A program made the position numbers and the translations under genes. From Paenibacillus sp. FSL H7-0331 (GTDB lineage: Bacteria > Bacillota > Bacilli > Paenibacillales > NBRC-103111), in assembly GCF_001956045.1 (NCBI RefSeq), contig NZ_MRTH01000001.1, positions 62,001-126,000 on the forward strand: a DNA stretch of 64,000 nucleotides. Reading direction: 5' to 3'. Numbering within the stretch: position 1 is the stretch's first letter; the number at the start of each line of letters is the position of its first letter. The notes beneath the pieces were generated by a model that made no database searches, had not been told where the DNA came from, and saw only the letters and a program-made list of their open reading frames with translations. This document shows positions 1 through 64,000 of the stretch, one piece after another.

Positions 1-111
1 CTTCCAGCCGCTGGGAACCAGATAACGGGCAACAAACTCAAAATTCTGTGACCGAAAAGCAGCAGTGACAGCTACCGTCAGCGGTGTTGCACAATCAAAG
101 CCCTTGGTCAT
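1..111 (-). CDS. DUF1906 (Rv2525c-like, glycoside-hydrolase-like) protein, N-terminal fragment
   Basis: Only the first 37 codons are in the window; the rest lies before base 1. The visible N-terminus starts MTKGFDCATPL and runs to RYLVPSGWK, which resembles the start of the DUF1906 domain, a TIM-barrel related to GH25 lysozymes and found in phage-like lysis modules and some spore-associated proteins. The ATG overlaps the stop of the upstream holin gene (ATGA) and has a GGAGG site about 6 nt before it, so the two are translationally coupled. That pairing suggests a cell-wall hydrolase working with the holin, but catalytic residues are not visible here. Confidence 0.72.
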   Translation of the reverse strand, partial: MTKGFDCATPLTVAVTAAFRSQNFEFVARYLVPSGWK

Positions 112-524
112 TTCTTATCCTCCTCCCCTTTCCCTTTATCTTCTAGCTGCTTCAGCACTTTGGTAATAAAGTGTGGTAGCGGCACACCAATAACCCCCAA
201 ATTTTCAACGATCGATAATCCTTCTCTACCAACATAAAAATAAATGGCCAGTGTCCTAAATATCGGTGCGGCATTGCCCACCAGCTCATCCAGCATAACT
301 GCAAGTGCCAGAACAACGAGAATCACACTCTTGCGGATTCCCCCCCAGAACATGACCTCACTATTCAAATTACGCTGCTTGATTGCTCCCAGAACGCCCG
401 TTATATAGTCAGCTACCATACAAAAAATCAACAGCTGTAAACCGATATCCCAGCCTCCCAGAAATGCATTTACAATTAGACCTGTTATCGCCACGATACT
501 GCTGAAGGCCGTTTCTCTGGTCAA
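108..524 (-). CDS. Phage-type holin family protein (toxin secretion/phage lysis holin)
   Basis: A small membrane protein of about 138 residues with three or four hydrophobic segments and a charged C-terminus ending EDKGKGEEDKK, as in the phage_holin_4/TIGR01593 family. The segment VADYITGVLGAI followed by SEVMFWGGIRKS is typical of these holins. I place the start at a TTG (M-TRETAFSS) because AAGGGGGA lies about 8 nt upstream; a longer frame with ATG at 569 lacks such a site. In phages, holins form membrane lesions that release a muralytic enzyme; here the gene overlaps a DUF1906 gene, a plausible partner. It could be a domesticated export module rather than part of a live prophage, since no other phage gene is visible. 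Confidence 0.82.
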   Translation of the reverse strand: MTRETAFSSIVAITGLIVNAFLGGWDIGLQLLIFCMVADYITGVLGAIKQRNLNSEVMFWGGIRKSVILVVLALAVMLDELVGNAAPIFRTLAIYFYVGREGLSIVENLGVIGVPLPHFITKVLKQLEDKGKGEEDKK

Positions 525-694
525 AAGTGGCTCCCCCTTTCCTCCGCTGGCAAGGCATGTACGCTCCATACAATATATTCAGATTTGCTAGAGTTGGATT
601 GGACAGCATCAGCAATTACTGTAGCGGCAGGAAGCATACTTTCTGAATTTTTGAGAATCCTAGACATACAAATCTACAAATGGAGGACATAGCA

Positions 695-1726
695 ATGACC
701 CCTACACAGCTTCAGCCCTCACCTCAAACTGAACACAAAGTAGAACTGACATCAGCTGAAATAGCCAGCCTTTGGACCTCCTATCTAAGTGATACATTGG
801 CTGTTTGTACCATAGGAGTTTATTTGCAGCATGTCGAAGATCCGGAAACCCAATCCATACTTGAATTCGCGTATCAACAATCGAAAGAACATGTTCAGAA
901 GCTGCAGGCTTTTTTTACAAAAGGCAATATTCCTATACCTGACGGCTTCCAAGAAGGCATTGATACCCACCAGGCACCTCGCTTGTACACCGATGACTTT
1001 TACTTGTTCTATATTGAAAACATCGGTAAAGTCGGGATGCGCCAGTATACGATGGCTCTTTCTAATTCTGCACGGTCGGATGTCAGCCAATATTTCACTG
1101 ACTGTCTGAATGAATCGGTACAAATATTTAACCGGTCTACAGATGCTTTGCTTGCAAAAGGGACTTTTATAAGAGCTCCTTACATTCCAAGCCCTACAAC
1201 CAAAGAATATGTCCAGAAAAACAGCTACATGGATACATGGTTTGGCCCGCAAAGACCACTCAATGTGATCGAAATATCCGGACTCTATTTTAATTTGATC
1301 CAAAACCAGCTGGGTCGTTCTCTACTCATGGGTTTCAGTCAAACGGCAGGGACACAGCAAATTCGTAATTATATGATGCGGGGAAGGAATATTGCAGATA
1401 AGCATGTCGAAATTTTCGGTTCGATACTGAGTAAGGAATTCATTCCATCAGCGAGTGTGTGGGACACACTTCCGACAAATTCAACCGCACCCCCATTTTC
1501 AGATAAAATGATGATGTTTCAAGTTTCAGCGCTGAACGCCTCAGGAATCGCTCATTATGGAACGAATCTTGGTATGAGTACCAGAAAGGATTTGTCCACC
1601 CATTATATTGGTCTGACGGCTGAGATTCTTGCTTTTGCTGAGGATGGAGCCGAAATCATGATAGAGCATGGGTGGATGGAACAACCACCACAAGCACCCG
1701 ACCGCAACAAGCTGGCTACACCTTGA
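695..1726 (+). CDS. DUF3231 family protein
   Basis: A soluble protein of about 343 residues, apparently two tandem DUF3231 units (roughly residues 15-165 and 185-335). Each unit is helical, with a first helix of the type LTSAEIASLWTSYLSDTL / VIEISGLYFNLIQNQLGRS. Family members are common in spore-forming Bacillaceae and Paenibacillaceae and resemble ferritin-like or CotF-like helical bundles; no reaction is established. The start is the ATG at 695 because GGAGG sits 8 nt before it; the upstream in-frame ATG at 680 has no ribosome site. It is monocistronic, diverges from the holin gene and is followed by a hairpin. Confidence 0.8.
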   Translation: MTPTQLQPSPQTEHKVELTSAEIASLWTSYLSDTLAVCTIGVYLQHVEDPETQSILEFAYQQSKEHVQKLQAFFTKGNIPIPDGFQEGIDTHQAPRLYTDDFYLFYIENIGKVGMRQYTMALSNSARSDVSQYFTDCLNESVQIFNRSTDALLAKGTFIRAPYIPSPTTKEYVQKNSYMDTWFGPQRPLNVIEISGLYFNLIQNQLGRSLLMGFSQTAGTQQIRNYMMRGRNIADKHVEIFGSILSKEFIPSASVWDTLPTNSTAPPFSDKMMMFQVSALNASGIAHYGTNLGMSTRKDLSTHYIGLTAEILAFAEDGAEIMIEHGWMEQPPQAPDRNKLATP

Positions 1727-1756
1727 ACCGAGTTATCCCTTTAAAGACACAAAAAA

Positions 1757-1792
1757 AACAGCCTGCTCTCCAATAATGGATAGTAGGCTGTT
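1757..1792. terminator. Hairpin downstream of the DUF3231 gene
   Basis: Arms AACAGCCT (1757-1764) and AGGCTGTT (1785-1792) form an 8 bp stem around a long loop. Eight A residues precede it and a short, interrupted T-rich stretch follows, so termination may be partial and could work in either direction. Confidence 0.55.
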
Positions 1793-1876
1793 TAGATTGT
1801 TTCCTGTATAATATGAATAAGCTTAATAGGAAACGATTATAAATGTGATAGCTTTGCTATATAAAGGAGCATTCTT

Positions 1877-2776
1877 ATGGAACTCAGACAGCTGCAGTAT
1901 GCACTGCAAATTTCAATTGACAAAAACTTCTCCAGAGCGGCTGAAAAGCTGCACATTGCCCAGCCATCTCTCAGCCAACAGCTTTCCAAGCTGGAAAAGG
2001 AAATCGGCTTGCTGCTGTTTCAGCGGACAACCAACTCCGTCGAAGTGACCTATGCCGGAGCCTTGTTTGTAGAAAAGGCACAAACGATTCTTGACATGAT
2101 TGAGCAGCTAAAGCGTGAAATGGAGGATATTTCTCAAATGCGCAAAGGGAGACTCGTCGTTGGCAGTTTGCCTATTACCGGAGCCCATGTACTGCCGCTG
2201 GTGCTGCCTGTATTCCAAGCGAATTATCCAGAAATCGAAATTGTGCTGATGGAAGAGACATCTGCGCATTTGGAGCAAATGACAGCCAACGGACAGATCG
2301 ATATTTCCTTGCTGTCGATCCCGCTCCAGGATGAGTCTCTGACCTATGAGCCCATCATTGAGGAAGAAATACTGCTCGCAGTTCCCCAGCACCATCGATT
2401 GGCAGCAAGAGCATCCGCACCACAGCAAACCATAGACATCCTGGAACTCCGCGACGAACCGTTCATCGCGCTTAAGAAAGGACAGGGCTTCCGCCAGATT
2501 GCTTTGGAGCTTTGTGCAGAATCCGGCTTCAAGCCTAACATCGTGTTTGAGAGCAGCAATATAGAGACTGTGCAATCACTTGTAGCAGCAGGAATGGGAA
2601 TTGCTTTTGTTCCGCATATGGTGTCCAGAGGTGGTTGGAGCGAACACGCTCCAGCTTATCTTTCCCTTACTACCAAGCCTACACGCACACTCGTTATCGC
2701 TTACCGCAAAGGTCGCTACTTATCTAAAGCCGTAGGCGCTTTTATGAAAACATTCCATGACGTCATCAAAAATTAA
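1877..2776 (+). CDS. LysR-family transcriptional regulator
   Basis: A full-length LysR regulator of 299 residues. Residues 1-60 form the winged helix-turn-helix (MELRQLQYAL..., then FSRAAEKLHIAQPSLSQQLSKLEKEIG) and residues about 90-295 the periplasmic-binding-protein-like effector domain. AAAGGAG precedes the ATG by 8 nt, and a TATAAT hexamer lies about 65 nt upstream. The closest-looking relatives are CynR/CysL/YwfK-type regulators, but the effector cannot be named. The gene converges on the omega-amidase gene and their 3' ends overlap by 4 nt, with no terminator between them. Which neighbours it controls is unknown. Confidence 0.9.
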   Translation: MELRQLQYALQISIDKNFSRAAEKLHIAQPSLSQQLSKLEKEIGLLLFQRTTNSVEVTYAGALFVEKAQTILDMIEQLKREMEDISQMRKGRLVVGSLPITGAHVLPLVLPVFQANYPEIEIVLMEETSAHLEQMTANGQIDISLLSIPLQDESLTYEPIIEEEILLAVPQHHRLAARASAPQQTIDILELRDEPFIALKKGQGFRQIALELCAESGFKPNIVFESSNIETVQSLVAAGMGIAFVPHMVSRGGWSEHAPAYLSLTTKPTRTLVIAYRKGRYLSKAVGAFMKTFHDVIKN

Positions 2777-3576
2777 TATAACGCAGGTCGCCGATCTTCG
2801 AAAACCGGAATACGGCTTCGCACCTCATCTACAAGTGCCAAATCAATCTGAGCGCGAATGACCTGCTCCGTCTCATCCCCTTCGGCAAGCGCTTCTCCCC
2901 AAGGATCAACGACCATTGAATGCCCAAAAAATTCGGTGGTCCCGCTGATTCCTACACGATTGCAGGAAACGACAAACATTTGGTTTTCTATAGCCCGCGC
3001 CATCAACAAAGTGCGCCAATGGTGCAATCGCGGGTTTGGCCATTCCGCAGGTACAAACACAATTTGCGCTCCACCTAAAGCCAGCTTTCTGGAAAGCTCA
3101 GGGAACCGGATATCGTAACAGATCATCATGCCGGAGGATACTCCGTCAAGCTCGAACTGTCCAATATGGCTGCCTTCCTCTAAATACTTTTCCTCATCCA
3201 TTAAGCGGAATAGATGAATTTTGGAATAATCCGCTACGCGGCTGCCCTCACGATTGTACGCATAAATCGTATTGTATATCTGATTGCCCTGCTTCTCGGC
3301 AATAGACCCCCCGATGATATTCACCTGATGCTTGCGAGAAAATTCCGACAGCAGCGCATGTGTACGTTGCCCTTCTTCATCTGCTAGCTCTTGAATACGA
3401 TCCAACGCATAGCCCGTGTTCCACATCTCTGGAAATATTATGACATCCGGCTTCGTCTCGCCCTCAACAGCTTGATTCAGCAGCTTCTCAAGCTTCGCAT
3501 AATTTAGCTCGGGTTCTCCTATTGCGATGTCCATTTGTAGTAAAGCAAGGTTCCATTTCCGATTATTTAAAGTCAT
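2773..3576 (-). CDS. mtnU: Carbon-nitrogen hydrolase, likely omega-amidase (MtnU/Nit2-like)
   Basis: Nitrilase-superfamily hydrolase of about 267 residues. The catalytic triad is visible: Glu50 in FPEMWNTG, Lys119 in YSKIHLF and Cys153 in MICYDIRFPE. In Bacillus the homologue MtnU lies beside mtnE; omega-amidases hydrolyse the 2-oxoglutaramate made when a glutamine-using transaminase such as MtnE acts, pulling the reaction forward. Here mtnE lies 1.1 kb away on the other strand, consistent with that role. The start is the ATG at 3576, with AAAGG 9 nt upstream; a GTG three codons earlier is possible but overlaps the ribosome site. Other Nit-family activities cannot be excluded. Confidence 0.85.
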   Translation of the reverse strand: MTLNNRKWNLALLQMDIAIGEPELNYAKLEKLLNQAVEGETKPDVIIFPEMWNTGYALDRIQELADEEGQRTHALLSEFSRKHQVNIIGGSIAEKQGNQIYNTIYAYNREGSRVADYSKIHLFRLMDEEKYLEEGSHIGQFELDGVSSGMMICYDIRFPELSRKLALGGAQIVFVPAEWPNPRLHHWRTLLMARAIENQMFVVSCNRVGISGTTEFFGHSMVVDPWGEALAEGDETEQVIRAQIDLALVDEVRSRIPVFEDRRPALY

Positions 3577-3678
3577 ATCCTTCACCCTTTATGATTTATA
3601 TGATAACGACTTATGGCGTCATTGTGTGTGGATTCGTATATAGTCGTGATTTCATCATAGACGATGATGCACTGAACT

Positions 3679-4479
3679 TCAATCCTTTCGGGCGAACCAT
3701 AAGCTCCATCGATCTTGTTCCACAAGTGGTTTGTCGAGAGCCTCCATGCCTTCTGCAGTCAACTGCTGCCGGATATAGTCGATTAAATCTTCCAATTCCA
3801 CATCCGACAATTCGTGTAAAATCGAACGTCCAGTCCTCAGCAGCAGATCCTCTCGCAACTCCGCAAAATGATGGTAAGATTTCCTCGCTTCCCAAAGCGA
3901 AATCTCCTGCACTTGGTTAAAGCCAGCTGTCCTTAATGCGGCCAGTACATGGTCAGAACTGTGACGTCTACTGCTTTCCTGTACCAATAGACTTGGGAAT
4001 TTATCAAAGATGTAGCCGCGCACATGCTCTTTACTTCCAGCTAACGCACAGTCCTCAGGTGTCCGGTCCTGCACAATAAGCACACCGTCCCGTTTCAAAA
4101 TCCGATTAGCTTCCTTCATACAGCCTGCTAGCTCATCTGATGAAAGATGATGAATGAGCGCCCGCTCCAGCACAAGATCAATACTCTCGTCGTCCAAGCC
4201 TGTGCTCAGCGCGTTTCCTTGCTGAAATCGTATGTTCGGATGACTGTCAGCATAAGCCGTGGCTCCCTCCAGCATCACTTGCGAGAAATCCACACCAACG
4301 ACTGATTCCACACCCATTTCGATTAGAGCCTTGCTATAAATGCCACCTCCACAGCCAACATCTGCAGCCTGAATTCCTTTTAAATCGACCTTACTGGCTA
4401 TCAATTGCTTCCAGTCGTTATCCACACTTCGGTTGGTATAGCTGGTTGTGTTCTTCGGATCGTGAAAATCAATGGACAT
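3679..4479 (-). CDS. Class I SAM-dependent methyltransferase
   Basis: A protein of 266 residues with the Rossmann methyltransferase motifs: motif I ADVGCGGGIYSKAL near residues 39-52, the acidic loop VVGVDFS after it, and a post-motif region DLVLERALIHHL (Methyltransf_11-like). No membrane segment. The substrate cannot be inferred; the nearest described relatives are general YdaC/UbiE-like methyltransferases. AAGGAGG lies about 9 nt before the ATG, and a long hairpin in the 5' untranslated region abuts this site. A 102 nt gap separates it from the downstream amidase gene on the same strand, so the two may share a transcript. Confidence 0.85.
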   Translation of the reverse strand: MSIDFHDPKNTTSYTNRSVDNDWKQLIASKVDLKGIQAADVGCGGGIYSKALIEMGVESVVGVDFSQVMLEGATAYADSHPNIRFQQGNALSTGLDDESIDLVLERALIHHLSSDELAGCMKEANRILKRDGVLIVQDRTPEDCALAGSKEHVRGYIFDKFPSLLVQESSRRHSSDHVLAALRTAGFNQVQEISLWEARKSYHHFAELREDLLLRTGRSILHELSDVELEDLIDYIRQQLTAEGMEALDKPLVEQDRWSLWFARKD

Positions 4480-4492
4480 CTAGCAAACCTCC

Positions 4493-4540
4493 TTCATTCA
4501 GTATCATTTCATTAGATGAAACTAAATACTGTTGAATGAA
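4493..4540. promoter_or_regulatory. Extended inverted repeat next to the methyltransferase ribosome site
   Basis: Nested arms: TTCATTCA (4493-4500) with TGAATGAA (4533-4540), GTAT with ATAC, and TTTCAT with ATGAAA around TAG in the centre. In the minus-strand transcript this would be a hairpin ending at the Shine-Dalgarno sequence of the methyltransferase gene; as DNA it could be a repressor operator in the intergenic region shared with mtnE. Confidence 0.5.
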
Positions 4541-4700
4541 ACTTTTGGTTGGTATCATTTTACCATCAGAGTAACCCAAATAACAATAGCGTAACGCATT
4601 ATCCATACTTACTTCTATACACTGCTTGCGTTTCATGTTACATTTAGGCTATCTGGGCAATTCACCCTTATCCTATACAATTACTGGAGTGTGACTATAG

Positions 4701-5906
4701 ATGAGTTCAGCTTCTTCATCAAGTAAACCCGCGTTTTCCATTCAGCCAGCACAGCGTATGCAGCAGCTTCCTACCCAGTTTTTCGCTACTCTCGTAAGTA
4801 AAGCTAACGCACAAATAGCTGCAGGCCATGACGTCATTAACTTGGGACAAGGCAATCCGGATCAACCTACTCCTGCTCATATCGTCAAGGAATTACAGGT
4901 TGCTGCCGAAAATCCACTGTATCATCGATACCCGCCCTTCAACGGGTTCCCCTTTCTTAAGCAAGCTGTCGCCAAGCGGTATAAAGAAGATTATAATGTT
5001 GATCTGGACCCGGATACCGAGGTTGCCATCTTGTTCGGTGGTAAAACGGGACTTGTGGAAATAAGCCAATGCCTGCTTAATCCAGGCGACGTCTGTCTTG
5101 TTCCCGATCCCGGCTATCCGGATTACTGGTCAGGAGTTGCGCTTTCCGGAGCCAAAATGGCCTTCATGCCTTTGCGCGAGTCCAACGCTTTTTTGCCAGA
5201 TTACAGTGCTTTGTCCGCAGAGGATATTAACAAAGCCAAGCTGATGTTCATTAATTATCCGAACAATCCTACAGGAGCCTCAGCACCGGCTTCGTTCTAT
5301 GAAGATACGATTCGCTTTGCCGAGCAAAATGGTATTGTGGTTGCGAGTGATTTTGCTTACGGTGCACTTGGTTTTGACGGTCACAAACCGGTCAGCTTTT
5401 TGCAATTGCCAGGAGCCAAGGAAGTGGGAATAGAATTCTATACACTGTCCAAAACCTATAATATGGCAGGGTGGCGAGTCGGCTTTGCACTCGGTAATAA
5501 AGAGCTTGTCCGTTTAATTAATCTCATTCAGGATCATTATTATTGCAGTCTGTTTGGCGGTATTCAGGCCGCTGCCGCTGCTGCTCTAACGGGTCCACAG
5601 GATTGTGTCGCCTCCTTGCTTGCTACATATCAAGGTCGTCGTGATGCATTATACAGCTCTCTGGATCAGATTGGCTGGAAGGCACAACGTTCACAAGGCT
5701 CTTTCTTTACGTGGCTGCCTGTACCTAAGGGCCACACCTCCGCATCGCTCGCCGATTTGCTGCTTGAGCAGGCCAAGATCGTGGTAGCACCCGGAATCGG
5801 ATTCGGTGAAAGCGGCGAAGGCTACGTCCGACTCGGACTTCTGGCACCGGAACCCCGATTGCAGGAAGCCGTCGAGCGGATCGCGAAGCTGCACTTGTTT
5901 GATTAA
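4701..5906 (+). CDS. mtnE: Methionine-salvage aminotransferase MtnE
   Basis: PLP-dependent class I/II aminotransferase of 401 residues closely resembling Bacillus MtnE (YkrV) through the segments GHDVINLGQGNPDQPTP, ILFGGKTGLVE, PDPGYPDYWSG and YTLSKTYNMAGWR. Lys251 in the last segment is the expected Schiff-base lysine. MtnE transaminates 4-methylthio-2-oxobutyrate to methionine, the final salvage step, preferring glutamine as donor. The gene is separate from mtnWXB, which lie 3.7 kb downstream behind the proline genes, and it faces the omega-amidase gene across the methyltransferase. The start ATG has TGGAG about 10 nt upstream. No S-box leader was recognised in the 220 nt upstream. Confidence 0.93.
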   Translation: MSSASSSSKPAFSIQPAQRMQQLPTQFFATLVSKANAQIAAGHDVINLGQGNPDQPTPAHIVKELQVAAENPLYHRYPPFNGFPFLKQAVAKRYKEDYNVDLDPDTEVAILFGGKTGLVEISQCLLNPGDVCLVPDPGYPDYWSGVALSGAKMAFMPLRESNAFLPDYSALSAEDINKAKLMFINYPNNPTGASAPASFYEDTIRFAEQNGIVVASDFAYGALGFDGHKPVSFLQLPGAKEVGIEFYTLSKTYNMAGWRVGFALGNKELVRLINLIQDHYYCSLFGGIQAAAAAALTGPQDCVASLLATYQGRRDALYSSLDQIGWKAQRSQGSFFTWLPVPKGHTSASLADLLLEQAKIVVAPGIGFGESGEGYVRLGLLAPEPRLQEAVERIAKLHLFD

Positions 5907-5948
5907 TTTGGTTCTGTCCATTAACGGTTTCTAGCGAACGCTTGCTCC

Positions 5949-5977
5949 TTTACAACCGAATGGCCTCATGCTATGCT
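5949..5977 (+). promoter_or_regulatory. Sigma-A-type promoter of the proBAC-mtnWXB transcript
   Basis: TTTACA (5949-5954) and TATGCT (5972-5977) are spaced by 17 nt, just upstream of the T-box leader. No terminator was recognised between mtnE and this point, so some read-through from mtnE is possible. Confidence 0.65.
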
Positions 5978-5983
5978 ATAAAA

Positions 5984-6215
5984 AGCAAACGTTATGATGG
6001 GATTAGTAGAAAGCCCCCCGTGTACAGAGAGTAAATTCCACTGGCTGCAAGAATTTACCGCGAAGACTTATCGAACCCGCCCCGGAACGGCCAGTGACGA
6101 GCTGGACGGCCTGCCTTGCTGTTACCTAAGGCCTATTAAGTTGGATGTTCATCATCAATTAAGGTGGTACCGCGGAAGTTCATGCTTTCGTCCTTAGAGG
6201 ACGGGGGCTTTTTGT
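5984..6215 (+). promoter_or_regulatory. T-box riboswitch (tRNA-Pro sensing) upstream of proB
   Basis: The conserved antiterminator T-box AAGGTGGTACCGCGG is at 6161-6175, followed by a terminator with stem CGTCCT/AGGACG (6189-6203, extended by G-U pairs) and T run ending near 6213. Stem I elements are seen upstream, including AGAGAG near 6026. The best specifier is CCC at 6076-6078 in the context GAACCCG, a proline codon. The UGGU bulge would pair with an ACCA tRNA 3' end. Uncharged tRNA-Pro should stabilise the antiterminator and switch on proBAC and, by co-transcription, mtnWXB. The family call is firm; the specifier position is inferred. Confidence 0.9.
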
Positions 6216-6229
6216 GCATTAATCGGGAA

Positions 6230-7363
6230 ATGAGTGATGGAACTGTGCAGTATCAAACCATTGTAGTGAAAATTGGAAGCAGCTCTCTTACCTCCGATGA
6301 GGGAGGGCTCAATCGAAGTAAAATCGTATTTTTTGCCGCCGAGCTGGCACGCCTGCATGGACAAGGTTTTCAGCTGCTGCTCGTGACCTCGGGTGCTGTT
6401 GCTGCAGGTTTTCGGGAAATAGGTTACACGGCTCGTCCAAAGAATGTTCATGAAAAGCAAGCATCCGCAGCAGTCGGGCAAGCCTTGCTGATGCAAGCCT
6501 ACAACGAAGCTTTTGCCGCTCATGGAATTGGTGTCGGACAAATACTGCTGACACGTTCGGACTTTTCCAACCGCAAACGAATCCATAACGCAACCATGAC
6601 GATTGAGGAGCTGTTAAAGCATCGAATACTCCCGATAATCAACGAAAACGATACTGTAGCGGTTGACGAGCTCAACTTGAAATTTGGTGATAACGATGCG
6701 CTATCCGCTCTCGTCGCTAACCTGGTCAAAGCCAAACAGCTTATCATCATTACCGATACAGATGGTCTTTATACGGAAGATCCACGCAAAAATGCGGATG
6801 CCAAGCGAATTGAACGTGTGCTGGAAATCAATGAAGAAATGATTCGTATTGCCGGAGGCTCCGGCTCGTCTGTGGGAACCGGCGGTATGCGTTCCAAGAT
6901 TGAGGCAGCCAGGATCGCAATGCGCGGCGGTGTTCCCGTGTTTGTTGGTCGTGTCCTCGAGGATGGCGATTTGGAGCTAGCTGCCAGCAACACGGGCAAA
7001 GGCACTTATTTTGATACGAGTCAGCACAATTTGCCTATGAAAAAACAATGGCTTGGCTTCCACTCCATGCCGCTTGGCCATATTATGGTCGATGCTGGAG
7101 CTGAGATCGCGCTTGTTGACGGTGGCCGAAGCTTACTCCCCGCAGGAGTAACCGAGGTTGAAGGTGATTTTCACCCAGGCGATGTGGTGGAAGTAATCAA
7201 TAACCAACGACAAATCATTGGCAGAGGTGTTGTGAATTACACGATCTGGCAGCTTAAAGCTGTCGCAGGCCTTAGTACGGAGGAAGTTCAAAAACGAATT
7301 GAGGTCCCTCGGATCGAAGTGATTCATCGGGATGAATGGATCACCCTATCCGTCCACAAATAA
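6230..7363 (+). CDS. proB: Glutamate 5-kinase ProB
   Basis: First enzyme of proline synthesis: phosphorylates glutamate to glutamyl 5-phosphate. The 377-residue protein has the amino-acid kinase fold (IVVKIGSSSLT near residues 9-19, INENDTVAVDE, FGDNDALSALVA, ITDTDGLYTEDPR, GTGGMRSKIEAA) and a C-terminal PUA domain (about 275-355, including ALVDGGRSLLPAGVTEVEG). The start ATG at 6230 follows the leader terminator directly; an upstream in-frame start would run through the T-box and is rejected. The ribosome site is weak (CGGGA). proA follows after 22 nt. Confidence 0.95.
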   Translation: MSDGTVQYQTIVVKIGSSSLTSDEGGLNRSKIVFFAAELARLHGQGFQLLLVTSGAVAAGFREIGYTARPKNVHEKQASAAVGQALLMQAYNEAFAAHGIGVGQILLTRSDFSNRKRIHNATMTIEELLKHRILPIINENDTVAVDELNLKFGDNDALSALVANLVKAKQLIIITDTDGLYTEDPRKNADAKRIERVLEINEEMIRIAGGSGSSVGTGGMRSKIEAARIAMRGGVPVFVGRVLEDGDLELAASNTGKGTYFDTSQHNLPMKKQWLGFHSMPLGHIMVDAGAEIALVDGGRSLLPAGVTEVEGDFHPGDVVEVINNQRQIIGRGVVNYTIWQLKAVAGLSTEEVQKRIEVPRIEVIHRDEWITLSVHK

Positions 7364-7385
7364 ACTTTCTCAGGAGGAACTCCCT

Positions 7386-8663
7386 ATGGAATCTTTGGAT
7401 CAACAAACAATCACAACCAGCGAGGTCGTACAAAAAGCAACTTTAGCCAAACAAGCTGCTCCCCGTTTAAGCCTGCTAACAACTGAACAAAAAAATACCG
7501 CCCTGCTCTTGATAGCTGACGCTCTTATAGAAGAGACACCCTCCATATTAACAGCTAATGCTGAAGATCTGCATCTTGGGCGGAAAAACGGGACTAGCGA
7601 TTCCCTGTTGGATCGTATTGCTCTGAATGAGCACCGTATTGCCGCCATGGCAGAAGGCTTGCGTCAGGTTGTGGCGCTGCCAGATCCTGTTGGTGATATA
7701 TTAGAACAAACAACGCGTCCCAACGGCTTGAATATTACAAAAATTCGTGTACCTATCGGTGTCATCGGGATTATATATGAGGCTCGTCCAAACGTCACCG
7801 TTGATGCGGCTGCCCTTTGTCTTAAGACCGGCAATGCGGTCGTGCTGCGTGGAGGATCTGCAGCCCTATCCTCCAATCGCCGTATCGTAGAGGTTCTTCA
7901 TGAAGCACTCACCCGCTCCGATATCCCTGCCGACTGCCTGCAATTAATCGAAGATCCTGACCGGAGCTCGGTAGACCAAATGCTGAAGTTAAATGGCTTG
8001 CTGGATGTACTTATCCCACGCGGTGGACACTCTCTGATTCAGAATGTTGTCAAAAATTCAACGGTTCCTGTCATTGAAACGGGCGCTGGAATTTGCCATA
8101 CTTATATAGATGAAACCGCCGATTTCCAAATGGCTCTGCAAATCGCTATCAATGCTAAAGTGCAGCGACCATCCGTATGCAACTCGATGGAAACCATGCT
8201 TGTGCATGAACGGTTTGCAGAACAGCACTTGGCATCGATCGCTGAGCAGTTTATCGCCAACAATGTCGAGCTGCGTGGCAACAAGCAGGCTCAAGCCCTG
8301 TTTTCAGCAATCAAACCCGCTTCTGACGAGGATTGGAATACGGAATACAGCGACTATATTTTGAATATCCGAATCGTAAGCTCTTTGGATGAAGCTCTAC
8401 AGCATATACGTCTCCATGGCACCCAGCATTCCGAATGTATTGTCACTACCAACGAAGCCAACGCGGAACGGTTTCTGCAGGAAGTCGATGCGGCTGCGGT
8501 ATACCATAACGCCTCCACTCGCTTTACTGATGGATTCGAATTCGGATTCGGAGCTGAAATCGGCATCAGTACACAAAAGCTGCATGCGCGCGGACCGATG
8601 GGACTTCCTGCATTAACCTCTACGAAATTCCGTGTTTTGGGCAATGGACAAATCCGCGGCTAG
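7386..8663 (+). CDS. proA: Gamma-glutamyl phosphate reductase ProA
   Basis: NADPH-dependent reductase of the aldehyde-dehydrogenase superfamily that converts glutamyl 5-phosphate to the semialdehyde. The protein has 425 residues. Diagnostic segments are RVPIGVIGIIYEARPNVTVDA, LRGGSAALSSNR, LIPRGGHSLI, IETGAGICHTY and RPSVCNSMET, the last with the catalytic cysteine. AGGAGG lies about 9 nt before the ATG at 7386; a longer frame starting inside proB is rejected. It is the second gene of the T-box operon. Confidence 0.96.
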   Translation: MESLDQQTITTSEVVQKATLAKQAAPRLSLLTTEQKNTALLLIADALIEETPSILTANAEDLHLGRKNGTSDSLLDRIALNEHRIAAMAEGLRQVVALPDPVGDILEQTTRPNGLNITKIRVPIGVIGIIYEARPNVTVDAAALCLKTGNAVVLRGGSAALSSNRRIVEVLHEALTRSDIPADCLQLIEDPDRSSVDQMLKLNGLLDVLIPRGGHSLIQNVVKNSTVPVIETGAGICHTYIDETADFQMALQIAINAKVQRPSVCNSMETMLVHERFAEQHLASIAEQFIANNVELRGNKQAQALFSAIKPASDEDWNTEYSDYILNIRIVSSLDEALQHIRLHGTQHSECIVTTNEANAERFLQEVDAAAVYHNASTRFTDGFEFGFGAEIGISTQKLHARGPMGLPALTSTKFRVLGNGQIRG

Positions 8664-8722
8664 TAGAACGTGTTCAAGCAGTCTCGACTCGACGAATCGT
8701 TTTAATTAAAGGAGAAATTACA

Positions 8723-9589
8723 TTGACGTCTTTATCTACAGCTCGTATTACGTTTGTCGGAGCCGGCTCGATGGCCGAAGCGATCTTACGCGGACTCACC
8801 GCTGATGAAAACAGCAATAAACAGCGAATTACCGTACTGAATCGCTCCGATGTAAACCGTCTGCAATTCCTGCAGCAAAATTACGGGGTTAGCCTTGCAG
8901 TCGATGCAGAGCAGCGTGCTGAAGCGATTGCTGCTGCAGATGTTGTTGTTGTAGCTTTTAAGCCCAAGGATGCTATTGAAGGACTCCTATCGATCAAATC
9001 GTTATTAAAGCCTTCGCAGCTGTTAGTTTCCGTTATCGCAGGTTTATCCATCACGACTATGGAAATGATACTTGGCACTTCAGGTCAGCCTATCGCACGT
9101 ACTATGCCGAACACTTCGAGCGCTATCGGGCTCGGAGCAACTGGCATCAGCTTTTCAAAAAGTGTCACGTCTGAGCTGCAGGAGCTCACTACACAAATGT
9201 TTGCTTCGACAGGCATCGTCACGATTGTTGAGGAAGCCAGACTGGACATTGTAACCGGTGTGTCAGGAAGCGGACCAGCTTACATTTATTATTTGATGGA
9301 AGCCATGATCGAAGGTGGTGTTCGGGGCGGTCTCACGCCGGAAGCTGCCAAAGAGCTTACGATCCAAACCGTGCTCGGTGCAGCGCAAATGGTTCAACAA
9401 ACCGGTGAAGCACCTGCTGATCTCCGTCGGAAGGTAACTTCACCAAATGGCACCACTCAAGCAGCCATTGAAATGCTGGACCAGCATCAATTTGCTATTG
9501 GGGTGACGAAGGCTGTTTTACGTGCTTCAGAACGTGCCAATGAGCTTGGCAAAACGATCAGTGCGCAGGCAAGTGAAATCAAATTCTAA
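8723..9589 (+). CDS. proC: Pyrroline-5-carboxylate reductase
   Basis: NAD(P)H-dependent reductase making proline from pyrroline-5-carboxylate. The 288-residue protein has an N-terminal Rossmann motif FVGAGSMAEAILRGL (residues 10-24) and the C-terminal P5CR dimerisation region with GVSGSGPAYIYYLMEAM and VTSPNGTTQAAIEML. It starts at TTG, with AAAGGAG 8 nt upstream. It completes proBAC in one transcript; mtnW starts only 17 nt after its stop, with no terminator between them. Confidence 0.95.
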   Translation: MTSLSTARITFVGAGSMAEAILRGLTADENSNKQRITVLNRSDVNRLQFLQQNYGVSLAVDAEQRAEAIAAADVVVVAFKPKDAIEGLLSIKSLLKPSQLLVSVIAGLSITTMEMILGTSGQPIARTMPNTSSAIGLGATGISFSKSVTSELQELTTQMFASTGIVTIVEEARLDIVTGVSGSGPAYIYYLMEAMIEGGVRGGLTPEAAKELTIQTVLGAAQMVQQTGEAPADLRRKVTSPNGTTQAAIEMLDQHQFAIGVTKAVLRASERANELGKTISAQASEIKF

Positions 9590-9606
9590 TTAAGCAGGTG
9601 AAGCTC

Positions 9607-10923
9607 TTGTCTTATTCTTACTGTTCAGCAACTTATCGCTGCTATGACGAAAAGGCTGATTTCAATAAAAAAGCGCTCGGTATCGCCGTTGGCTTGACCG
9701 TAGGCAGCTGGACCGATTTACCCGAAGCTAAAAAGGCAGATATGGAGCGGCATCTCGGTAAAGTGATTAGCGTTGACGTTCATGAACCCGACAGCAGCAG
9801 TGGAGAAACCGCCTCTGAGCGGTACGCTGATATCCAGATCGCTTATCCAGACTTGAACTTCAGCCGTGACATCCCGGCACTACTCGTGACGGTATTTGGC
9901 AAGCTGTCGATGGATGGTCGAATCAAGCTAATCGACTTATCATTCTCAGAGAATTTTTTATCCGGCTTCCAAGGACCGAAATTTGGTCTCGAGGGCGTTC
10001 GCAAGCTGCTTGGAGTACAAGATCGGCCTCTCCTGATGAGTATTTTCAAATCCGTTATCGGTCATGATTTGCCGACACTTCGTGAGCAATTTTATTTGCA
10101 GGCGCTTGGTGGAGTCGATCTGATTAAGGACGATGAAATTTTGTTCGAAAACCCTCTTACTCCTTTGGAAAAGCGGGTTGAGGTGTGCATGGAGGCTGCG
10201 GCACAAGCCGAACAAGAAACCGGACAAAAGCTGCTGTATGCCGTTAATCTGACAGGTCCAACCTTCAGTCTGCTGGATCAAGCACGTAAAGCGATTCAAG
10301 CTGGTGCCAATGCCCTGCTGTTCAATGTATTGGCTTATGGCTTCGATGTACTGAATGAACTTAGCCGCCATCCTGACATCAAGGTGCCCATCATGGCCCA
10401 TCCGGCAATGGCTGGAGCCTTGTATCCTTCAGCATATCATGGAATTTCGGCTAATGTCCTGCTAGGCAAGTTGATGCGTCTGGCGGGAGCTGATATCGTA
10501 TTGTTCCCATCCCCTTACGGTTCTGTCGTAATGCCGCGTGAAGAAAATATGGCGATCAAGCAAGCATTGCTTACCGAAAACAAGGCCGATTACGTGTTTA
10601 ATTCACAAAATAGTGAGCGTACAATCAAAGAAAATGGTAAATCATCCTCACATCAGGCACTTTCTCTGCGCAGCAGCTTTCCGGTCCCATCCGCAGGCAT
10701 TCATCCGGGATTGGTTCCACTCATCCTGAAGGATTTTGGCAATCAAACGATCGTTAACGCTGGCGGAGGAATTCATGGTCACCCGATGGGTACAGTTGCT
10801 GGCGGCCATGCTTTTCGCCAAGCGATAGATGGATGCTTGGCAGGTCAATCCCTCAAGACATACGCCCTTCAGCATCCTGAGCTTAACGCCGCGATTGAAG
10901 CCTGGGGGCTTAGAGAATCATGA
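9607..10923 (+). CDS. mtnW: RuBisCO-like 2,3-diketo-5-methylthiopentyl-1-phosphate enolase MtnW
   Basis: Type IV RuBisCO-like protein of the methionine salvage pathway: enolises diketo-methylthiopentyl phosphate. The motif GGVDLIKDDE contains Lys174, Asp176 and Glu177, matching the carbamylated lysine and Mg ligands of RuBisCO, and later segments such as MAHPAMAGALYPS and NAGGGIHGHPMGTVAGG fit the family. The 438-residue length is slightly above the usual 410-415. I chose the TTG at 9607 because AGGTGA lies 5 nt upstream; a GTG at 9598 is an alternative. It lies directly behind proC and overlaps mtnX by 4 nt. Confidence 0.93.
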   Translation: MSYSYCSATYRCYDEKADFNKKALGIAVGLTVGSWTDLPEAKKADMERHLGKVISVDVHEPDSSSGETASERYADIQIAYPDLNFSRDIPALLVTVFGKLSMDGRIKLIDLSFSENFLSGFQGPKFGLEGVRKLLGVQDRPLLMSIFKSVIGHDLPTLREQFYLQALGGVDLIKDDEILFENPLTPLEKRVEVCMEAAAQAEQETGQKLLYAVNLTGPTFSLLDQARKAIQAGANALLFNVLAYGFDVLNELSRHPDIKVPIMAHPAMAGALYPSAYHGISANVLLGKLMRLAGADIVLFPSPYGSVVMPREENMAIKQALLTENKADYVFNSQNSERTIKENGKSSSHQALSLRSSFPVPSAGIHPGLVPLILKDFGNQTIVNAGGGIHGHPMGTVAGGHAFRQAIDGCLAGQSLKTYALQHPELNAAIEAWGLRES

Positions 10924-11582
10924 GTCGTCAACGTATTATCTTTTGCGACTTCGATGGTACGATCACTGTCAATGACAATATCGTAGCGATCATGAAGCAC
11001 TTTAAGCCGGAAGGCTGGGAGTCATTGGTCGAACAGGTGATTTCGAAGAAAATGACGATCCGGGAAGGTGTCGGGCGAATGTTTGCTTTACTGCCAACCT
11101 CACGCAGACAGGAAGTCGTCGATTATGCAATCAATAACGTGACGATCCGGGAAGGTTTCGCTGAGCTATTAGCCTACTGTAAGGAGCAGCACATCGAATT
11201 TTATGTGACCAGCGGCGGCATCGATTTTTTCGTGTATCCGGTATTGTCAGCCTTTCCGATTCCACATGACCATATTTATTGCAACGCCAGTAATTTCAAT
11301 GGAAGCCATATCGAGATTGTATGGCCGCATGCTTGCGATGAGCATTGTCACAATGACTGCGGTATGTGCAAAACGACGATTATACGACGCTATTCCCCTG
11401 ATAATTACGAACGTATCCTGATAGGGGACAGCGTGACCGATTTCGAAGGCGCAAAGCTCGTTGAAACCGTATTTGCCCGTTCCCATCTGATTGATCTATG
11501 CAGTGAGCTCGGTTTGAATTATTTCCCATTTGATAATTTTCATGAGGTAATCCAGCGTTTAGAGGAGATGAGCGTACAATGA
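10920..11582 (+). CDS. mtnX: 2-hydroxy-3-keto-5-methylthiopentenyl-1-phosphate phosphatase MtnX
   Basis: HAD-superfamily phosphatase of 220 residues acting on the product of MtnW. The nucleophile and acid/base are in FCDFDGTIT (Asp10, Asp12); the motif III/IV region is LIGDSVTDFEGAKL. A Cys/His-rich loop (HACDEHCHNDCGMCK) lies near residues 139-153, as in MtnX proteins. Its ATG overlaps the mtnW stop and its stop overlaps the mtnB start (ATGA at both ends), so the three mtn genes are translationally coupled. Confidence 0.93.
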   Translation: MSRQRIIFCDFDGTITVNDNIVAIMKHFKPEGWESLVEQVISKKMTIREGVGRMFALLPTSRRQEVVDYAINNVTIREGFAELLAYCKEQHIEFYVTSGGIDFFVYPVLSAFPIPHDHIYCNASNFNGSHIEIVWPHACDEHCHNDCGMCKTTIIRRYSPDNYERILIGDSVTDFEGAKLVETVFARSHLIDLCSELGLNYFPFDNFHEVIQRLEEMSVQ

Positions 11583-12226
11583 CAAATCCAGCTGAGCTTC
11601 GCTTGGAGGATAAGCAGCAGGCTTTCGCCGAGCTGCGCGAGATTAAGACGACCTTGGCCAACAAAGGCTGGTTTCCAGCAACAAGCGGCAATCTCTCGAT
11701 CCGTGTTGGTGATTTTGCACCTGACCAATTTACCTTTGCGATTTCCGCGAGCGGTAAAGATAAGTCCGTACATACACCATCCGATTTTTTGTTGGTCAAT
11801 GAACATGGCAAGCCGACAGAAGCTACTGGGCTGAAGCCTTCAGCAGAAACTTTGATCCATAAAGAGATATATCGTTTAACTGGCTGTGGCGCTATTCTGC
11901 ATGTACATACCGTGTTCAACAATATCGTCTCGGAGCTGTTCTGGGAGCGCAAATCGATCCCGGTGGATGGCGTCGAATTGATCAAAGCCTTCAACATTTG
12001 GGATGAGGAAGCTCATATTGAAATTCCTATTCTCCCTAACTATGCGGACATCCCACGAATTGCTGAGCTGGTGGAAGGTGCAATCGTACCCAAGGTTCCA
12101 GGCATTATGCTGCGCAAGCATGGTATTTACGCATGGGGCGCCAACTGCTTTGAAGCCAAACGCAATCTGGAAGCTTTCGAGTTTTTGTTCGAATACGTCT
12201 ACCGTATGGAGTTATTAAAAAAATAG
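11579..12226 (+). CDS. mtnB: Methylthioribulose-1-phosphate dehydratase MtnB
   Basis: Class II aldolase/adducin-fold zinc enzyme of 215 residues that dehydrates methylthioribulose 1-phosphate, the step before MtnW. The motifs WFPATSGNLSIR and LHVHTVFNN (zinc ligands His108 and His110) and the later RKHGIYAWG are seen. It is the last gene of the operon and is followed by a strong terminator. mtnA, mtnK, mtnD and the nucleosidase are not in this window. Confidence 0.94.
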   Translation: MTNPAELRLEDKQQAFAELREIKTTLANKGWFPATSGNLSIRVGDFAPDQFTFAISASGKDKSVHTPSDFLLVNEHGKPTEATGLKPSAETLIHKEIYRLTGCGAILHVHTVFNNIVSELFWERKSIPVDGVELIKAFNIWDEEAHIEIPILPNYADIPRIAELVEGAIVPKVPGIMLRKHGIYAWGANCFEAKRNLEAFEFLFEYVYRMELLKK

Positions 12227-12263
12227 TTCCAAACAATCTCCATAGGCACACATGGTTTTAATT

Positions 12264-12329
12264 AAAAAAAGCCCCAACTTTTGTTGACGCTCAGTGATGA
12301 CTGGCGGTAACAGAAGTTGGGGCTTTTTC
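12264..12329. terminator. Strong terminator between mtnB and pyrE
   Basis: Arms GCCCCAACTT (12271-12280) and AAGTTGGGGC (12314-12323), extended by A/T tracts on both sides so that it can serve both the plus-strand mtnB and minus-strand pyrE transcripts. The loop contains a further small complementary segment. Confidence 0.85.
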
Positions 12330-12386
12330 TCGACACTGATGTTATCTAAGGAACCTACTTCTATAGAGAAGTTATGATAAATTCAA

Positions 12387-13043
12387 TTATCTTCCATATT
12401 CACTTGGATTGCTGCTCCATGATCTCAAGGCTTCGAGATCCCGCTGCTGAATACTGCCCTGTTGTAACGCTACATCCAGTAAAATGGAATAATTGGTTAA
12501 GGTTTCGAATGGAATATTTGCCGCTTCAAATGCTGCGGTTGCTTTCTCGAATTGATAAGAGAAGATACCAAGCACACCCAGCGCCTTCGCTCCAGCATCA
12601 TTTACGGCGAGCGCAACCTTCAATGAACTGCCCCCCGTAGAGATCAGATCCTCGATAACAACGGTTTTTTGTCCTGGGTGAATGCTGCCTTCGATAAGGT
12701 TCTCCTTGCCATGTCCCTTCGCTTTATCACGAACGTAAACCATTGGCAGGTTCAGCTTTTGAGCTACCCATGCCGCGTGTGGAATCCCGCCAGTAGCAGC
12801 CCCTGCAATAACTTCCGCATCTGGAAAATTCTCACGAACCAGAGCAGCAAAACCTTCTGCTATCGCCTCACGAATGTCCGGATACGAGATCGTAAGACGG
12901 TTATCGCAATAAATCGGTGATTTGAGTCCTGATGTCCAGGTGAACGGTTGGTCAGGCCGAAGTGCTACCGCACCGATCTGCAGTAAAGAACTGGCTACTT
13001 GCTCGGCAAGCTGTGGGTTCGTCTTAATTGATTGGGTACTCAT
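12387..13043 (-). CDS. pyrE: Orotate phosphoribosyltransferase PyrE
   Basis: Transfers phosphoribose from PRPP to orotate to give OMP. The 218-residue protein has the PRPP-binding signature VVIEDLISTGGSS and the segments FTWTSGLKSPIYCDNR and VYVRDKAKGHGKEN. AAGGAG lies about 10 nt before the ATG. It is the last gene of the pyr operon, separated from pyrF by an unusually long 143 nt gap without a clear gene, terminator or promoter, and ends at the shared mtnB/pyrE terminator. Confidence 0.96.
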   Translation of the reverse strand: MSTQSIKTNPQLAEQVASSLLQIGAVALRPDQPFTWTSGLKSPIYCDNRLTISYPDIREAIAEGFAALVRENFPDAEVIAGAATGGIPHAAWVAQKLNLPMVYVRDKAKGHGKENLIEGSIHPGQKTVVIEDLISTGGSSLKVALAVNDAGAKALGVLGIFSYQFEKATAAFEAANIPFETLTNYSILLDVALQQGSIQQRDLEALRSWSSNPSEYGR

Positions 13044-13186
13044 AAATACATCGCTCCTTAGATAGTCAATTAGTGGTGAACCGGCTCCATCTATGTCTTG
13101 TTACACTGCCATCATACAATTGGTACCACACAACTTGTCGATGCAACCTCTTGGCAAGGCCAAGCTGCAATAGCTTTCGATACCAT

Positions 13187-13918
13187 CTATTGGATCGACT
13201 CAATAATACTTTCCAGTGCACCACGAGGGTCCTGGGCAGCCGTGATTGGCCTTCCAATTACGATAAAATCCGTACCTTGTGCAAAAGCTTCTGCCGGTGT
13301 CAATACTCGTGACTGATCGCCAATATCTGACCCTGCCGGACGAATACCCGGTGTTACAGTTACAAAACCAGAACCGCAGGCTTCCTTGATGCGAACTACC
13401 TCTAATGGAGAAGCGACAACTCCAGCCAGTCCAGCTGATTGTGCCAAGGCCGCATAACGAAGAACTGTTGCTTCCACGGAGCCTGCAAGCCCTATTTCCT
13501 CGTTCATTACCTGCTGGCTTGTACTTGTCAGCTGTGTCACGCCAATAACCAACGGATGAGCGAGAGAATGCGTACCACCATTTAGTGCCTTATCCACACC
13601 TTCCATAGCTGACTCCAGCATTTGCTTACCGCCAGCCACATGCACATTAAACATGTCAACTCCAAGCCTTGTGATGCTTTCAGAGCCGCCTTTTACCGTG
13701 TTGGGTATATCGTGCATCTTCAGATCCAAAAACACCTTGTAGCCCTGTTCCTTCAAGCTGAGCACGAACTGGGGACCCGCGCTGTAGAATAACTGCATCC
13801 CTACCTTCATATAGCAAGGAATGCCTTGTAACGCTTCCACTAACTGACGAGCTTGACCGGCTTCCGCATAATCGAGTGCCACCATAATACGTTCTGCTAC
13901 TTTTGCTGGTACTGTCAT
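13187..13918 (-). CDS. pyrF: Orotidine 5'-phosphate decarboxylase PyrF
   Basis: Converts OMP to UMP. The 243-residue TIM-barrel protein carries the catalytic segment FLDLKMHDIPNTV (DxKxxD), the N-terminal IMVALDYAEA and the phosphate-binding VTPGIRP and IVIGRPIT. AGGAGG lies 10 nt before the ATG at 13918; the longer frame upstream is rejected. carB ends 124 nt upstream. Confidence 0.96.
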   Translation of the reverse strand: MTVPAKVAERIMVALDYAEAGQARQLVEALQGIPCYMKVGMQLFYSAGPQFVLSLKEQGYKVFLDLKMHDIPNTVKGGSESITRLGVDMFNVHVAGGKQMLESAMEGVDKALNGGTHSLAHPLVIGVTQLTSTSQQVMNEEIGLAGSVEATVLRYAALAQSAGLAGVVASPLEVVRIKEACGSGFVTVTPGIRPAGSDIGDQSRVLTPAEAFAQGTDFIVIGRPITAAQDPRGALESIIESIQ

Positions 13919-14042
13919 TCCCCTATCGCCTCCTGATTCATACTGCGTTCCAGTTGACACCTTGCGGCTCAGCCGCCTTATCATGGGATTAGCACAGCTT
14001 CCCGCTGAAGTCTTGGGCTGCTGTGCTAATCGATTTAAGCTG

Positions 14043-17000
14043 TTATATATGATTGGCTGGCATCGCTTCGGATTGGAAGTTGATGGACTCCAGCATATGC
14101 CAAAGCGCCCGCACCGTATCCAGTGATGTCATACAAACAATGCCATTCTCTACCGATTCACGGCGAATACGGAATCCGTCGCGCTCCGGTGTTTTACCTT
14201 TGGTTAACGTATTGACAACGAAATGCGCTTCTCCATTGCGGATCAAATCCAGAATGTTTGGAGAACCCTCGCTGAGCTTGTTCACAGTCGTTACAACGAC
14301 CCCCGCTTCTTCCAAAGCTTTGGCCGTACCGCCTGTTGCTACGATCTTATAACCTAGCTTGTAGAAGCCTTTTAAAATCTCAATGGCTTCTTCTTTATCT
14401 TTGTCAGCTACGGTTGCGATGATAGAGCCTGTCGGCGGTATTTTCATACCGGAACCGATTAAGCCTTTGTACAAAGCTTTTGCAAAGCTCTTATCACGCC
14501 CCATTACCTCACCCGTCGACTTCATCTCAGGTCCAAGTGTCGTATCTACACGGCGCAGCTTGGCAAAAGAGAACACAGGCACTTTTACAGATACAAAGTC
14601 ATCCTCTGGCCATAGGCCCGTTTCATATCCCATATCGGTAAGCTTCTCGCCAAGAATAACACGCGTCGCGACATTCGCCATCGGAATTCGGGTTACTTTG
14701 CTTAAGAATGGCACGGTTCTGGACGAACGCGGATTCACCTCAATCACATAAGGCTGATCTTGATAAATAACGAATTGGATATTAAGCAAACCGACGATTT
14801 CCAAACCTCTGGCAATTTTCGTCGTAATCTCAATGATTTGCTGCTTGATGGAATCCGAAACCGTTTGTGTTGGGTACACAGCAATCGAGTCACCTGAGTG
14901 CACACCGGCTCTTTCAATATGCTCCATAATACCAGGGATGACGACGGTCTCCTTATCGCAGATCGCATCGACTTCCACTTCTTTACCCAGCATATAACGG
15001 TCAATCAATACCGGATGCTCAGGGTTGATTTTTACGGCATACTCCATGTAGCTCAATAGCTCATCATCGGAATAGACGATTTCCATCGCGCGGCCACCCA
15101 GTACATAAGATGGACGAACCAATACCGGGTAACCATGGATCGCAGCCATACCTACTGCCTGGTCAACTGATGTTACTGTACCGCCCGGAGGCTGAGCGAT
15201 ATTCAATCCACGAAGCAGCGCTTCGAATTTCTTGCGATCCTCTGCTGCATCGATGTTTTCCAGATCGGTACCAAGAATGCGTACGCCTGCTTTGGATAAT
15301 GGTGCAGCCAGGTTGATCGCAGTTTGACCGCCGAATTGAACGATAACGCCGATTGGCTGCTCGCGCTCAATAACGTTCATAACATCCTCGAAGAATAAAG
15401 GCTCGAAGTACAAGCGATCGGAAGTATTAAAATCGGTTGACACGGTTTCTGGATTGTTATTGATGATTACAGCTTCGTACCCAGCAGCTTGAATTGCCCA
15501 TACCGCATGCACTGTGGAGTAATCGAATTCGATACCTTGTCCGATACGGATTGGACCGGAACCCAATACAACAACCTTTTGTTTTGTAGCTTCCTTGACT
15601 TCATCTTCAGTCTCATAGGTAGAGTAGTAGTAAGGCGTAGTGGCTTCGAATTCAGCAGCACACGTATCTACCATTTTGTATACGGGCTTCAGACCAATGC
15701 TTAAGCGGTAAGCACGAATTTCGGACTCATTCGTAAATTTCAAGCCGCTGTTAGCTGCTGTGCGAATTTCAGCGATAGCACGATCTGTAAAGCCTTTGCG
15801 TTTGGCTTCACGCAGAACCTCATCACTTAGCTCAGGCTCAGCGATCTGCTTTTCGAACAGGATCATACCTTCCAGCTTGTTCAGGAACCACCAGTCGATT
15901 TTCGTCAAATCCTGAATTTGCTGTAACGTATAACCGCGGCGGAATGCTTCTGCGATCAGGAACATCCGTTCGTCATCGGGTTTTACCAAGCGCGTTTCCA
16001 ACGTTTCTTGATCGAGCAAGTCGGTTTCCTTAAGGAACAGACGGTGAACGCCAATTTCCAATGAACGGATCGCTTTATGAATCGATTCCTCGAAAGTACG
16101 ACCGATAGCCATAACCTCGCCGGTAGCTTTCATTTGCGTACCCAGCTTACGATTGGCTGATGTAAATTTATCAAACGGCCAGCGTGGGATCTTCGATACG
16201 ATATAATCCAGTGTTGGCTCGAAGCAAGCGTAAGTTTGACCCGTTACCGGGTTCATAATTTCGTCCAAGGTGTAACCGATAGCGATTTTGGCAGCCATTT
16301 TGGCAATCGGGTAGCCGGTTGCTTTGGAAGCCAGAGCGGATGAACGGCTTACACGTGGATTTACTTCAATTACATAATATTGATAGCTGAAAGGATCAAG
16401 TGCGAACTGAACGTTACAGCCACCTTCAATATTCAGTGCGCGAATAATTTTCAACGATGCGGAACGCAGCATTTGATATTCACGATCAGATAATGTTTGG
16501 CTCGGTGCAACAACGATGCTGTCCCCTGTATGAACGCCAACCGGATCGAAGTTTTCCATGTTGCAGACAACGATACAGTTATCGTTCGCATCACGCATTA
16601 CCTCGTATTCAACTTCCTTCATACCTGCGATGCTTTTCTCAACCAGACATTGTCCAATTGGACTGTAACGGATTCCTGAAGCTACGGTCTCCACCAGTTC
16701 TTCCATGTCGGCGCAAATGCCTCCACCTGTTCCACCCAGTGTATATGCAGGACGAACAATTAATGGAAACCCGATTTCATTCGCAAAATCAACAGCTTCT
16801 TCAACAGTCGTTACGATAACACTATCCGGAACGGGCTGCTCTAATTCTCTCATCAGATCACGAAACAGGTCACGATCCTCGGCTTTTTCGATAGCTGTTA
16901 ATTGTGTTCCCAGCAGCTTGACATTTTCACGCTCCAGCACACCTGCACGAGCCAAAGCAACGGCCATATTCAGACCTGTTTGACCACCAAGTGTTGGAAG

Positions 17001-17258
17001 CAAACCGTCCGGACGTTCCTGGCGAATAATTTGCGTAACAAACTCCAGTGTGATGGGCTCGATGTATACTTTGTCTGCCATGTTCGTGTCAGTCATGATC
17101 GTCGCTGGGTTGCTGTTGATCAGGACGACCTCCATGCCTTCTTCCTTCAATGCCTGACAAGCTTGTGTTCCTGCGTAGTCAAACTCAGCTGCTTGTCCAA
17201 TGACAATCGGACCGGAACCGATCACTAATATTTTTTTGAGGCTATTATTTTTTGGCAT
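14043..17258 (-). CDS. carB: Carbamoyl-phosphate synthase large subunit
   Basis: Makes carbamoyl phosphate from bicarbonate, ATP and ammonia delivered by the small subunit. The 1071-residue protein has two ATP-grasp halves, each with a glycine-rich start ([23 protein letters not shown], and [19 protein letters not shown] in the second half), and a C-terminal MGS-like regulatory domain with [18 protein letters not shown]. It overlaps carA by 14 nt, with AGGAG inside carA. Lying within the PyrR-controlled operon, it is the pyrimidine-type (pyrAB) enzyme; whether a separate arginine-type copy exists is not visible. Confidence 0.97.
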
Positions 17259-18432
17259 AGTCTAGTTCTCCTTTTGCTGCAGGTCCGGAAGCACCGGCTG
17301 CTTGTAATCCTAGCTTGGAAGCCGCAGAAATTTGCGCTTGTCTAGGGAGCTGCGGACGATCCGCTTTGAACTGGCGTATTTGCTGGATAAAATCATCGAA
17401 CAAATAGCTGGAGTCAAAAGGACCCGGGGACGCTTCAGGGTGATACTGTACGGAAAAAGCAGGATACTTGGTGTGCTTCAAGCCTTCGATAGTACCATCA
17501 TTGTTATTGATATGTGTCACTTCAAGCTCCGTATTTGCAACGGATTCATCTTTAACGGTATAGCCATGGTTTTGCGATGTGATGTAACAACGATTGCTTT
17601 GCAGATCCTTAACCGGATGGTTACCGCCGCGATGTCCGAATTTCAGCTTGTCCGTGTCAGCGCCGCAAGCAAGAGCGAACAACTGATGGCCTAAGCAAAT
17701 ACCGAAAATCGGGAATTCACCAAGCAAATCAGCGATCATGGATACGGCATGCGGAACATCCTTTGGATCCCCAGGGCCATTGGACAATAGGATGCCATCC
17801 GGTCCCAAACGGCGAATTTGTTCAGCTGTTGTATCATGAGGTACGACGACAACGTCGCAATCACGTTTAACCAAATCACGAAGAATTCCGCTTTTGGAGC
17901 CAAAGTCAACCAGCACAACCCGTTCTTTGGGTCCTGGAATGCTGAACACGCTTTTGGTTGAAACTCTGGAAACCTGATCATTCATTAATGAGCTGCCTGT
18001 TAATTGCTCCATCAGTTCAGCAACTGATTTCGTAGAAGTCGTCAGCATGGCTTTCATAACTCCATGATGGCGAATCCGGCGAGTCAGCATCCGGGTATCG
18101 ATATCGCTGATGCCGATAATTCCGTATTCTTTGAGCAAGCTGTCCAGTGAATATTCCGCTCTCCAGTTGCTTGGAACCACTTCATGCTCACGTACGACGA
18201 AGCCATGGATAAATGGACGAATCGACTCGAAATCATCACGTGCCATACCATAGTTACCTATCAACGGGTACGTCATCGTTACAATTTGTCCACAATAGGA
18301 GGGGTCTGAAAGAACCTCCTGATAACCTGTCATACCTGTATTAAAAACGACCTCGCCAACCGAGTCGCCCTCACTTCCAAAGCCTTTGCCTGTAAATAAT
18401 GTACCGTCTTCCAACAATAATCTTGCCTGCAT
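17245..18432 (-). CDS. carA: Carbamoyl-phosphate synthase small (glutaminase) subunit
   Basis: Class I glutamine amidotransferase subunit. The triad is visible: the cysteine in [13 protein letters not shown] and the His/Glu in [12 protein letters not shown]. Residues 1-150 form the CPSase small-subunit domain ([19 protein letters not shown]). AAGGAG lies 9 nt before the ATG at 18432. The protein is 395 residues, about 30 longer than Bacillus PyrAA, because of an Ala/Gln/Gly-rich tail after RQFKADRPQ. Its 3' end overlaps carB by 14 nt. Confidence 0.96.
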
Positions 18433-18531
18433 CGATTTCAACTCCTTATCTACTTGATTCCAACTCTTTAAGTGGTAACTCTGTAATTAACCTGTTTATT
18501 GTAGAATTGGCTTCATCGCCAATCGCTCCGT

Positions 18532-19821
18532 TTATGCTTCTGACCAAACGACCTTGCCGCCAACCATCGTATGCGTCGGCCAGCCTTGCAAGCTCCAGCC
18601 TATGAAAGGTGTATTGTGTCCTTTGGATAGGAAATCCGCCGCGTAGACCGCTTGTTCCTTATTCAAATCAATAATTGTAATATCTGCTACTTTACCTGCT
18701 TCCAACCAGCCTTGTGATAAACCGAAAACTTGTGCTGGCAAGGAGGTCATTTTGTCCACCAAAAATTGCAGTGTCCATTGTCCTGTTGCAACAAACTTGG
18801 TATAGAGCAGCGGGAATGCCGTTTCGAATCCGACAATTCCGAAAGGAGCCAAATCAACACCCTTCGCTTTCTCTTCAGCACTGTGAGGTGCATGATCGGT
18901 TACGATAATATCGATAGTTCCATCCAGCAAACCTTCGATACAAGCTTGTACATCTCTTGGCGTACGCAGCGGCGGATTCATTTTCCAATTGGCATCGTCC
19001 AGACCCGGGATATCTTCATCGGACAGCAGCAGGTGATGCGGACAAACCTCAGCTGTCACCTTAATGCCAAATTGCTTGGCATGGCGAATCAATCGAACCG
19101 ATTGCTCCGTACTGACATGACATACGTGGTAATGTGCACCCGTTGCTTCTGACAGAAGAACATCGCGGCCTACATGAATCGCTTCTGATTCATTAGGGAT
19201 TCCTTTTAAGCCGTGTTTGCGGGAAAATGCACCTTCGCTCGCCCATGCTCCCACTGTCAACGTGTCGTCCTCGCAGTGTGCGATAATCGGCAGTCCAATG
19301 GATGCAGCCTTCGTCATGGCATCCTTCATCATTTGCGCGTTTTGTACGCCTACACCATCATCTGTAAATCCGATAGCTCCCGCTTCCTTCAAAGCATCGA
19401 AGTCGGTCAGCTCGCGCCCCAGCTCATTTTTGGTAATACAAACATAAGGAAGCACGCGTATAATGCCTTCATTCTCAGCTTTATCCAACACATATTTGAC
19501 CGTTTCTACGGTATCGATAACAGGCCGTGTGTTTGGCATGCAGGCTATCGTTGTAAAGCCCCCACGAGCAGCTGAGCGTGTTCCACTCGCAATCGTCTCT
19601 TTATATTCAAAGCCTGGCTCACGAAGATGCACATGCATGTCGATCAAGCCTGCTGTAACCAGCTTGCCTGCCGCGTCAATTACTTCGTGCCCTGCGGTAT
19701 CTGGCAATGTATCTCCTGCTTCGATAATCTGTTCAATCAGCTGACCTTCTACCAATATATGACGTTTTGCAAGCTCATTACCCGAAGCTACCGTCTGTGC
19801 ATTCAATATCCAAATTCCCAT
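18532..19821 (-). CDS. pyrC: Dihydroorotase PyrC
   Basis: Zinc amidohydrolase that cyclises carbamoyl aspartate. The 429-residue class I enzyme has the metal motif DMHVHLREPG (His63, His65), PIIAHCEDD, YHVCHVSTEQS, EVCPHHLLL and VTDHAPHS. GGGAGG lies just before the ATG. pyrB ends 32 nt upstream; 99 nt separate it from carA. Confidence 0.96.
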   Translation of the reverse strand: MGIWILNAQTVASGNELAKRHILVEGQLIEQIIEAGDTLPDTAGHEVIDAAGKLVTAGLIDMHVHLREPGFEYKETIASGTRSAARGGFTTIACMPNTRPVIDTVETVKYVLDKAENEGIIRVLPYVCITKNELGRELTDFDALKEAGAIGFTDDGVGVQNAQMMKDAMTKAASIGLPIIAHCEDDTLTVGAWASEGAFSRKHGLKGIPNESEAIHVGRDVLLSEATGAHYHVCHVSTEQSVRLIRHAKQFGIKVTAEVCPHHLLLSDEDIPGLDDANWKMNPPLRTPRDVQACIEGLLDGTIDIIVTDHAPHSAEEKAKGVDLAPFGIVGFETAFPLLYTKFVATGQWTLQFLVDKMTSLPAQVFGLSQGWLEAGKVADITIIDLNKEQAVYAADFLSKGHNTPFIGWSLQGWPTHTMVGGKVVWSEA

Positions 19822-19853
19822 AATGGCCTCCCTGTAATTAAAGTTTATGAAGC

Positions 19854-21439
<1,586 letters not shown>

Positions 21440-21472
21440 TTAGTGCCTAATAGCCGTTGTTTCCATTCGTTC

Positions 21473-21495
21473 ACCTTGCCAGTCTCTCTGGACTG
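21473..21495 (-). promoter_or_regulatory. PyrR-binding anti-antiterminator hairpin and antiterminator arm
   Basis: The minus-strand hairpin CAGTC-CAGAGA-GACTG (21480-21495) matches the conserved PyrR-binding loop. The following GGCAAGGT (21473-21480) is perfectly complementary to the ACCTTGCC arm of the terminator, giving an antiterminator. PyrR-UMP binding would sequester this arm and allow the terminator to form. Confidence 0.9.
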
Positions 21496-21523
21496 AGTTT
21501 AAAGGTGCTTTTAAGTTACGAGT

Positions 21524-21552
21524 ATTATCCCATGTTCGACACAATGTGTCAA
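21524..21552 (-). promoter_or_regulatory. Sigma-A promoter of the pyr operon
   Basis: On the minus strand, TTGACA (21547-21552) and GATAAT (21524-21529) are spaced by 17 nt. The expected start is near 21517, giving a leader of about 195 nt. Confidence 0.88.
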
Positions 21553-21612
21553 TAGGATGCAAAAAATGATCTTTACAAAACATATATTTCATTTATAAAA
21601 GACTTTAAGTTT

Positions 21613-23220
21613 TCACCAGGATGCTATGCTCGAATCCGTTCTGGGTTCGGTCCCGCCCACCAACACGCCATTAGCCATTTTCCAGATGATCTGACCGCGG
21701 CCCAAAGTAAAGGTGCCAACCGCTCTTCTTACATCATGTCCTCTGTTAGACAAAGCAAGTGCAAGATGTTCCGGCACTGTATACTCAAGTTCGATCGTTT
21801 TGTCTTGTTTCCACTGCCATCTGGGAGCATCCAGAGCAGACTGTGGATTTAATCCAAAATCTATGGTATTGCATACTACCTGCACATGACCGTGCGGCTG
21901 CATAAATCCGCCCATTACTCCGAATGGACCGACGGGCTGATTGTCCTTCGTAATAAATCCCGGAATGATCGTATGGTAGCACTTTTTACCCGGTTCGAGA
22001 CGGTTGGCATCGTTATCATTCAAAGTAAACCGGCTTCCCCGGTTTTGCATGCCGATGCCTGTTCCCGGAATGACAATTCCTGAACCAAACGCAGCTGAAT
22101 TACTTTGAATGTAAGAAACCATATTCCCTTCACCATCGGCAGTAGCCAAATAAACCGTATCGCCAAGCACCGGATTCCCTTTCTCCGGCTGCATCGCCGT
22201 CGGCCCAATGAGCTTCATTCTATGCCGCGCATAATCCTCAGAGAGCAACTGCTCTACCGTCACACTCATTTGATTCTCCTGTGTGATATAATTCACACCA
22301 TCGGCAAAAGCAAGCTTTAAAACTTCTAACTGTGTATGATACAAGTCGACGGGACTCATTTTTGTCAGATCATAGTTTTTCAAAATATTCAAAGCCATCA
22401 ATGGAATGATACCTTGGCTGTTGGGGGGCATTTCCCAAATGTCATAACCTCGATAATTGATACTAACCGGCTTGACCCATTCAGGAGAGAATGCAGCAAG
22501 ATCCTCCTTGCGCAAATAACCTCCATGTAATCTTGAATACTGATCGATCTGATCGGCAAGCTCTCCCGTATAAAAGCTGGCAGCTTTCGTCTCTGCAATA
22601 AGCTGTAAGGTTCTGGCATGATCTGGTGAGCGCCACAATTCGCCTATCCCGGGAACTGAGCCGCCAGGAGCAAACGTGTCAAATAACGGTTTATACACCT
22701 CCCCGATAAATTCCCCTCGATACCTTGCAAACAATTTTGCCCAATCCGATCCAAGTGTAGGGTTGACTGCATACCCCTCTTCCGCATAACGAATAGCTGG
22801 CTCGAACAACTCAGCAAATGGCAGCTTGCCGAACTTTTCAGATAAAGCAGACCACGCTGCGGGAATTCCGGGCACGGTTACAGGAAGCCAACCATGAGAA
22901 GGCATTTTGTCGTAACCCGATTCACGTAATTTTTCGACGGAAATACTCTGAGGAGAAGGGCCGCTGGCATTTAAGCCGTGAAGCTCTCCTTGATGCCAAA
23001 CCAATACGAACGCGTCACCGCCAAATCCGTTATTGGTAGGTTCTACCACTGTCAGACAAGCGGCAACCGCTATGGCTGCGTCTATGGCATTTCCGCCCTT
23101 TTTCAGCATATCCAAACCTACTTGAGCGGCAATTGGCTGAGAAGCGGCAACCATTCCTTTATTTGCGTAGATGATATTCCTTTTGGATGCATGCGGATAG
23201 TAAAGTGGATCAAAGTTCAA
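21613..23220 (-). CDS. Gamma-glutamyltransferase (YwrD-like) family protein
   Basis: Ntn-hydrolase-fold protein of 535 residues. N-terminal features are GMVAASQPIAAQVGLDMLKKGGNAIDAAIA and PTNNGFGGDAF; the autoprocessing Thr is about Thr355 in VLGDTVYLATADGEGN, and LNDNDANRLEPGKKCYHTIIPG and GVMGGFMQPHGHVQV follow. It is closer to the cytosolic YwrD/Acy-type branch, as no signal peptide is seen. GGT enzymes transfer or hydrolyse gamma-glutamyl amides; some relatives are acylases, so the substrate is open. It starts at TTG, with GGGAGG 9 nt upstream, and is last in an operon of sugar ABC transporter and Gfo/Idh dehydrogenase genes. No clear terminator precedes the pyr promoter. Confidence 0.88.
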   Translation of the reverse strand: MNFDPLYYPHASKRNIIYANKGMVAASQPIAAQVGLDMLKKGGNAIDAAIAVAACLTVVEPTNNGFGGDAFVLVWHQGELHGLNASGPSPQSISVEKLRESGYDKMPSHGWLPVTVPGIPAAWSALSEKFGKLPFAELFEPAIRYAEEGYAVNPTLGSDWAKLFARYRGEFIGEVYKPLFDTFAPGGSVPGIGELWRSPDHARTLQLIAETKAASFYTGELADQIDQYSRLHGGYLRKEDLAAFSPEWVKPVSINYRGYDIWEMPPNSQGIIPLMALNILKNYDLTKMSPVDLYHTQLEVLKLAFADGVNYITQENQMSVTVEQLLSEDYARHRMKLIGPTAMQPEKGNPVLGDTVYLATADGEGNMVSYIQSNSAAFGSGIVIPGTGIGMQNRGSRFTLNDNDANRLEPGKKCYHTIIPGFITKDNQPVGPFGVMGGFMQPHGHVQVVCNTIDFGLNPQSALDAPRWQWKQDKTIELEYTVPEHLALALSNRGHDVRRAVGTFTLGRGQIIWKMANGVLVGGTEPRTDSSIASW

Positions 23221-23264
23221 CGTCGACAACCTCCCTACGATTGAATCCTCTAAACAGAAACATT

Positions 23265-24251
23265 TCAATATGGAATTGGAACTGGCTTGCCTTGCTTAAC
23301 AGAGTCATAGGCAGCAAGAGCAACCGCAGCCGAATTCAATCCATCCTCACCCGTTACGGGAACCGATTTGCCCTCTTTAATAGAAAAAATAAAATTTTCA
23401 ATCATATACTGGTCCATACTATCACCCCAGTAGCTCCATTTGGCTTTGGTCTCATGATTGCTGTAAATATCATTTTTCTGGGCAAAGGAATCAATCGTGA
23501 TAACTCCCTTGGTTCCAATGATTTGCATACCTACGTCACCCCATGTAGGGAACGACTTGGGTCTGGACCAGCTTGTGTCAATAACAGCAAATACGCCATT
23601 TTCATACTTGACATGAACCATACCCGAATCATCAACCTGAATATTATGAAATAACGTGCCCATTTCGGCATAGACTTCCGTTGGCCGGCTGTCCAGAAAC
23701 CAATTGTACAAGTCCATCAAGTGAACGGTATGATCGAGTATCGCTCCACCCCCGGACAGGGCAGGATCAATGAACCATCTGCCTGGCATCGAACCTCGAT
23801 TGGTTCCTTTGATAGCGATGATATCGCCAATTTCGCCGCGTTTGACAGCTTCTCTTGCCTTAACAACGGGCGGTAAGAATCGGCAAGGGAATGCCGTCAT
23901 CAGCTCCACTCCACTTTGCTTGCATACCTGTATCATTTCATGCATCTCTTCAACGCTGATCCCGAGCGGCTTTTCGCAAAGAACATGTTTGCCCGCGATC
24001 GCGGCTTCTTTGGTAATTTGGGAGTGGTATACATTCTCTGAACAAATCACAACAGCATCCAGATCCTGGTTCAACAAATCATGATAATCGGCATGATAGC
24101 TCGTATCGTTATTAATATAAGGCTCGACACGCTCCCTGACTTCGTCAGCGATAGCTGCCACAATAACATCATGTCGAGCCGTCAGCGTATGATAGTAACC
24201 AATAGCATGAGAATGGGCAAAGCTGATGATACCAACCTTAATTTTGTTCAT
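23265..24251 (-). CDS. Gfo/Idh/MocA family oxidoreductase
   Basis: A NAD(P)-dependent dehydrogenase of 328 residues. The N-terminal Rossmann domain (KVGIISFAHSHAIGYY...) carries the family motif HVLCEKPLG, and the C-terminal alpha/beta domain includes GGGAILDHTVHLMDLYNWFL, with the His of the active site. Such enzymes oxidise or epimerise sugars, inositols or their derivatives. The glycine-rich loop is unusual (FAHSHA instead of GxGxxG). GGAGG lies 9 nt before the ATG. A paralogue lies 21 nt upstream in the same operon; the two may act in series on an imported glycan product. Confidence 0.9.
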   Translation of the reverse strand: MNKIKVGIISFAHSHAIGYYHTLTARHDVIVAAIADEVRERVEPYINNDTSYHADYHDLLNQDLDAVVICSENVYHSQITKEAAIAGKHVLCEKPLGISVEEMHEMIQVCKQSGVELMTAFPCRFLPPVVKAREAVKRGEIGDIIAIKGTNRGSMPGRWFIDPALSGGGAILDHTVHLMDLYNWFLDSRPTEVYAEMGTLFHNIQVDDSGMVHVKYENGVFAVIDTSWSRPKSFPTWGDVGMQIIGTKGVITIDSFAQKNDIYSNHETKAKWSYWGDSMDQYMIENFIFSIKEGKSVPVTGEDGLNSAAVALAAYDSVKQGKPVPIPY

Positions 24252-24272
24252 CCCTTGGATCCTCCAATGATA

Positions 24273-25250
24273 TTAATAGATATCAATTTTCATTCCGGTT
24301 TGTGCCGATTGTGCAGCCGCTAAAGCAATTCTCAGTGCTCTCAATGCGTCGGTAGCCGTAACTATAGATTCCGTATCGTTTTCAATACATGCCAAAAAGT
24401 GCTTCAGTTCATAGTAATACGGATTGTGAAACGCAGGGCTTTGGGGAATGGCCACTGCTGCCGGCTGATTGTCTTCTGCCGATGCTGCCTTTACGATCTT
24501 CAATGATAGGGCATCCTCACTGTTAAACCGAATGACACCCTCAGTCCCTGCAAACTCGACAGCCGTCGTGAATGGTCCGGGATATCCCCAGTGAGCCTCC
24601 AAATTGGCAATCGCTCCACCAGCAAATCGAAGTGTAACCAAGGCATAATCGTTCTGCTCCGATTGTGTCTGGAGCGCATATACCGATGTCACCTCGCCCA
24701 TCACGCTGCAAAGAAAATCGATATCATGAATCATCAGATCGATAATAACGCCGCCACTTCTGTCTTTGTACCAGGCTCTTGCTCTCGCTGGATTCGAACC
24801 GATCCGTTTGGTATGGATCACGCCTACTTTACCTATGACACCTGCATCCACTTTGGCTTTGATGTCCGCATAGTTGGGAAAGAACCTTACGACATGTCCG
24901 ACAAACAGCCTGACACCCTTTTCCTTGCAGGTATTAATCATCTCTACTGCGTCCTCTATCGACGGGGCTATCGGTTTTTCACAAATGATATGTTTACCGT
25001 ACGCAGCCACTCTCAGCACATACTCCTTATGGAGGTAGGTGGGGAGACAAATACTCACTACATCGGGATTTTCCATGTTTATCATTTCATCGAGAGACAC
25101 GTAGGCTCTTAATTGCCAATGCTCTGCCGTTTTGTTAACTTCAATCTCGTTATTGTCGCAAATAGCGACCAATTCCACACCTGGCATGGCTGCCAGATTT
25201 TCAATATGGCTTTTGCCCATCGTTCCGCAACCGACTACGGCAACTCTCAT
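24273..25250 (-). CDS. Gfo/Idh/MocA family oxidoreductase
   Basis: A protein of 325 residues with a canonical Rossmann start VAVVGCGTMGKSHIENLAA, the motif HIICEKPIAPS, and GGVIIDLMIHDIDFLCSVMG in the C-terminal substrate domain. Related family members include inositol 2-dehydrogenase and scyllo-inosose or sugar dehydrogenases; the substrate cannot be told. AGGAGG lies 8 nt before the ATG. It is in the ABC transporter operon, downstream of the binding protein gene. Confidence 0.92.
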   Translation of the reverse strand: MRVAVVGCGTMGKSHIENLAAMPGVELVAICDNNEIEVNKTAEHWQLRAYVSLDEMINMENPDVVSICLPTYLHKEYVLRVAAYGKHIICEKPIAPSIEDAVEMINTCKEKGVRLFVGHVVRFFPNYADIKAKVDAGVIGKVGVIHTKRIGSNPARARAWYKDRSGGVIIDLMIHDIDFLCSVMGEVTSVYALQTQSEQNDYALVTLRFAGGAIANLEAHWGYPGPFTTAVEFAGTEGVIRFNSEDALSLKIVKAASAEDNQPAAVAIPQSPAFHNPYYYELKHFLACIENDTESIVTATDALRALRIALAAAQSAQTGMKIDIY

Positions 25251-25333
25251 TCTTGGTTCCTCCTGAGGATTGGATTCCGGAAGCCCGCAATCTCAGGCTC
25301 CCGGGTTTGTATAAGGATGAAGGATGTCAGCTT

Positions 25334-26887
25334 TTATTTTTTTACGTTGCTATCATACCACTTCGTTGCTTCCTGAATAATTTGATCGCCCCCGCGCTTC
25401 TTCCAATCCTCAACGAATTTATCAAAATAATCAACGCTTTCTGTTCCTATGATGATTTTTGCTGCTGTCTCCATCCATAGCCCGTTTTTGGCAAGCTCGG
25501 GATGTGATTGCATCGTAGGAGGAAGCGGCATATCGATCCCATCATTTTTGCGTCCTTCAGCATTGGCAACATCCAGAGCTGCCGATATGAGTTCCCCTTC
25601 ATTACGTCCCTTCATGAATACTTTGTTATCCACATAGGAAGGACCCGTTATCCGAATAAATTTTAAGTGCATGTTTTCCTTGTTGATCCCGTCTGGTGTT
25701 GTCGGATATTTATACGCAATTTTGCCGTTATTGATCGTGTAATCTTCGCCTTCCAAACCATACGTCATGAATTGTTCAGCTTGATCCGAATAGAACCAAT
25801 CCAAAAATTTCATAACGGCTTCCGCATTTTTACTTGATTTGGGGATCGCAAACGCGGAACCAATCGAAGATGCAATACTGGTGCCCCCCTTGCCATCCGG
25901 ACCGATCGGAGCCGGAATAACGAGAATTTCCGCTTTTGGATCGCCTTGCCTTACTTCAGTTAGCCATTTGTCCGGGTAGCTGGGATCATGCATCCACATT
26001 CCCACACGCGCGGCTCCTTTAATTTTCGCATCCCAATCCTTGCCTTCCTGTACAAAAATCTCATTGTCGATCAGCTTTTCCTGGTAAAGCTTTTTGTACA
26101 ACGCCAGCGCTTCCTTCATCTCTGGACGCACGTAGTTGGGCACGAGCTGATTGTTCACATATTTCCAGGCTCCTTGCTTGAGATCATCACCTGGACTTAC
26201 ATCATAAGCACCGAAGAAAAGCTCGGCAAATCGGAAATTTTTGCGGCCTGAGAATGGAATTTCGTCCGCTTTACCATTCCCATTAAGGTCGTTATCCCGG
26301 AAAGCTCTCATAACCGTTATATACTCGTCAATTGTTTTGGGCACCTTCAAACCCAGCTTGTCCAGCCAATCTTTACGTACATAGACGGCCTGGGAGTGCG
26401 TAACCTCAGTAAGGTTGGGGATGGCATAGATTTTGCCTTCTTTGCTGAGAGTTGGAGAGTTCCATACCTCTTTGGAAATTTTGGCTTTGAGGTTAGGCGC
26501 AAACTTATCAATTAAATCATTCAACTCAAGGAAAGCACCGTTGTTAACCGCAGGAGCAGCCACCGGGGTGTTGATACCTCTAATCTCCAACAGATCCGAC
26601 ATCTCACCTGAAGCAAGTATCAAACCAAGCTTTTGTTCAAAGTCTGGGTGAGGAATCAGCTCGAATTGAACATTCGTTCCGGATAGCTCGCGTAACTTCT
26701 TCACGTACTTGTCCTCATTAATTTTGGGAGAAGCTTCAACATAAGGAAGTGATTTCGAGCTTAAAGCAACTTTAATGGATGGTGCCGGTTTATTGACATC
26801 TGATGCTGCATTCTCCGGTTTACTGCTACAGCCGACCGCTACAGCGGTAACAAGTGTGAAACAAATTGCCATTTTGAAATTGCTCAC
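25334..26887 (-). CDS. ABC transporter substrate-binding lipoprotein (LplA-type)
   Basis: Extracellular solute-binding protein of 517 residues. A signal peptide (residues about 1-19) ends in a lipobox-like VAVGC, so it is probably lipid-anchored. The segment NDLNGNGKADEIPF is the calcium-loop-like signature common in Paenibacillus LplA/YtcQ binding proteins. These belong to the complex-polysaccharide/oligosaccharide uptake group paired with LplB and LplC/YtcP permeases, as here. I chose the GTG at 26887, with AAGGTGGGG 6 nt upstream; the frame opens 12 nt earlier. The ligand is unknown. No ATPase gene is present; these systems usually share MsmX. Confidence 0.9.
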   Translation of the reverse strand: MSNFKMAICFTLVTAVAVGCSSKPENAASDVNKPAPSIKVALSSKSLPYVEASPKINEDKYVKKLRELSGTNVQFELIPHPDFEQKLGLILASGEMSDLLEIRGINTPVAAPAVNNGAFLELNDLIDKFAPNLKAKISKEVWNSPTLSKEGKIYAIPNLTEVTHSQAVYVRKDWLDKLGLKVPKTIDEYITVMRAFRDNDLNGNGKADEIPFSGRKNFRFAELFFGAYDVSPGDDLKQGAWKYVNNQLVPNYVRPEMKEALALYKKLYQEKLIDNEIFVQEGKDWDAKIKGAARVGMWMHDPSYPDKWLTEVRQGDPKAEILVIPAPIGPDGKGGTSIASSIGSAFAIPKSSKNAEAVMKFLDWFYSDQAEQFMTYGLEGEDYTINNGKIAYKYPTTPDGINKENMHLKFIRITGPSYVDNKVFMKGRNEGELISAALDVANAEGRKNDGIDMPLPPTMQSHPELAKNGLWMETAAKIIIGTESVDYFDKFVEDWKKRGGDQIIQEATKWYDSNVKK

Positions 26888-26919
26888 TGATATCCCCACC
26901 TTCGATTTTTTTATGATAA

Positions 26920-27771
26920 TTACCCTTTGACCGATCCTAGCAAGGCACCTTTGATAAAATGCTTTTGGATCATTGGATAAATTAACAGCACCGGTACTGT
27001 GGCTACAATAATCGTTGCCATTTTGATTCCTTCCACCGATAGCTGCATCCCCTGTACCATACTCCCGGCATCACTTTCCACTATAAGCTGGCGCAATTTC
27101 ACCTGCAGCGTGTAGAGATCAGGGTCCCGCAAATACATAATGGCATTCATATACCCATTCCAGTAGCCCACGGCATAAAACAATCCGATAGTCATTAAAG
27201 AAGGCAGCGAAAGCGGTAAAACAATAACCCTGAAAATTTTAAATTCGCTGCAGCCATCTATCGTCGCGGCCTCGGTTAAGCCCTCAGGTATGTTTCGAAA
27301 AAAGGAGATCATGATGATCAAATTAAAAGCGCTGATCAAACCAGGTATAATCAAGGCGTTTAATGAATTAAGCATACCAAGTGATTTGATTAGCAGATAA
27401 GTAGGAATCAGAGGTGCCGGGAAAACGATCGTAATAATGATTAATATCATAATTACGGCGCGTCCCCGCAATTGCTCCTTGGATAGTCCGTATCCCATCA
27501 TAGCGGTGAACAACAAGCTGACAAGCGTACCTGCCACCGTCACCCAGACTGTAATGCCAAATGATTGCCAGATCGCCGCATTGCGCAGCACGGAAGCGTA
27601 ATTATCCAGCGTAAAATTGACCGGAAATATGGTTACCTTCCCCTGGAGGATTGCCTGTCCACTGCTGAACGAGCCCGCCAATATATTTAAAAACGGGATT
27701 AACATGAGAAGTCCTACACCAATGAGCACGAAACCGTTAATATAGGGAAACCACTGCAGCCTCTTGTTCAT
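26920..27771 (-). CDS. Carbohydrate ABC transporter permease (LplC/YtcP-type)
   Basis: Integral membrane protein of 283 residues with six predicted transmembrane segments. The cytoplasmic EAA loop EAATIDGCSEFKIFRVIVLPLSLPS interacts with the ATPase. The C-terminus KHFIKGALLGSVKG is typical of YtcP/LplC permeases. GGAAGG lies 8 nt before the ATG; a GTG three codons earlier overlaps that site. It forms the permease heterodimer with the product of the upstream gene. Confidence 0.93.
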   Translation of the reverse strand: MNKRLQWFPYINGFVLIGVGLLMLIPFLNILAGSFSSGQAILQGKVTIFPVNFTLDNYASVLRNAAIWQSFGITVWVTVAGTLVSLLFTAMMGYGLSKEQLRGRAVIMILIIITIVFPAPLIPTYLLIKSLGMLNSLNALIIPGLISAFNLIIMISFFRNIPEGLTEAATIDGCSEFKIFRVIVLPLSLPSLMTIGLFYAVGYWNGYMNAIMYLRDPDLYTLQVKLRQLIVESDAGSMVQGMQLSVEGIKMATIIVATVPVLLIYPMIQKHFIKGALLGSVKG

Positions 27772-27786
27772 TGCACTCACCTTCCT

Positions 27787-28740
27787 TTAAAAAAGGGATT
27801 GGCCGGTAAGCTTCTTGCTTATCCGGTTGAAGCCAAGAATCAAAATCAAACCGACAACAGATTTAAAGATGCCAATCGCGGTTGTGTAGCTGTATTGCCC
27901 ACCCAGCAGCCCGATACTATAAATATACGTATCCAGAATCTGACCCTTGGCAGTCACTATCGGATTAAGGAGGATATATACCTGCTCAAAGCCCAAATCC
28001 AATATATGACCAATTCGGATCAACAGCAGTACCATGATCGTCGGCAGCAGCGCCGGGAGTGTGATACTGATTATCTTTCTGAGCCTGCCTGCGCCATCCA
28101 CATCAGCAGCTTCATACAATTCCGGATTAATACTCGCAAGTGCAGCCAAATATATAATGGTGTTCCAGCCAACTTCTTTCCAGATGCCGGACCATACGAC
28201 AATCGACCGGAAATATTCAGGCTTTTGCATAAAAAAGATGCGCTCAAATCCAAAAAAATTAAGCAAATCGTTAACAATGCCATAATTCGGAGACAGGACA
28301 TTAATGACCAGACCCCCTACAATAACCCACGATAGAAAATGAGGAAGATACATAATCGTTTGAATGCTGCGTTTAAACCACATTTTCCTCACTTCATTGA
28401 GCAGGATTGCTAGCAGAACTGGTGCAGGGAAGCCAAATACCAATTGATACATGCTGATGAGGATAGTGTTCGTGAGTATATTGAGAAACTCGGGATACGT
28501 GAATAAGGTCTCAAAATGCTTAAATCCTACAAATGGGCTTTTCCAAATACCTGTATACAAGTTATAATCTTGAAAAGCAATGATGCTGCCCGATATGGGG
28601 ATGTACTTAAAAAGAATAAAATAGATAAAGCCCGGAATGATCATGGCGTAGATTTGCCAATACTTGATCCAATAACGGCTCCGCGAACGGTTTCGTGTCT
28701 GGCTTTCAGTTAGCTTTACAGGCGGCGAGTGTGTATTCAT
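27787..28740 (-). CDS. Carbohydrate ABC transporter permease (LplB-type)
   Basis: First gene of the transport operon. A 317-residue protein with six transmembrane segments, the Lpl-type start YWIKYWQIYAMIIPGFIYFILFKYIPISG and the EAA loop ELYEAADVDGAGRLRKIISITLPAL. GGAGG lies 7 nt before the ATG. A cre-like sequence lies 32-45 nt upstream, so catabolite repression is likely. Its divergent neighbour is the sensor kinase expected to control it. Confidence 0.94.
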   Translation of the reverse strand: MNTHSPPVKLTESQTRNRSRSRYWIKYWQIYAMIIPGFIYFILFKYIPISGSIIAFQDYNLYTGIWKSPFVGFKHFETLFTYPEFLNILTNTILISMYQLVFGFPAPVLLAILLNEVRKMWFKRSIQTIMYLPHFLSWVIVGGLVINVLSPNYGIVNDLLNFFGFERIFFMQKPEYFRSIVVWSGIWKEVGWNTIIYLAALASINPELYEAADVDGAGRLRKIISITLPALLPTIMVLLLIRIGHILDLGFEQVYILLNPIVTAKGQILDTYIYSIGLLGGQYSYTTAIGIFKSVVGLILILGFNRISKKLTGQSLF

Positions 28741-28771
28741 GACCTTCCTCCAGTATTAGATTTTATCTCAT

Positions 28772-28785
28772 TTTAAGCGGTTACA
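28772..28785 (-). promoter_or_regulatory. cre-like (CcpA) site in front of the ABC operon
   Basis: The minus strand reads TGTAACCGCTTAAA, matching the consensus TGWAANCGNTNWCA at all but one position. It is 32-45 nt upstream of the first permease gene, probably downstream of the promoter, a position suited to roadblock repression. Confidence 0.55.
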
Positions 28786-28880
28786 TTTAAATCGTACATG
28801 TCATTTCCTGCTAAACCTGTGTTTTTTCAAGTTCAAACTTTTTTCATGTCAGTTAATCCTACATAATAAAAATAAATGAA

Positions 28881-28909
28881 TTGACATCGAAATCAGAGTA
28901 TCACAGAAT
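28881..28909 (+). promoter_or_regulatory. Promoter of the sensor kinase/response regulator pair
   Basis: TTGACA (28881-28886) and CAGAAT (28904-28909), spaced by 17 nt, lie 30 nt before the kinase start. The -35 is perfect and the -10 imperfect. Confidence 0.6.
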
Positions 28910-28938
28910 AATAGCTACTACGTTAAAGGGGTGTTGAC

Positions 28939-30753
28939 TTGCGAACCAATTTAATTATTTTGTTTATTGTTTTTCTTTGTCTACCCTTACTTGTGTTAAG
29001 CAAGATCTGGTACGACAAAACGACGGATTCCATCGAGCACTCAGCCAAGTTATTTAATGAACAAATTGTTAGACAAATGAATGGGCAGTTGAACGCTTAT
29101 TTTTCTGATTTGGAAAGATCAACGCTTCCATTAATTGCACATCCGCTTATTAAGGAATTCATGTCGATTACCGAGAATGAGGCCTATAACCGCTTTGTCG
29201 TTACCCGCAAGATCGAGAGTGAGCTGTTTCAACAAGTAGTTTTTGGACGACCAGAAATCTTTTCCTTCACTCTTTATTCAGAAAATGGACTTCACGTCTC
29301 CAACCAAGGAGCCTATTTAAGTGATGATAATTATGAAACCTATATGCAGTTATCCAATCGAGCCAACTTCAATGTGATGGGCATTCGCTGGATCAACAAT
29401 ACACCACTGTTGACCATAACCCGCAAGTTTACAGATACGACTCATTACCAGACCTCAGGATTATTGGTTATCAATCTCCGATTGAACGAGATTTGGAATA
29501 TTGTGAATCAGGTTCAGCTGGGAAATACCGGGTCGATTTGGATAGCCGACTCCAACAACCGAATTATTTATGACCGTGATCTGGACAAGCTTGGTTCCCA
29601 AATACCGGATTGGTTTACAACCCAAGCTTATGGACTGCAAGAAAATGATACGTTTATTCATAAAGAAAACAAAACAGATACGATGGTAATTTTTAACAAA
29701 TCGACTTACACCGATTGGTCTATCGTCTCGGAAGTGCCTATCCAGGAGCTGAATGCGGATTTAATTGAGCTCAGAAATGTGACGATATGGGCTGCACTCA
29801 TGCTGACTCTCGTCGCAAGCTTTATCATTGGCGGCTACTCTTTGTACATAACAGGCTCCTTAAGCAAGCTGGAGAAATTGATGCGTCAAGTTCAGGATGG
29901 GAATTTAGCTATTAATGCCCCACTACGTCGCGGCAAGGAACTGAAAAGCCTGTACAGCGGGTTCAACCAGATGGTTTGGGAATTGCGCCGACTTATTGAG
30001 GAAGTTCATACCTCACAGCTTCGAGAAAAAGAACTGCTGCTGAAACAAAAAGAATCCATGCTTCGTGCTCTCCAATCACAAATTAACCCGCATTTTCTAT
30101 ACAACACCCTTGAGATGATCAACTCCTACGCCATTCTCGAAGGCTTTAAGCCCATTAGCAGGATGGCTACCGCCTTAGCCGATATGTTTCGTTTCTGTAT
30201 GAAGGATTCTATGTATGTCATACCTTTGCAGGATGAGATGGACCATGTTCGTACCTATTTGGACATCCAGAAAGAACGTTTTTCCGATTTGCAGGTAGAT
30301 ATCCATTTAGAGCAGGAAGAAGGCTATCATCGCGTTTTCACAGCCCGTCTGACGCTCCAGCCTTTAATTGAAAATTGCTTTATTCATGGATATGAGGAAC
30401 ATTTATTGAGGCCTTCTTATATCGGAGTTTTTGGACAACGTGTCCATGACAAATACATCATTCGAATCGTTGATCATGGGAAAGGCATGCCTCCGCATAT
30501 CTTGAGGGCTTACAATTCCGCATTTAAAGCCGTAGATATTGACAGCATCTCTCAAAGAAATCAGCTTTCTGACGAAGAAAAACAACATGTGGGACTGATG
30601 AATGTTCATGCGAGGATACGGCTGTTATTCGGTGTTCATTTCGGCCTTTATATCACACAATCGGACGATAGTGGGACCATAATCACACTGACTTTCCCCC
30701 TGAACATCTCAGCAGCTGTGTATTCGAAGGAGGATCCGTTATGTACAGCGTAA
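28939..30753 (+). CDS. Sensor histidine kinase, YesM-type
   Basis: Membrane kinase of 604 residues. TM1 is at about residues 5-21, an extracellular Cache-like sensor at 30-275, TM2 at 282-304, HAMP at 300-355, and the His_kinase domain has LQSQINPHFLYNTLEMI with phospho-accepting His385. A HATPase domain follows (LQPLIENCFIHGY, VDHGKGMPP). It starts at TTG, with AAAGGGG upstream. YesM-type kinases, paired with AraC-type response regulators, sense sugars or their uptake state and activate neighbouring transporter genes; the divergent ABC operon is the probable target. It overlaps the regulator gene by 13 nt. Confidence 0.93.
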   Translation: MRTNLIILFIVFLCLPLLVLSKIWYDKTTDSIEHSAKLFNEQIVRQMNGQLNAYFSDLERSTLPLIAHPLIKEFMSITENEAYNRFVVTRKIESELFQQVVFGRPEIFSFTLYSENGLHVSNQGAYLSDDNYETYMQLSNRANFNVMGIRWINNTPLLTITRKFTDTTHYQTSGLLVINLRLNEIWNIVNQVQLGNTGSIWIADSNNRIIYDRDLDKLGSQIPDWFTTQAYGLQENDTFIHKENKTDTMVIFNKSTYTDWSIVSEVPIQELNADLIELRNVTIWAALMLTLVASFIIGGYSLYITGSLSKLEKLMRQVQDGNLAINAPLRRGKELKSLYSGFNQMVWELRRLIEEVHTSQLREKELLLKQKESMLRALQSQINPHFLYNTLEMINSYAILEGFKPISRMATALADMFRFCMKDSMYVIPLQDEMDHVRTYLDIQKERFSDLQVDIHLEQEEGYHRVFTARLTLQPLIENCFIHGYEEHLLRPSYIGVFGQRVHDKYIIRIVDHGKGMPPHILRAYNSAFKAVDIDSISQRNQLSDEEKQHVGLMNVHARIRLLFGVHFGLYITQSDDSGTIITLTFPLNISAAVYSKEDPLCTA

Positions 30754-31796
30754 TGATTGTAGATGATGAGCAATTGATTCGTAGAAGCTTGTACAAAATG
30801 ATATCTGAGAGTCCTATCGGCTTTACTGTGGTTGGTGAAGCAGAAGACGGACTGGCAGCTTTTGAGCAAGCATGCTCCTTAACCCCCGATCTCATTTTGA
30901 CGGACATTAAGATGCCAGTTATGGGAGGTATGGACTTTATCAGGAACTCCCGAACAGCCAATCTGGATTGCCAGTTTATTGTTCTATCAGGCTATGGAGA
31001 ATTTGAGTTAGCTCAGGAAGCTTTACGTTACGGTGTGGCCGATTATTTATTAAAACCGATACGACCCGAACAATTGGAATTTACTCTAGTTAAGATGAAA
31101 ACAGCTCTGGACCATAAACGCAACGCCTGGATGGACTATGATCTATGGCTCGTATACTATCCGAATGCAGCGAAACGCATGGCCGATTGTATCTGGCATA
31201 TGGACGAGATCGGTATCCATCATGAACTATCACAATTTTACGCTCAATGGATCGAAGGTGCTCATAAGTACCCAAGCTGTAAAGATCGATGTGTGGAATA
31301 TGTAAGCTGGGTGTTAAAAAATCTGCAAAATTATGGTGGTGCTGAACTGAATCAACCGAATCTGTATGCACTTCGTTCAGCCAAAAATGGTGACACGATC
31401 CACAAACTCACGGAGTCCCTGCTTACGGAATGGATGAATGTGATCCGAACCAAACGAAACCACGGCGCTTATCATACGATTAAACAAGCTGCTGCGTTTA
31501 TGGAAAAGAATTATATGGATAAGGAGCTTTCCTTACAAAGTGTGGCCGATTACGTTCGATTATCGCCATCTTATGTCAGTCAAATTTTTAAAGAAGCTAT
31601 GGGAGCCTCCTTCGTACAATATTTGATTCAGATTAGAATGGAGCAATCCAAATGCCTGCTGTCCAATCCCCACTCCAAAACCTATGAGGTTGCTGAAGCG
31701 GTAGGCTACGAGGATTATCCCCATTTCACCAAAACTTTCAAAAAGTATTATGGTATCAGTCCACGCGAGTTCCGAAACAGACAAGGTTTGGAGTAA
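30741..31796 (+). CDS. Response regulator with AraC-type DNA-binding domain, YesN-type
   Basis: A 351-residue protein with an N-terminal receiver domain (MIVDDEQLIRRS; Asp55 in LILTDIKMPVMGG is the phosphorylation site; Lys in YLLKPIR) and a C-terminal double helix-turn-helix (IKQAAAFMEKNYMDKELSLQSVADYVRLSPSYVSQIFK, VAEAVGYEDYPHFTKTFKKYYGISPREFR). The linker is short compared with many 500-residue YesN proteins. The start lies inside the kinase gene with GGAGG upstream. It probably activates the ABC/dehydrogenase/GGT operon. Confidence 0.94.
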   Translation: MYSVMIVDDEQLIRRSLYKMISESPIGFTVVGEAEDGLAAFEQACSLTPDLILTDIKMPVMGGMDFIRNSRTANLDCQFIVLSGYGEFELAQEALRYGVADYLLKPIRPEQLEFTLVKMKTALDHKRNAWMDYDLWLVYYPNAAKRMADCIWHMDEIGIHHELSQFYAQWIEGAHKYPSCKDRCVEYVSWVLKNLQNYGGAELNQPNLYALRSAKNGDTIHKLTESLLTEWMNVIRTKRNHGAYHTIKQAAAFMEKNYMDKELSLQSVADYVRLSPSYVSQIFKEAMGASFVQYLIQIRMEQSKCLLSNPHSKTYEVAEAVGYEDYPHFTKTFKKYYGISPREFRNRQGLE

Positions 31797-31823
31797 TCCC
31801 GTCGTAATTTGTCAGTCTAAATA

Positions 31824-31852
31824 TTGCTTGAACATAGCTTTTATGCTATAAA
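31824..31852 (+). promoter_or_regulatory. Sigma-A-type promoter of dapH
   Basis: TTGCTT (31824-31829) and TATAAA (31847-31852) with 17 nt spacing, 69 nt before the dapH start. No lysine riboswitch is recognisable between promoter and gene. Confidence 0.6.
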
Positions 31853-31920
31853 GATTAAGAGAGATTTTACCCGTGTCATGAATGATTACACGGTACACGA
31901 TATAGGGAGTTGGAATGTGA

Positions 31921-32631
31921 ATGACTGAGATGAACACTTTAGAGATTATTCAATTTATTAAAAACAGCGTAAAGAAAACACCGGTTAAGGTATATGTAAA
32001 AGGTGATTTGGAATCCATCGATTTTGGTTCCGAGATTCAATCCTTTATATCCGGCAAAAGCGGTGTACTTTTCGGTGAGTGGACTGAAGTAAAACGTGTG
32101 TTAGACGAAAACCAAAGCCGTATTGAAGATTATGTGGTTGAGAATGACCGTCGTAATTCGGCAATCCCAATGCTTGACCTTAAAGGCATTAACGCACGTA
32201 TTGAGCCAGGCGCAGTCATTCGTGATAAAGTATCTATCGGCGACAATGCAATTATCATGATGGGGGCTTCCATTAATATCGGTGCATCTATCGGTGCAGG
32301 TACCATGATTGATATGAATGTAGTCGTTGGGGGCCGCGCGGTTATTGGAGCTATGTGTCATATTGGTGCAGGTTCGGTCGTTGCTGGTGTTATTGAGCCT
32401 CCTTCCGCTCAACCCGTAGTCATTGAAGACGACGTGTTGATTGGTGCCAATGCCGTTATCCTAGAAGGTGTTCGTATTGGTAAAGGTTCGGTCGTTGCTG
32501 CAGGTGCTATCGTTACTCAGGACGTTGCCGAGTATACGGTTGTGGCTGGGGCACCAGCTCGAGTTATCAAAATGGTGGATGCCAAAACAAAATCCAAAAC
32601 CGAAATTTTGCAAGACCTCCGCACCCTTTAA
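31921..32631 (+). CDS. dapH: Tetrahydrodipicolinate N-acetyltransferase DapH
   Basis: Acetyl-CoA-dependent enzyme of the acetylase branch of lysine/diaminopimelate synthesis. The 236-residue protein is very similar to Bacillus DapH (YkuQ): [41 protein letters not shown], then a left-handed beta-helix of hexapeptide repeats (about 90-205) with [29 protein letters not shown] lies 11 nt before the ATG. dapL follows after a hairpin, and patA is convergent: all three acetylase-branch enzymes sit here. Confidence 0.96.
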
Positions 32632-32646
32632 GGTGCTTGGCTTAAC

Positions 32647-32674
32647 GCTCGGCGTATATCGCCGGGCTTTTTTT
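32647..32674 (+). terminator. Intercistronic hairpin-T-run between dapH and dapL
   Basis: GCTCGGCG (32647-32654) pairs with CGCCGGGC (32660-32667) around TATAT and is followed by seven T residues. It has the form of an intrinsic terminator, yet dapL starts only 36 nt later, so it may attenuate rather than end transcription. Confidence 0.75.
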
Positions 32675-32709
32675 ACACTTCATTACCTGTTAGGAGGACT
32701 GACCACTCA

Positions 32710-33867
32710 ATGACACATTCGACTTCGAGCATTAGCGCGGCACCAAGTCCATTTGTAGAAATCCGCAGACAATTGCATCAAATTCCAGAGCCAGGCTTTG
32801 CCGAGTTTAAAACTCAGCAGTTTCTGCTGAATTATCTTCATTCTCTTCCACAGGAGCGACTCGAAATCCGGACCTGGCGGACAGGTATAATCGTGAATGT
32901 AAAAGGAACCTCCCCCAAACGTCGCTTTGGCTACAGAGCTGATATGGATGGTCTGCCTATCTTGGAAGATACCAGCTATGAATTTCGGTCCAGCCATCCT
33001 GGTTATATGCATGCTTGCGGACATGATGTTCATATGTCGATCGGGCTAGGTATTTTGACCCGGATTGTACAGAATCCGATCAGGGACGATATCACGTTTA
33101 TTTTTCAACCAGCGGAAGAAGGTCCTGGCGGAGCACAGCCTATGCTTGAATGTGTGGAACTGCAGGATTGGATGCCTGACCAAATCGTAGCCCTCCATAT
33201 TGCCCCCGAATATCCGGTTGGCACGATCGCTACAAAGCCGGGTATTTTATTTGCCAATACATCCGAACTGTTCATAGACCTTACTGGTAAAGGTGGACAT
33301 GCTGCTTACCCTCACCTTGCCAATGATATGGTGATTACAGCCTGCCAGTTGGTTTCACAGCTGCAAACTATTATTTCACGCAATGTGAATCCACTCGATT
33401 CTGCTGTTATTACGATTGGTAAAATTGAAGGCGGTACGAAGCAAAATATTATCGCCGAGAAGTCACGTCTGGAAGGAACCATTCGTACCTTATCCGCTGC
33501 AACGATGCTGCTAATCAAATCGCGTATTGAAGCGCTGGCCGACGGTATGGAAACCGCCTATGACTGCAAGGTTGATATAGATTACGGAGCTAATTATTTG
33601 CAGGTATTCAACCATGCAGAAACTACCCAAGCATTTATGGACTGGGTTCGCGAAACAGATACTATGAAGGTAATCGAATGCACAGAGGCTATGACCGGTG
33701 AGGATTTCGGTTATTTTCTGGAGAAAATTCCTGGCTTTATGTTTTGGCTCGGGGTGGATACGCCTTACGGTCTGCATCATTCCAAAATCGAACCCAATGA
33801 GCACGCCATCGATCTCGCGATTGAGCTAATTGGCAGCTACTTCAGGTGGTTATCGGAGCAAGATTAA
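32710..33867 (+). CDS. dapL: N-acetyldiaminopimelate deacetylase DapL
   Basis: M20D-family metallo-aminoacylase of 385 residues that releases acetate from N-acetyl-LL-diaminopimelate. Metal motifs are [21 protein letters not shown] and [15 protein letters not shown]; the dimerisation domain contains [22 protein letters not shown] lies 12 nt before the ATG. The assignment as DapL rather than another M20 amidohydrolase rests on the dapH neighbour, the same pair as Bacillus ykuQR. Confidence 0.92.
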
Positions 33868-33875
33868 ATAAGAAA

Positions 33876-33924
33876 CAACAATAAAGCTCCTTACACCTTA
33901 ACCGGTACAAGGAGCTTTATTGTT
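33876..33924. terminator. Bidirectional terminator between dapL and patA
   Basis: AACAATAAAGCTCCTT pairs with AAGGAGCTTTATTGTT, a perfect 16 bp stem with A/T-rich ends, between the convergent genes; the distal arm reaches into the 3' end of patA. Confidence 0.9.
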
Positions 33925-35078
33925 TACAATTTGCGAACAAAATCTTCCATGCGATCTAGCGCTTGTTCCAAAACTCGCCTACTATAAGCATAGGATATCC
34001 GGATGTAGCCTTCTCCATAGATGGAAAATGCATCACCTGGCACAACAGCAACCTTATGCTCATTCAACAACCTCATTGTAAAATCCATCGAGGATAGCTT
34101 AAACCTTTCTATTGATGGAAATAAATAAAAAGCTCCCTCCGGCTTTTCCAGTTCGAATCCCATCTGCAGTAAGCGATTGTACACATAGTCTCTACGCTGC
34201 ATATAAGCTTCCTTCATAGGCAATGCATCATCCACACCGTTCGTCAGCGCCTCCAGCGCCGCATATTGGCTGATCGAGCTTGCACATGTCACATTGTACT
34301 GGTGCACTTTAACCATATGCTTAGCCACATACTCCGGTGCAAAAACGAATCCGATCCGCCATCCGGTCATCGAGTGCGATTTGGACAATCCATTAATGAC
34401 AATCGTTTTCTCACGCATGGAAGGAATCGTTGCGATAGAGACATGGGGCTGATCGTAAATCAGCTCGCTATAAATTTCATCGGAAATGACAAATATCGAT
34501 TTTTGCTCCAACAGACTTGCGATATCTGCGAGCTCCTGACCACTCACAACCCGTCCCGTTGGATTGGATGGATAACATAAAATGATGCAACGGGTTTTGT
34601 CTGTAATGTGAGGCTCTATCAGCTCGGCTGTCAGTTTAAAGCCATTACTTCGCGTATCGACATAAATCGGTACGCCTCCGCACAATCGAATCAAGGGCTC
34701 ATAACCTGGATATATCGGCCCAGGAATCAATACTTCACTGCCTGGCTCCAGGATCGTCCTTAACGTAATATCCAGTGCCTGACTTGCCCCTGTCGTGACG
34801 ATAACTTCTGATTCCGGTGCATAGTGCATCTCATATTTATTCCGTACAAAAGCAGCAGCTGCCTGGCGAAGCTCCAGAAGCCCTGGGTTTGCCGTGTAAG
34901 TCGTTTTATGTGCATCGATTGCCAGTTTGGCGGCCTGCAATATATGATCAGGTGTCGGAAAATCCGGCTGACCGATGGTTAAAGAAAGTGCATCCGGAAA
35001 CTGACTAACCAGATTAGCGATTTTTCGGATTCCCGATATTTGAATATCCTTCACACCGGGATTGATCAAATGTTCCAT
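33924..35078 (-). CDS. patA: N-acetyl-LL-diaminopimelate aminotransferase PatA
   Basis: PLP-dependent aminotransferase of 384 residues, highly similar to Bacillus PatA: ISGIRKIANLVSQF, LTIGQPDFPTPDHI, VTTGASQALDITLRTIL, PGPIYPGYEPLIRLCG and INGLSKSHSMTGWRIGF, the last with the Schiff-base lysine. It supplies the middle step between DapH and DapL. It is the last gene of the leftward lspA-pseudouridine synthase-patA group, its start being 17 nt after the synthase stop. Confidence 0.93.
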   Translation of the reverse strand: MEHLINPGVKDIQISGIRKIANLVSQFPDALSLTIGQPDFPTPDHILQAAKLAIDAHKTTYTANPGLLELRQAAAAFVRNKYEMHYAPESEVIVTTGASQALDITLRTILEPGSEVLIPGPIYPGYEPLIRLCGGVPIYVDTRSNGFKLTAELIEPHITDKTRCIILCYPSNPTGRVVSGQELADIASLLEQKSIFVISDEIYSELIYDQPHVSIATIPSMREKTIVINGLSKSHSMTGWRIGFVFAPEYVAKHMVKVHQYNVTCASSISQYAALEALTNGVDDALPMKEAYMQRRDYVYNRLLQMGFELEKPEGAFYLFPSIERFKLSSMDFTMRLLNEHKVAVVPGDAFSIYGEGYIRISYAYSRRVLEQALDRMEDFVRKL

Positions 35079-35095
35079 TGTCGGTTCCCCAATCT

Positions 35096-36043
35096 TTAGC
35101 GATTTTTCAATATGTGGATCAAATGCTGCATATCCGTAGGAATTTCCGCTTCAAACTGCAAATGCTCCCCGGTTCTCGGGTGTGTGAAGCCAAGTATGGC
35201 GGCATGCAGCGCTTGTCCATCCATCGTTGCGCCTTTGCCGCGGGAAGGTCCGTATGCCGGATCTCCTACTAGGGGATGCCCTATAAACTTCATGTGCACA
35301 CGAATTTGATGGGTTCTGCCGGTTTCAAGCCTGAGCTCCAGCAAGGTATGATCACCATAGCGTTCAAGCACAGCAAAATGCGTTACCGCCTTCTTACTGT
35401 TGCGCTCTGTTACGGTATACAATTTACGATCGAACGGGTCCCGGCCTATTGGTGCATCTACCGTACCTTGCTCATGAGTCACATTCCCGTGTACAACAGC
35501 CAAATATTTTCTGACCACCGTATGTTCCTTCAGTTGCGCGGCCAATGATTGGTGAGCTGAATCATTTTTGGCAGCCATCAGCAATCCCGAGGTATCTTTA
35601 TCAATTCGATGGACGATCCCAGGGCGCATCACCCCATTAATTCCGGATAAATCTTGACAATGGTACAGCAGTGCGTTAACCAATGTACCGCTATAATGGC
35701 CAGGAGCTGGATGAACAACAAGCCCTCTTGGTTTATTGATGACAATCATGTCCCCATCCTCATAAACCACTTCAAGCGGAATGTTCTCGGCTGTCAGATT
35801 CAATTCTTCCGGTTCAGGTGTAAGCAGCTCCAGTTGGTCGCCTGCCGACAGCTTATAATTCGCCTTAACAGGTGCACCATTGACTTTCAGATGGCCGTCC
35901 TTGATCCATTGCTGGACCAGACTGCGGGATACGTCCTCATCCGATGCTTCAGCCACGAATTTATCAACCCGTTCACCTTGATCCTGAGCCTCTGCAATCC
36001 ATTCTTTCCGATTCTCCAATTCTTCTTGTTCAGAAACAGACAT
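35096..36043 (-). CDS. RluA/RluD-family 23S rRNA pseudouridine synthase (YlyB-like)
   Basis: A 315-residue protein with an N-terminal S4 domain (about 22-80, GERVDKFVAEA...LVQQWIKDGHLKVNG) and the catalytic RluA domain with GIVHRIDKDTSGLLM (catalytic Asp) and RTHQIRVHMKFIGHPLVGDPAYG. RluD-type enzymes modify helix 69 of 23S rRNA. It occupies the same place next to lspA as Bacillus ylyB. GAGAGG lies about 11 nt before the ATG; the lspA stop is only 4 nt upstream. Confidence 0.94.
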   Translation of the reverse strand: MSVSEQEELENRKEWIAEAQDQGERVDKFVAEASDEDVSRSLVQQWIKDGHLKVNGAPVKANYKLSAGDQLELLTPEPEELNLTAENIPLEVVYEDGDMIVINKPRGLVVHPAPGHYSGTLVNALLYHCQDLSGINGVMRPGIVHRIDKDTSGLLMAAKNDSAHQSLAAQLKEHTVVRKYLAVVHGNVTHEQGTVDAPIGRDPFDRKLYTVTERNSKKAVTHFAVLERYGDHTLLELRLETGRTHQIRVHMKFIGHPLVGDPAYGPSRGKGATMDGQALHAAILGFTHPRTGEHLQFEAEIPTDMQHLIHILKNR

Positions 36044-36047
36044 AAGA

Positions 36048-36539
36048 TTACGCGCCTCTCTTTTCTTTTCTCCAGCTGATGATGGAATCGATAAAAATGA
36101 GTGCTACACCAATGCAGATCGCTGAATCCGCAATATTAAAAATCGGATACGTATAGTCAACAGGGCTGCCAAAACCATTAAATTGGAAACGAAATTTCAG
36201 AAAGTCGACCACTTCACCAAACAAAGCCCGATCAACAAAGTTCCCCAATGCTCCACCCAATAGCAGGCTTAGTGCAACGGGTAGCAGCTTTTTACCCTCT
36301 TTATAGCTTTTGCGAAGATAAATAATAATACCAGCTGCAACCACCAACGTGATCACAATAAAAAACCACCGTTGGTCCTGCATAATGCCAAAAGCAGCAC
36401 CCCGATTCCGGTGTGACGTAATTTGAAAAAATTCACCAATAACCGAAACCGCTTCATTCAATTCAAGCCGATTCACAATCAGCCATTTGGTAACCTGATC
36501 TAAGATCAGTACCACTAACGCATATAAATAATATCTCAA
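36048..36539 (-). CDS. lspA: Lipoprotein signal peptidase II LspA
   Basis: Membrane aspartyl protease that cleaves prolipoprotein signal peptides. The 163-residue protein has four transmembrane segments, the conserved RNRGAAFGI, GNFVDRALFGEVVDF (Asp112 of the dyad) and YPIFNIADSAI (Asp138). I chose the TTG at 36539, with AAGGAG 8 nt upstream; the frame is open further upstream, but that part (KSGAGSEKGA) is not typical of LspA. Confidence 0.94.
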   Translation of the reverse strand: MRYYLYALVVLILDQVTKWLIVNRLELNEAVSVIGEFFQITSHRNRGAAFGIMQDQRWFFIVITLVVAAGIIIYLRKSYKEGKKLLPVALSLLLGGALGNFVDRALFGEVVDFLKFRFQFNGFGSPVDYTYPIFNIADSAICIGVALIFIDSIISWRKEKRGA

Positions 36540-36659
36540 CGTTACAGCTCCTTTTTCGCTTCCTGCTCCTGATTTACGCCTTAGACCCATGATTTACCTA
36601 TGTAAAAAACTTCGTTTCTGCAAAAAATAGCAGCAATGCTTTCAAAGGAGGCGTACTTG

Positions 36660-37427
36660 ATGACTCATGATCCTCATCCAATTAGCTCTCAGCAATTGCA
36701 ATCGTTACGCTCAATTTTACTTGAAGAAAAACAATGGCTGGAGAAAGAGAGAGAAAGCAACAGCCATTTTGGTCTCTCCGACTCCCTTCGTGATCAGACG
36801 GGTGAGCTATCCACTAATGATAACCATCCTGCCGATTTAGGGTCAGAAATGTTTGAACGCAGTAAAGATATAGCTTTAAACGTTAACCTGGAAAGTCATT
36901 TTACCCAAGTTGCAGAAGCACTGGAACGAATCGACAAGGGTCAATATGGCATCTGCCAGAGCTGTGGCGCTCCTATCTCTTTTGAACGACTAGAGGCTGT
37001 GCCTACTACCTTATATTGCAAAAAACACGTTCCTGATGCTCCTGACATGGAATATCGTCCAGTTGAAGAAGATATTCTGGCCCCGCCATTCGGCAGAACG
37101 AGTCTGGACGAAGTGGATAAAGAAACCGAATTTGACGGCGAAGATGCCTGGCAAATCGTTGAAAGCTGGGGCAGCTCCAATTCACCAGCTATGGCAGACA
37201 ACCCCAACATTTCTAATAACTATAACGATATGGAAATTGAAGCTGACGAACAGGTTGGCTACGTGGAGGCTTTTGAAAGCTTTTTGGCAACGGATATATA
37301 TGGTCAACACGTTACTTTGATCAGAAATCGAGCTTATAACGAGTATATCCACAACAATGAAGGCGAAGGTTTGCTAGAGCTTGACCCGCAGGATGCCGAA
37401 GATGATACGTATACGGATCTTACTTAG
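36660..37427 (+). CDS. TraR/DksA-type zinc finger protein, YteA/YlyA family
   Basis: A 255-residue protein with an N-terminal coiled coil (SLRSILLEEKQWLEKERES), the segment HPADLGSEMFERSKD, and a zinc finger C99-QS-C102 ... C120-KK-H123: the last ligand is His instead of Cys. The C-terminal 120 residues are acidic. Bacillus ylyA, a DksA-like protein associated with sporulation, also lies between ileS and lspA; here the gene is on the opposite strand. AAAGGAGG lies 8 nt before the ATG. The stop codon directly abuts the stop of the convergent DUF5665 gene. Confidence 0.88.
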   Translation: MTHDPHPISSQQLQSLRSILLEEKQWLEKERESNSHFGLSDSLRDQTGELSTNDNHPADLGSEMFERSKDIALNVNLESHFTQVAEALERIDKGQYGICQSCGAPISFERLEAVPTTLYCKKHVPDAPDMEYRPVEEDILAPPFGRTSLDEVDKETEFDGEDAWQIVESWGSSNSPAMADNPNISNNYNDMEIEADEQVGYVEAFESFLATDIYGQHVTLIRNRAYNEYIHNNEGEGLLELDPQDAEDDTYTDLT

Positions 37428-37823
37428 CTAATAGGTTCTTCCCTCCAATTGATATTGGACATGCTTGATGATATCAGCTATATAGTCTCCGATTATAGGT
37501 AAATTCAAGGCCCCCAACAATTGAAGAACATACAGAATCGTCGTAGCAAACACAGTAAAGCCAATCGCGATCCCGACACCTCTTGCTAAACCAGCCAGTA
37601 AATTCGAGAAAATGAGCTTACGCGGACTGTTGAGCAGATCCACATAATCGGCAATTTGGGTTCGTTCCATCTGATTTGCAATCTTGGTCACTTGCTGGTG
37701 GATACTTTCCATCAGCTTCCGATCCGGCAATGTTTGATGTCCGCTCAAACCCATTCCTCCAGACTTTCTTATGAGACTCATCCCGTTGGCAGAGTTGTTT
37801 TCCTGCTGCCGGGATGAGTCCAT
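37428..37823 (-). CDS. DUF5665 domain-containing membrane protein
   Basis: A 131-residue protein: polar N-terminus of about 45 residues, an amphipathic stretch (TKIANQMERTQIADYVDLLNSP), a hydrophobic hairpin (LIFSNLLAGLARGVGIAIGFTVFATTILYVLQLLGAL) and a short tail. The pattern matches DUF5665, a family of small membrane proteins of unknown function frequent in spore formers. It begins 7 nt after ileS, with AGAGG inside the end of ileS, and is probably in the ileS transcript. An internal start (Met15 or Met24) is possible. Confidence 0.78.
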   Translation of the reverse strand: MDSSRQQENNSANGMSLIRKSGGMGLSGHQTLPDRKLMESIHQQVTKIANQMERTQIADYVDLLNSPRKLIFSNLLAGLARGVGIAIGFTVFATTILYVLQLLGALNLPIIGDYIADIIKHVQYQLEGRTY

Positions 37824-37830
37824 TTTCTAA

Positions 37831-40599
37831 TTATACCTCTGCCCTTAGCTTGATAACTTCCGCGCAGCGTTTGCACAAGGTCGGATGTTTCGCATCCAAA
37901 CCCACATCCTTGGTAACATTCCAGCAGCGCTCACATTTTTCACCTTCAGCTATTTTCACCTGTACAGACAACCCTTTGGATGAACGAGCACCCTCTGGTG
38001 CCGTCGTTCCAGCCTCATGGACCTCAACGGCAGAAACAATAAACAATTGCTCCAATTGCTCTAAACCGGCTATCAGCTGCGCTTGCTCCGCATTTGGATA
38101 TAAATGAACGGCTGCACCGAGCGAATTCCCGATCATTTTTTCCTTACGTGCATCCTCCAAAGCCTTCAGAACATCATCACGAACAACGATAAACTGCTCC
38201 CACTTGGATTCCATCTTTTCATCGAACAGCGTCGTATCCACTTCCGGCAGCTCGCTTAGTTGAATGCTGTCCAACTCAGTACCTGGAATGTACTTCCATA
38301 CTTCATCCGCGGTATGCGGCAAAATCGGAGCAATTAACTTAGTTATTACCGTCAAGGCATCATATAATACGGTTTGTGCTGCTTTTCTACCCGAATCGGA
38401 CGGGGCGCTTGCGTAAAGTCTGTCTTTAATAATGTCCAGATAAAAAGCACTCATCTCCACTGCACAGAAATGGTGTACAGACTGATACACAATATGAAAC
38501 TCGTAGGCGTCATATGCCTTGATAACACGGTCTGTCATCCGGTTCAAACGTGCCAGTGCAAAGCGGTCCAACTCATTCATTTGGTCAGGAGCCACACGAT
38601 CTGCTGTCGGGTTAAAGTCAGACAAATTCCCCAGCAAGAAACGCAGCGTGTTCCGAATCTTACGATACACTTCGGTAATTTGATTCAAAATATTGTCCGA
38701 AATGCGTACATCCGATTGGTAATCAACCGAAGAAACCCACAAGCGTAAAATATCGGCGCCCAGCTTGTCGCATACTTTATTAGGGTCAATGGTATTGCCC
38801 AGTGATTTGGACATTTTACGCCCTTCACCATCCAACGTAAACCCATGACTCAAAATTCCTTTATACGGCGATTGTCCGTGCACAGCAACACCCGTAATTA
38901 AAGAAGAATTGTACCAGCCGCGGTATTGGTCCGAGCCTTCCAAATACAGATCTGCCGGCCATTCCAGCTCGTCTCTTGTTTCAAGAACAGCTACATGACT
39001 GGATCCGGAATCAAACCATACGTCCATGATGTCGGTTTCCTTACGGAATTCAGTATCCCCGCTTATCGGGCAAACCGTACCTTCTGGCAATAGCTCGGAT
39101 GCATCCTTTTGAAACCAGGCATTGGAGCCTTCACGCTCAAAAATTTGAGCCACATGCTCAATCGTTTCCTTATTGACGAGCGGCACATTGCTGTTCCGTC
39201 CGTAAAAAATCGGAATCGGTACCCCCCATACCCGTTGACGCGAAATGCACCAATCGCCACGATCTGCGATCATATTATGTAGACGAACTTCACCCCAGGC
39301 TGGAGTCCATTTTACCTTTTTGATTTCCTCCAGCATTTCTTCGCGAAACTTGTCTACAGATGCAAACCACTGCTCGGTGGCACGGAAAATAACCGGCTTC
39401 TTTGTCCGCCAATCATGCGGATATTGATGCTGGATCAAGCTCATATGAAGCAAATGCCCTGATTCTTTCAGCATTTCGGTGATCACTTTATTGCCTTTAT
39501 CGTAGAACATTCCTTCAAATCCTGGCGCTTCCGCTGTAAAATGACCTTGATCATCCACAGGACACAGCACACCGAGATTGTAGCGTTGACCAATCACAAA
39601 GTCATCTTCCCCGTGACCCGGCGCGGTATGTACACAGCCCGTACCCGCTTCCAGTGTGACATGATCTCCTACCATGACAAGTGATGTCCGATCGTAGAAC
39701 GGATGCTGACACAACACATGCTCAAGCTCACTGCCCTTAATTTGAAACAATACCTTAACATCAGTCCAGCCAATTTCCTTGGATACGGCTTCGAGCAAGC
39801 CTTGGGCCACCACATACTTCTTGCCTTCCACTTCGACAAGCGCGTATTCGAAATCAGGATGCAAGGAAATACCCAGATTGGCAGGCAGCGTCCAAGGTGT
39901 CGTCGTCCAAATCACAATCGAAGCATCCTCTGGCAGCTTGCCTTTACCGTCTTTCACTTGAAAAGCGACATACACAGAGGTAGACGTTTTATCCTGGTAT
40001 TCGATTTCTGCTTCAGCTAGCGCACTTTCCGAGGATGGGGACCAATAAACTGGCTTAAGTCCTTTATAAATATAGCCTTTGTTCACCATTTCACCAAATA
40101 CGCGGATTTGCTGAGCTTCGTATTTGGGCTGCAGTGTAATATAAGGATTGTTCCAATCGCCACGAACGCCTAAGCGTTTGAATTGCGCCTTCTGCCGTTC
40201 AACCGATTGCAGTGCGTAGTCCTTACAGTATTCGCGAAACTCATGAACGCTCATTTTTTTACGGTCAATTTTGTCGTTGTTGGCAACAGCCTGCTCAATC
40301 GGCAAACCATGTGTATCCCAGCCTGGAACGTAAGGCGCGTCGTAGCCCTGCATCGTTTTGAAACGTACAATAATATCTTTAAGTACCTTGTTCAACGCAT
40401 GTCCAATATGAATATCGCCATTCGCATAGGGAGGTCCATCATGCAAAATAAACTTAGGCTTTCCCTTGCGGCTCTCCTGTACCTTGCTATAAATATCAAT
40501 TTCTTCCCAATGCTGCTGCATGCCTGGTTCGGCTTGCGGCAAGTTGCCTCTCATCGGAAAATCAGTTTGTAATAGGTTTAATGTTTTGCCATAATCCAT
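37831..40599 (-). CDS. ileS: Isoleucyl-tRNA synthetase IleS
   Basis: Class I synthetase of 922 residues. HIGH motif HIGHALNK (64-71), editing domain CP1 ([26 protein letters not shown]), KMSKS motif [10 protein letters not shown], and a C-terminal zinc finger (CERCWNV ... LCKRCAEV). This is the bacterial type 1 enzyme. AAGGAG lies 10 nt before the ATG. Its 340 nt leader is an isoleucine T-box. Confidence 0.97.
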
Positions 40600-40625
40600 T
40601 AATGTTCATCTCCTTCATTATATAC

Positions 40626-40900
40626 AAAAAAACCTCCCATCCCCATAGGGACGAGAAGCCTCGCGTTACCACCCTGATTAAGACTTGCAGCTGTGCGCCA
40701 GACTTCTGTTCAGAAATCTCCGGCTTGCAGCCCAATAGCCTTCACTCAACAATCGTTAACGGGATTAGCCGATCCTCTCTACTGCTGGTTCAAGAGAATG
40801 CTCCTGGGTGATTTTCCATTACTGCAAAGATCGGGCTCGCACCAATCCCCGACTCGCTTTCCTTGCGTACGTAACCTACTCTTCCCACTCATCGCTTTTT
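40626..40900 (-). promoter_or_regulatory. T-box riboswitch (tRNA-Ile sensing) upstream of ileS
   Basis: Read on the minus strand, the T-box AGGGTGGTAACGCGAGG is at 40659-40675, followed by a 10 bp terminator stem and a T run (40626-40659). In stem I the specifier AUC (40810-40812), in context GAAAAUCACC, reads isoleucine. Uncharged tRNA-Ile should induce ileS and possibly the downstream DUF5665 gene. Confidence 0.95.
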
Positions 40901-40906
40901 GTGATC

Positions 40907-40935
40907 ATTGTAGCAGTTTATTTTGCAATAGGCAA
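40907..40935 (-). promoter_or_regulatory. Sigma-A promoter of ileS
   Basis: Minus-strand TTGCCT (40930-40935) and TACAAT (40907-40912) separated by 17 nt, just upstream of the T-box. It lies in the short gap behind divIVA. Confidence 0.75.
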
Positions 40936-40941
40936 GCCGAC

Positions 40942-41421
40942 TTAAGCTTGTTCAATTTCGATCCGTTCCATAGCATTCCAATCCTCTTGACCGAGCAGTT
41001 CAAGCTGTGCTTCCAGCAAAGTGCGAAAGCGTGTACGATAGATCGAAGCCTGCTTTTTGAGCTCTTCGATTTCCACAGAGATTTTGCGGGATTTCGTCAA
41101 GGATTCATTAATAATCCGGTCCGCATTTTTCTCGGCTTCCTTTATAATGAGCTGCGCCTCTTTTTTGGAATTGCTCCTTAACTCGTCGGCAGCTTCCTGA
41201 GCCACGATAATGGTCTTGCTCAAGGTTTCTTCGATACTGGAAAAATGATTAAGACGCTCCTGGATCGCAGCAAGCTGATTCTGCAAGTCCTTATTCTCAC
41301 GGATATTTGCTTCATAATCTTTGATGATTTGGTCCAAAAACTCGTTTACTTGATCTTCATCATAACCTCGGAATGATCGGCCAAATTCTTTATTATGTAT
41401 ATCCAACGGTGTTAAAGCCAT
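40942..41421 (-). CDS. divIVA: Cell-division initiation/polarity protein DivIVA
   Basis: Coiled-coil protein of 159 residues that binds curved membrane at poles and septa. The conserved N-terminus MALTPLDIHNKEFGRSFRGYDEDQVNEFLDQI is followed by two long coiled coils (about 30-60 and 65-140). AGGAGG lies 7 nt before the ATG at 41421; the longer frame is rejected. It sits between ylmH and ileS, as in Bacillus. Confidence 0.95.
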   Translation of the reverse strand: MALTPLDIHNKEFGRSFRGYDEDQVNEFLDQIIKDYEANIRENKDLQNQLAAIQERLNHFSSIEETLSKTIIVAQEAADELRSNSKKEAQLIIKEAEKNADRIINESLTKSRKISVEIEELKKQASIYRTRFRTLLEAQLELLGQEDWNAMERIEIEQA

Positions 41422-41565
41422 TGCTGCACCTCCTGAAAATTTGACATCAGTCCGGGAATCTCCGAGACTTGCTGTCCGACGCGTATTGCTATATTCGACG
41501 ACACCTTCGTTATTTCCTTCATTTATCCAAAAAAACCTGAAAATTTTAACAAAAAAAATCGGCAA

Positions 41566-42357
41566 TCACGCATATTTGCCGATTCTTAACCGATATCTTC
41601 CTTTTTTCGTGACACCTTCTACTTCGAGCACCTGAAACCGCCCAAAGCCTTGCAAGGATACAACATCACCTGATTTCAAAGGCTTGCTCGGATCCTCTTC
41701 CTGCTTCCAGTTCAGCTTGCAGCGTCCCGCTTTAATGGGAATCAGGATTTTGGCACGGCTCAGATGATAAACGTCACTGACAATACCATCCAAGCGAAGC
41801 GAAGCCACAGACAGCGTCATTTCTTCTAGCCTCGTAGGGGACACTTGCAGTTGGTCAATCGTTAGCTGCTGGGTCTGAACATGCACGCGATGCACCTGCT
41901 GCAAATTCAGTCGCATATAATCAGCTACTTCTGATGCCACGATAAACTGACAGCCCTGATCGGTTACATAAATATCTCCGACTTTCTCACGCTTCATACC
42001 GAGCGCAAGAATCGAACCCATGTAATCCCCATGGTCCAGATCCTTCAGCTTATTGTCCAATGATGTAACAGAAATCAAGCTGATTCCCATATCCTCTTTA
42101 TCCAATGCGCGATATTCAGGTGCTACAAAGGCTCTCTTACGTTCCGCTTGCTCGTGTCCACCATCAAACCGGATATGAATATCCATGCTTCGATTGGCAA
42201 GCGTTGATAAAATGAAAGCCTGCCTCGGGTCCAGAAAATCGGTTAATTTAACCATGTGCTGCTCCGCGCGTGCAATCCATTCGGCAGCCTTATCTACAAA
42301 ACGATGCTCATCCGGATGAAAGTGGGTGTATACTTGCTCCCTGTTCTTCTCCATCAT
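41566..42357 (-). CDS. ylmH: YlmH, S4-domain RNA-binding protein of the division cluster
   Basis: A 263-residue protein with a globular N-terminal part (FVDKAAEWI..., RFDGGHEQAERKRAFVAPEY) and a C-terminal S4 RNA-binding domain (about 185-245, LRLDGIVSDVYHLSRAKILIPIKAGRCKLNWK). Homologues bind ribosome-associated RNA; YlmH has been linked to rescue of stalled large subunits. The start overlaps the ylmG stop (ATGA). Confidence 0.92.
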   Translation of the reverse strand: MMEKNREQVYTHFHPDEHRFVDKAAEWIARAEQHMVKLTDFLDPRQAFILSTLANRSMDIHIRFDGGHEQAERKRAFVAPEYRALDKEDMGISLISVTSLDNKLKDLDHGDYMGSILALGMKREKVGDIYVTDQGCQFIVASEVADYMRLNLQQVHRVHVQTQQLTIDQLQVSPTRLEEMTLSVASLRLDGIVSDVYHLSRAKILIPIKAGRCKLNWKQEEDPSKPLKSGDVVSLQGFGRFQVLEVEGVTKKGRYRLRIGKYA

Positions 42358-42623
42358 TTAATAAAAAACAACAGGACAGCTGCAATACCTTGCCCAACAA
42401 AGCGTAAAGCAATTAGCGCAACGATCGGCGAGATATCGATAACTCCGGCGATAGGTGGAATAAACCGACGAAAAATGGACAAATACGGTTCACACAGCTT
42501 GCCCAATATTTCACCAATAAAGCTTTCTTTTGCACTAGGCAGCCATGATAACAGCACGTAGGCGATCAGCATGTATGTATAGATTTCAATAAGTGTGTTA
42601 ACGTAGCCAACAATAGCAAACAA
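42354..42623 (-). CDS. ylmG: YggT family membrane protein YlmG
   Basis: A small protein of about 89 residues with two transmembrane segments (IYTYMLIAYVLLSWLP and PIVALIALRFVGQGIAAVLLF) and the YggT motif LCEPYLSIFRRFIPPIAGVIDISPI. Its role is unknown, but it lies in the division gene cluster next to sepF, and plastid homologues affect nucleoid and division patterns. I chose the TTG at 42623, with GAGGTG 6 nt upstream; a GTG three codons earlier is possible. Confidence 0.9.
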   Translation of the reverse strand: MFAIVGYVNTLIEIYTYMLIAYVLLSWLPSAKESFIGEILGKLCEPYLSIFRRFIPPIAGVIDISPIVALIALRFVGQGIAAVLLFFIK

Positions 42624-42655
42624 ACGATTCACCTCGATTTAGAATGTGGTTGGAG

Positions 42656-43078
42656 CTAGCCCTCGTTATTCAGTATTTCCGAAATCGAGCCATGAATTTC
42701 AACCGTGTCCGGTGTGCACAGAAAAATATTAGGACCAATTTTGGAAATCGAACCATTGAGCGCATAAACAGTGCCGCTTAAAAAGTCAACAATGCGGGTT
42801 GCCTGATCCGGACGAACCAGATGAAGATTGACAACGACTGGGCGGCGTGAACGCAAGTGGTCGGCAATTTCCTGTGTGTCCTCATAGGACTTTGGCTCAT
42901 TCAGTATGACTCTCACTTGCTTGGCTGAATGTATGCTGACAATGTTTCCTTTATTTTTACGTTGCTCCACGGGATTGGTTTCATGTTCTTCGGTATGCTC
43001 AGTGACATGTTCACGTTCCGTGATCTCTTCTTCTTCCTGAATCCCGATAAAATTCATAAACTTATTCATCACACCCAT
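42656..43078 (-). CDS. sepF: Cell division protein SepF
   Basis: A 140-residue protein with an N-terminal amphipathic membrane-binding helix (MNKFMNFIGI), an acidic linker (EEEEITEREHVTEHTEEHE) and the DUF552 core (VRVILNEPKSYEDTQEIADHLRSRRPVVVNL ... RIVDFLSGTVYALNGSISKIGPNIFLCTP). SepF polymerises into rings and anchors FtsZ. AGGAGG lies 9 nt before the ATG at 43078. Its upstream region holds a tandem repeat. Confidence 0.95.
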   Translation of the reverse strand: MGVMNKFMNFIGIQEEEEITEREHVTEHTEEHETNPVEQRKNKGNIVSIHSAKQVRVILNEPKSYEDTQEIADHLRSRRPVVVNLHLVRPDQATRIVDFLSGTVYALNGSISKIGPNIFLCTPDTVEIHGSISEILNNEG

Positions 43079-43092
43079 CACAAATCTCCTCC

Positions 43093-43189
43093 TTATAGTT
43101 TTCGTATAAAACTGTCTTCGTAAGCATCACTTTATAGTTTTCGTATAAAACTGTCTTCGTAAGCATCACTTTATAGTTTTCGCAAGCAT
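43093..43189 (+). repeat. 39-bp tandem repeat (two copies plus a truncated third) between sepF and ylmE
   Basis: The unit starts at 43093, 43132 and 43171. Each has a small hairpin (AGTTTT/AAAACT) followed by CTTCGTAAGCAT; the third copy has lost its middle part. The same hairpin-plus-CTTCGTARGCAT plan recurs upstream of divIB, so this is a dispersed repeat family. Confidence 0.9.
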
Positions 43190-43198
43190 ACTGCGCGG

Positions 43199-43882
43199 CT
43201 ATTCTTTACCTACTAATACGGTTCCGAGACGTATCCAGGTCGCGCCTTCTTCGATAGCGACTTCAAAATCATTGGACATGCCCATAGATAAATGCTTAAT
43301 TTCATAACCCAATACCTGTTCGCGATTTAATTCATCCCGCAATCGACGAAGCTCACGAAATACCGGTCTGGTCGATTCAGGCTCTGCTTCATAGGGCGCC
43401 ATTGTCATCAAGCCAACTATTCGGATATGCGGCATATCTCGCAGCTTGTCAACAAAAGAGTCCAGTTCCTCAGGAGGCAGTCCATACTTGGTCTCTTCCC
43501 CGGATACATTCAGCTGTATAAAGCAGGATACAGTCAGACTCTGAGCGGCAGCCTTCTTTTCAATTTCGGTAGCTAGGGATAGCCGGTCAAGTGAATGAAT
43601 GTAAGCGAATTTACCAATGACATCCTTTACCTTGTTCGTTTGCAAATGCCCGATAAAATGCCACACTGCCTGATCATGAAAAACTTCCCACTTGGGCTGA
43701 ACATCCTGCCAACGGTTTTCCCCAATATGGTTCATCCCCAAACGGATGGCCTCACCTGTGGTTGCAAGCGAAACATACTTCGTTACAGCAATGATCTGCA
43801 CATCTTTACGGTCTCTATTCGCACGGTCACATGCTTGCTTGACTTTATCTTCTACAAATTCAATATGCTGATTCAGCTTCAA
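43199..43882 (-). CDS. ylmE: YggS-family PLP homeostasis protein YlmE
   Basis: A PLP-binding protein with an alanine-racemase-like barrel and no known catalytic role, about 227 residues. The PLP lysine is in IIAVTKYVS; HFIGHLQTNKVK, YIHSLDRLSLA, LMTMAPYEAEPE and LSMGMSNDFEVAIEEGATWIRLG are family signatures. I prefer the TTG at 43882, with GAGGTGA 7 nt upstream; a GTG at 43894 is an alternative. pgeF ends just upstream. Confidence 0.93.
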   Translation of the reverse strand: MKLNQHIEFVEDKVKQACDRANRDRKDVQIIAVTKYVSLATTGEAIRLGMNHIGENRWQDVQPKWEVFHDQAVWHFIGHLQTNKVKDVIGKFAYIHSLDRLSLATEIEKKAAAQSLTVSCFIQLNVSGEETKYGLPPEELDSFVDKLRDMPHIRIVGLMTMAPYEAEPESTRPVFRELRRLRDELNREQVLGYEIKHLSMGMSNDFEVAIEEGATWIRLGTVLVGKE

Positions 43883-43896
43883 ACGGGAGGTCACCT

Positions 43897-44754
43897 CTAT
43901 TCATACAAACCAATCCAGGCAGCCATTCTGCCTGTTTTTCCCGCTTCTTTGCGATGAGAAAAAAAGATATCGGAGCGGCAGCTTGTGCATAAACTACTCA
44001 TTTCGATATGGGATGGCATAATTCCTGCTTTTATCATAATTTGTCGGTTCATTTGTTGCAAGTTTAAGTTGTATTTCCCATTCTGTTTGCTTTCATAGAT
44101 AGGGATGTTTCCATTTGCTTCTGTATTGGATATGTCTAACTTCTGCATGAGCGAGCTAAATTGCGAGACCACAGTATCATTTACCTCATAACAGCACCCT
44201 TGAATCGACGGGCCTATTGCAGCCATCACGTGCTCTGCCTTCGTTCCATATTCCTGATGCATAAGGTTCAACGTATGAGTTGCTATTTGAAGTACAGTCC
44301 CTTTCCACCCCGCATGAGCTAGTCCGACCACACGCCCCACCGGATCGTAAAAATACAGGGGTACACAATCAGCAAACATCACGTGCAGAAACAGTCCTGA
44401 CTCATTGGTTATAAAAGCATCCGTTGCTTGAATCGCTCGTTCACGCGAATCGATACCTGCCCCAGCATGCGACCGGGTTACTTTAAGCACCTTATTTCCG
44501 TGAACCTGCTCCGCATAAGTGCACTGTTGTAAATCGACATGCAGAGCTTCTGCTAATTTATGACGATTGGTTACGACATCCTCATGTATATCCTCAACAT
44601 GCAGACCGCAGTTCAAGCTGCCAAATTCACCGCTGCTAACGCCTCCATGACGCGAGGTGAAACCGGCTGTAAGTCCGCTGTCGCGTTCCATCCAGCTGCG
44701 TATAAACAACAATTCGCACCCATTATCAGCTTGCTCCGGCACGAACGGCTCCAT
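43897..44754 (-). CDS. pgeF: Purine nucleoside phosphorylase / multicopper-oxidase-like protein YlmD (YfiH/PgeF family)
   Basis: A 285-residue protein of the DUF152/YfiH family. Metal-site residues are seen in AEQVHGNKV, FADCVPLYFYDP and GLAHAGWKGTV, with IGPSIQGCCYEV. Homologues process purine nucleosides or correct misincorporated residues in peptidoglycan precursors. AAGGGGGTC lies about 8 nt before the ATG. It lies between ylmC and ylmE, as in Bacillus. Confidence 0.92.
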   Translation of the reverse strand: MEPFVPEQADNGCELLFIRSWMERDSGLTAGFTSRHGGVSSGEFGSLNCGLHVEDIHEDVVTNRHKLAEALHVDLQQCTYAEQVHGNKVLKVTRSHAGAGIDSRERAIQATDAFITNESGLFLHVMFADCVPLYFYDPVGRVVGLAHAGWKGTVLQIATHTLNLMHQEYGTKAEHVMAAIGPSIQGCCYEVNDTVVSQFSSLMQKLDISNTEANGNIPIYESKQNGKYNLNLQQMNRQIMIKAGIMPSHIEMSSLCTSCRSDIFFSHRKEAGKTGRMAAWIGLYE

Positions 44755-44918
44755 AGTTGTAAGACCCCCTTCGTCAATCTGTCAGTTATCCATTTCGGTG
44801 TGTGTAAGTTTCCTGTATGCTTGACAGCTTACTCATATCCGCTTTCTACCAGTATACACGAAGCCGCGCTAAACAGCACCCCTTATGCAGCCCGATCTTG
44901 GCATATACATTCGTTTTC

Positions 44919-45224
44919 TTAGCCTTGTCCCCGATATTGTTTATTAAATTCATGATACGCCTCAGGCTCTTCTTTTTGGCGAAAGCTGCGAACATCATCA
45001 ATTTTGACCAGAACGACATCCATTCCGATTTTCACGATATTTTTCCAGGGGATAACGACATCAGTTGAGCCCCCAAACCAGCCAAAAAATCGGCCGCTGT
45101 TAGGCACAACAATCGACTCAATGGTCCCATTGCGCAGATCCAGCTCCAAATCGCTGATTTGACCTAGCTTCTTTCCGTCCACAATATTGATTACGTCCTT
45201 GGTTTGAAAATCTGATATTTTCAC
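44919..45224 (-). CDS. ylmC: YlmC/YmxH family sporulation protein (PRC-barrel)
   Basis: A 101-residue protein with a PRC-barrel fold: MKISDFQTKDVINIVDGKKLGQISDLELDLRNGTIESIVVP, then FFGWFGGSTDVVIPWKNIVKIG. It starts at GTG with a GGTGG site 8 nt upstream. Function is unknown; homologues are restricted to spore formers and lie behind sigG. A CATATAGT sequence upstream (45270-45277) weakly resembles a sigma-E -10 box. Confidence 0.9.
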   Translation of the reverse strand: MKISDFQTKDVINIVDGKKLGQISDLELDLRNGTIESIVVPNSGRFFGWFGGSTDVVIPWKNIVKIGMDVVLVKIDDVRSFRQKEEPEAYHEFNKQYRGQG

Positions 45225-45306
45225 GTTGTAACCACCACGTATTCATTGGATTGTTGATCTCTTTTATTTACTATATGTGAGACTTGGGCAAAATGTCATC
45301 TTCCAC

Positions 45307-45340
45307 AAAAAAACCTCCCTGCTGATTTCAGCAGAGAGGC
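45307..45340 (-). terminator. Terminator of sigG
   Basis: On the minus strand CCTCTCTGCTG pairs with CAGCAGGGAGG (one G-U pair) around a 4 nt loop and is followed by seven T residues. Confidence 0.92.
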
Positions 45341-45385
45341 CGCCTGGAAAGTTCCCCTTCCATATTAGGTGATTCGGACAAGCGA

Positions 45386-46168
45386 TTAGTTTTTGACATA
45401 CTTTTGCATTTGTGAAATCGCCGATTTTTCCAGACGCGATACCTGAGCCTGCGAAATGCCGATCTCGTCAGCTACCTCCATCTGTGTTTTGCCATCAAAG
45501 AACCGCATGGACAAAATCATTTTTTCCCGGGTATTCAGCTTGTGCATCGCTTCACGCAGGGCTATTCCCTCAATCCATGACACATCCTTATTCCGATCAT
45601 CACTAATTTGATCCATCACATAGATCGGGTCGCCGCCATCATGATAGATCGGCTCAAACAAAGATACAGGGTCCTGAATCGCGTCCAGAGCAAATACGAC
45701 ATCTTCCTTTGGAACATTCAAGGCTTCAGATATTTCATAAATAGTCGGTTCGCGCGAATTTTGATTCGTTAGACTGTCACGCACCTGCAAAGCTTTATAA
45801 GCGATATCCCGCAATGATCGGGATACCCGGATTGGATTGTTGTCTCGTAAGTAACGGCGGATTTCACCAATGATCATCGGTACCGCGTAGGTAGAAAATT
45901 TAACATTTTGGCCTAAATCAAAATTATCTATCGCCTTCATAAGTCCGATACATCCCACTTGAAACAAATCATCTACAAATTCGCCGCGATTATTGAAACG
46001 TTGAATCACACTCAGCACCAGTCTCAGATTACCATTCACCAGCTTCTCTCTGGCCGACCGCTCATGAAGGGTCTGTAATTTAACGAATAATTCGCGCATT
46101 TCCGCATTAGTTAGAACAGGAAGCTTTGCAGTATCTACACCACAAATCTCGACTTTGTTTCGGGTCAC
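45386..46168 (-). CDS. sigG: RNA polymerase sporulation sigma factor SigG
   Basis: Forespore-specific late sigma factor of 260 residues, nearly identical in layout to Bacillus sigma-G: RNKVEICGVDTAKLPVL, region 2 VNGNLRLVLSVIQRFNNRGEFVDDLFQVGCIGLMKAIDNFD, and region 4 KTQMEVADEIGISQAQVSRLEKSAI. The start is the GTG at 46168, with GGGAGG 8 nt upstream and the exact Bacillus length; the open frame upstream is not coding. A sigma-F/G-like promoter lies 33 nt upstream. Confidence 0.96.
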   Translation of the reverse strand: MTRNKVEICGVDTAKLPVLTNAEMRELFVKLQTLHERSAREKLVNGNLRLVLSVIQRFNNRGEFVDDLFQVGCIGLMKAIDNFDLGQNVKFSTYAVPMIIGEIRRYLRDNNPIRVSRSLRDIAYKALQVRDSLTNQNSREPTIYEISEALNVPKEDVVFALDAIQDPVSLFEPIYHDGGDPIYVMDQISDDRNKDVSWIEGIALREAMHKLNTREKMILSMRFFDGKTQMEVADEIGISQAQVSRLEKSAISQMQKYVKN

Positions 46169-46200
46169 CGTGATTACCTCCCAAGGAGAAACATTACTGT

Positions 46201-46230
46201 TAATTATCTCCTTGAGGTGTATTTTTATTC
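46201..46230 (-). promoter_or_regulatory. Possible sigma-F/sigma-G promoter of sigG
   Basis: On the minus strand GAATA (46226-46230), a 17 nt spacer and GATAATTA (46201-46208) resemble the sigma-G consensus (GNATR, CATNNTA), except for the first base of the -10. Position and known autoregulation of sigG support it. Confidence 0.4.
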
Positions 46231-46330
46231 GTGGCCTAATTTCGATTAAATTATTAGGCAAGCGCTACCAATTTAGGCTTAATAACAAAGGTTCCGCTTT
46301 CATGAGTATAAAAAATACTTTTATTGCTGC

Positions 46331-46359
46331 CAAAAAAGCCCCGGATTGGGCCCGGAGCT
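46331..46359 (-). terminator. Terminator of the spoIIGA-sigE operon
   Basis: On the minus strand AGCTCCGG and CCGGGGCT form a stem with a short loop, followed by six T residues. Confidence 0.88.
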
Positions 46360-46377
46360 GCTGAAATCAATTTGAAT

Positions 46378-47100
46378 CTACACCATCTTGTTAAACTCTT
46401 TACGCAGCCGCTTAATAATTCTTTTCTCGAGACGGGATATATAAGATTGGGAAATCCCAAGCATATCCGCAACATCCTTTTGCGTCTTCTCTTCTCCATT
46501 CTGTAGACCGAAGCGTAGCTCCATAATCGTTCTTTCGCGTTCGGAAAGCTTATCCAAAGCCTTGTGCAGCAGCTTGCGATCGACCTGCTCCTCTATATTA
46601 CGGTAAATCGTATCATTTTCGGTACCCAGGACATCCGACAAGAGCAGCTCATTGCCATCCCAATCAATGTTTAAAGGCTCATCAAAAGAAACTTCACTGC
46701 GGATTTTGTTATTCCGGCGCAAGTACATCAAAATTTCGTTCTCGATGCAACGTGAGGCGTAAGTGGCCAGCTTGATTTTTTTCTCGGGATCAAAGGTATT
46801 TACCGCTTTTATTAGCCCTATCGCACCAATCGAGACCAGATCCTCAATATTAATGCCGGTGTTCTCAAATTTGCGGGCAATGTACACGACCAGCCTCAGG
46901 TTACGTTCAATCAGCATGGCTCGTATGGCCGAATCACCTGTCGTCAGCTTGCCAAGCAAATATTCTTCCTCTTCACGGGTAAGCGGCGGCGGCAAGGCCT
47001 CGCTCCCTCCTATGTAGTAAATTTCCTCGCTTTTGAGCTTCAGCATCATCATCAGACGGTAGTAGCTGATTTGCATACGCAGCTTCCATTTTAACAGCAT
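46378..47100 (-). CDS. sigE: RNA polymerase sporulation sigma factor SigE precursor (pro-sigma-E)
   Basis: Early mother-cell sigma factor of 240 residues, very close to Bacillus sigma-E from [13 protein letters not shown] onward, with [20 protein letters not shown] and the C-terminal [36 protein letters not shown]. Residues 1 to about 27 form the hydrophobic/basic pro-sequence removed by SpoIIGA after septation. AAGGAGG lies 9 nt before the ATG. It follows spoIIGA by 30 nt. Confidence 0.97.
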
Positions 47101-47130
47101 GATCCTTATCCTCCTTACGCTTGTTGTAGG

Positions 47131-48060
47131 TTATCTCTGCATCAGCATGGGGTGTATGATAGCTTGGTATGAATTATCAGAGCTGAGCTTGCCTCCATCC
47201 AGTCCAATGAGCACCTTGTGCGATTCATTTTGCTTGTCCTGATAACTGATAATCACTCGATCCGGCTTAATGGCCAGCATAAACTGGGTGGATTTATTAA
47301 TCCCACGATAAGGTACAAGCCGCAGCCGGTCCTGCCATATGAAGGGGTCTGTCTCATCGTCGGTCCCGATCGCCGCTATCATTTGATCCACCTCAGCATC
47401 ACGAATTTTCCTCATCCATGACTCAGAAATGTAGTCCTGACATTGTGAGACTTCCAGCACCATAACCGGTGTACGGGTCAACGGATCGTATAATTGGTTT
47501 CCGGTATCAATCAAACCTGTGCAGTGCAGCTGCACCGCACCGATCTCAATGTGAACCTGAGCAAAAAAAGAAGTCAACTCCTCTCGCTGCCTAGCACTTT
47601 GGAACACCTTCTTGTAGAATCCAATCACCGCGATCAATGCAATGGCAATGAATGTAACACCAAATTGCAGTTCGTGCGTCAAGCCTCCGGACTGGCTGAT
47701 CACCATACCGTTCAGCACTTCATTCGAGTTTGCCCACAAATAATGGATCCCCAGAATACCTCCGGCAGCTACAAAGTTAATCAGATAAAAGGCACCCAAA
47801 TTACGCAAATAATGCTGCAGGCTGGCAAAACCAAAGCTGATGACAATCATGATTAATGCAAAGCACAGTTTAACAACAAAAGTAAACATAAAAGATAATG
47901 CCGGAACAAACATAAACACGACATACATCGCCCCGATGCCTGCTCCGATCACAAGTCTCCACCAAACAATCGGAATTTTGCGCGTTCGCGCCGTCGTATA
48001 CAGCAGCAAACCATCAATGACCAAATTCATCAGGAAAATAAGATCCACATAAACGATCAT
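47131..48060 (-). CDS. spoIIGA: Sporulation sigma-E factor-processing peptidase SpoIIGA
   Basis: Membrane aspartic protease that processes pro-sigma-E in the mother cell after a SpoIIR signal. The N-terminal half has five transmembrane segments (from MIVYVDLIFLMNLVIDGLLL); the C-terminal half carries the protease motif GLIDTGNQLYDPLT with Asp185. The 309-residue length matches Bacillus SpoIIGA. I chose the ATG at 48060, with AAAGGA 8 nt upstream; the upstream open frame is not family-like. Confidence 0.95.
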   Translation of the reverse strand: MIVYVDLIFLMNLVIDGLLLYTTARTRKIPIVWWRLVIGAGIGAMYVVFMFVPALSFMFTFVVKLCFALIMIVISFGFASLQHYLRNLGAFYLINFVAAGGILGIHYLWANSNEVLNGMVISQSGGLTHELQFGVTFIAIALIAVIGFYKKVFQSARQREELTSFFAQVHIEIGAVQLHCTGLIDTGNQLYDPLTRTPVMVLEVSQCQDYISESWMRKIRDAEVDQMIAAIGTDDETDPFIWQDRLRLVPYRGINKSTQFMLAIKPDRVIISYQDKQNESHKVLIGLDGGKLSSDNSYQAIIHPMLMQR

Positions 48061-48122
48061 CGTTATTTTCCTTTCCTCGTAAGCGGCTACAGAGACAAGT
48101 ATATATAACTTTATTTCCAAAG

Positions 48123-48236
48123 TCTGTCTAACGGTGAAGCCATAATGTGGCTTTTTTTGTTTAACACTGTCGTTATTACAACGTCGGTGATCCATGACTC
48201 GCTTTGTTCAAAAGGATTCAATATAACAATGTCGAA
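48123..48236 (-). promoter_or_regulatory. Candidate Spo0A boxes in the spoIIGA upstream region
   Basis: Three sequences with the Spo0A-box pattern TTTGTCRAA at 7 of 9 positions occur in the same orientation: 48123-48131, 48203-48211 and 48228-48236. In Bacillus the spoIIG promoter is activated by Spo0A from such boxes. A TATACT -10 candidate lies downstream near 48100. The region is also upstream of the divergent biosynthetic cassette. Confidence 0.35.
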
Positions 48237-48240
48237 TTGG

Positions 48241-48260
48241 GTACTAGATGAATATAGTAC
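48241..48260 (+). promoter_or_regulatory. Inverted repeat upstream of the biosynthetic cassette
   Basis: GTACTA, 8 nt, TAGTAC: a perfect 6 bp inverted repeat about 25 nt before a TACAAT -10 candidate (48283-48288). No matching sigma-A -35 is seen, so the promoter may need an activator or another sigma factor. Confidence 0.4.
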
Positions 48261-48322
48261 TTTTCATTCTCCGGCATTTCTTTACAATATAGGGTAAATG
48301 GACATCGGAAGGGAGAATCATC

Positions 48323-49321
48323 ATGAAACCACGTAAAGTGAAGATCGTTGGAAGCGGAATCTATTTGCCTAAACAGTTGATTACTAGCGATGACATGGAT
48401 CTTAAATTACAGGTTCCTTCTGGTTGGGTTCTCAGGAAATCAGATGTCAGAACCCGGCATTTCATTCAGGATGAGACCGCAGCGGAAATGGGTGCGAGTG
48501 CAGCATATGCAGCACTCGCAAACGCTGAACTCACCTTTGCAGATATTGATTGCATCGTATGTACGAGTGGGACGATGCAGCAGCCAATACCTTGTACAGC
48601 AGTTTTAATCCAAAAGGCCATGCAGCAGGAGCATTCGGGGATACCCTGCTTTGATATCAATTCGACCTGCCTTAGCTTTGTTACTGGCCTAGACACCATG
48701 TCCTACCTGATCGATGCAGGAAGATACCGCCGTGTCCTGCTTATAGCCACAGAAATTGCGTCGGAGGGAATTAATTGGACCGATAAAGAAAGTGCTTCCT
48801 TGTTTGGGGATGGCGCCGCTGCCGTCGTGATTGAACGGTCAACCGATACCGATAGCTCGGCTATACTCCACGCAGCCATGGAAACTTACAGCTCCGGGGC
48901 CCATCTGTCCGAGATTAAAGCAGGTGGAAGCTTGCAGCATGCCAAACAGCATACGACTACCAATGCAGATAACTATTTGTTCCAAATGAACGGTCAAGCC
49001 ATATTCAGGATGGCCTCCAAGCTGCTTCCCCGCTTTGTCGAGCAGCTGCTCACAAAAGCACAATTGCGTATGGCCGATATAAGCTTGGTTATTCCACATC
49101 AAGGCAGTGCCATGGCCATGAGATTGCTGCGTAAACGATTAGATATTTCCGAGGAGAAACTGCTTTACATTACACCAACGTTCGGGAACACTATCGCAGC
49201 ATCGATTCCTATCGGACTTCACGAAGCAATACGCCTTGGCAAAATTTTAAGGGGTGACCGCATAATGCTGCTTGGCACTTCTGCCGGACTTTCTTTAGGA
49301 GGCATTGTGCTTGAGTACTAA
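48323..49321 (+). CDS. 3-oxoacyl-ACP synthase III (FabH/OleA-like) condensing enzyme
   Basis: First gene of the seven-gene cassette. A 332-residue thiolase-fold protein with a complete Cys116-His259-Asn289 triad (DINSTCLSFV, LVIPHQGSAMAM, TPTFGNTIAASIP). The HQGS in place of FabH's HQAN and lack of the usual FabH ACP-docking pattern suggest a specialised enzyme, as in OleA, secondary-metabolite KAS III or acyl-transfer homologues, rather than housekeeping FabH. It probably condenses or transfers an acyl thioester. GAAGGGAG lies 7 nt before the ATG. It overlaps the next gene by 11 nt. Confidence 0.9.
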   Translation: MKPRKVKIVGSGIYLPKQLITSDDMDLKLQVPSGWVLRKSDVRTRHFIQDETAAEMGASAAYAALANAELTFADIDCIVCTSGTMQQPIPCTAVLIQKAMQQEHSGIPCFDINSTCLSFVTGLDTMSYLIDAGRYRRVLLIATEIASEGINWTDKESASLFGDGAAAVVIERSTDTDSSAILHAAMETYSSGAHLSEIKAGGSLQHAKQHTTTNADNYLFQMNGQAIFRMASKLLPRFVEQLLTKAQLRMADISLVIPHQGSAMAMRLLRKRLDISEEKLLYITPTFGNTIAASIPIGLHEAIRLGKILRGDRIMLLGTSAGLSLGGIVLEY

Positions 49322-50534
49322 TACGGGAATGAACATTCTGCTAACCGGAGGACGTGCACCCGTTGCATTGGAATTAGCAAGGATGCTAGCCAAGGCCGGC
49401 CATCGTGTCGATCTTGCAGAAAGCGTAACTCATCATCTTTGCAGAAAATCCAAAGCCATTGCCCAAAGCTTTCTCGTTCCTAAACCTAATCAAGAGCCTG
49501 ATGCGTATATTTCGGCTTTGTCTCGAATTATTGGGCAGCGAAACATTCAGGTGCTCCTGCCTACCTGTGAAGAGATCTTTTGGATTGCACGAGGACTAAC
49601 GAAGCTTCAAAGCCTTTGCAAGGTCATCTCAGCACCTTTGGAGCAATTAAGACGTCTTCATAGCAAATGGGAGTTTATCCGGCGTGTGGAGACGTTTGGC
49701 TTCGCAATACCTCAAACACAAATTTTTCATAATACAAAAGAATGGGCGAATGTATGTAATGAAGAACACTCATGGCTCGAAGCAGGCTTTGTATTAAAGC
49801 CGGTTTTCTCGCGTTTTGGTGCCAATGTCCAGTTATTTGGCCCAGATTGCTCGGTTGCAGACAGACTCAAACGTCTACAAACCAACCATGGCATAACAGC
49901 TACACCGGCCCAGCCCTGGATCATTCAACGATATATAAAAGGGAGACCGCTCTGCACGTATAGTGTGGCATGGGAGGGTGTCGTAGTTGCCCATTCCGCT
50001 TATGAAGTGGAATATACGGCCAATCAGGGGGCTTGTGTATACTACAAGCAGCTTCAGCACTTACAAGCTTTGAACTGGGTGCAATCCTTCGTACAAAAAG
50101 AGCATTTCAGCGGACAAATCGCTTTTGACTTTGTGGAATCCTATGAAGACGGTATCTTGTATCCCATAGAATGCAATCCACGGGCAACAAGTGGAGTTCA
50201 TTTGTTTAGCCCGGAGGACAAACTCGTTGAAGCGCTTATCCATCCTGAAGACTTATCCCAACAAGCATGTAGGAAACCGCAGACTAATCAAGCTGCCATG
50301 CTGTCCATACCTATGCTGGCTTATGGACTGAATAAGGAACGAACCTGGGCGGCCATCTGTCACTGGTGGGCACAGTTTGTCTCGGCACGAGATGTCATAT
50401 GGCAAGTCCGAGACCCGTTACCTTTCCTGGAGCAGATTCCGCTAATGCTGGACGCTTGGCGGCTGAGCCACAAACAAGCGATATCCATCACTGCAGCGAT
50501 GACTTATGATATTGAATGGAATGGTGAAGCATGA
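49311..50534 (+). CDS. ATP-grasp domain ligase
   Basis: A 407-residue protein with an N-terminal Rossmann-like pre-ATP-grasp domain (MNILLTGGRAPVALELARMLAKAGH), an ATP-grasp core with Lys163 in FVLKPVFSRFG, WIIQRYIKGRPL, and the metal-binding YPIECNPRATSGVHLF (Glu287, Asn289). ATP-grasp enzymes join a carboxylate, via an acyl phosphate, to an amine, thiol or similar nucleophile. The start is TTG, with AGGAGG 8 nt upstream and overlapping the upstream gene. Neither substrate can be named; its presence implies an amide- or ester-forming step in the pathway. Confidence 0.88.
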   Translation: MSTNTGMNILLTGGRAPVALELARMLAKAGHRVDLAESVTHHLCRKSKAIAQSFLVPKPNQEPDAYISALSRIIGQRNIQVLLPTCEEIFWIARGLTKLQSLCKVISAPLEQLRRLHSKWEFIRRVETFGFAIPQTQIFHNTKEWANVCNEEHSWLEAGFVLKPVFSRFGANVQLFGPDCSVADRLKRLQTNHGITATPAQPWIIQRYIKGRPLCTYSVAWEGVVVAHSAYEVEYTANQGACVYYKQLQHLQALNWVQSFVQKEHFSGQIAFDFVESYEDGILYPIECNPRATSGVHLFSPEDKLVEALIHPEDLSQQACRKPQTNQAAMLSIPMLAYGLNKERTWAAICHWWAQFVSARDVIWQVRDPLPFLEQIPLMLDAWRLSHKQAISITAAMTYDIEWNGEA

Positions 50535-51520
50535 AAGCACTCGTAACAGGAGGAACAGGATTTCTCGGAGGCCGCTTGGCTGAGCGTCTGCTGGACGCAG
50601 GTTCGGAAGTGACGATTATTGGACGTAACGCCGTGATAGGCGCCAAGTTCGCAGCCAAAGGTGCGAGATTCATAGAGGCGGATCTTCGCGATGAGCAAGC
50701 CATTGTCAACGCATGCCTGGGTCAGGAAGCGGTCTTCCATTGTGGAGCCTTGTCTTCTCCGTGGGGAACCTATCGCGACTTCTTTGAAACAAACGTAAAA
50801 GGTACTCGGCATATCCTGCATGGATGCCGGATTCATAAGGTGCAGCGGCTTGTACATGTGTCTACACCAAGCGTCTATTTCAATTTCACAGATCGTTTGA
50901 ACATTTCAGAAGCAGACCCGCTTCCGACCCGATTTGCCAATGCTTACGCGGCTACCAAACGGCTAGCCGAACTGGAGGTTTTGCAGGCTATTTCAGCGGG
51001 ACTTCAGGCTATGATCATCCGTCCTCGTGCTATCTTTGGTCCGGGCGACAGCTCCATACTGCCGCGTATCATTAGAGCCAATGCTTCACGTGGAGTTCCG
51101 ATCATTAATGGGGGTCATGCATGGATGGATCTAACCTATATTGATAACGTCGTAGATGCATTGCTGCTCTGCCAACAAGCTCCGGACTTGGCATGGGGAC
51201 GCATATTCAATATCTCTAACGATGAGCCTGTTCAGTTATCGACAATCATACCAAGATTATTCGCTATGCTCGATATTCCGCTCCGAGCAAAGGCTGTATC
51301 CTACCGAGCTGCATATGGATTAGCCGCTATGCTGGAGCTAGCAGCGCATCTGCTGCCTGGTAACCACGAACCATTACTAACCCGATACAGTGTCGGAATT
51401 CTGGGACGGAGCCAGACGCTGGATATTAGCGCAGCACGCCAGATTCTGGGTTATACACCACAAGTTAGTATCGAAGAAGGCTTGCTAGCATTTGCAGCGG
51501 TTTGGAGGACACCCCTTTGA
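50531..51520 (+). CDS. NAD-dependent epimerase/3-beta-HSD-type dehydrogenase (OleD-like)
   Basis: Extended SDR of 329 residues with the Rossmann motif ALVTGGTGFLGGRLAERLL and the active site Ser114, Tyr139-x3-Lys143 (STPSVYF, NAYAATKRLAE). The pattern HCGALSSPWGTYRDFFETNVKGT is shared with OleD, which reduces the 2-alkyl-3-oxoacid made by OleA in bacterial olefin synthesis. With the OleA-like gene in the same operon, a beta-keto reduction is a reasonable inference. Its ATG overlaps the ATP-grasp stop (ATGA) and its stop overlaps the next TTG start. Confidence 0.9.
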   Translation: MKALVTGGTGFLGGRLAERLLDAGSEVTIIGRNAVIGAKFAAKGARFIEADLRDEQAIVNACLGQEAVFHCGALSSPWGTYRDFFETNVKGTRHILHGCRIHKVQRLVHVSTPSVYFNFTDRLNISEADPLPTRFANAYAATKRLAELEVLQAISAGLQAMIIRPRAIFGPGDSSILPRIIRANASRGVPIINGGHAWMDLTYIDNVVDALLLCQQAPDLAWGRIFNISNDEPVQLSTIIPRLFAMLDIPLRAKAVSYRAAYGLAAMLELAAHLLPGNHEPLLTRYSVGILGRSQTLDISAARQILGYTPQVSIEEGLLAFAAVWRTPL

Positions 51521-52437
51521 GACCCTTTCAGTTGTCTCCTATTCACCAGATTCACTTCTTACGTGCCGGTTACTGCACACATCGGGAATGGGTGACCATT
51601 CGTGGAGGAACTTTCCGCTCAGTTCGCTTCCCAGCTGGTTTTGCTTGTATCGAGCATCCGACAATGGGCCTCATTCTATTTGACACAGGATATTCAGAAC
51701 GATTTCTGATAGAAACATCATCCTATCCAGCGAGCCTGTACCGCTATCTGACCCCTGTTTATTTCAGTGAAGCCGATCGTGCTCTTAGTCAGCTTCAACG
51801 GATTGGCTATGAGGCTCAGGATGTCGCTCTCATTATTATTTCACATTTTCACGGGGATCATATTGCCGGCTTGCGTGATTTCCCTCGGGCCCAATTTATT
51901 TATGCAGCGGAAGCCTATGAGGAGGTTCGTAACCTGCAAGGTTTGGCAGCCGTAAGGGCTGGCTATTTACCGAATCTGCTTCCTGATGATTTTGAAGAGC
52001 GATCTATTGCCATCACCTTCAATCCATCCTTCGCTGTACCATCAAGCAGCTCAATGACCATGAGCGCTTTATCAAAGGGAAGCACACCAGCCTCTTCTTT
52101 CTGGCCTATGCACGCCGCACTCCCGCCAGAATGTCCGTTTACATCAGGCATCGATTTACTCGGAGATGGCAGTATGATCGCTGTTGATCTACCAGGTCAT
52201 GCCGAGGGCCAGATCGGATTATTGGTATCTACGAATCAACAGGATTATTTCCTGTGCGCCGATGCAGCGTGGTCCAGTAAAGCCATCCGCTTCAATTTAC
52301 CGCCGCATCCATTAGCAGGGCTAATCATGTCCAATCGTCAAGGCTACCGAGCTACCTTTAATAAGCTGATACAATTGAATCAAAGGTTTCCTTCTCTACA
52401 AATAGTACCCTCACACTGCACAGAGGTTCCAAAATGA
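51517..52437 (+). CDS. Metallo-beta-lactamase-fold hydrolase, lactonase-like
   Basis: A 306-residue protein with the metal motif SHFHGDH (HxHxDH, residues 110-115), VDLPGHAEGQIG (third His), CADAAW (bridging Asp) and PSHCTE (last His). The layout resembles N-acyl homoserine lactonases. It starts at TTG, overlapping the upstream TGA, with GGAGG 8 nt before. In this cluster it could hydrolyse a lactone or thioester intermediate; if the pathway passes through a beta-lactone, it could take the place of the OleB hydrolase. That is inference only. Confidence 0.88.
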   Translation: MRPFQLSPIHQIHFLRAGYCTHREWVTIRGGTFRSVRFPAGFACIEHPTMGLILFDTGYSERFLIETSSYPASLYRYLTPVYFSEADRALSQLQRIGYEAQDVALIIISHFHGDHIAGLRDFPRAQFIYAAEAYEEVRNLQGLAAVRAGYLPNLLPDDFEERSIAITFNPSFAVPSSSSMTMSALSKGSTPASSFWPMHAALPPECPFTSGIDLLGDGSMIAVDLPGHAEGQIGLLVSTNQQDYFLCADAAWSSKAIRFNLPPHPLAGLIMSNRQGYRATFNKLIQLNQRFPSLQIVPSHCTEVPK

Positions 52438-52464
52438 TAATCGGGAAAAGGAGTGATGTTAAGG

Positions 52465-53814
52465 ATGCTGAACCGCAAAGCGACTGTCCTCTGGCACTAT
52501 TTCCTTGATCGTTATCTGCATAGATGGGCTAATCGCCGTGCCTTTGAAGAGTGGCAGGAAGCCAAAGTGATAGCACATTTACAGCTTATTCGAGAGTCCT
52601 CAACCTTTTATCAGGAATTGTGGAACGGCCTCATTCTATCCAAGTGGCGAGAGTTTCCTATTATTAACAAGCAAATCATGATGGATCATTTCGATAGCTT
52701 GAACACAGTGGGTATCCGCAAGGAAGAAGCCTTTACTTTGGCGCTGAAAGCAGAGAGCACAAGAGACTTTACACCACAGCTGAATGGGATTACGATAGGC
52801 TTATCCTCTGGAACCTCTGGAAACAGGGGGTTATTTGTCGTTAGTCCGCAGGAGCAATACGCTTGGGCAGGGAGGGTTCTCTCCAAGGTTTTGCCAGGCT
52901 CCCTTCTTGCCTCACACCGTATCGCTTTTTTTCTGAGAGCCAATAGCAACCTGTATGGGTCCGTCAGTGGGGCGAGGCTTCGTTTTGAATTTTTTGATTT
53001 AATCGAGCCCATGCAGCAGCATATTCATCGCTTGAATACTTATCTGCCCAATCTCTGGATTGCACCTCCTTCCGTACTCCACTTATTAGCGGATGCTTAT
53101 CGTCAGGGCAAGCTGATAGCCAAGCCGCAGCGAATGGTTTCAGTAGCCGAGGTGCTTGACCCACTGGATCGGCAATATATCGAATCCGTCTTTCAACTGC
53201 CCATACATCAGGTTTATCAGTGTACGGAAGGCTTTTTGGCAGCCACTTGCGCTCATGGAACCCTTCATCTGAATGAAGATATGGTTGCTTTTCAAAAAGA
53301 ATCTGTTGATGGTGAACGTAGGTTCGTTCCGATCTTGACCGACTTCACACGTTTCTCTCAGCCCCTCATCCGCTACAGGCTGAACGATCTGCTGGTTGAA
53401 CGTTCAAGACCTTGCCCGTGTGGTTCCCTTATGACAGGTATAGAAGCTGTAGAGGGCCGCTGTGACGATTTATTTTATTTGCCTCATGCGGTAGATCAGG
53501 AGCTTGTTCCCGTATTTCCCGATCTGATTACTAGAACAATCATGGGTGCTGCTCCCACTGCCGTCGCTTATCATATTGTGCAGCTTGCTCCCGACCGGAT
53601 CGAGCTTTCGCTGGAATTCGCTGTCGACACTTCTACCACGATGGATTTCATATATTCGACCGTTCAACTAGCATTAGAAACCTTATTTATCCGGATGAAT
53701 TGCAAGAAACCGAACATCCACATGACTCCCTACGAGACCATAGTACCTGGAACAAGAAAATTACGCCGGGTGGAAAGGAGATTCTCCGTTGAATCCAGCC
53801 ATTCAAATCTATAA
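52465..53814 (+). CDS. Adenylate-forming enzyme, CapK/F390-synthetase-related
   Basis: A 449-residue protein of the CapK/PaaK-like branch of the ANL superfamily. The phosphate loop ITIGLSSGTSGNRGLF (SSGTSG at 114-119), YQCTEGFLAATC (A5-like), and RPCPCGSLMTGIEAVEGRCDDLFYLP near the C-terminal hinge are seen. Such enzymes activate a carboxylate as acyl-AMP; F390 synthetase adenylylates coenzyme F420. Which substrate is used here is open. ATG at 52465 has AAGGAG 11 nt upstream; two closer starts overlap the ribosome site. It overlaps the next gene by 26 nt. Confidence 0.86.
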   Translation: MLNRKATVLWHYFLDRYLHRWANRRAFEEWQEAKVIAHLQLIRESSTFYQELWNGLILSKWREFPIINKQIMMDHFDSLNTVGIRKEEAFTLALKAESTRDFTPQLNGITIGLSSGTSGNRGLFVVSPQEQYAWAGRVLSKVLPGSLLASHRIAFFLRANSNLYGSVSGARLRFEFFDLIEPMQQHIHRLNTYLPNLWIAPPSVLHLLADAYRQGKLIAKPQRMVSVAEVLDPLDRQYIESVFQLPIHQVYQCTEGFLAATCAHGTLHLNEDMVAFQKESVDGERRFVPILTDFTRFSQPLIRYRLNDLLVERSRPCPCGSLMTGIEAVEGRCDDLFYLPHAVDQELVPVFPDLITRTIMGAAPTAVAYHIVQLAPDRIELSLEFAVDTSTTMDFIYSTVQLALETLFIRMNCKKPNIHMTPYETIVPGTRKLRRVERRFSVESSHSNL

Positions 53815-54949
53815 TCACGAAACCATTCATCAGCTGCAATGGCCCGACACTGAGCAAGGAGGTTATGCTAAACGGTATCTACTCCCAATACTAAGTCATT
53901 CTCCTACAGCTTTCATAGAAAATGTGACAACGAAGCTTTGGGTTCTCCTTATCGATAATATCGTAATTCCCTTTACTGTTAATGATCAGGAATACGATAA
54001 TTGCTATGTGTGCTCACCTTATACTCACTATGTCACCTATGCCAAGCAAGAGCTTGCCTTGCTGCAGCAGCCTGTAATTGAGACGATTCTGGCAGCCCTA
54101 TTGAATACAGTAGGTTTTGGATTACGATTAGGACGGATCAATCAAACAGTCCATATGAACAATTGGCTTCTATCTACTAATTTGTACGTAAATTTGACCA
54201 GCCTCCAGCTTACGGCTATTGTCGATTATATGAGTAAACGTTTCCCGACTCATTCACTAGCCTGGCGTTCACTGAACCCTACAACAACTTCTGCACAATT
54301 AGAATCATTAGCAAAGCAGGGCTGTAGAATGATCCCAAGCCGGCAAATCTATCTGTTGCCTACGGATCAAATGGGTGGCTTACCCTCCAAGGCACGATGG
54401 CTCATCAAACGCGATTATAGCTTAATCGAAAAAAATGGATACGAATTGATAAGTCCGGATGAACTCAAAAAAGCCGATATGTCCAGACTGAGAGATCTGT
54501 ACAATGCACTTTATCTGGATAAATATTCACGCTGCAACCCTTGGTTTAGCGAACGTTTTCTGGATTTGGTCAGACAAGAACAATTATTAAACCTGTATGC
54601 ACTTCGGCATATCGAGTCGGGACGCATCGATGCGGTGCTTGGTTATTTTAACCGCGAGGGGATTATGACGACTCCCGTCTTTGGTTACGACACGCAGTTG
54701 CCTCAAGCTACAGGACTGTACAGGATGCTCTCAGCCGTGCTTATTCGATTGGCTCTGGAACATGGCTATCTGCTGCATGAAAGCTCTGGAGCGGCTCAGT
54801 TTAAGCGTAACAGAGGCGCAACTGCCGACATTGAGTACACGGCAATCTATGATCAGCATCTCCCAGGCTATCGGCGTTGGGGCTGGTCCCTGCTCGGTAG
54901 TGTGCTTAATAGAATTGGTGTCCCTATCATGAAAAAGTATAAATTTTAA
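53789..54949 (+). CDS. GNAT/FemAB-like acyltransferase, function unknown
   Basis: A 386-residue protein. The first 180 residues match nothing I recognise; the C-terminal half (about 215-360) has GNAT/FemAB-like features: RDLYNALYLDKYSRCNPWFSERFL, LYALRHIESGRIDAVLGYFNREGIMTTPVFGYD and HESSGAAQFKRNRGATADIEYTAIYD. FemAB/BioF2-type enzymes use acyl-CoA or acyl-tRNA donors. It starts at TTG, with AAAGGAG 8 nt upstream, inside the preceding gene, so translation is coupled. It may acylate or aminoacylate the product. Confidence 0.75.
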   Translation: MNPAIQIYNHETIHQLQWPDTEQGGYAKRYLLPILSHSPTAFIENVTTKLWVLLIDNIVIPFTVNDQEYDNCYVCSPYTHYVTYAKQELALLQQPVIETILAALLNTVGFGLRLGRINQTVHMNNWLLSTNLYVNLTSLQLTAIVDYMSKRFPTHSLAWRSLNPTTTSAQLESLAKQGCRMIPSRQIYLLPTDQMGGLPSKARWLIKRDYSLIEKNGYELISPDELKKADMSRLRDLYNALYLDKYSRCNPWFSERFLDLVRQEQLLNLYALRHIESGRIDAVLGYFNREGIMTTPVFGYDTQLPQATGLYRMLSAVLIRLALEHGYLLHESSGAAQFKRNRGATADIEYTAIYDQHLPGYRRWGWSLLGSVLNRIGVPIMKKYKF

Positions 54950-54967
54950 AGGAAGGGGTCTAGAGCT

Positions 54968-55879
54968 ATGAACACCTCAATCCATTCACCTGCTGACCAT
55001 CCCTCCTCGATTCCTTCGTCTGAGCCTGTTATCCTGGTAACCGGTGCTTCGAGCGGCTTTGGCCTATTAATCTCAATCACTATGGCCAAAAAGGGTTATC
55101 GTGTCATTGCTTCCATGCGGGACCTGAGCAACCAAAGCCAGTTGATGGAACAAGCAAGAGCAGCCAAAGTAGAACTGCTGATTGACTGTGTACAATTGGA
55201 TGTAACTGACCATAGGACAATATCAGAGGTGATTAACGAGACTATGGAGCGCTATGGCCGAATCGATATTCTCGTCAACAATGCTGGTTTGGCGATAGGT
55301 GGTTTTATTGAGGAGGTGCCTATCGAGGCTTGGCGGCAGCAAATGGACATTAATTATTTTGGCTTGGTCGCCGTTACCAAAGCTGTACTGCCCTATATGC
55401 GCCAGCAGCGAAGTGGGCATATTTTTAATATTAGCAGTGTGAGCGGGCGTGTCGGTTTTCCAGGGTATGCCCCCTATGTTGCCTCCAAATTTGCCGTTGA
55501 GGGTTTCAGTGAGGCACTCCGTCTGGAAATGCAGCCCTTCGGCGTGCAAGTCGTACTTATTGAACCCGGGGCGTATCCAACAAGTATTTGGAAAAAAGGC
55601 TTCGATTCGATACACACTTCTCCCCATTCACCCTATCAGGATCAGTTGGACGCCGTGCTGAATTATTCCAAAAGTACTCTCAATAATGGTGCCGATCCTC
55701 AAGATATTGCTGATGCCATTGCTCGGATTTCGAGATTGCGTCGTCCCAAACTACGTTATGCAATGGGAAAAGGAGTCCATTTCTTGCTGTTCAGTAAAGT
55801 ACTGCTCCCCTGGAACTGGATTGAGTCATTCATGCTAAAGTTACTGAAAATAAGAAAAGCTCCTGACCGGAGCCTATAG
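54968..55879 (+). CDS. Short-chain dehydrogenase/reductase
   Basis: Classical SDR of 303 residues. Cofactor motif VTGASSGFG (24-32), NNAG (104-107), and catalytic Ser157, Tyr170, Lys174 (NISSVSGRVGFPGYAPYVASK). The C-terminus (HFLLFSKVLLPWNWIESFMLKLLKI) is hydrophobic and may bind the membrane or a lipid substrate. AAAGGAAGGGG precedes the ATG after a spacer. It is the last cassette gene and could catalyse a second reduction or oxidation of an acyl chain. Confidence 0.9.
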   Translation: MNTSIHSPADHPSSIPSSEPVILVTGASSGFGLLISITMAKKGYRVIASMRDLSNQSQLMEQARAAKVELLIDCVQLDVTDHRTISEVINETMERYGRIDILVNNAGLAIGGFIEEVPIEAWRQQMDINYFGLVAVTKAVLPYMRQQRSGHIFNISSVSGRVGFPGYAPYVASKFAVEGFSEALRLEMQPFGVQVVLIEPGAYPTSIWKKGFDSIHTSPHSPYQDQLDAVLNYSKSTLNNGADPQDIADAIARISRLRRPKLRYAMGKGVHFLLFSKVLLPWNWIESFMLKLLKIRKAPDRSL

Positions 55880-55892
55880 GGGGAAGAAACAC

Positions 55893-55926
55893 AAAAAAAT
55901 GACTTCGATCAACTCGAAGTCATTTT
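55893..55926. terminator. Bidirectional terminator between the cassette and ftsZ
   Basis: ATGACTTCGA and TCGAAGTCAT form a perfect 10 bp stem around a 5 nt loop, with seven A before and four T after. It serves the SDR gene on the plus strand and, with the longer T run, ftsZ on the minus strand. Confidence 0.9.
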
Positions 55927-55937
55927 GCACGATAACC

Positions 55938-57062
55938 TTATTTATCGTTATTGTTTTTCCCACGGTTACGTAAGAAAGTCGGAATATCCAATTGATCACT
56001 TGAAGGTTGGGAACCAAATGGACGTAAATTGTTAACACGGTTATCAACGGGTTCGGATGCCTGCGAAGACATTCCCGAAGGCTTACGCACAGGAGGCTGT
56101 GCCGTTGCTTTATGCTCAAAACCTGTTGCAATTACAGTTACCATAATTTCTTCCTTGTACTTCTCGTCAATCACGGCACCAAAAATCATATTGACTTCCA
56201 AATCCGCAGCTGAGGCTACAATATCCGCAGCTTCATTAACCTCGTACAAGGAAAGATTGGCTCCACCCGTAATATTCATCAGAACCCCACGCGCACCTTC
56301 AATCGATGTTTCGAGCAAGGGACTTTGAATCGCCTTTTTGGCAGCTTCAGCTGCACGATTCTCACCTGTTGCCACACCGATTCCCATCAAAGCAGACCCA
56401 CGCTCCGTCATGATCGTCTTGACATCCGCAAAGTCCAGATTGATCAGCCCCGGTACAGCAATCAAATCCGAAATCCCTTGAACACCCTGACGCAGCACAT
56501 TGTCAGCCTCACGGAACGCTTCGAGCATCGGTGTTTTTTTGTCTACAATTTCCAGCAATCTATCGTTAGGAATAACGATCAGGGTATCAACCTTTTCTTT
56601 AAGAGCAGCAATTCCTTGCTCAGCCTGAGCTGCACGCTTTCTACCTTCAAAAGTAAAAGGACGTGTAACTACGCCTACCGTCAGCGCACCGCATTCTTTG
56701 GCTATTTCGGCGATTACGGGTGCAGCACCTGTTCCCGTTCCTCCGCCCATACCCGCAGTTACGAACACCATATCGGCGCCTTTCAGTGTATTCATTACAT
56801 GTTCTCTTGATTCCTCAGCCGCTTTCTTGCCAACATCCGGATTAGCCCCCGCGCCCAAACCGCGTGTCAGTTTATCGCCGATTTGCAGCTTGTGATCGGA
56901 TTTGGAATATTGAAGTGCTTGCGCGTCGGTGTTTACCGTAATAAACTCTACACCCTTGACTCCGTTTTCAATCATTCGGTTAACGGCATTACTTCCTCCA
57001 CCGCCAACACCAATTACTTTTATTTTTGCAAGCTGGTCCATGTCCATATCAAATTCAAACAT
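55938..57062 (-). CDS. ftsZ: Cell division protein FtsZ
   Basis: Tubulin-like GTPase forming the Z ring. The 374-residue protein starts [30 protein letters not shown], with the tubulin signature [17 protein letters not shown], the T7 loop [14 protein letters not shown] and the C-terminal peptide [12 protein letters not shown], which binds FtsA and SepF. AGGAGG lies 12 nt before the ATG at 57062; an ATG within that site is rejected. ftsA ends 47 nt upstream. Confidence 0.97.
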
Positions 57063-57109
57063 AGCTGTTATTTTCCTCCTCATTGAGCTTCACTAGCTCG
57101 AAATCCCAT

Positions 57110-58363
57110 CTAAATAAATTCGCTCAGCCAATTTTTGAAACGCTCCATAACCGAAGGTTTGTTCTCATTATTGCTAGCTGCAGCTGGTTTTTTAGTTACG
57201 GATTTCTTAGCCGAGCCTGCCGATTGTTTCGTAGTTCTCAAATATTTGCAGGCATATTGTATGATTCCTACGCCGCTAGTGTAAGAAGGATCACGAACGC
57301 CGATAAAATCAGGCACGGCAATACGTACGGAAGTAGCTAGCTCAGATTGAGCAATCGCCAACATACCCGGCATCGAGAGTGTTCCGCCCGTAAGCACATA
57401 ACCTCCTGGTAACTCCATATACCCAAGACGTTGTACCTCTAAACCAATTAAATGAAAAATTTCTTGAACACGAGGCTCAACGATATTTGCCAAGTCAATT
57501 TGGGAAAACTCCTTGTCCACATTGCTTCCAATCCGATTTACCTTAAATACTTGATCAGCAGCTGCATCCTCGATGACAGCACAGCCAAATTTAAGCTTAA
57601 TTTTCTCGGCAATATCCGCTTGTGTCCGCAGACCTATGGAAATATCATTCGTTATATACTCACCGCCGATAGGCAAGGTCGAAGTAGCTACCAAATTGTT
57701 TTGTTCAAAAATAGCAATCGTCGTTTGTCCCGCTCCAATATCTACGAGCACGGTACCGACTGCTTTTTCGTCTCTGGATAAAGACAGGTGACCTGCAGCC
57801 AAAGACATCAGGATAAGTCCGGAAACCTTTACTCCGGATTTTTCAACTACACGAAGTAAATTATGTATAGCTGTCTTCGCTCCAGTAATGATGGTTGCTT
57901 GTACTTCCAAACGAACACCAATCATACTGCGTGGATCATGAATTTCATCTAGACCATCAACCAAGTATTGATTAGGAACGACGCCAATAATTTCCCTTTC
58001 AGGAGCTAAAGGAATGACTTTGGCTGCTTGAATCACACGCTCGATATCTTCGTCTCCAATTTCGCGATCTTCATTGGATACGGCTACAACGCCGTGACTG
58101 GTTTGTAAAGAAATATGACTCCCGGAAATCCCAACGTAAACCTCTGTTATTTGAATACCTACCATTCGTTCTGCATGATCGATCGCATTGCGAATCGATT
58201 GAACGGTTTGGTCAATATCGACAATGGCTCCTTTGCGAATACCTTCCGAGTCGGCTGATCCAACTCCTATTATATTAATGGCGCCGTTAACGACTTCGCC
58301 AATAATAGCACGAACTTTGGATGTACCGATGTCCAAACTAACAATGATGTCATTGCTGCTCAA
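57110..58363 (-). CDS. ftsA: Cell division protein FtsA
   Basis: Actin-like membrane anchor for FtsZ, 417 residues. ATP-binding segments IIVSLDIGTSKVRAIIGEV, VLVDIGAGQTTIAIF and GYVLTGGTLSMPGM are visible, and the C-terminal amphipathic helix SVMERFKNWLSEFI follows a linker rich in Lys/Ala. It starts at TTG, with AGGAGG 10 nt upstream. Confidence 0.96.
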   Translation of the reverse strand: MSSNDIIVSLDIGTSKVRAIIGEVVNGAINIIGVGSADSEGIRKGAIVDIDQTVQSIRNAIDHAERMVGIQITEVYVGISGSHISLQTSHGVVAVSNEDREIGDEDIERVIQAAKVIPLAPEREIIGVVPNQYLVDGLDEIHDPRSMIGVRLEVQATIITGAKTAIHNLLRVVEKSGVKVSGLILMSLAAGHLSLSRDEKAVGTVLVDIGAGQTTIAIFEQNNLVATSTLPIGGEYITNDISIGLRTQADIAEKIKLKFGCAVIEDAAADQVFKVNRIGSNVDKEFSQIDLANIVEPRVQEIFHLIGLEVQRLGYMELPGGYVLTGGTLSMPGMLAIAQSELATSVRIAVPDFIGVRDPSYTSGVGIIQYACKYLRTTKQSAGSAKKSVTKKPAAASNNENKPSVMERFKNWLSEFI

Positions 58364-58465
58364 CCCCTTGGCACCTCCTGTGGCTTAAAATTGATTTGAG
58401 CTTCATTTTTTTGAGTTTGATTTGATAATTAATTGTAAATTAACGAAATGAAATCTTCTGTACTT

Positions 58466-58491
58466 ATTCAACACGATTGGGATTTTCCCTC
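58466..58491 (-). promoter_or_regulatory. Possible sigma-H promoter of ftsAZ
   Basis: Minus-strand GGGAAAA (58483-58489), 12 nt and TGAAT (58466-58470) resemble the sigma-H pattern AGGAWWT-N12-14-RGAAT. In Bacillus a sigma-H promoter boosts ftsAZ at sporulation. It lies in the AT-rich 271 nt gap between divIB and ftsA; the Bacillus genes ylxW, ylxX and sbp are not there. Confidence 0.35.
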
Positions 58492-58634
58492 TTTTTCAAA
58501 AAAAATTCATTAGTTAGATTGATAGAGTATAAAAATACCCACAAAGATCATTCTATCATTAATCGTTCAGAATGAGTAGAGTGAATAGAAGCATTTTCTC
58601 TTATTTTCTTACCCTTAAGTCCTATTTGCTGGCT

Positions 58635-59519
58635 TTAAGGACGTTTTTGTGTGTCTTTAGGTACATCTTTTTTTGAATCATTTGGAGCAGGTGTAATGGA
58701 TTGCGTTTTTTTGTCGGTTTTACTTGTATCTTTACCTGCTGCTGCTTTGGAACCTGACTTCGAAGCGTCTGCTGGCGTATCAAACGGTGCATGAGTATCA
58801 GCTTCGAGAAGCTTGAGTACGCCTGTATTGATTTTATTTTCCTTTAGATTTGCAATGTAGGAGTCTAAATATTGAAGCTTGTCCGGTAAATAACTAATAA
58901 CCGTAATCACTTCAAATTTGGAACGCGTATACATTTTAATTCGATCTGGATAGGATTCTGTAGGATCTGGTTTAATTTCAGAAATATCCGCTAAATAAGA
59001 TGGATCCAAGCTGGCAATAACCTGACAGAGCTTGAGCTTCAGAGGGTCACTATCAGCCCACCCTGAAAGAATCGGCTTATCCAGAACAAAGTTCGTTTGC
59101 GTACTAATACTGACCACACTGCCATCCGCCAAAATAGCCTGAGGTTGATTGTTTGGATCAAACTGATAGGCGACCTTGGGAAATTCATGAACCTGTATAT
59201 GAATTAGTCCGGGAAAATGCTTACTCACCTCTGCCGACTCTACCATTTTTAAAGCTCTGACCTGCTTCGCAATAGTGGCAGAGGATTGTGAAAAAAAGTG
59301 ATCGCCGTTCTTAACAGTAATAGCTTGTCCAATAGCTTCGGGAGCTAAAAGCTCCTGCCCTTCTATTTCGATTTTGGTGATTTTGCTCAAGGAGGACTGG
59401 AAAAACAAGACGCAGAGCAACGTTATAAAAAACAGGAATAAAAACACCAGCAGCCTTTTACTGCCTCGGCCTCGTACCTTAGGCTTCTTGATGACAGGTA
59501 ATCTTTCTTCTGCTTGCAA
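58635..59519 (-). CDS. divIB: Cell division protein DivIB (FtsQ)
   Basis: Bitopic division protein of about 294 residues: a basic cytoplasmic tail (KKPKVRGRGSKR), one transmembrane helix (LLVFLFLFFITLLCVLFF), a POTRA domain (ITKIEIEGQELLAPEAIGQAI) and the FtsQ/DivIB beta domain, then a low-complexity Ser/Lys/Asp tail. I chose the TTG at 59519, with TAGGAGG 7 nt upstream. A longer ATG-initiated frame would translate through two dispersed hairpin repeats and is rejected. Confidence 0.9.
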   Translation of the reverse strand: MQAEERLPVIKKPKVRGRGSKRLLVFLFLFFITLLCVLFFQSSLSKITKIEIEGQELLAPEAIGQAITVKNGDHFFSQSSATIAKQVRALKMVESAEVSKHFPGLIHIQVHEFPKVAYQFDPNNQPQAILADGSVVSISTQTNFVLDKPILSGWADSDPLKLKLCQVIASLDPSYLADISEIKPDPTESYPDRIKMYTRSKFEVITVISYLPDKLQYLDSYIANLKENKINTGVLKLLEADTHAPFDTPADASKSGSKAAAGKDTSKTDKKTQSITPAPNDSKKDVPKDTQKRP

Positions 59520-59537
59520 AGGGTAACCTCCTAAGGA

Positions 59538-59609
59538 CTTTCCTGTGGGAAAGCCTACTTCGTAAGCATAATCTTGGTTTTCCTTCAGGAAAACTAACTT
59601 CGTAGGCAT
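59538..59609 (+). repeat. Two dispersed hairpin repeats upstream of divIB
   Basis: Unit one: CTTTCC/GGAAAG hairpin (59538-59553) followed by CTTCGTAAGCAT (ends 59569). Unit two: GTTTTCCT/AGGAAAAC (59577-59594) followed by CTTCGTAGGCAT (ends 59609). Same plan as the repeats at 43093-43189. Confidence 0.85.
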
Positions 59610-59736
59610 TCTTTCAATTTTATCCGAAATCCTATGAGAGGACATGCTTTCACTATGTAAACCGCCGAACATCTCCGTTCTGCTAACAGAAGAGGGATAT
59701 TTCAGCGGCAATGGTCATAATAATCATAGACAGTGA

Positions 59737-61008
59737 TTATTCCGTTGGTACAGGTGTTGTTCGAAGAATGTTGGCACCCAGAGAGCTCAACATATGCTCA
59801 ATCCGATCATAGCCTCTATCAATATGATGAATCTGTTCAATGATCGTAGTTCCATGAGCGGCCAGGCCTGCTATAACGAGCGCTGCTCCAGCCCGTAAGT
59901 CGGTAGCTTCTACAGTAGCTCCATATAATCTCGGTACACCCCGAATAAATGCTGAATTCCAATCAACCCGAATATCAGCTCCCATGCGAGCCAGTTCAGC
60001 CACATGCTTGAATCTTCCTTCAAAAACAGTTTCCTTGAGGATACTTAAACCATCTGCCAATGAAAGCAGCACCATAATCTGTGATTGCAGGTCTGTCGGA
60101 AATGCAGGATAGGGGGATGTAATAATTCGCTCTATCGATTTGGATCTTGCGAGACAGCTTACGTTCATTATATCACCGTTAATCGTGATTTGAACACCTG
60201 CACGCTTTAGTACGTGGATGGCTGATGTTAAATGTGCAGGGCATACATTTTCCAATGTGATGTTTCCCCGCGTGACAGCAGCAGCAATCATAAGGGTTCC
60301 GGCTACGATTCGGTCGGGAATAATACGATAAGTACATGGGGTCAGCACCGATACCCCTTCAATCGTGATCGTGTCAGTGCCAGCGCCTATAATCTGGGCA
60401 CCCATGGCGTTCAGGAAATTTTGCAGATCCTGAATCTCCGGTTCTCTGGCCGCATTGGAAATGGTCGTCATGCCCTTGGCCATAGCTGCAGCCATCATAA
60501 TGTTTTCTGTTGCTCCGACACTTGGAAAGTCAAGTGCGATCTCAGCGCCTATTAACTCTTTTGCCGTACAAATGATGGTATTCCCGCCAGTTTCCTCAAT
60601 CGTTGCTCCTAAAGCGGCAAGTCCCCGCAGGTGTAAATCTATTTTTCTTTCTCCTATGGCACATCCACCTGGCTGATAGACTTGAACACGACCAAAGCGT
60701 GCCAATAAAGGGCCCATCAAAAAAATCGAAGATCTCATCTGGCTCATCTGGCTTTCCGGGATGTGATAGGATTGTGCTGTGGATGAATTTACGGTTACCG
60801 TATCACCTTGATGCTCCGTACGACAGCCCAGTGCGCGAAGAATGCTCAGCATGACCTGTATATCTGACAAATCGGGTACGTTCAATATGCTAAACGTTCC
60901 TTCTGCCATCATGCCTGCTGCTAATATGGGCAGCGCCGCATTTTTCGCACCATGAATTTTGATGGCTCCCGACAGAGGTCTCCCACCTTCGATAACCAAC
61001 TTTTCCAA
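59737..61008 (-). CDS. murA: UDP-N-acetylglucosamine 1-carboxyvinyltransferase MurA
   Basis: First committed enzyme of peptidoglycan synthesis; target of fosfomycin. The 423-residue protein has KIHGAKNAALPIL and the catalytic Cys116 in YQPGGCAIGERKIDLH, so fosfomycin-sensitive chemistry is expected. It starts at TTG, with GGAGG 7 nt upstream. It follows murB by 15 nt. Lying in the division cluster, it corresponds to the MurAA-type enzyme. Confidence 0.95.
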   Translation of the reverse strand: MEKLVIEGGRPLSGAIKIHGAKNAALPILAAGMMAEGTFSILNVPDLSDIQVMLSILRALGCRTEHQGDTVTVNSSTAQSYHIPESQMSQMRSSIFLMGPLLARFGRVQVYQPGGCAIGERKIDLHLRGLAALGATIEETGGNTIICTAKELIGAEIALDFPSVGATENIMMAAAMAKGMTTISNAAREPEIQDLQNFLNAMGAQIIGAGTDTITIEGVSVLTPCTYRIIPDRIVAGTLMIAAAVTRGNITLENVCPAHLTSAIHVLKRAGVQITINGDIMNVSCLARSKSIERIITSPYPAFPTDLQSQIMVLLSLADGLSILKETVFEGRFKHVAELARMGADIRVDWNSAFIRGVPRLYGATVEATDLRAGAALVIAGLAAHGTTIIEQIHHIDRGYDRIEHMLSSLGANILRTTPVPTE

Positions 61009-61023
61009 AGTCCCACCTCCGAT

Positions 61024-61929
61024 TTACCGCTCCCCCACCACCAGAACCTCGGTAACCAGCTTTACGCCATAAGCTTCCATGACGCACTGCTGAACATGTT
61101 CGATGAGGGTGAGCACGTCATGAGCTGTCGCTTGCCCCGTGTTGACAATGAAATTGGCATGCAGCGGTGAAACCTCGGCTCCACCGATCTTGAATCCCTT
61201 GAGACCCGCCTCTTCAATCAATCTCGCTGCAAATTGCCCAGGTGGATTGCGGAACACACTGCCTGCACATGCCAGTTGCAGCGGTTGTGTACGTAAGCGG
61301 CGTTCCTTGTAAGAAGCCATCGCTTCTGCAATCTCCTTGCGATCCCCTGACTTCAGTCCGAATACGGCTTCAATGATAATACCCGGCTGATGATGCAAGA
61401 GTGAATGTCGATAGGTGTATTCAAAATCGGCCATCTGCATGGTGACCAGCTCTCCTGTCGAAAGCAGCACTTCAGCTCTTAAAAGTATGCGTGACACATC
61501 AGATCCGTGAGCTCCGGCGTTCATATAAATGGCGCCTCCCACTGTCCCTGGAATGCCTCCAGCGAACTCCAACCCGGTCAAACCTTCCTTGCCGGCCATG
61601 ACGGACAGCTTGATAAATGAATAAGCCGCTCCGGCATAAACCGTCTCACCCTCAAACCGCAATGTCTCCAGAGCGGGACCCAGCTTAATAACAACGCCGC
61701 GAATCCCTTTGTCGGCAATGAGCACATTGGAGCCGCGACCGAGAATGGTCCAGGGAATCTGATGGGCATGCATCAGCTTCACGGCATCAATTAGCTGCTC
61801 ACGGTTGCGGGGGATTAGCAGAATATCGGCTGGCCCTCCGATTTTCCAAGTGGTATGAGGGGCAAGGGGCTCGTTCAAAAAACATTTACCGAACGCACCG
61901 CTTTGCAATAACGAAATGACCTGTTGCAT
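61024..61929 (-). CDS. murB: UDP-N-acetylmuramate dehydrogenase MurB
   Basis: FAD-dependent reductase completing UDP-MurNAc. The 301-residue protein has the FAD segments ILGRGSNVLIADKG and GLEFAGGIPGTVGGAIYMNAGAHG and the type II active site AGSVFRNPPGQFAARLIEEAGLKG with catalytic Ser, plus the C-terminal VTEVLVVG Glu. AAGGAGG lies 7 nt before the ATG at 61929; the open frame upstream is rejected. A 198 nt gap separates it from murG; I see no clear promoter or terminator in that gap. Confidence 0.95.
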   Translation of the reverse strand: MQQVISLLQSGAFGKCFLNEPLAPHTTWKIGGPADILLIPRNREQLIDAVKLMHAHQIPWTILGRGSNVLIADKGIRGVVIKLGPALETLRFEGETVYAGAAYSFIKLSVMAGKEGLTGLEFAGGIPGTVGGAIYMNAGAHGSDVSRILLRAEVLLSTGELVTMQMADFEYTYRHSLLHHQPGIIIEAVFGLKSGDRKEIAEAMASYKERRLRTQPLQLACAGSVFRNPPGQFAARLIEEAGLKGFKIGGAEVSPLHANFIVNTGQATAHDVLTLIEHVQQCVMEAYGVKLVTEVLVVGER

Positions 61930-62127
61930 GGGAAAACCTCCTTCACAGAACTCCGGGCTTCGCAGGTAACGGCTAGCTGCCGCATTCGCAAAGAACAATT
62001 CAGTAAGCACCTCTGAACCCTATATAGGCTTGCGCTAGCTGTTTGCCGCTTCACCGAGTGTCTGTCACGGTTATAGTGTAGTTTATGTAAGATCGGATAG
62101 AGTGTGACAAATGCCCAGATCGTTTTG

Positions 62128-63201
62128 TCAATCTGTAGCATGAGCGGCCTTCTTGATGAGTTTAATAATAGCGTCGGTCCCATTAATATGCTTCGCTTCT
62201 TTAGCTTTTTCTACATATTTCTCTTGATTTAAATGGAGAAGCTCAATACTCTGGATTAATGTATCAGCGGTTAATTGCTCTTCAAACAAAATTTCACCGT
62301 ACCCCATAGATTGAAACGAGCCTGCATTTAAAATTTGATCTCCCCGGCTTGCTTGCTTTGTCAATGGGATGAGCAGCATCGGTTTTTCCAATGCCAAAAA
62401 TTCAAATATGGAGGTAGCTCCTGCCCGGGATACGACCAGATTCGTCATGGCGAGCACATCTGGCAGATCCTCATTCAGATATTCAAACTGCCTGTAGCCT
62501 CTTCTGCCTTGGAAAGCCTCATCCACATGGCCTTTACCGCACAGATGAACGATCTGATAGCTCTGAAGCAGCACATCCAGTGCAGCTCGAACAACACTAT
62601 TGATTCTCTGAGCTCCCAGACTTCCTCCCATGACAAGAAGAATCGGTTTTAGCTGATGAAAGTCGCACAGCTGCAGGCCCTTCATCGCATTGCCAAGTAA
62701 AATATGCTCACGAATCGGTAAGCCCGTACAAATCGCTTTGTTCCCTTTAATATGCTTGAGAGACTCTGGAAACGTCACACATACCTGATCAGCAAAAGGC
62801 AGCGAAATTTTGTTGGCAAGACCGGGTGTCATATCTGATTCATGAATAATAATAGGAATCCGGTTCAGCTTACTGGCCAATATGACAGGAACGGAAACGA
62901 ACCCACCCTTGGAGAAAACAACGTCAGGTTTCAACTTTCGTAAAAGCCTATAAGCTTGACCAACCCCACGAATAACATTAAACGGGTCCTTCATATTTTT
63001 GAAATCAAAATATCTGCGCAGCTTGCCGGATGCAATCGGATGAAAAGGGATTCCCTCTTGACCGATAATTTCCCGCTCAATTCCCTGCTGCGAGCCGATA
63101 TATTGAATATCCCAGCCCTGCAGCTTCAGCTTCGCGATAATAGCCAAATTGGGCGTCACATGGCCAGCTGAACCGCCTCCGGTGAATACAATTTTCTTCA
63201 T
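62128..63201 (-). CDS. murG: Undecaprenyl-PP-MurNAc-pentapeptide GlcNAc transferase MurG
   Basis: Peripheral membrane GT28 glycosyltransferase that makes lipid II. The 357-residue protein starts with the G-loop [17 protein letters not shown], then [41 protein letters not shown] and [30 protein letters not shown] lies 9 nt before the ATG at 63201. The upstream spoVE/ftsW gene ends 9 nt before it. Confidence 0.96.
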
Positions 63202-63210
63202 AGCTTTCAC

Positions 63211-64000
63211 TCACCTCGCATAGCGGGAAATATTAAGTAAGATACCAATGGAGGTCAGCATCAGTGTCAAGGATGAGCCTCCGGCGCTGATCAACGGCAA
63301 GGTAATACCAGTTACCGGAAACATCCCGATCACAACGCCAATATTGATGATCACCTGGATAGCAATCATTCCGACGATGCCCGTTGCAAGCAGGCTTCCA
63401 AACATGTCTGGAGCCGTAATCGCAGTACGCATTCCACGCCACAGAAGCAGCAAAAACAAGATCAGCACACAACCGCCACCTATGAAACCAAGCTCCTCAG
63501 CAATAATTGAGAAAATAAAATCGGTTTGCGGCTCCGGCAAGTAACTATATTTTTGCCTACTCATGCCAAGTCCGAGTCCTACAAAGCCTCCAGGCCCTAT
63601 AGCATATAAGGATTGAATCGCCTGATATCCTGCCCCAAGCGGATCCGCCCACGGATCCAGAAATGCTGTAATCCGCTGCAAGCGGTAAGGAGCAGCGATA
63701 ATAAGTCCAACGAAGCCAACAAGCCCAGCCATGCCCAAGTAGGACAAATGCAGCAATCGGGCACCTGACGCATAAATAATGAGCAGCGCTGCACCCATCA
63801 GCACGACTCCGGTTCCAAGATCCGGCTGCAGCATAATAAGCCCAAACGCCAAACCGACCAAGCCTAGTGGGGGCAAAAGTCCTTCCGTGAACAAGGCAAT
63901 CTTATTTTGCCGATCGGTCAACAGCTTGGACAAGAATAAAATCATACCCATTTTCATAAACTCAGATGGCTGAATACCAAAGGAGCCAATCCCCAGCCAG
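63211..64000 (-). CDS. spoVE: SEDS-family protein SpoVE/FtsW (3' part)
   Basis: The 5' end lies beyond the window; the visible 263 codons begin WLGIGSFGIQPSEF. Polytopic SEDS peptidoglycan glycosyltransferase with MLQPDLGTGVVLMGAA, YAIGPGGFVGLGLGMSRQKYSYLPEPQTDFIFSIIAEELGFIGG and VTGITLPLISAGGSSL. The gene order before murG and strong resemblance in the visible part favour SpoVE; FtsW is the alternative name. Confidence 0.93.
   Translation of the reverse strand, partial: WLGIGSFGIQPSEFMKMGMILFLSKLLTDRQNKIALFTEGLLPPLGLVGLAFGLIMLQPDLGTGVVLMGAALLIIYASGARLLHLSYLGMAGLVGFVGLIIAAPYRLQRITAFLDPWADPLGAGYQAIQSLYAIGPGGFVGLGLGMSRQKYSYLPEPQTDFIFSIIAEELGFIGGGCVLILFLLLLWRGMRTAITAPDMFGSLLATGIVGMIAIQVIINIGVVIGMFPVTGITLPLISAGGSSLTLMLTSIGILLNISRYAR

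Follow-up and report, generated by a model that had tools for sequence, protein, structure and literature searches.

Seven open reading frames (ORFs), overlapping or closely spaced, occupy the plus strand between positions 48323 and 55879 of the window, that is, the whole stretch of 64 000 nt that was analysed (Table 1). From our reading of the neighbouring ORFs, we take these genes to be bordered by spoIIGA/sigE on one side and by ftsZ/ftsA, on the opposite strand, on the other. The ORFs and family searches together confirm the packed, same-strand cassette of seven genes described in an earlier sequence-only reading, with spacings that differ according to the choice of start: the longest frames are separated, in order, by −17, −4, −19, +15, −26 and +18 nt, and the alternative in-frame starts at 49311, 51517 and 52465 give overlaps of 11, 4 and 4 nt, a gap of 27 nt, an overlap of 26 nt and a gap of 18 nt. 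As that reading also noted, none of the seven proteins matches an NRPS, PKS or carrier-protein family in Pfam or NCBIfam; an α/β-hydrolase of the OleB type is likewise absent from the seven genes. The inverted repeat beyond the last gene is probably a terminator, and the segment around it (55855–55935) has a folding z-score of −4.46.

Table 1. Genes and features of the cassette, in window coordinates
Feature	Position	Strand	Basis
KAS III (β-ketoacyl synthase III-like; Cys116-His259-Asn289, HQGS)	48323..49321	+	PRK07204; structures 4v2p/4yuc; catalytic columns
ATP-grasp ligase, accessory	49311..50534 (longest frame from 49305)	+	PRK06849 and Pfam ATP-grasp_3, both below cut-off
OleD-like NAD(P)-dependent dehydrogenase (Tyr139xxxLys143)	50531..51520	+	NF042422 best match; tree
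MBL-fold hydrolase, lactonase-like	51517..52437 (longest frame from 51502; residue numbering from there)	+	Pfam Lactamase_B; zinc ligands
F390 synthetase-related adenylate-forming enzyme (CapK/PaaK-like)	52465..53814 (longest frame from 52453)	+	TIGR02304
GNAT/BioF2-like putative N-acyltransferase, accessory	53789..54949	+	Homologue names; PF13480 in some; alignment
SDR (short-chain dehydrogenase/reductase), accessory	54968..55879	+	PRK06914
Inverted repeat between convergent SDR gene and presumed ftsZ	55896..55926		Terminator-like site on − strand

The KAS III passes the NCBIfam model PRK07204 (478.5 bits; cut-off 402) and barely reaches the broad FabH-type subfamily PRK09352 (249.1 versus a cut-off of 249); it lies below both the FabH model TIGR00747 (237.2; cut-off 292.1) and PRK09258 (108.8; cut-off 285), the latter being the model passed by four OleA orthologues. 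The Cys-His-Asn triad is present in all 78 cassette-type KAS sequences, and is the same in FabH and OleA. All 78 have an HQxS motif, whereas the FabH-type enzymes have HQxN (44/44); HQxS is also found in OleA (5/5) and in MxnB and CorB. At the column of the OleA catalytic glutamate, which is Glu in 5/5 OleA sequences and is not Glu in MxnB or CorB, the cassette-type enzymes carry Ile (52), Leu (22) or Met (4), and never Glu (0/78). In OleA, this residue (E117) deprotonates the plain acyl chain, and MxnB carries Val at the same position (PMC4578411). The KAS tree sets the OleA clade far apart on a branch of 2.98 (support 100) and places the cassette-type enzymes outside the 44-row FabH clade (SH-aLRT 97), with support under 80 at 35 of its 124 inner branches, deep forks included. 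A grouping with housekeeping FabH, which the sequence-only reading had named as evidence against its proposal, was therefore not seen, and the separate clade and the HQxS/HQxN distinction rule out that identity. OleA itself is ruled out by the missing Glu and by the distance in the tree, and the earlier idea that the KAS III takes the part of OleA cannot stand in the sense of working as OleA does.

The nearest solved structures are those of MxnB (4v2p) and CorB (4yuc), although the kinship is modest, with profile scores of 314 and 303 bits, respectively, against 248 for Aquifex FabH. PMC5724707 describes MxnB as coupling two β-ketoacyl chains, and MxnB and CorB as finishing polyketide antibiotics built by type I PKS; the cassette, in contrast, has no PKS, and has OleD-like, MBL and F390 genes. 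Given this modest kinship and the weakly supported deep forks, the KAS may instead catalyse a decarboxylative condensation with malonyl-ACP, in the manner of FabH. The KAS would then start a chain from acyl-CoA and malonyl-ACP or malonyl-CoA, the MBL hydrolase and the OleD-like enzyme would deliver a 3-hydroxy fatty acid, and the F390-related enzyme would couple this to an amine or alcohol to give a lipoamino acid, aminolipid or ester. We regard such a chain-starting role as unlikely: the catalytic triad shared with FabH is in keeping with it, but the HQxS/HQxN motif divides all 78 enzymes from the 44 of FabH type, and a dedicated KAS would be redundant alongside FabH and FabG.

The dehydrogenase scores 259.6 bits against NF042422 (OleD), under the cut-off of 580, and its Tyr and Lys are kept in 45/45 sequences. 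In a quick outgroup tree, with long branches and without bootstrap, it falls beside OleD and three paralogues (SH-aLRT 86–91), such that it appears, with moderate support, to be the sister group of true OleD; its earlier description as an OleD relative is borne out to this extent. Four Luteimonas/Lysobacter genomes encode true OleA and OleD in addition to a cassette-type KAS and OleD-like enzyme. Their true OleA gene lies 15 to 119 kb from that of true OleD, or on another contig, and was not found adjoining it in the stretches examined. This coexistence suggests that the two sets belong to separate pathways, the four cassette-type loci concerned being ones that lack the F390 gene.

The F390-related protein is, by the curated cut-off, a member of TIGR02304 (503.3 bits; cut-off 251.9), a family whose name carries no functional assignment; the coenzyme F390 synthetase model TIGR03335 gives only 19.8 bits. 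Its ATP-binding motifs are conserved and its nearest structures are AjiA1 and PaaK-type ligases. The sequence-only reading suggested that it may replace OleC. Similarity to OleC was not detected for the window protein, as the OleC type (PRK09274, olefin β-lactone synthetase) is not among the eight families that it matches at 0.001; nor was there an OleC-model match at 1e-40 anywhere in the genomes of eight cassette-bearing Bacillota. The idea of a shared slot fares better: at one myxococcal locus (L049), in which an F390 gene was not detected, the gene for an OleC-like ligase (PRK09274, 433.5 bits; OleC Xanthomonas model, 346.8 bits; both below cut-offs) overlaps the OleD-like and MBL genes. 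The F390/CapK-like protein looks like the occupant of an apparent OleC slot, with replacement at one good locus; an AMP-ligase at another (L056) has only weak OleC similarity (70 bits).

The MBL hydrolase has a complete two-zinc site (H115, H117, D119, H120, H233, D254 and H305), and these ligands (HxHxDH plus His, Asp and His) are present in 54/54 rows, all of which were picked for their MBL match. By sequence it is closest to the AHL lactonases, with which it shares these ligands, yet it scores far under the curated cut-offs for AttM (68.4 bits; 390) and AiiA (51.4 bits; 375). Its gene overlaps that of the OleD-like enzyme in the window, in Escherichia coli and in Ketogulonicigenium, and the two are fused as one ORF at a further locus (L071).

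The cassette could, as proposed from the sequence, be a remodelled olefin/β-lactone (ole) pathway. In common with OleABCD of the Xanthomonas type, it has a condensing enzyme of KAS III fold, a probable sister of the OleD dehydrogenase and an AMP-forming ligase, and no PKS or NRPS; the OleC-like ligase in the F390 slot of L049, the HQxS motif common to OleA and the resemblance of the MBL hydrolase to lactonases also accord with this origin. It differs in having an F390-related ligase in place of OleC and a two-zinc MBL hydrolase, the putative OleB replacement of the sequence-only reading, where OleB would stand, and in the addition of the ATP-grasp, GNAT-like and SDR proteins. Moreover, the absence of the catalytic Glu from every KAS, the long OleA branch and the presence of both gene sets in the Luteimonas/Lysobacter genomes make true remodelling unlikely, and the analogy with ole is best described as half right, being supported in part.

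The evidence that the genes belong together comes from the neighbours of KAS relatives, which were surveyed for the best 80 of 353, so that the locus counts are not a census. Within 8 kb and on the same strand, the 51 cassette-type loci in this set have OleD-like, MBL and F390 genes in 45, 43 and 41 cases, respectively, with all three at 35 and at least one missing at 16, whereas the 29 FabH-type loci (including one, L091, that is absent from the KAS tree) have none of the three (0, 0 and 0). Ignoring strand, the figures for the 51 become 47, 44, 41 and 35. Besides the F390 gene of the four Luteimonas/Lysobacter loci, the missing genes include the MBL gene at two Paenibacillus loci (L028 and L036). 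The calling of neighbouring ORFs was crude in GC-rich loci, with some antisense ORFs and genes merged or missed. Approached from the other side, the TIGR02304 cut-off is passed in 9 of 398 evenly drawn Bacillota genomes: OleD-like and MBL genes adjoin the F390 gene in seven, with KAS too in six, and the F390 gene stands alone in two. Together, the core counts and this survey rule out a chance neighbourhood; nor is chance compatible with the ordered KAS, ATP-grasp and OleD-like genes seen within a 4-kb locus in 16 of 17 related genomes having a cassette KAS. The 17th locus (L016) ends too early; all seven genes are present in a more extended region of the same genome (L188), and also in G001 and G009. 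In a plasmid collection, 31 records gave a match, and all eight examined carry the four core genes, as one run in seven and spread over 10 kb in the other (L117). Pairwise distances of the four core proteins correlate at 0.82–0.91 across 45 sets (Mantel 0/500), although shared ancestry alone also raises such correlations, and the MBL rows are cut short in 28. Co-occurrence and correlated distances support the co-inherited pathway that had been postulated. Joint conservation of all seven genes holds for part of the set: the conserved core consists of KAS, OleD-like, MBL and F390, and the ATP-grasp, GNAT-like and SDR genes vary.

Accordingly placed outside the core, the ATP-grasp and GNAT-like genes are found on the KAS strand at 27 and 21, respectively, of the 51 cassette-type loci (from the best 80 of 353 relatives), and the SDR gene at 12, all in Paenibacillus or Cohnella. 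The ATP-grasp and acyltransferase steps of the earlier proposal would be accessory functions. The ATP-grasp protein lies just under the cut-off of PRK06849 (379.3 bits; 406) and below that of Pfam ATP-grasp_3 (19.7; 23.2), and the SDR passes PRK06914 (389.9; 320). The sixth protein has no Pfam or NCBIfam match; its relatives in the databases bear the name GNAT, and PF13480 occurs in some of them. A sequence search of the PDB returned no match for the ATP-grasp protein (limit 0.001) or the GNAT-like protein (limit 1). Elsewhere, the accessory genes include a glycosyltransferase, a sulfotransferase and a fatty-acid hydroxylase; together with the ATP-grasp and GNAT-like genes, these suggest head-group and chain tailoring, which would also suit the chain-starting role considered above.

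The cassette most likely produces a modified fatty acid, through reactions similar in part to those of the olefin/β-lactone pathway and yet distinct from them; our best reading of the product type is an activated β-hydroxy (or β-lactone) lipid acid that is later decorated. Because it lacks the Glu by which OleA deprotonates a plain acyl chain, the KAS III would need a partner that is already activated, and may join its cysteine-bound acyl chain to a β-ketoacyl or malonyl-type thioester. The two-zinc MBL hydrolase would then cleave the thioester (or a lactone) to release the free β-keto acid, which the OleD-like enzyme would reduce to the β-hydroxy acid. Subsequently, the F390-related enzyme would adenylate the carboxylate, leading either to a β-lactone, as for OleC, or to acyl transfer to an amine or alcohol. 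In the window, the ATP-grasp, GNAT-like and SDR proteins might attach a head group with an amino function and modify it; sulfation, glycosylation, hydroxylation or desaturation could take their place in other lineages.

Alternatively, the MBL hydrolase and F390-related enzyme may act outside synthesis: the KAS and OleD-like enzyme would make a lactone signal, and the other two would protect the producer from it or turn it over. The MBL hydrolase is indeed nearest to AHL lactonases, and other condensing ketosynthases make signals (photopyrones; PMC4578411). Nevertheless, its overlap or fusion with the OleD-like gene, its distances, which follow those of the other core proteins, and the lack of a recognised conserved transporter or receptor next to the core (the minor neighbour clusters having been identified in part) render a signalling role highly improbable. 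That the cassette encodes an undescribed lipid-biosynthesis pathway, comprising a four-enzyme core with lineage-specific decoration, has in our judgement a little under an even chance of being correct. Among the results listed from the open-licence PMC literature, no title or abstract opening deals with this gene set, which may be described elsewhere. If this is correct, soil Bacillota and rhizobia, bacteria that are predatory or chlamydia-like, and a substantial share of E. coli would all owe an unnoticed lipid class to one conserved set of four enzymes. The F390-related enzyme might then give insight into the mode of action of the widespread, functionally unassigned TIGR02304 ligase family.

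The whole core is present in six phyla, which rules out a restriction to Bacillota, and the cassette has probably spread horizontally. Among 5,426 complete genomes of E. coli, 672 (~12%, about one in eight) match an operon that contains the core, the probiotic Nissle 1917 being one of them. We propose, more tentatively, that the core is an unrecognised, phylum-crossing pathway to decorated β-hydroxy/β-lactone lipids, amino-acylated in Bacillota and sulfated, glycosylated or desaturated elsewhere, of which these E. coli genomes hold a version; on this view, the F390-related enzyme would constitute a second ligase for β-lactone or amide formation, unrelated to OleC. PMC8995832 reports a 3-hydroxy C18 acid from the operon-carrying Nissle 1917, which would also be consistent with a FabH-like chain start, its link to the operon being speculation. 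Strain Seattle 1946 is among the E. coli carriers as well, and the E. coli version brings the question within direct reach of experiment in a convenient laboratory species.

The seven plus-strand ORFs of the cassette encode, by family matches, a KAS III enzyme, an ATP-grasp protein, an OleD-like dehydrogenase, a metallo-beta-lactamase-fold hydrolase (MBL), an F390 synthetase-related adenylating enzyme (F390), a GNAT-like protein and a short-chain dehydrogenase (SDR), with spacings of −17, −4, −19, +15, −26 and +18 between the longest frames. The packed seven-gene arrangement described in the sequence-only reading is thereby upheld; its spacings differ from these values, which is explained by nearby in-frame starts.

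Among 59 related genomes, the KAS is present at 54–97% identity in 17, the remaining matches scoring no more than 189 bits. The ATP-grasp gene comes next in all 17, and the start of the OleD-like gene is visible inside the 4-kb locus in 16; for the seventeenth (G055), a longer stretch (L188) contains all seven genes. A wider sample comprised the best 80 of 353 KAS relatives from a genome-contig scan: 51 of cassette type and 29 of FabH type (28 assigned by the KAS tree, plus locus L091, which is absent from it). Neighbours were counted within 8 kb, on the KAS strand, as matches of at least half length. Within these best 80, the 51 cassette-type loci carry OleD-like in 45, MBL in 43, F390 in 41 and all three in 35 (47, 44, 41 and 35, respectively, if strand is ignored; L066 and L067 have weaker MBL matches below the half-length requirement), and ATP-grasp, GNAT-like and SDR genes in 27, 21 and 12. 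None of the 29 FabH-type loci has an OleD-like, MBL, F390, ATP-grasp or GNAT-like neighbour within 8 kb; an SDR match, probably FabG, lies near 16 of them. These counts define a core of KAS, OleD-like, MBL and F390; ATP-grasp, GNAT-like and SDR are accessory and vary.

In the same best 80 of 353, the complete core was seen in loci recorded as Bacillota, Pseudomonadota, Bdellovibrionota, Chlamydiota, Bacteroidota and Verrucomicrobiota, several of them metagenome-assembled genomes. Of 398 evenly drawn Bacillota genomes, nine pass the TIGR02304 cut-off; OleD-like and MBL adjoin F390 in seven of these, and KAS too in six, the short contig of the other (G201) ending before any KAS is seen. F390 stands alone in G352 (290 bits) and G395 (282 bits), and no core partner was found alongside the sub-threshold relatives in G206 and G138. 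Pairwise distances of the core proteins correlate at 0.82–0.91 over 45 sets (MBL sequences shortened in 28 rows), values reached by none of 500 Mantel permutations, although common descent also produces such correlation. A single 662-residue ORF in planctomycete locus L071 combines OleD-like and MBL; NAD(P) transhydrogenase-type genes follow it. On the 904-kb plasmid pBASL58 of Pseudomonas sp. Leaf58 (L117), the core genes are spread over 10 kb amid hypothetical genes, with an extra ATP-grasp match downstream. Upstream of the intact cassette of Paenibacillus bouchesdurhonensis (L044) is a second cassette-type KAS match, broken between two frames and possibly a decayed duplicate.

The KAS tree of 129 sequences (SH-aLRT only; 35 of 124 inner branches below 80) was of the kind proposed earlier, and it sets the cassette KAS apart from both reference groups: 44 FabH-type sequences form their own clade (support 97), five OleA sequences lie on a branch of 2.98, and the cassette rows fall outside both, their deep forks being poorly supported, so that a single clade is not implied. 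The closest solved structures are 4v2p, listed as a ketosynthase and which we take to be MxnB (314 profile bits), and CorB (303), followed by Aquifex FabH (248) and OleA (at most 86; 3fk5 and 3row are X. campestris OleA). Cys116, His259 and Asn289 are kept in 78/78 cassette KAS. The residue at His+3 is Ser in all 78, in 5/5 OleA and in 2/2 MxnB/CorB, and Asn in 44/44 FabH-type sequences; at the position of the OleA catalytic glutamate, the 78 have Ile, Leu or Met, and MxnB and CorB have Val. In OleA and PpyS this Glu is described as deprotonating the bound acyl chain, and the Val of MxnB and CorB is accounted for there by a beta-keto chain that is perhaps acidic enough (PMC4578411); MxnB is reported to join two beta-ketoacyl chains (PMC5724707). 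By analogy, the lack of the OleA Glu suggests that the cassette KAS would need an activated partner. In our tree MxnB and CorB fall among the cassette rows, with L057, L068 and L071, and outside the sampled FabH clade, unlike the placement inside it given in PMC4578411; the sampling differs.

In an OleD-like tree to which 16 further epimerase-type paralogues were added, the 40 cassette rows form one group (91); its sister group, with moderate support (86), appears to be true OleD together with three of the added paralogues. The Luteimonas/Lysobacter genomes of L050, L051, L054 and L057 have true OleD (624–649 bits; cut-off 580) and OleA (PRK09258, 454–468 bits; cut-off 285), the latter strongly matching the X. 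campestris structure, besides cassette-type KAS, MBL and OleD-like genes; no F390 gene was found at those four cassette-type loci. In a Luteimonas genome, a true OleC match adjoins OleD. The OleC model found no match at 1e-40 in eight cassette-bearing Bacillota genomes (G001, G005, G007, G009, G024, G052, G055 and G468). No F390 gene was detected in the myxococcal L049, but an OleC-like ligase there scores 433.5 bits with PRK09274 (cut-off 478) and 346.8 with the OleC Xanthomonas model (cut-off 900). The gene of this ligase overlaps the OleD-like gene, which in turn overlaps MBL, with KAS divergent; at L056, a different AMP-ligase of weak OleC similarity follows OleD-like and MBL. All seven zinc ligands of MBL are present in 54/54 rows, every one preselected for an MBL match; among solved structures, lactonases are closest to MBL in sequence. 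A thioesterase role is possible by analogy; PqsE of quinolone synthesis has such a role.

OleD acts on free beta-keto acids. In the pathway we propose, KAS would condense its substrate with an activated partner, MBL would release the product hydrolytically, the OleD-like enzyme would then reduce it and the F390-related enzyme adenylate it, after which it would be coupled or cyclised, and decorated. In its logic the route resembles the ole pathway, and the cassette enzymes come from known families. Our searches of open-licence PMC papers listed none on this gene set; an F390-type ligase is mentioned for other fatty-acid clusters in a paper on ladderanes (PMC2649909), and an OleA survey covers OleA proper (PMC7064751).

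The genes beside the core change with lineage. ATP-grasp and GNAT-like genes accompany it in many Bacillota, rhizobia, Nereida, Simkaniaceae and Paraburkholderia. Elsewhere there are Rieske oxygenases (L046, L058 and L069 by Pfam; L060 by NCBIfam; L041, L062 and L071 by clustering), a Pfam FA_hydroxylase protein that is weakly OlsE-like (L053; 57 bits versus 475), sulfotransferases (L056 by Pfam; Ketogulonicigenium and Paracoccus plasmids by annotation), a fatty-acid desaturase (L042), and glycosyltransferases of the GT21 (L040 and L050; L051, L054, L059 and L066 by clustering) and GT28/UDPGT (L040, L050, L051 and L059) types; the E. coli set is a PAP2 phosphatase, a hydroxylase and a desaturase. 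A fixed core with changing head-group or chain-tailoring enzymes suggests that the product is a family of lipids. The cassette of Paenibacillus sp. HGH0039 (L041) has two ATP-grasp genes, a SUKH-family protein and a Rieske-like protein.

A plasmid search found the F390-related gene in 31 records, one of which, from E. coli, has a single run of genes for KAS, OleD-like, MBL and F390 along with PAP2 phosphatase, a protein of the sterol-desaturase type and an acyl-CoA desaturase. This operon stretch matches in 672 of 5,426 complete E. coli genomes (at least 80% covered in 671), and 671 of the 673 places are chromosomal. In Nissle 1917 (L119), the seven-gene operon, which includes overlapping genes, sits between narI and the rtT/tRNA-Tyr/purU region; the 40 carriers listed include strain Seattle 1946, which we take to be ATCC 25922, and an O25b:H4-ST131 strain. 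The E. coli F390-related protein scores 755.5 bits with TIGR02304. What raises the interest of the cassette above that of one odd cluster is how broadly the core occurs, together with its operon in E. coli. L111 (NZ_CP141085.1), labelled a plasmid, looks like a piece of E. coli chromosome, because it carries narGHJI, purU, galU, hns and tdk.

Positions of features in the window and in fetched loci
Feature	Sequence	Positions	Strand
Seven-gene cassette	Window	48323-55879	+
T-box leader	Window	40644-40901	-
PyrR binding site	Window	21354-21509	-
Seven-gene operon	E. coli Nissle 1917 (L119, NZ_CP022686.1)	4001-10882	
Fused OleD-like/MBL ORF	L071	10967-12955	
Cassette ATP-grasp gene, first	L041	10989-12158	
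Cassette ATP-grasp gene, second	L041	15349-16599	
Second cassette-type KAS match	L044	6666-7612	

In the window, the cassette lies between genes that we read as spoIIGA/sigE on one side and ftsZ/ftsA on the other, all four on the opposite strand. The cassette is complete and occupies the same site in G001 (L138) and G009 (L139), and spoIIGA likewise adjoins the cassette in G007 (L003); the flanking genes had no match in the remaining fetched loci, and therefore the site differs elsewhere. The G+C content is 47.6% for the cassette versus 46.2% for the window, and a strong inverted repeat lies between the cassette and ftsZ. The window also has a T-box leader and, scoring exactly at the Rfam gathering score, a PyrR binding site.
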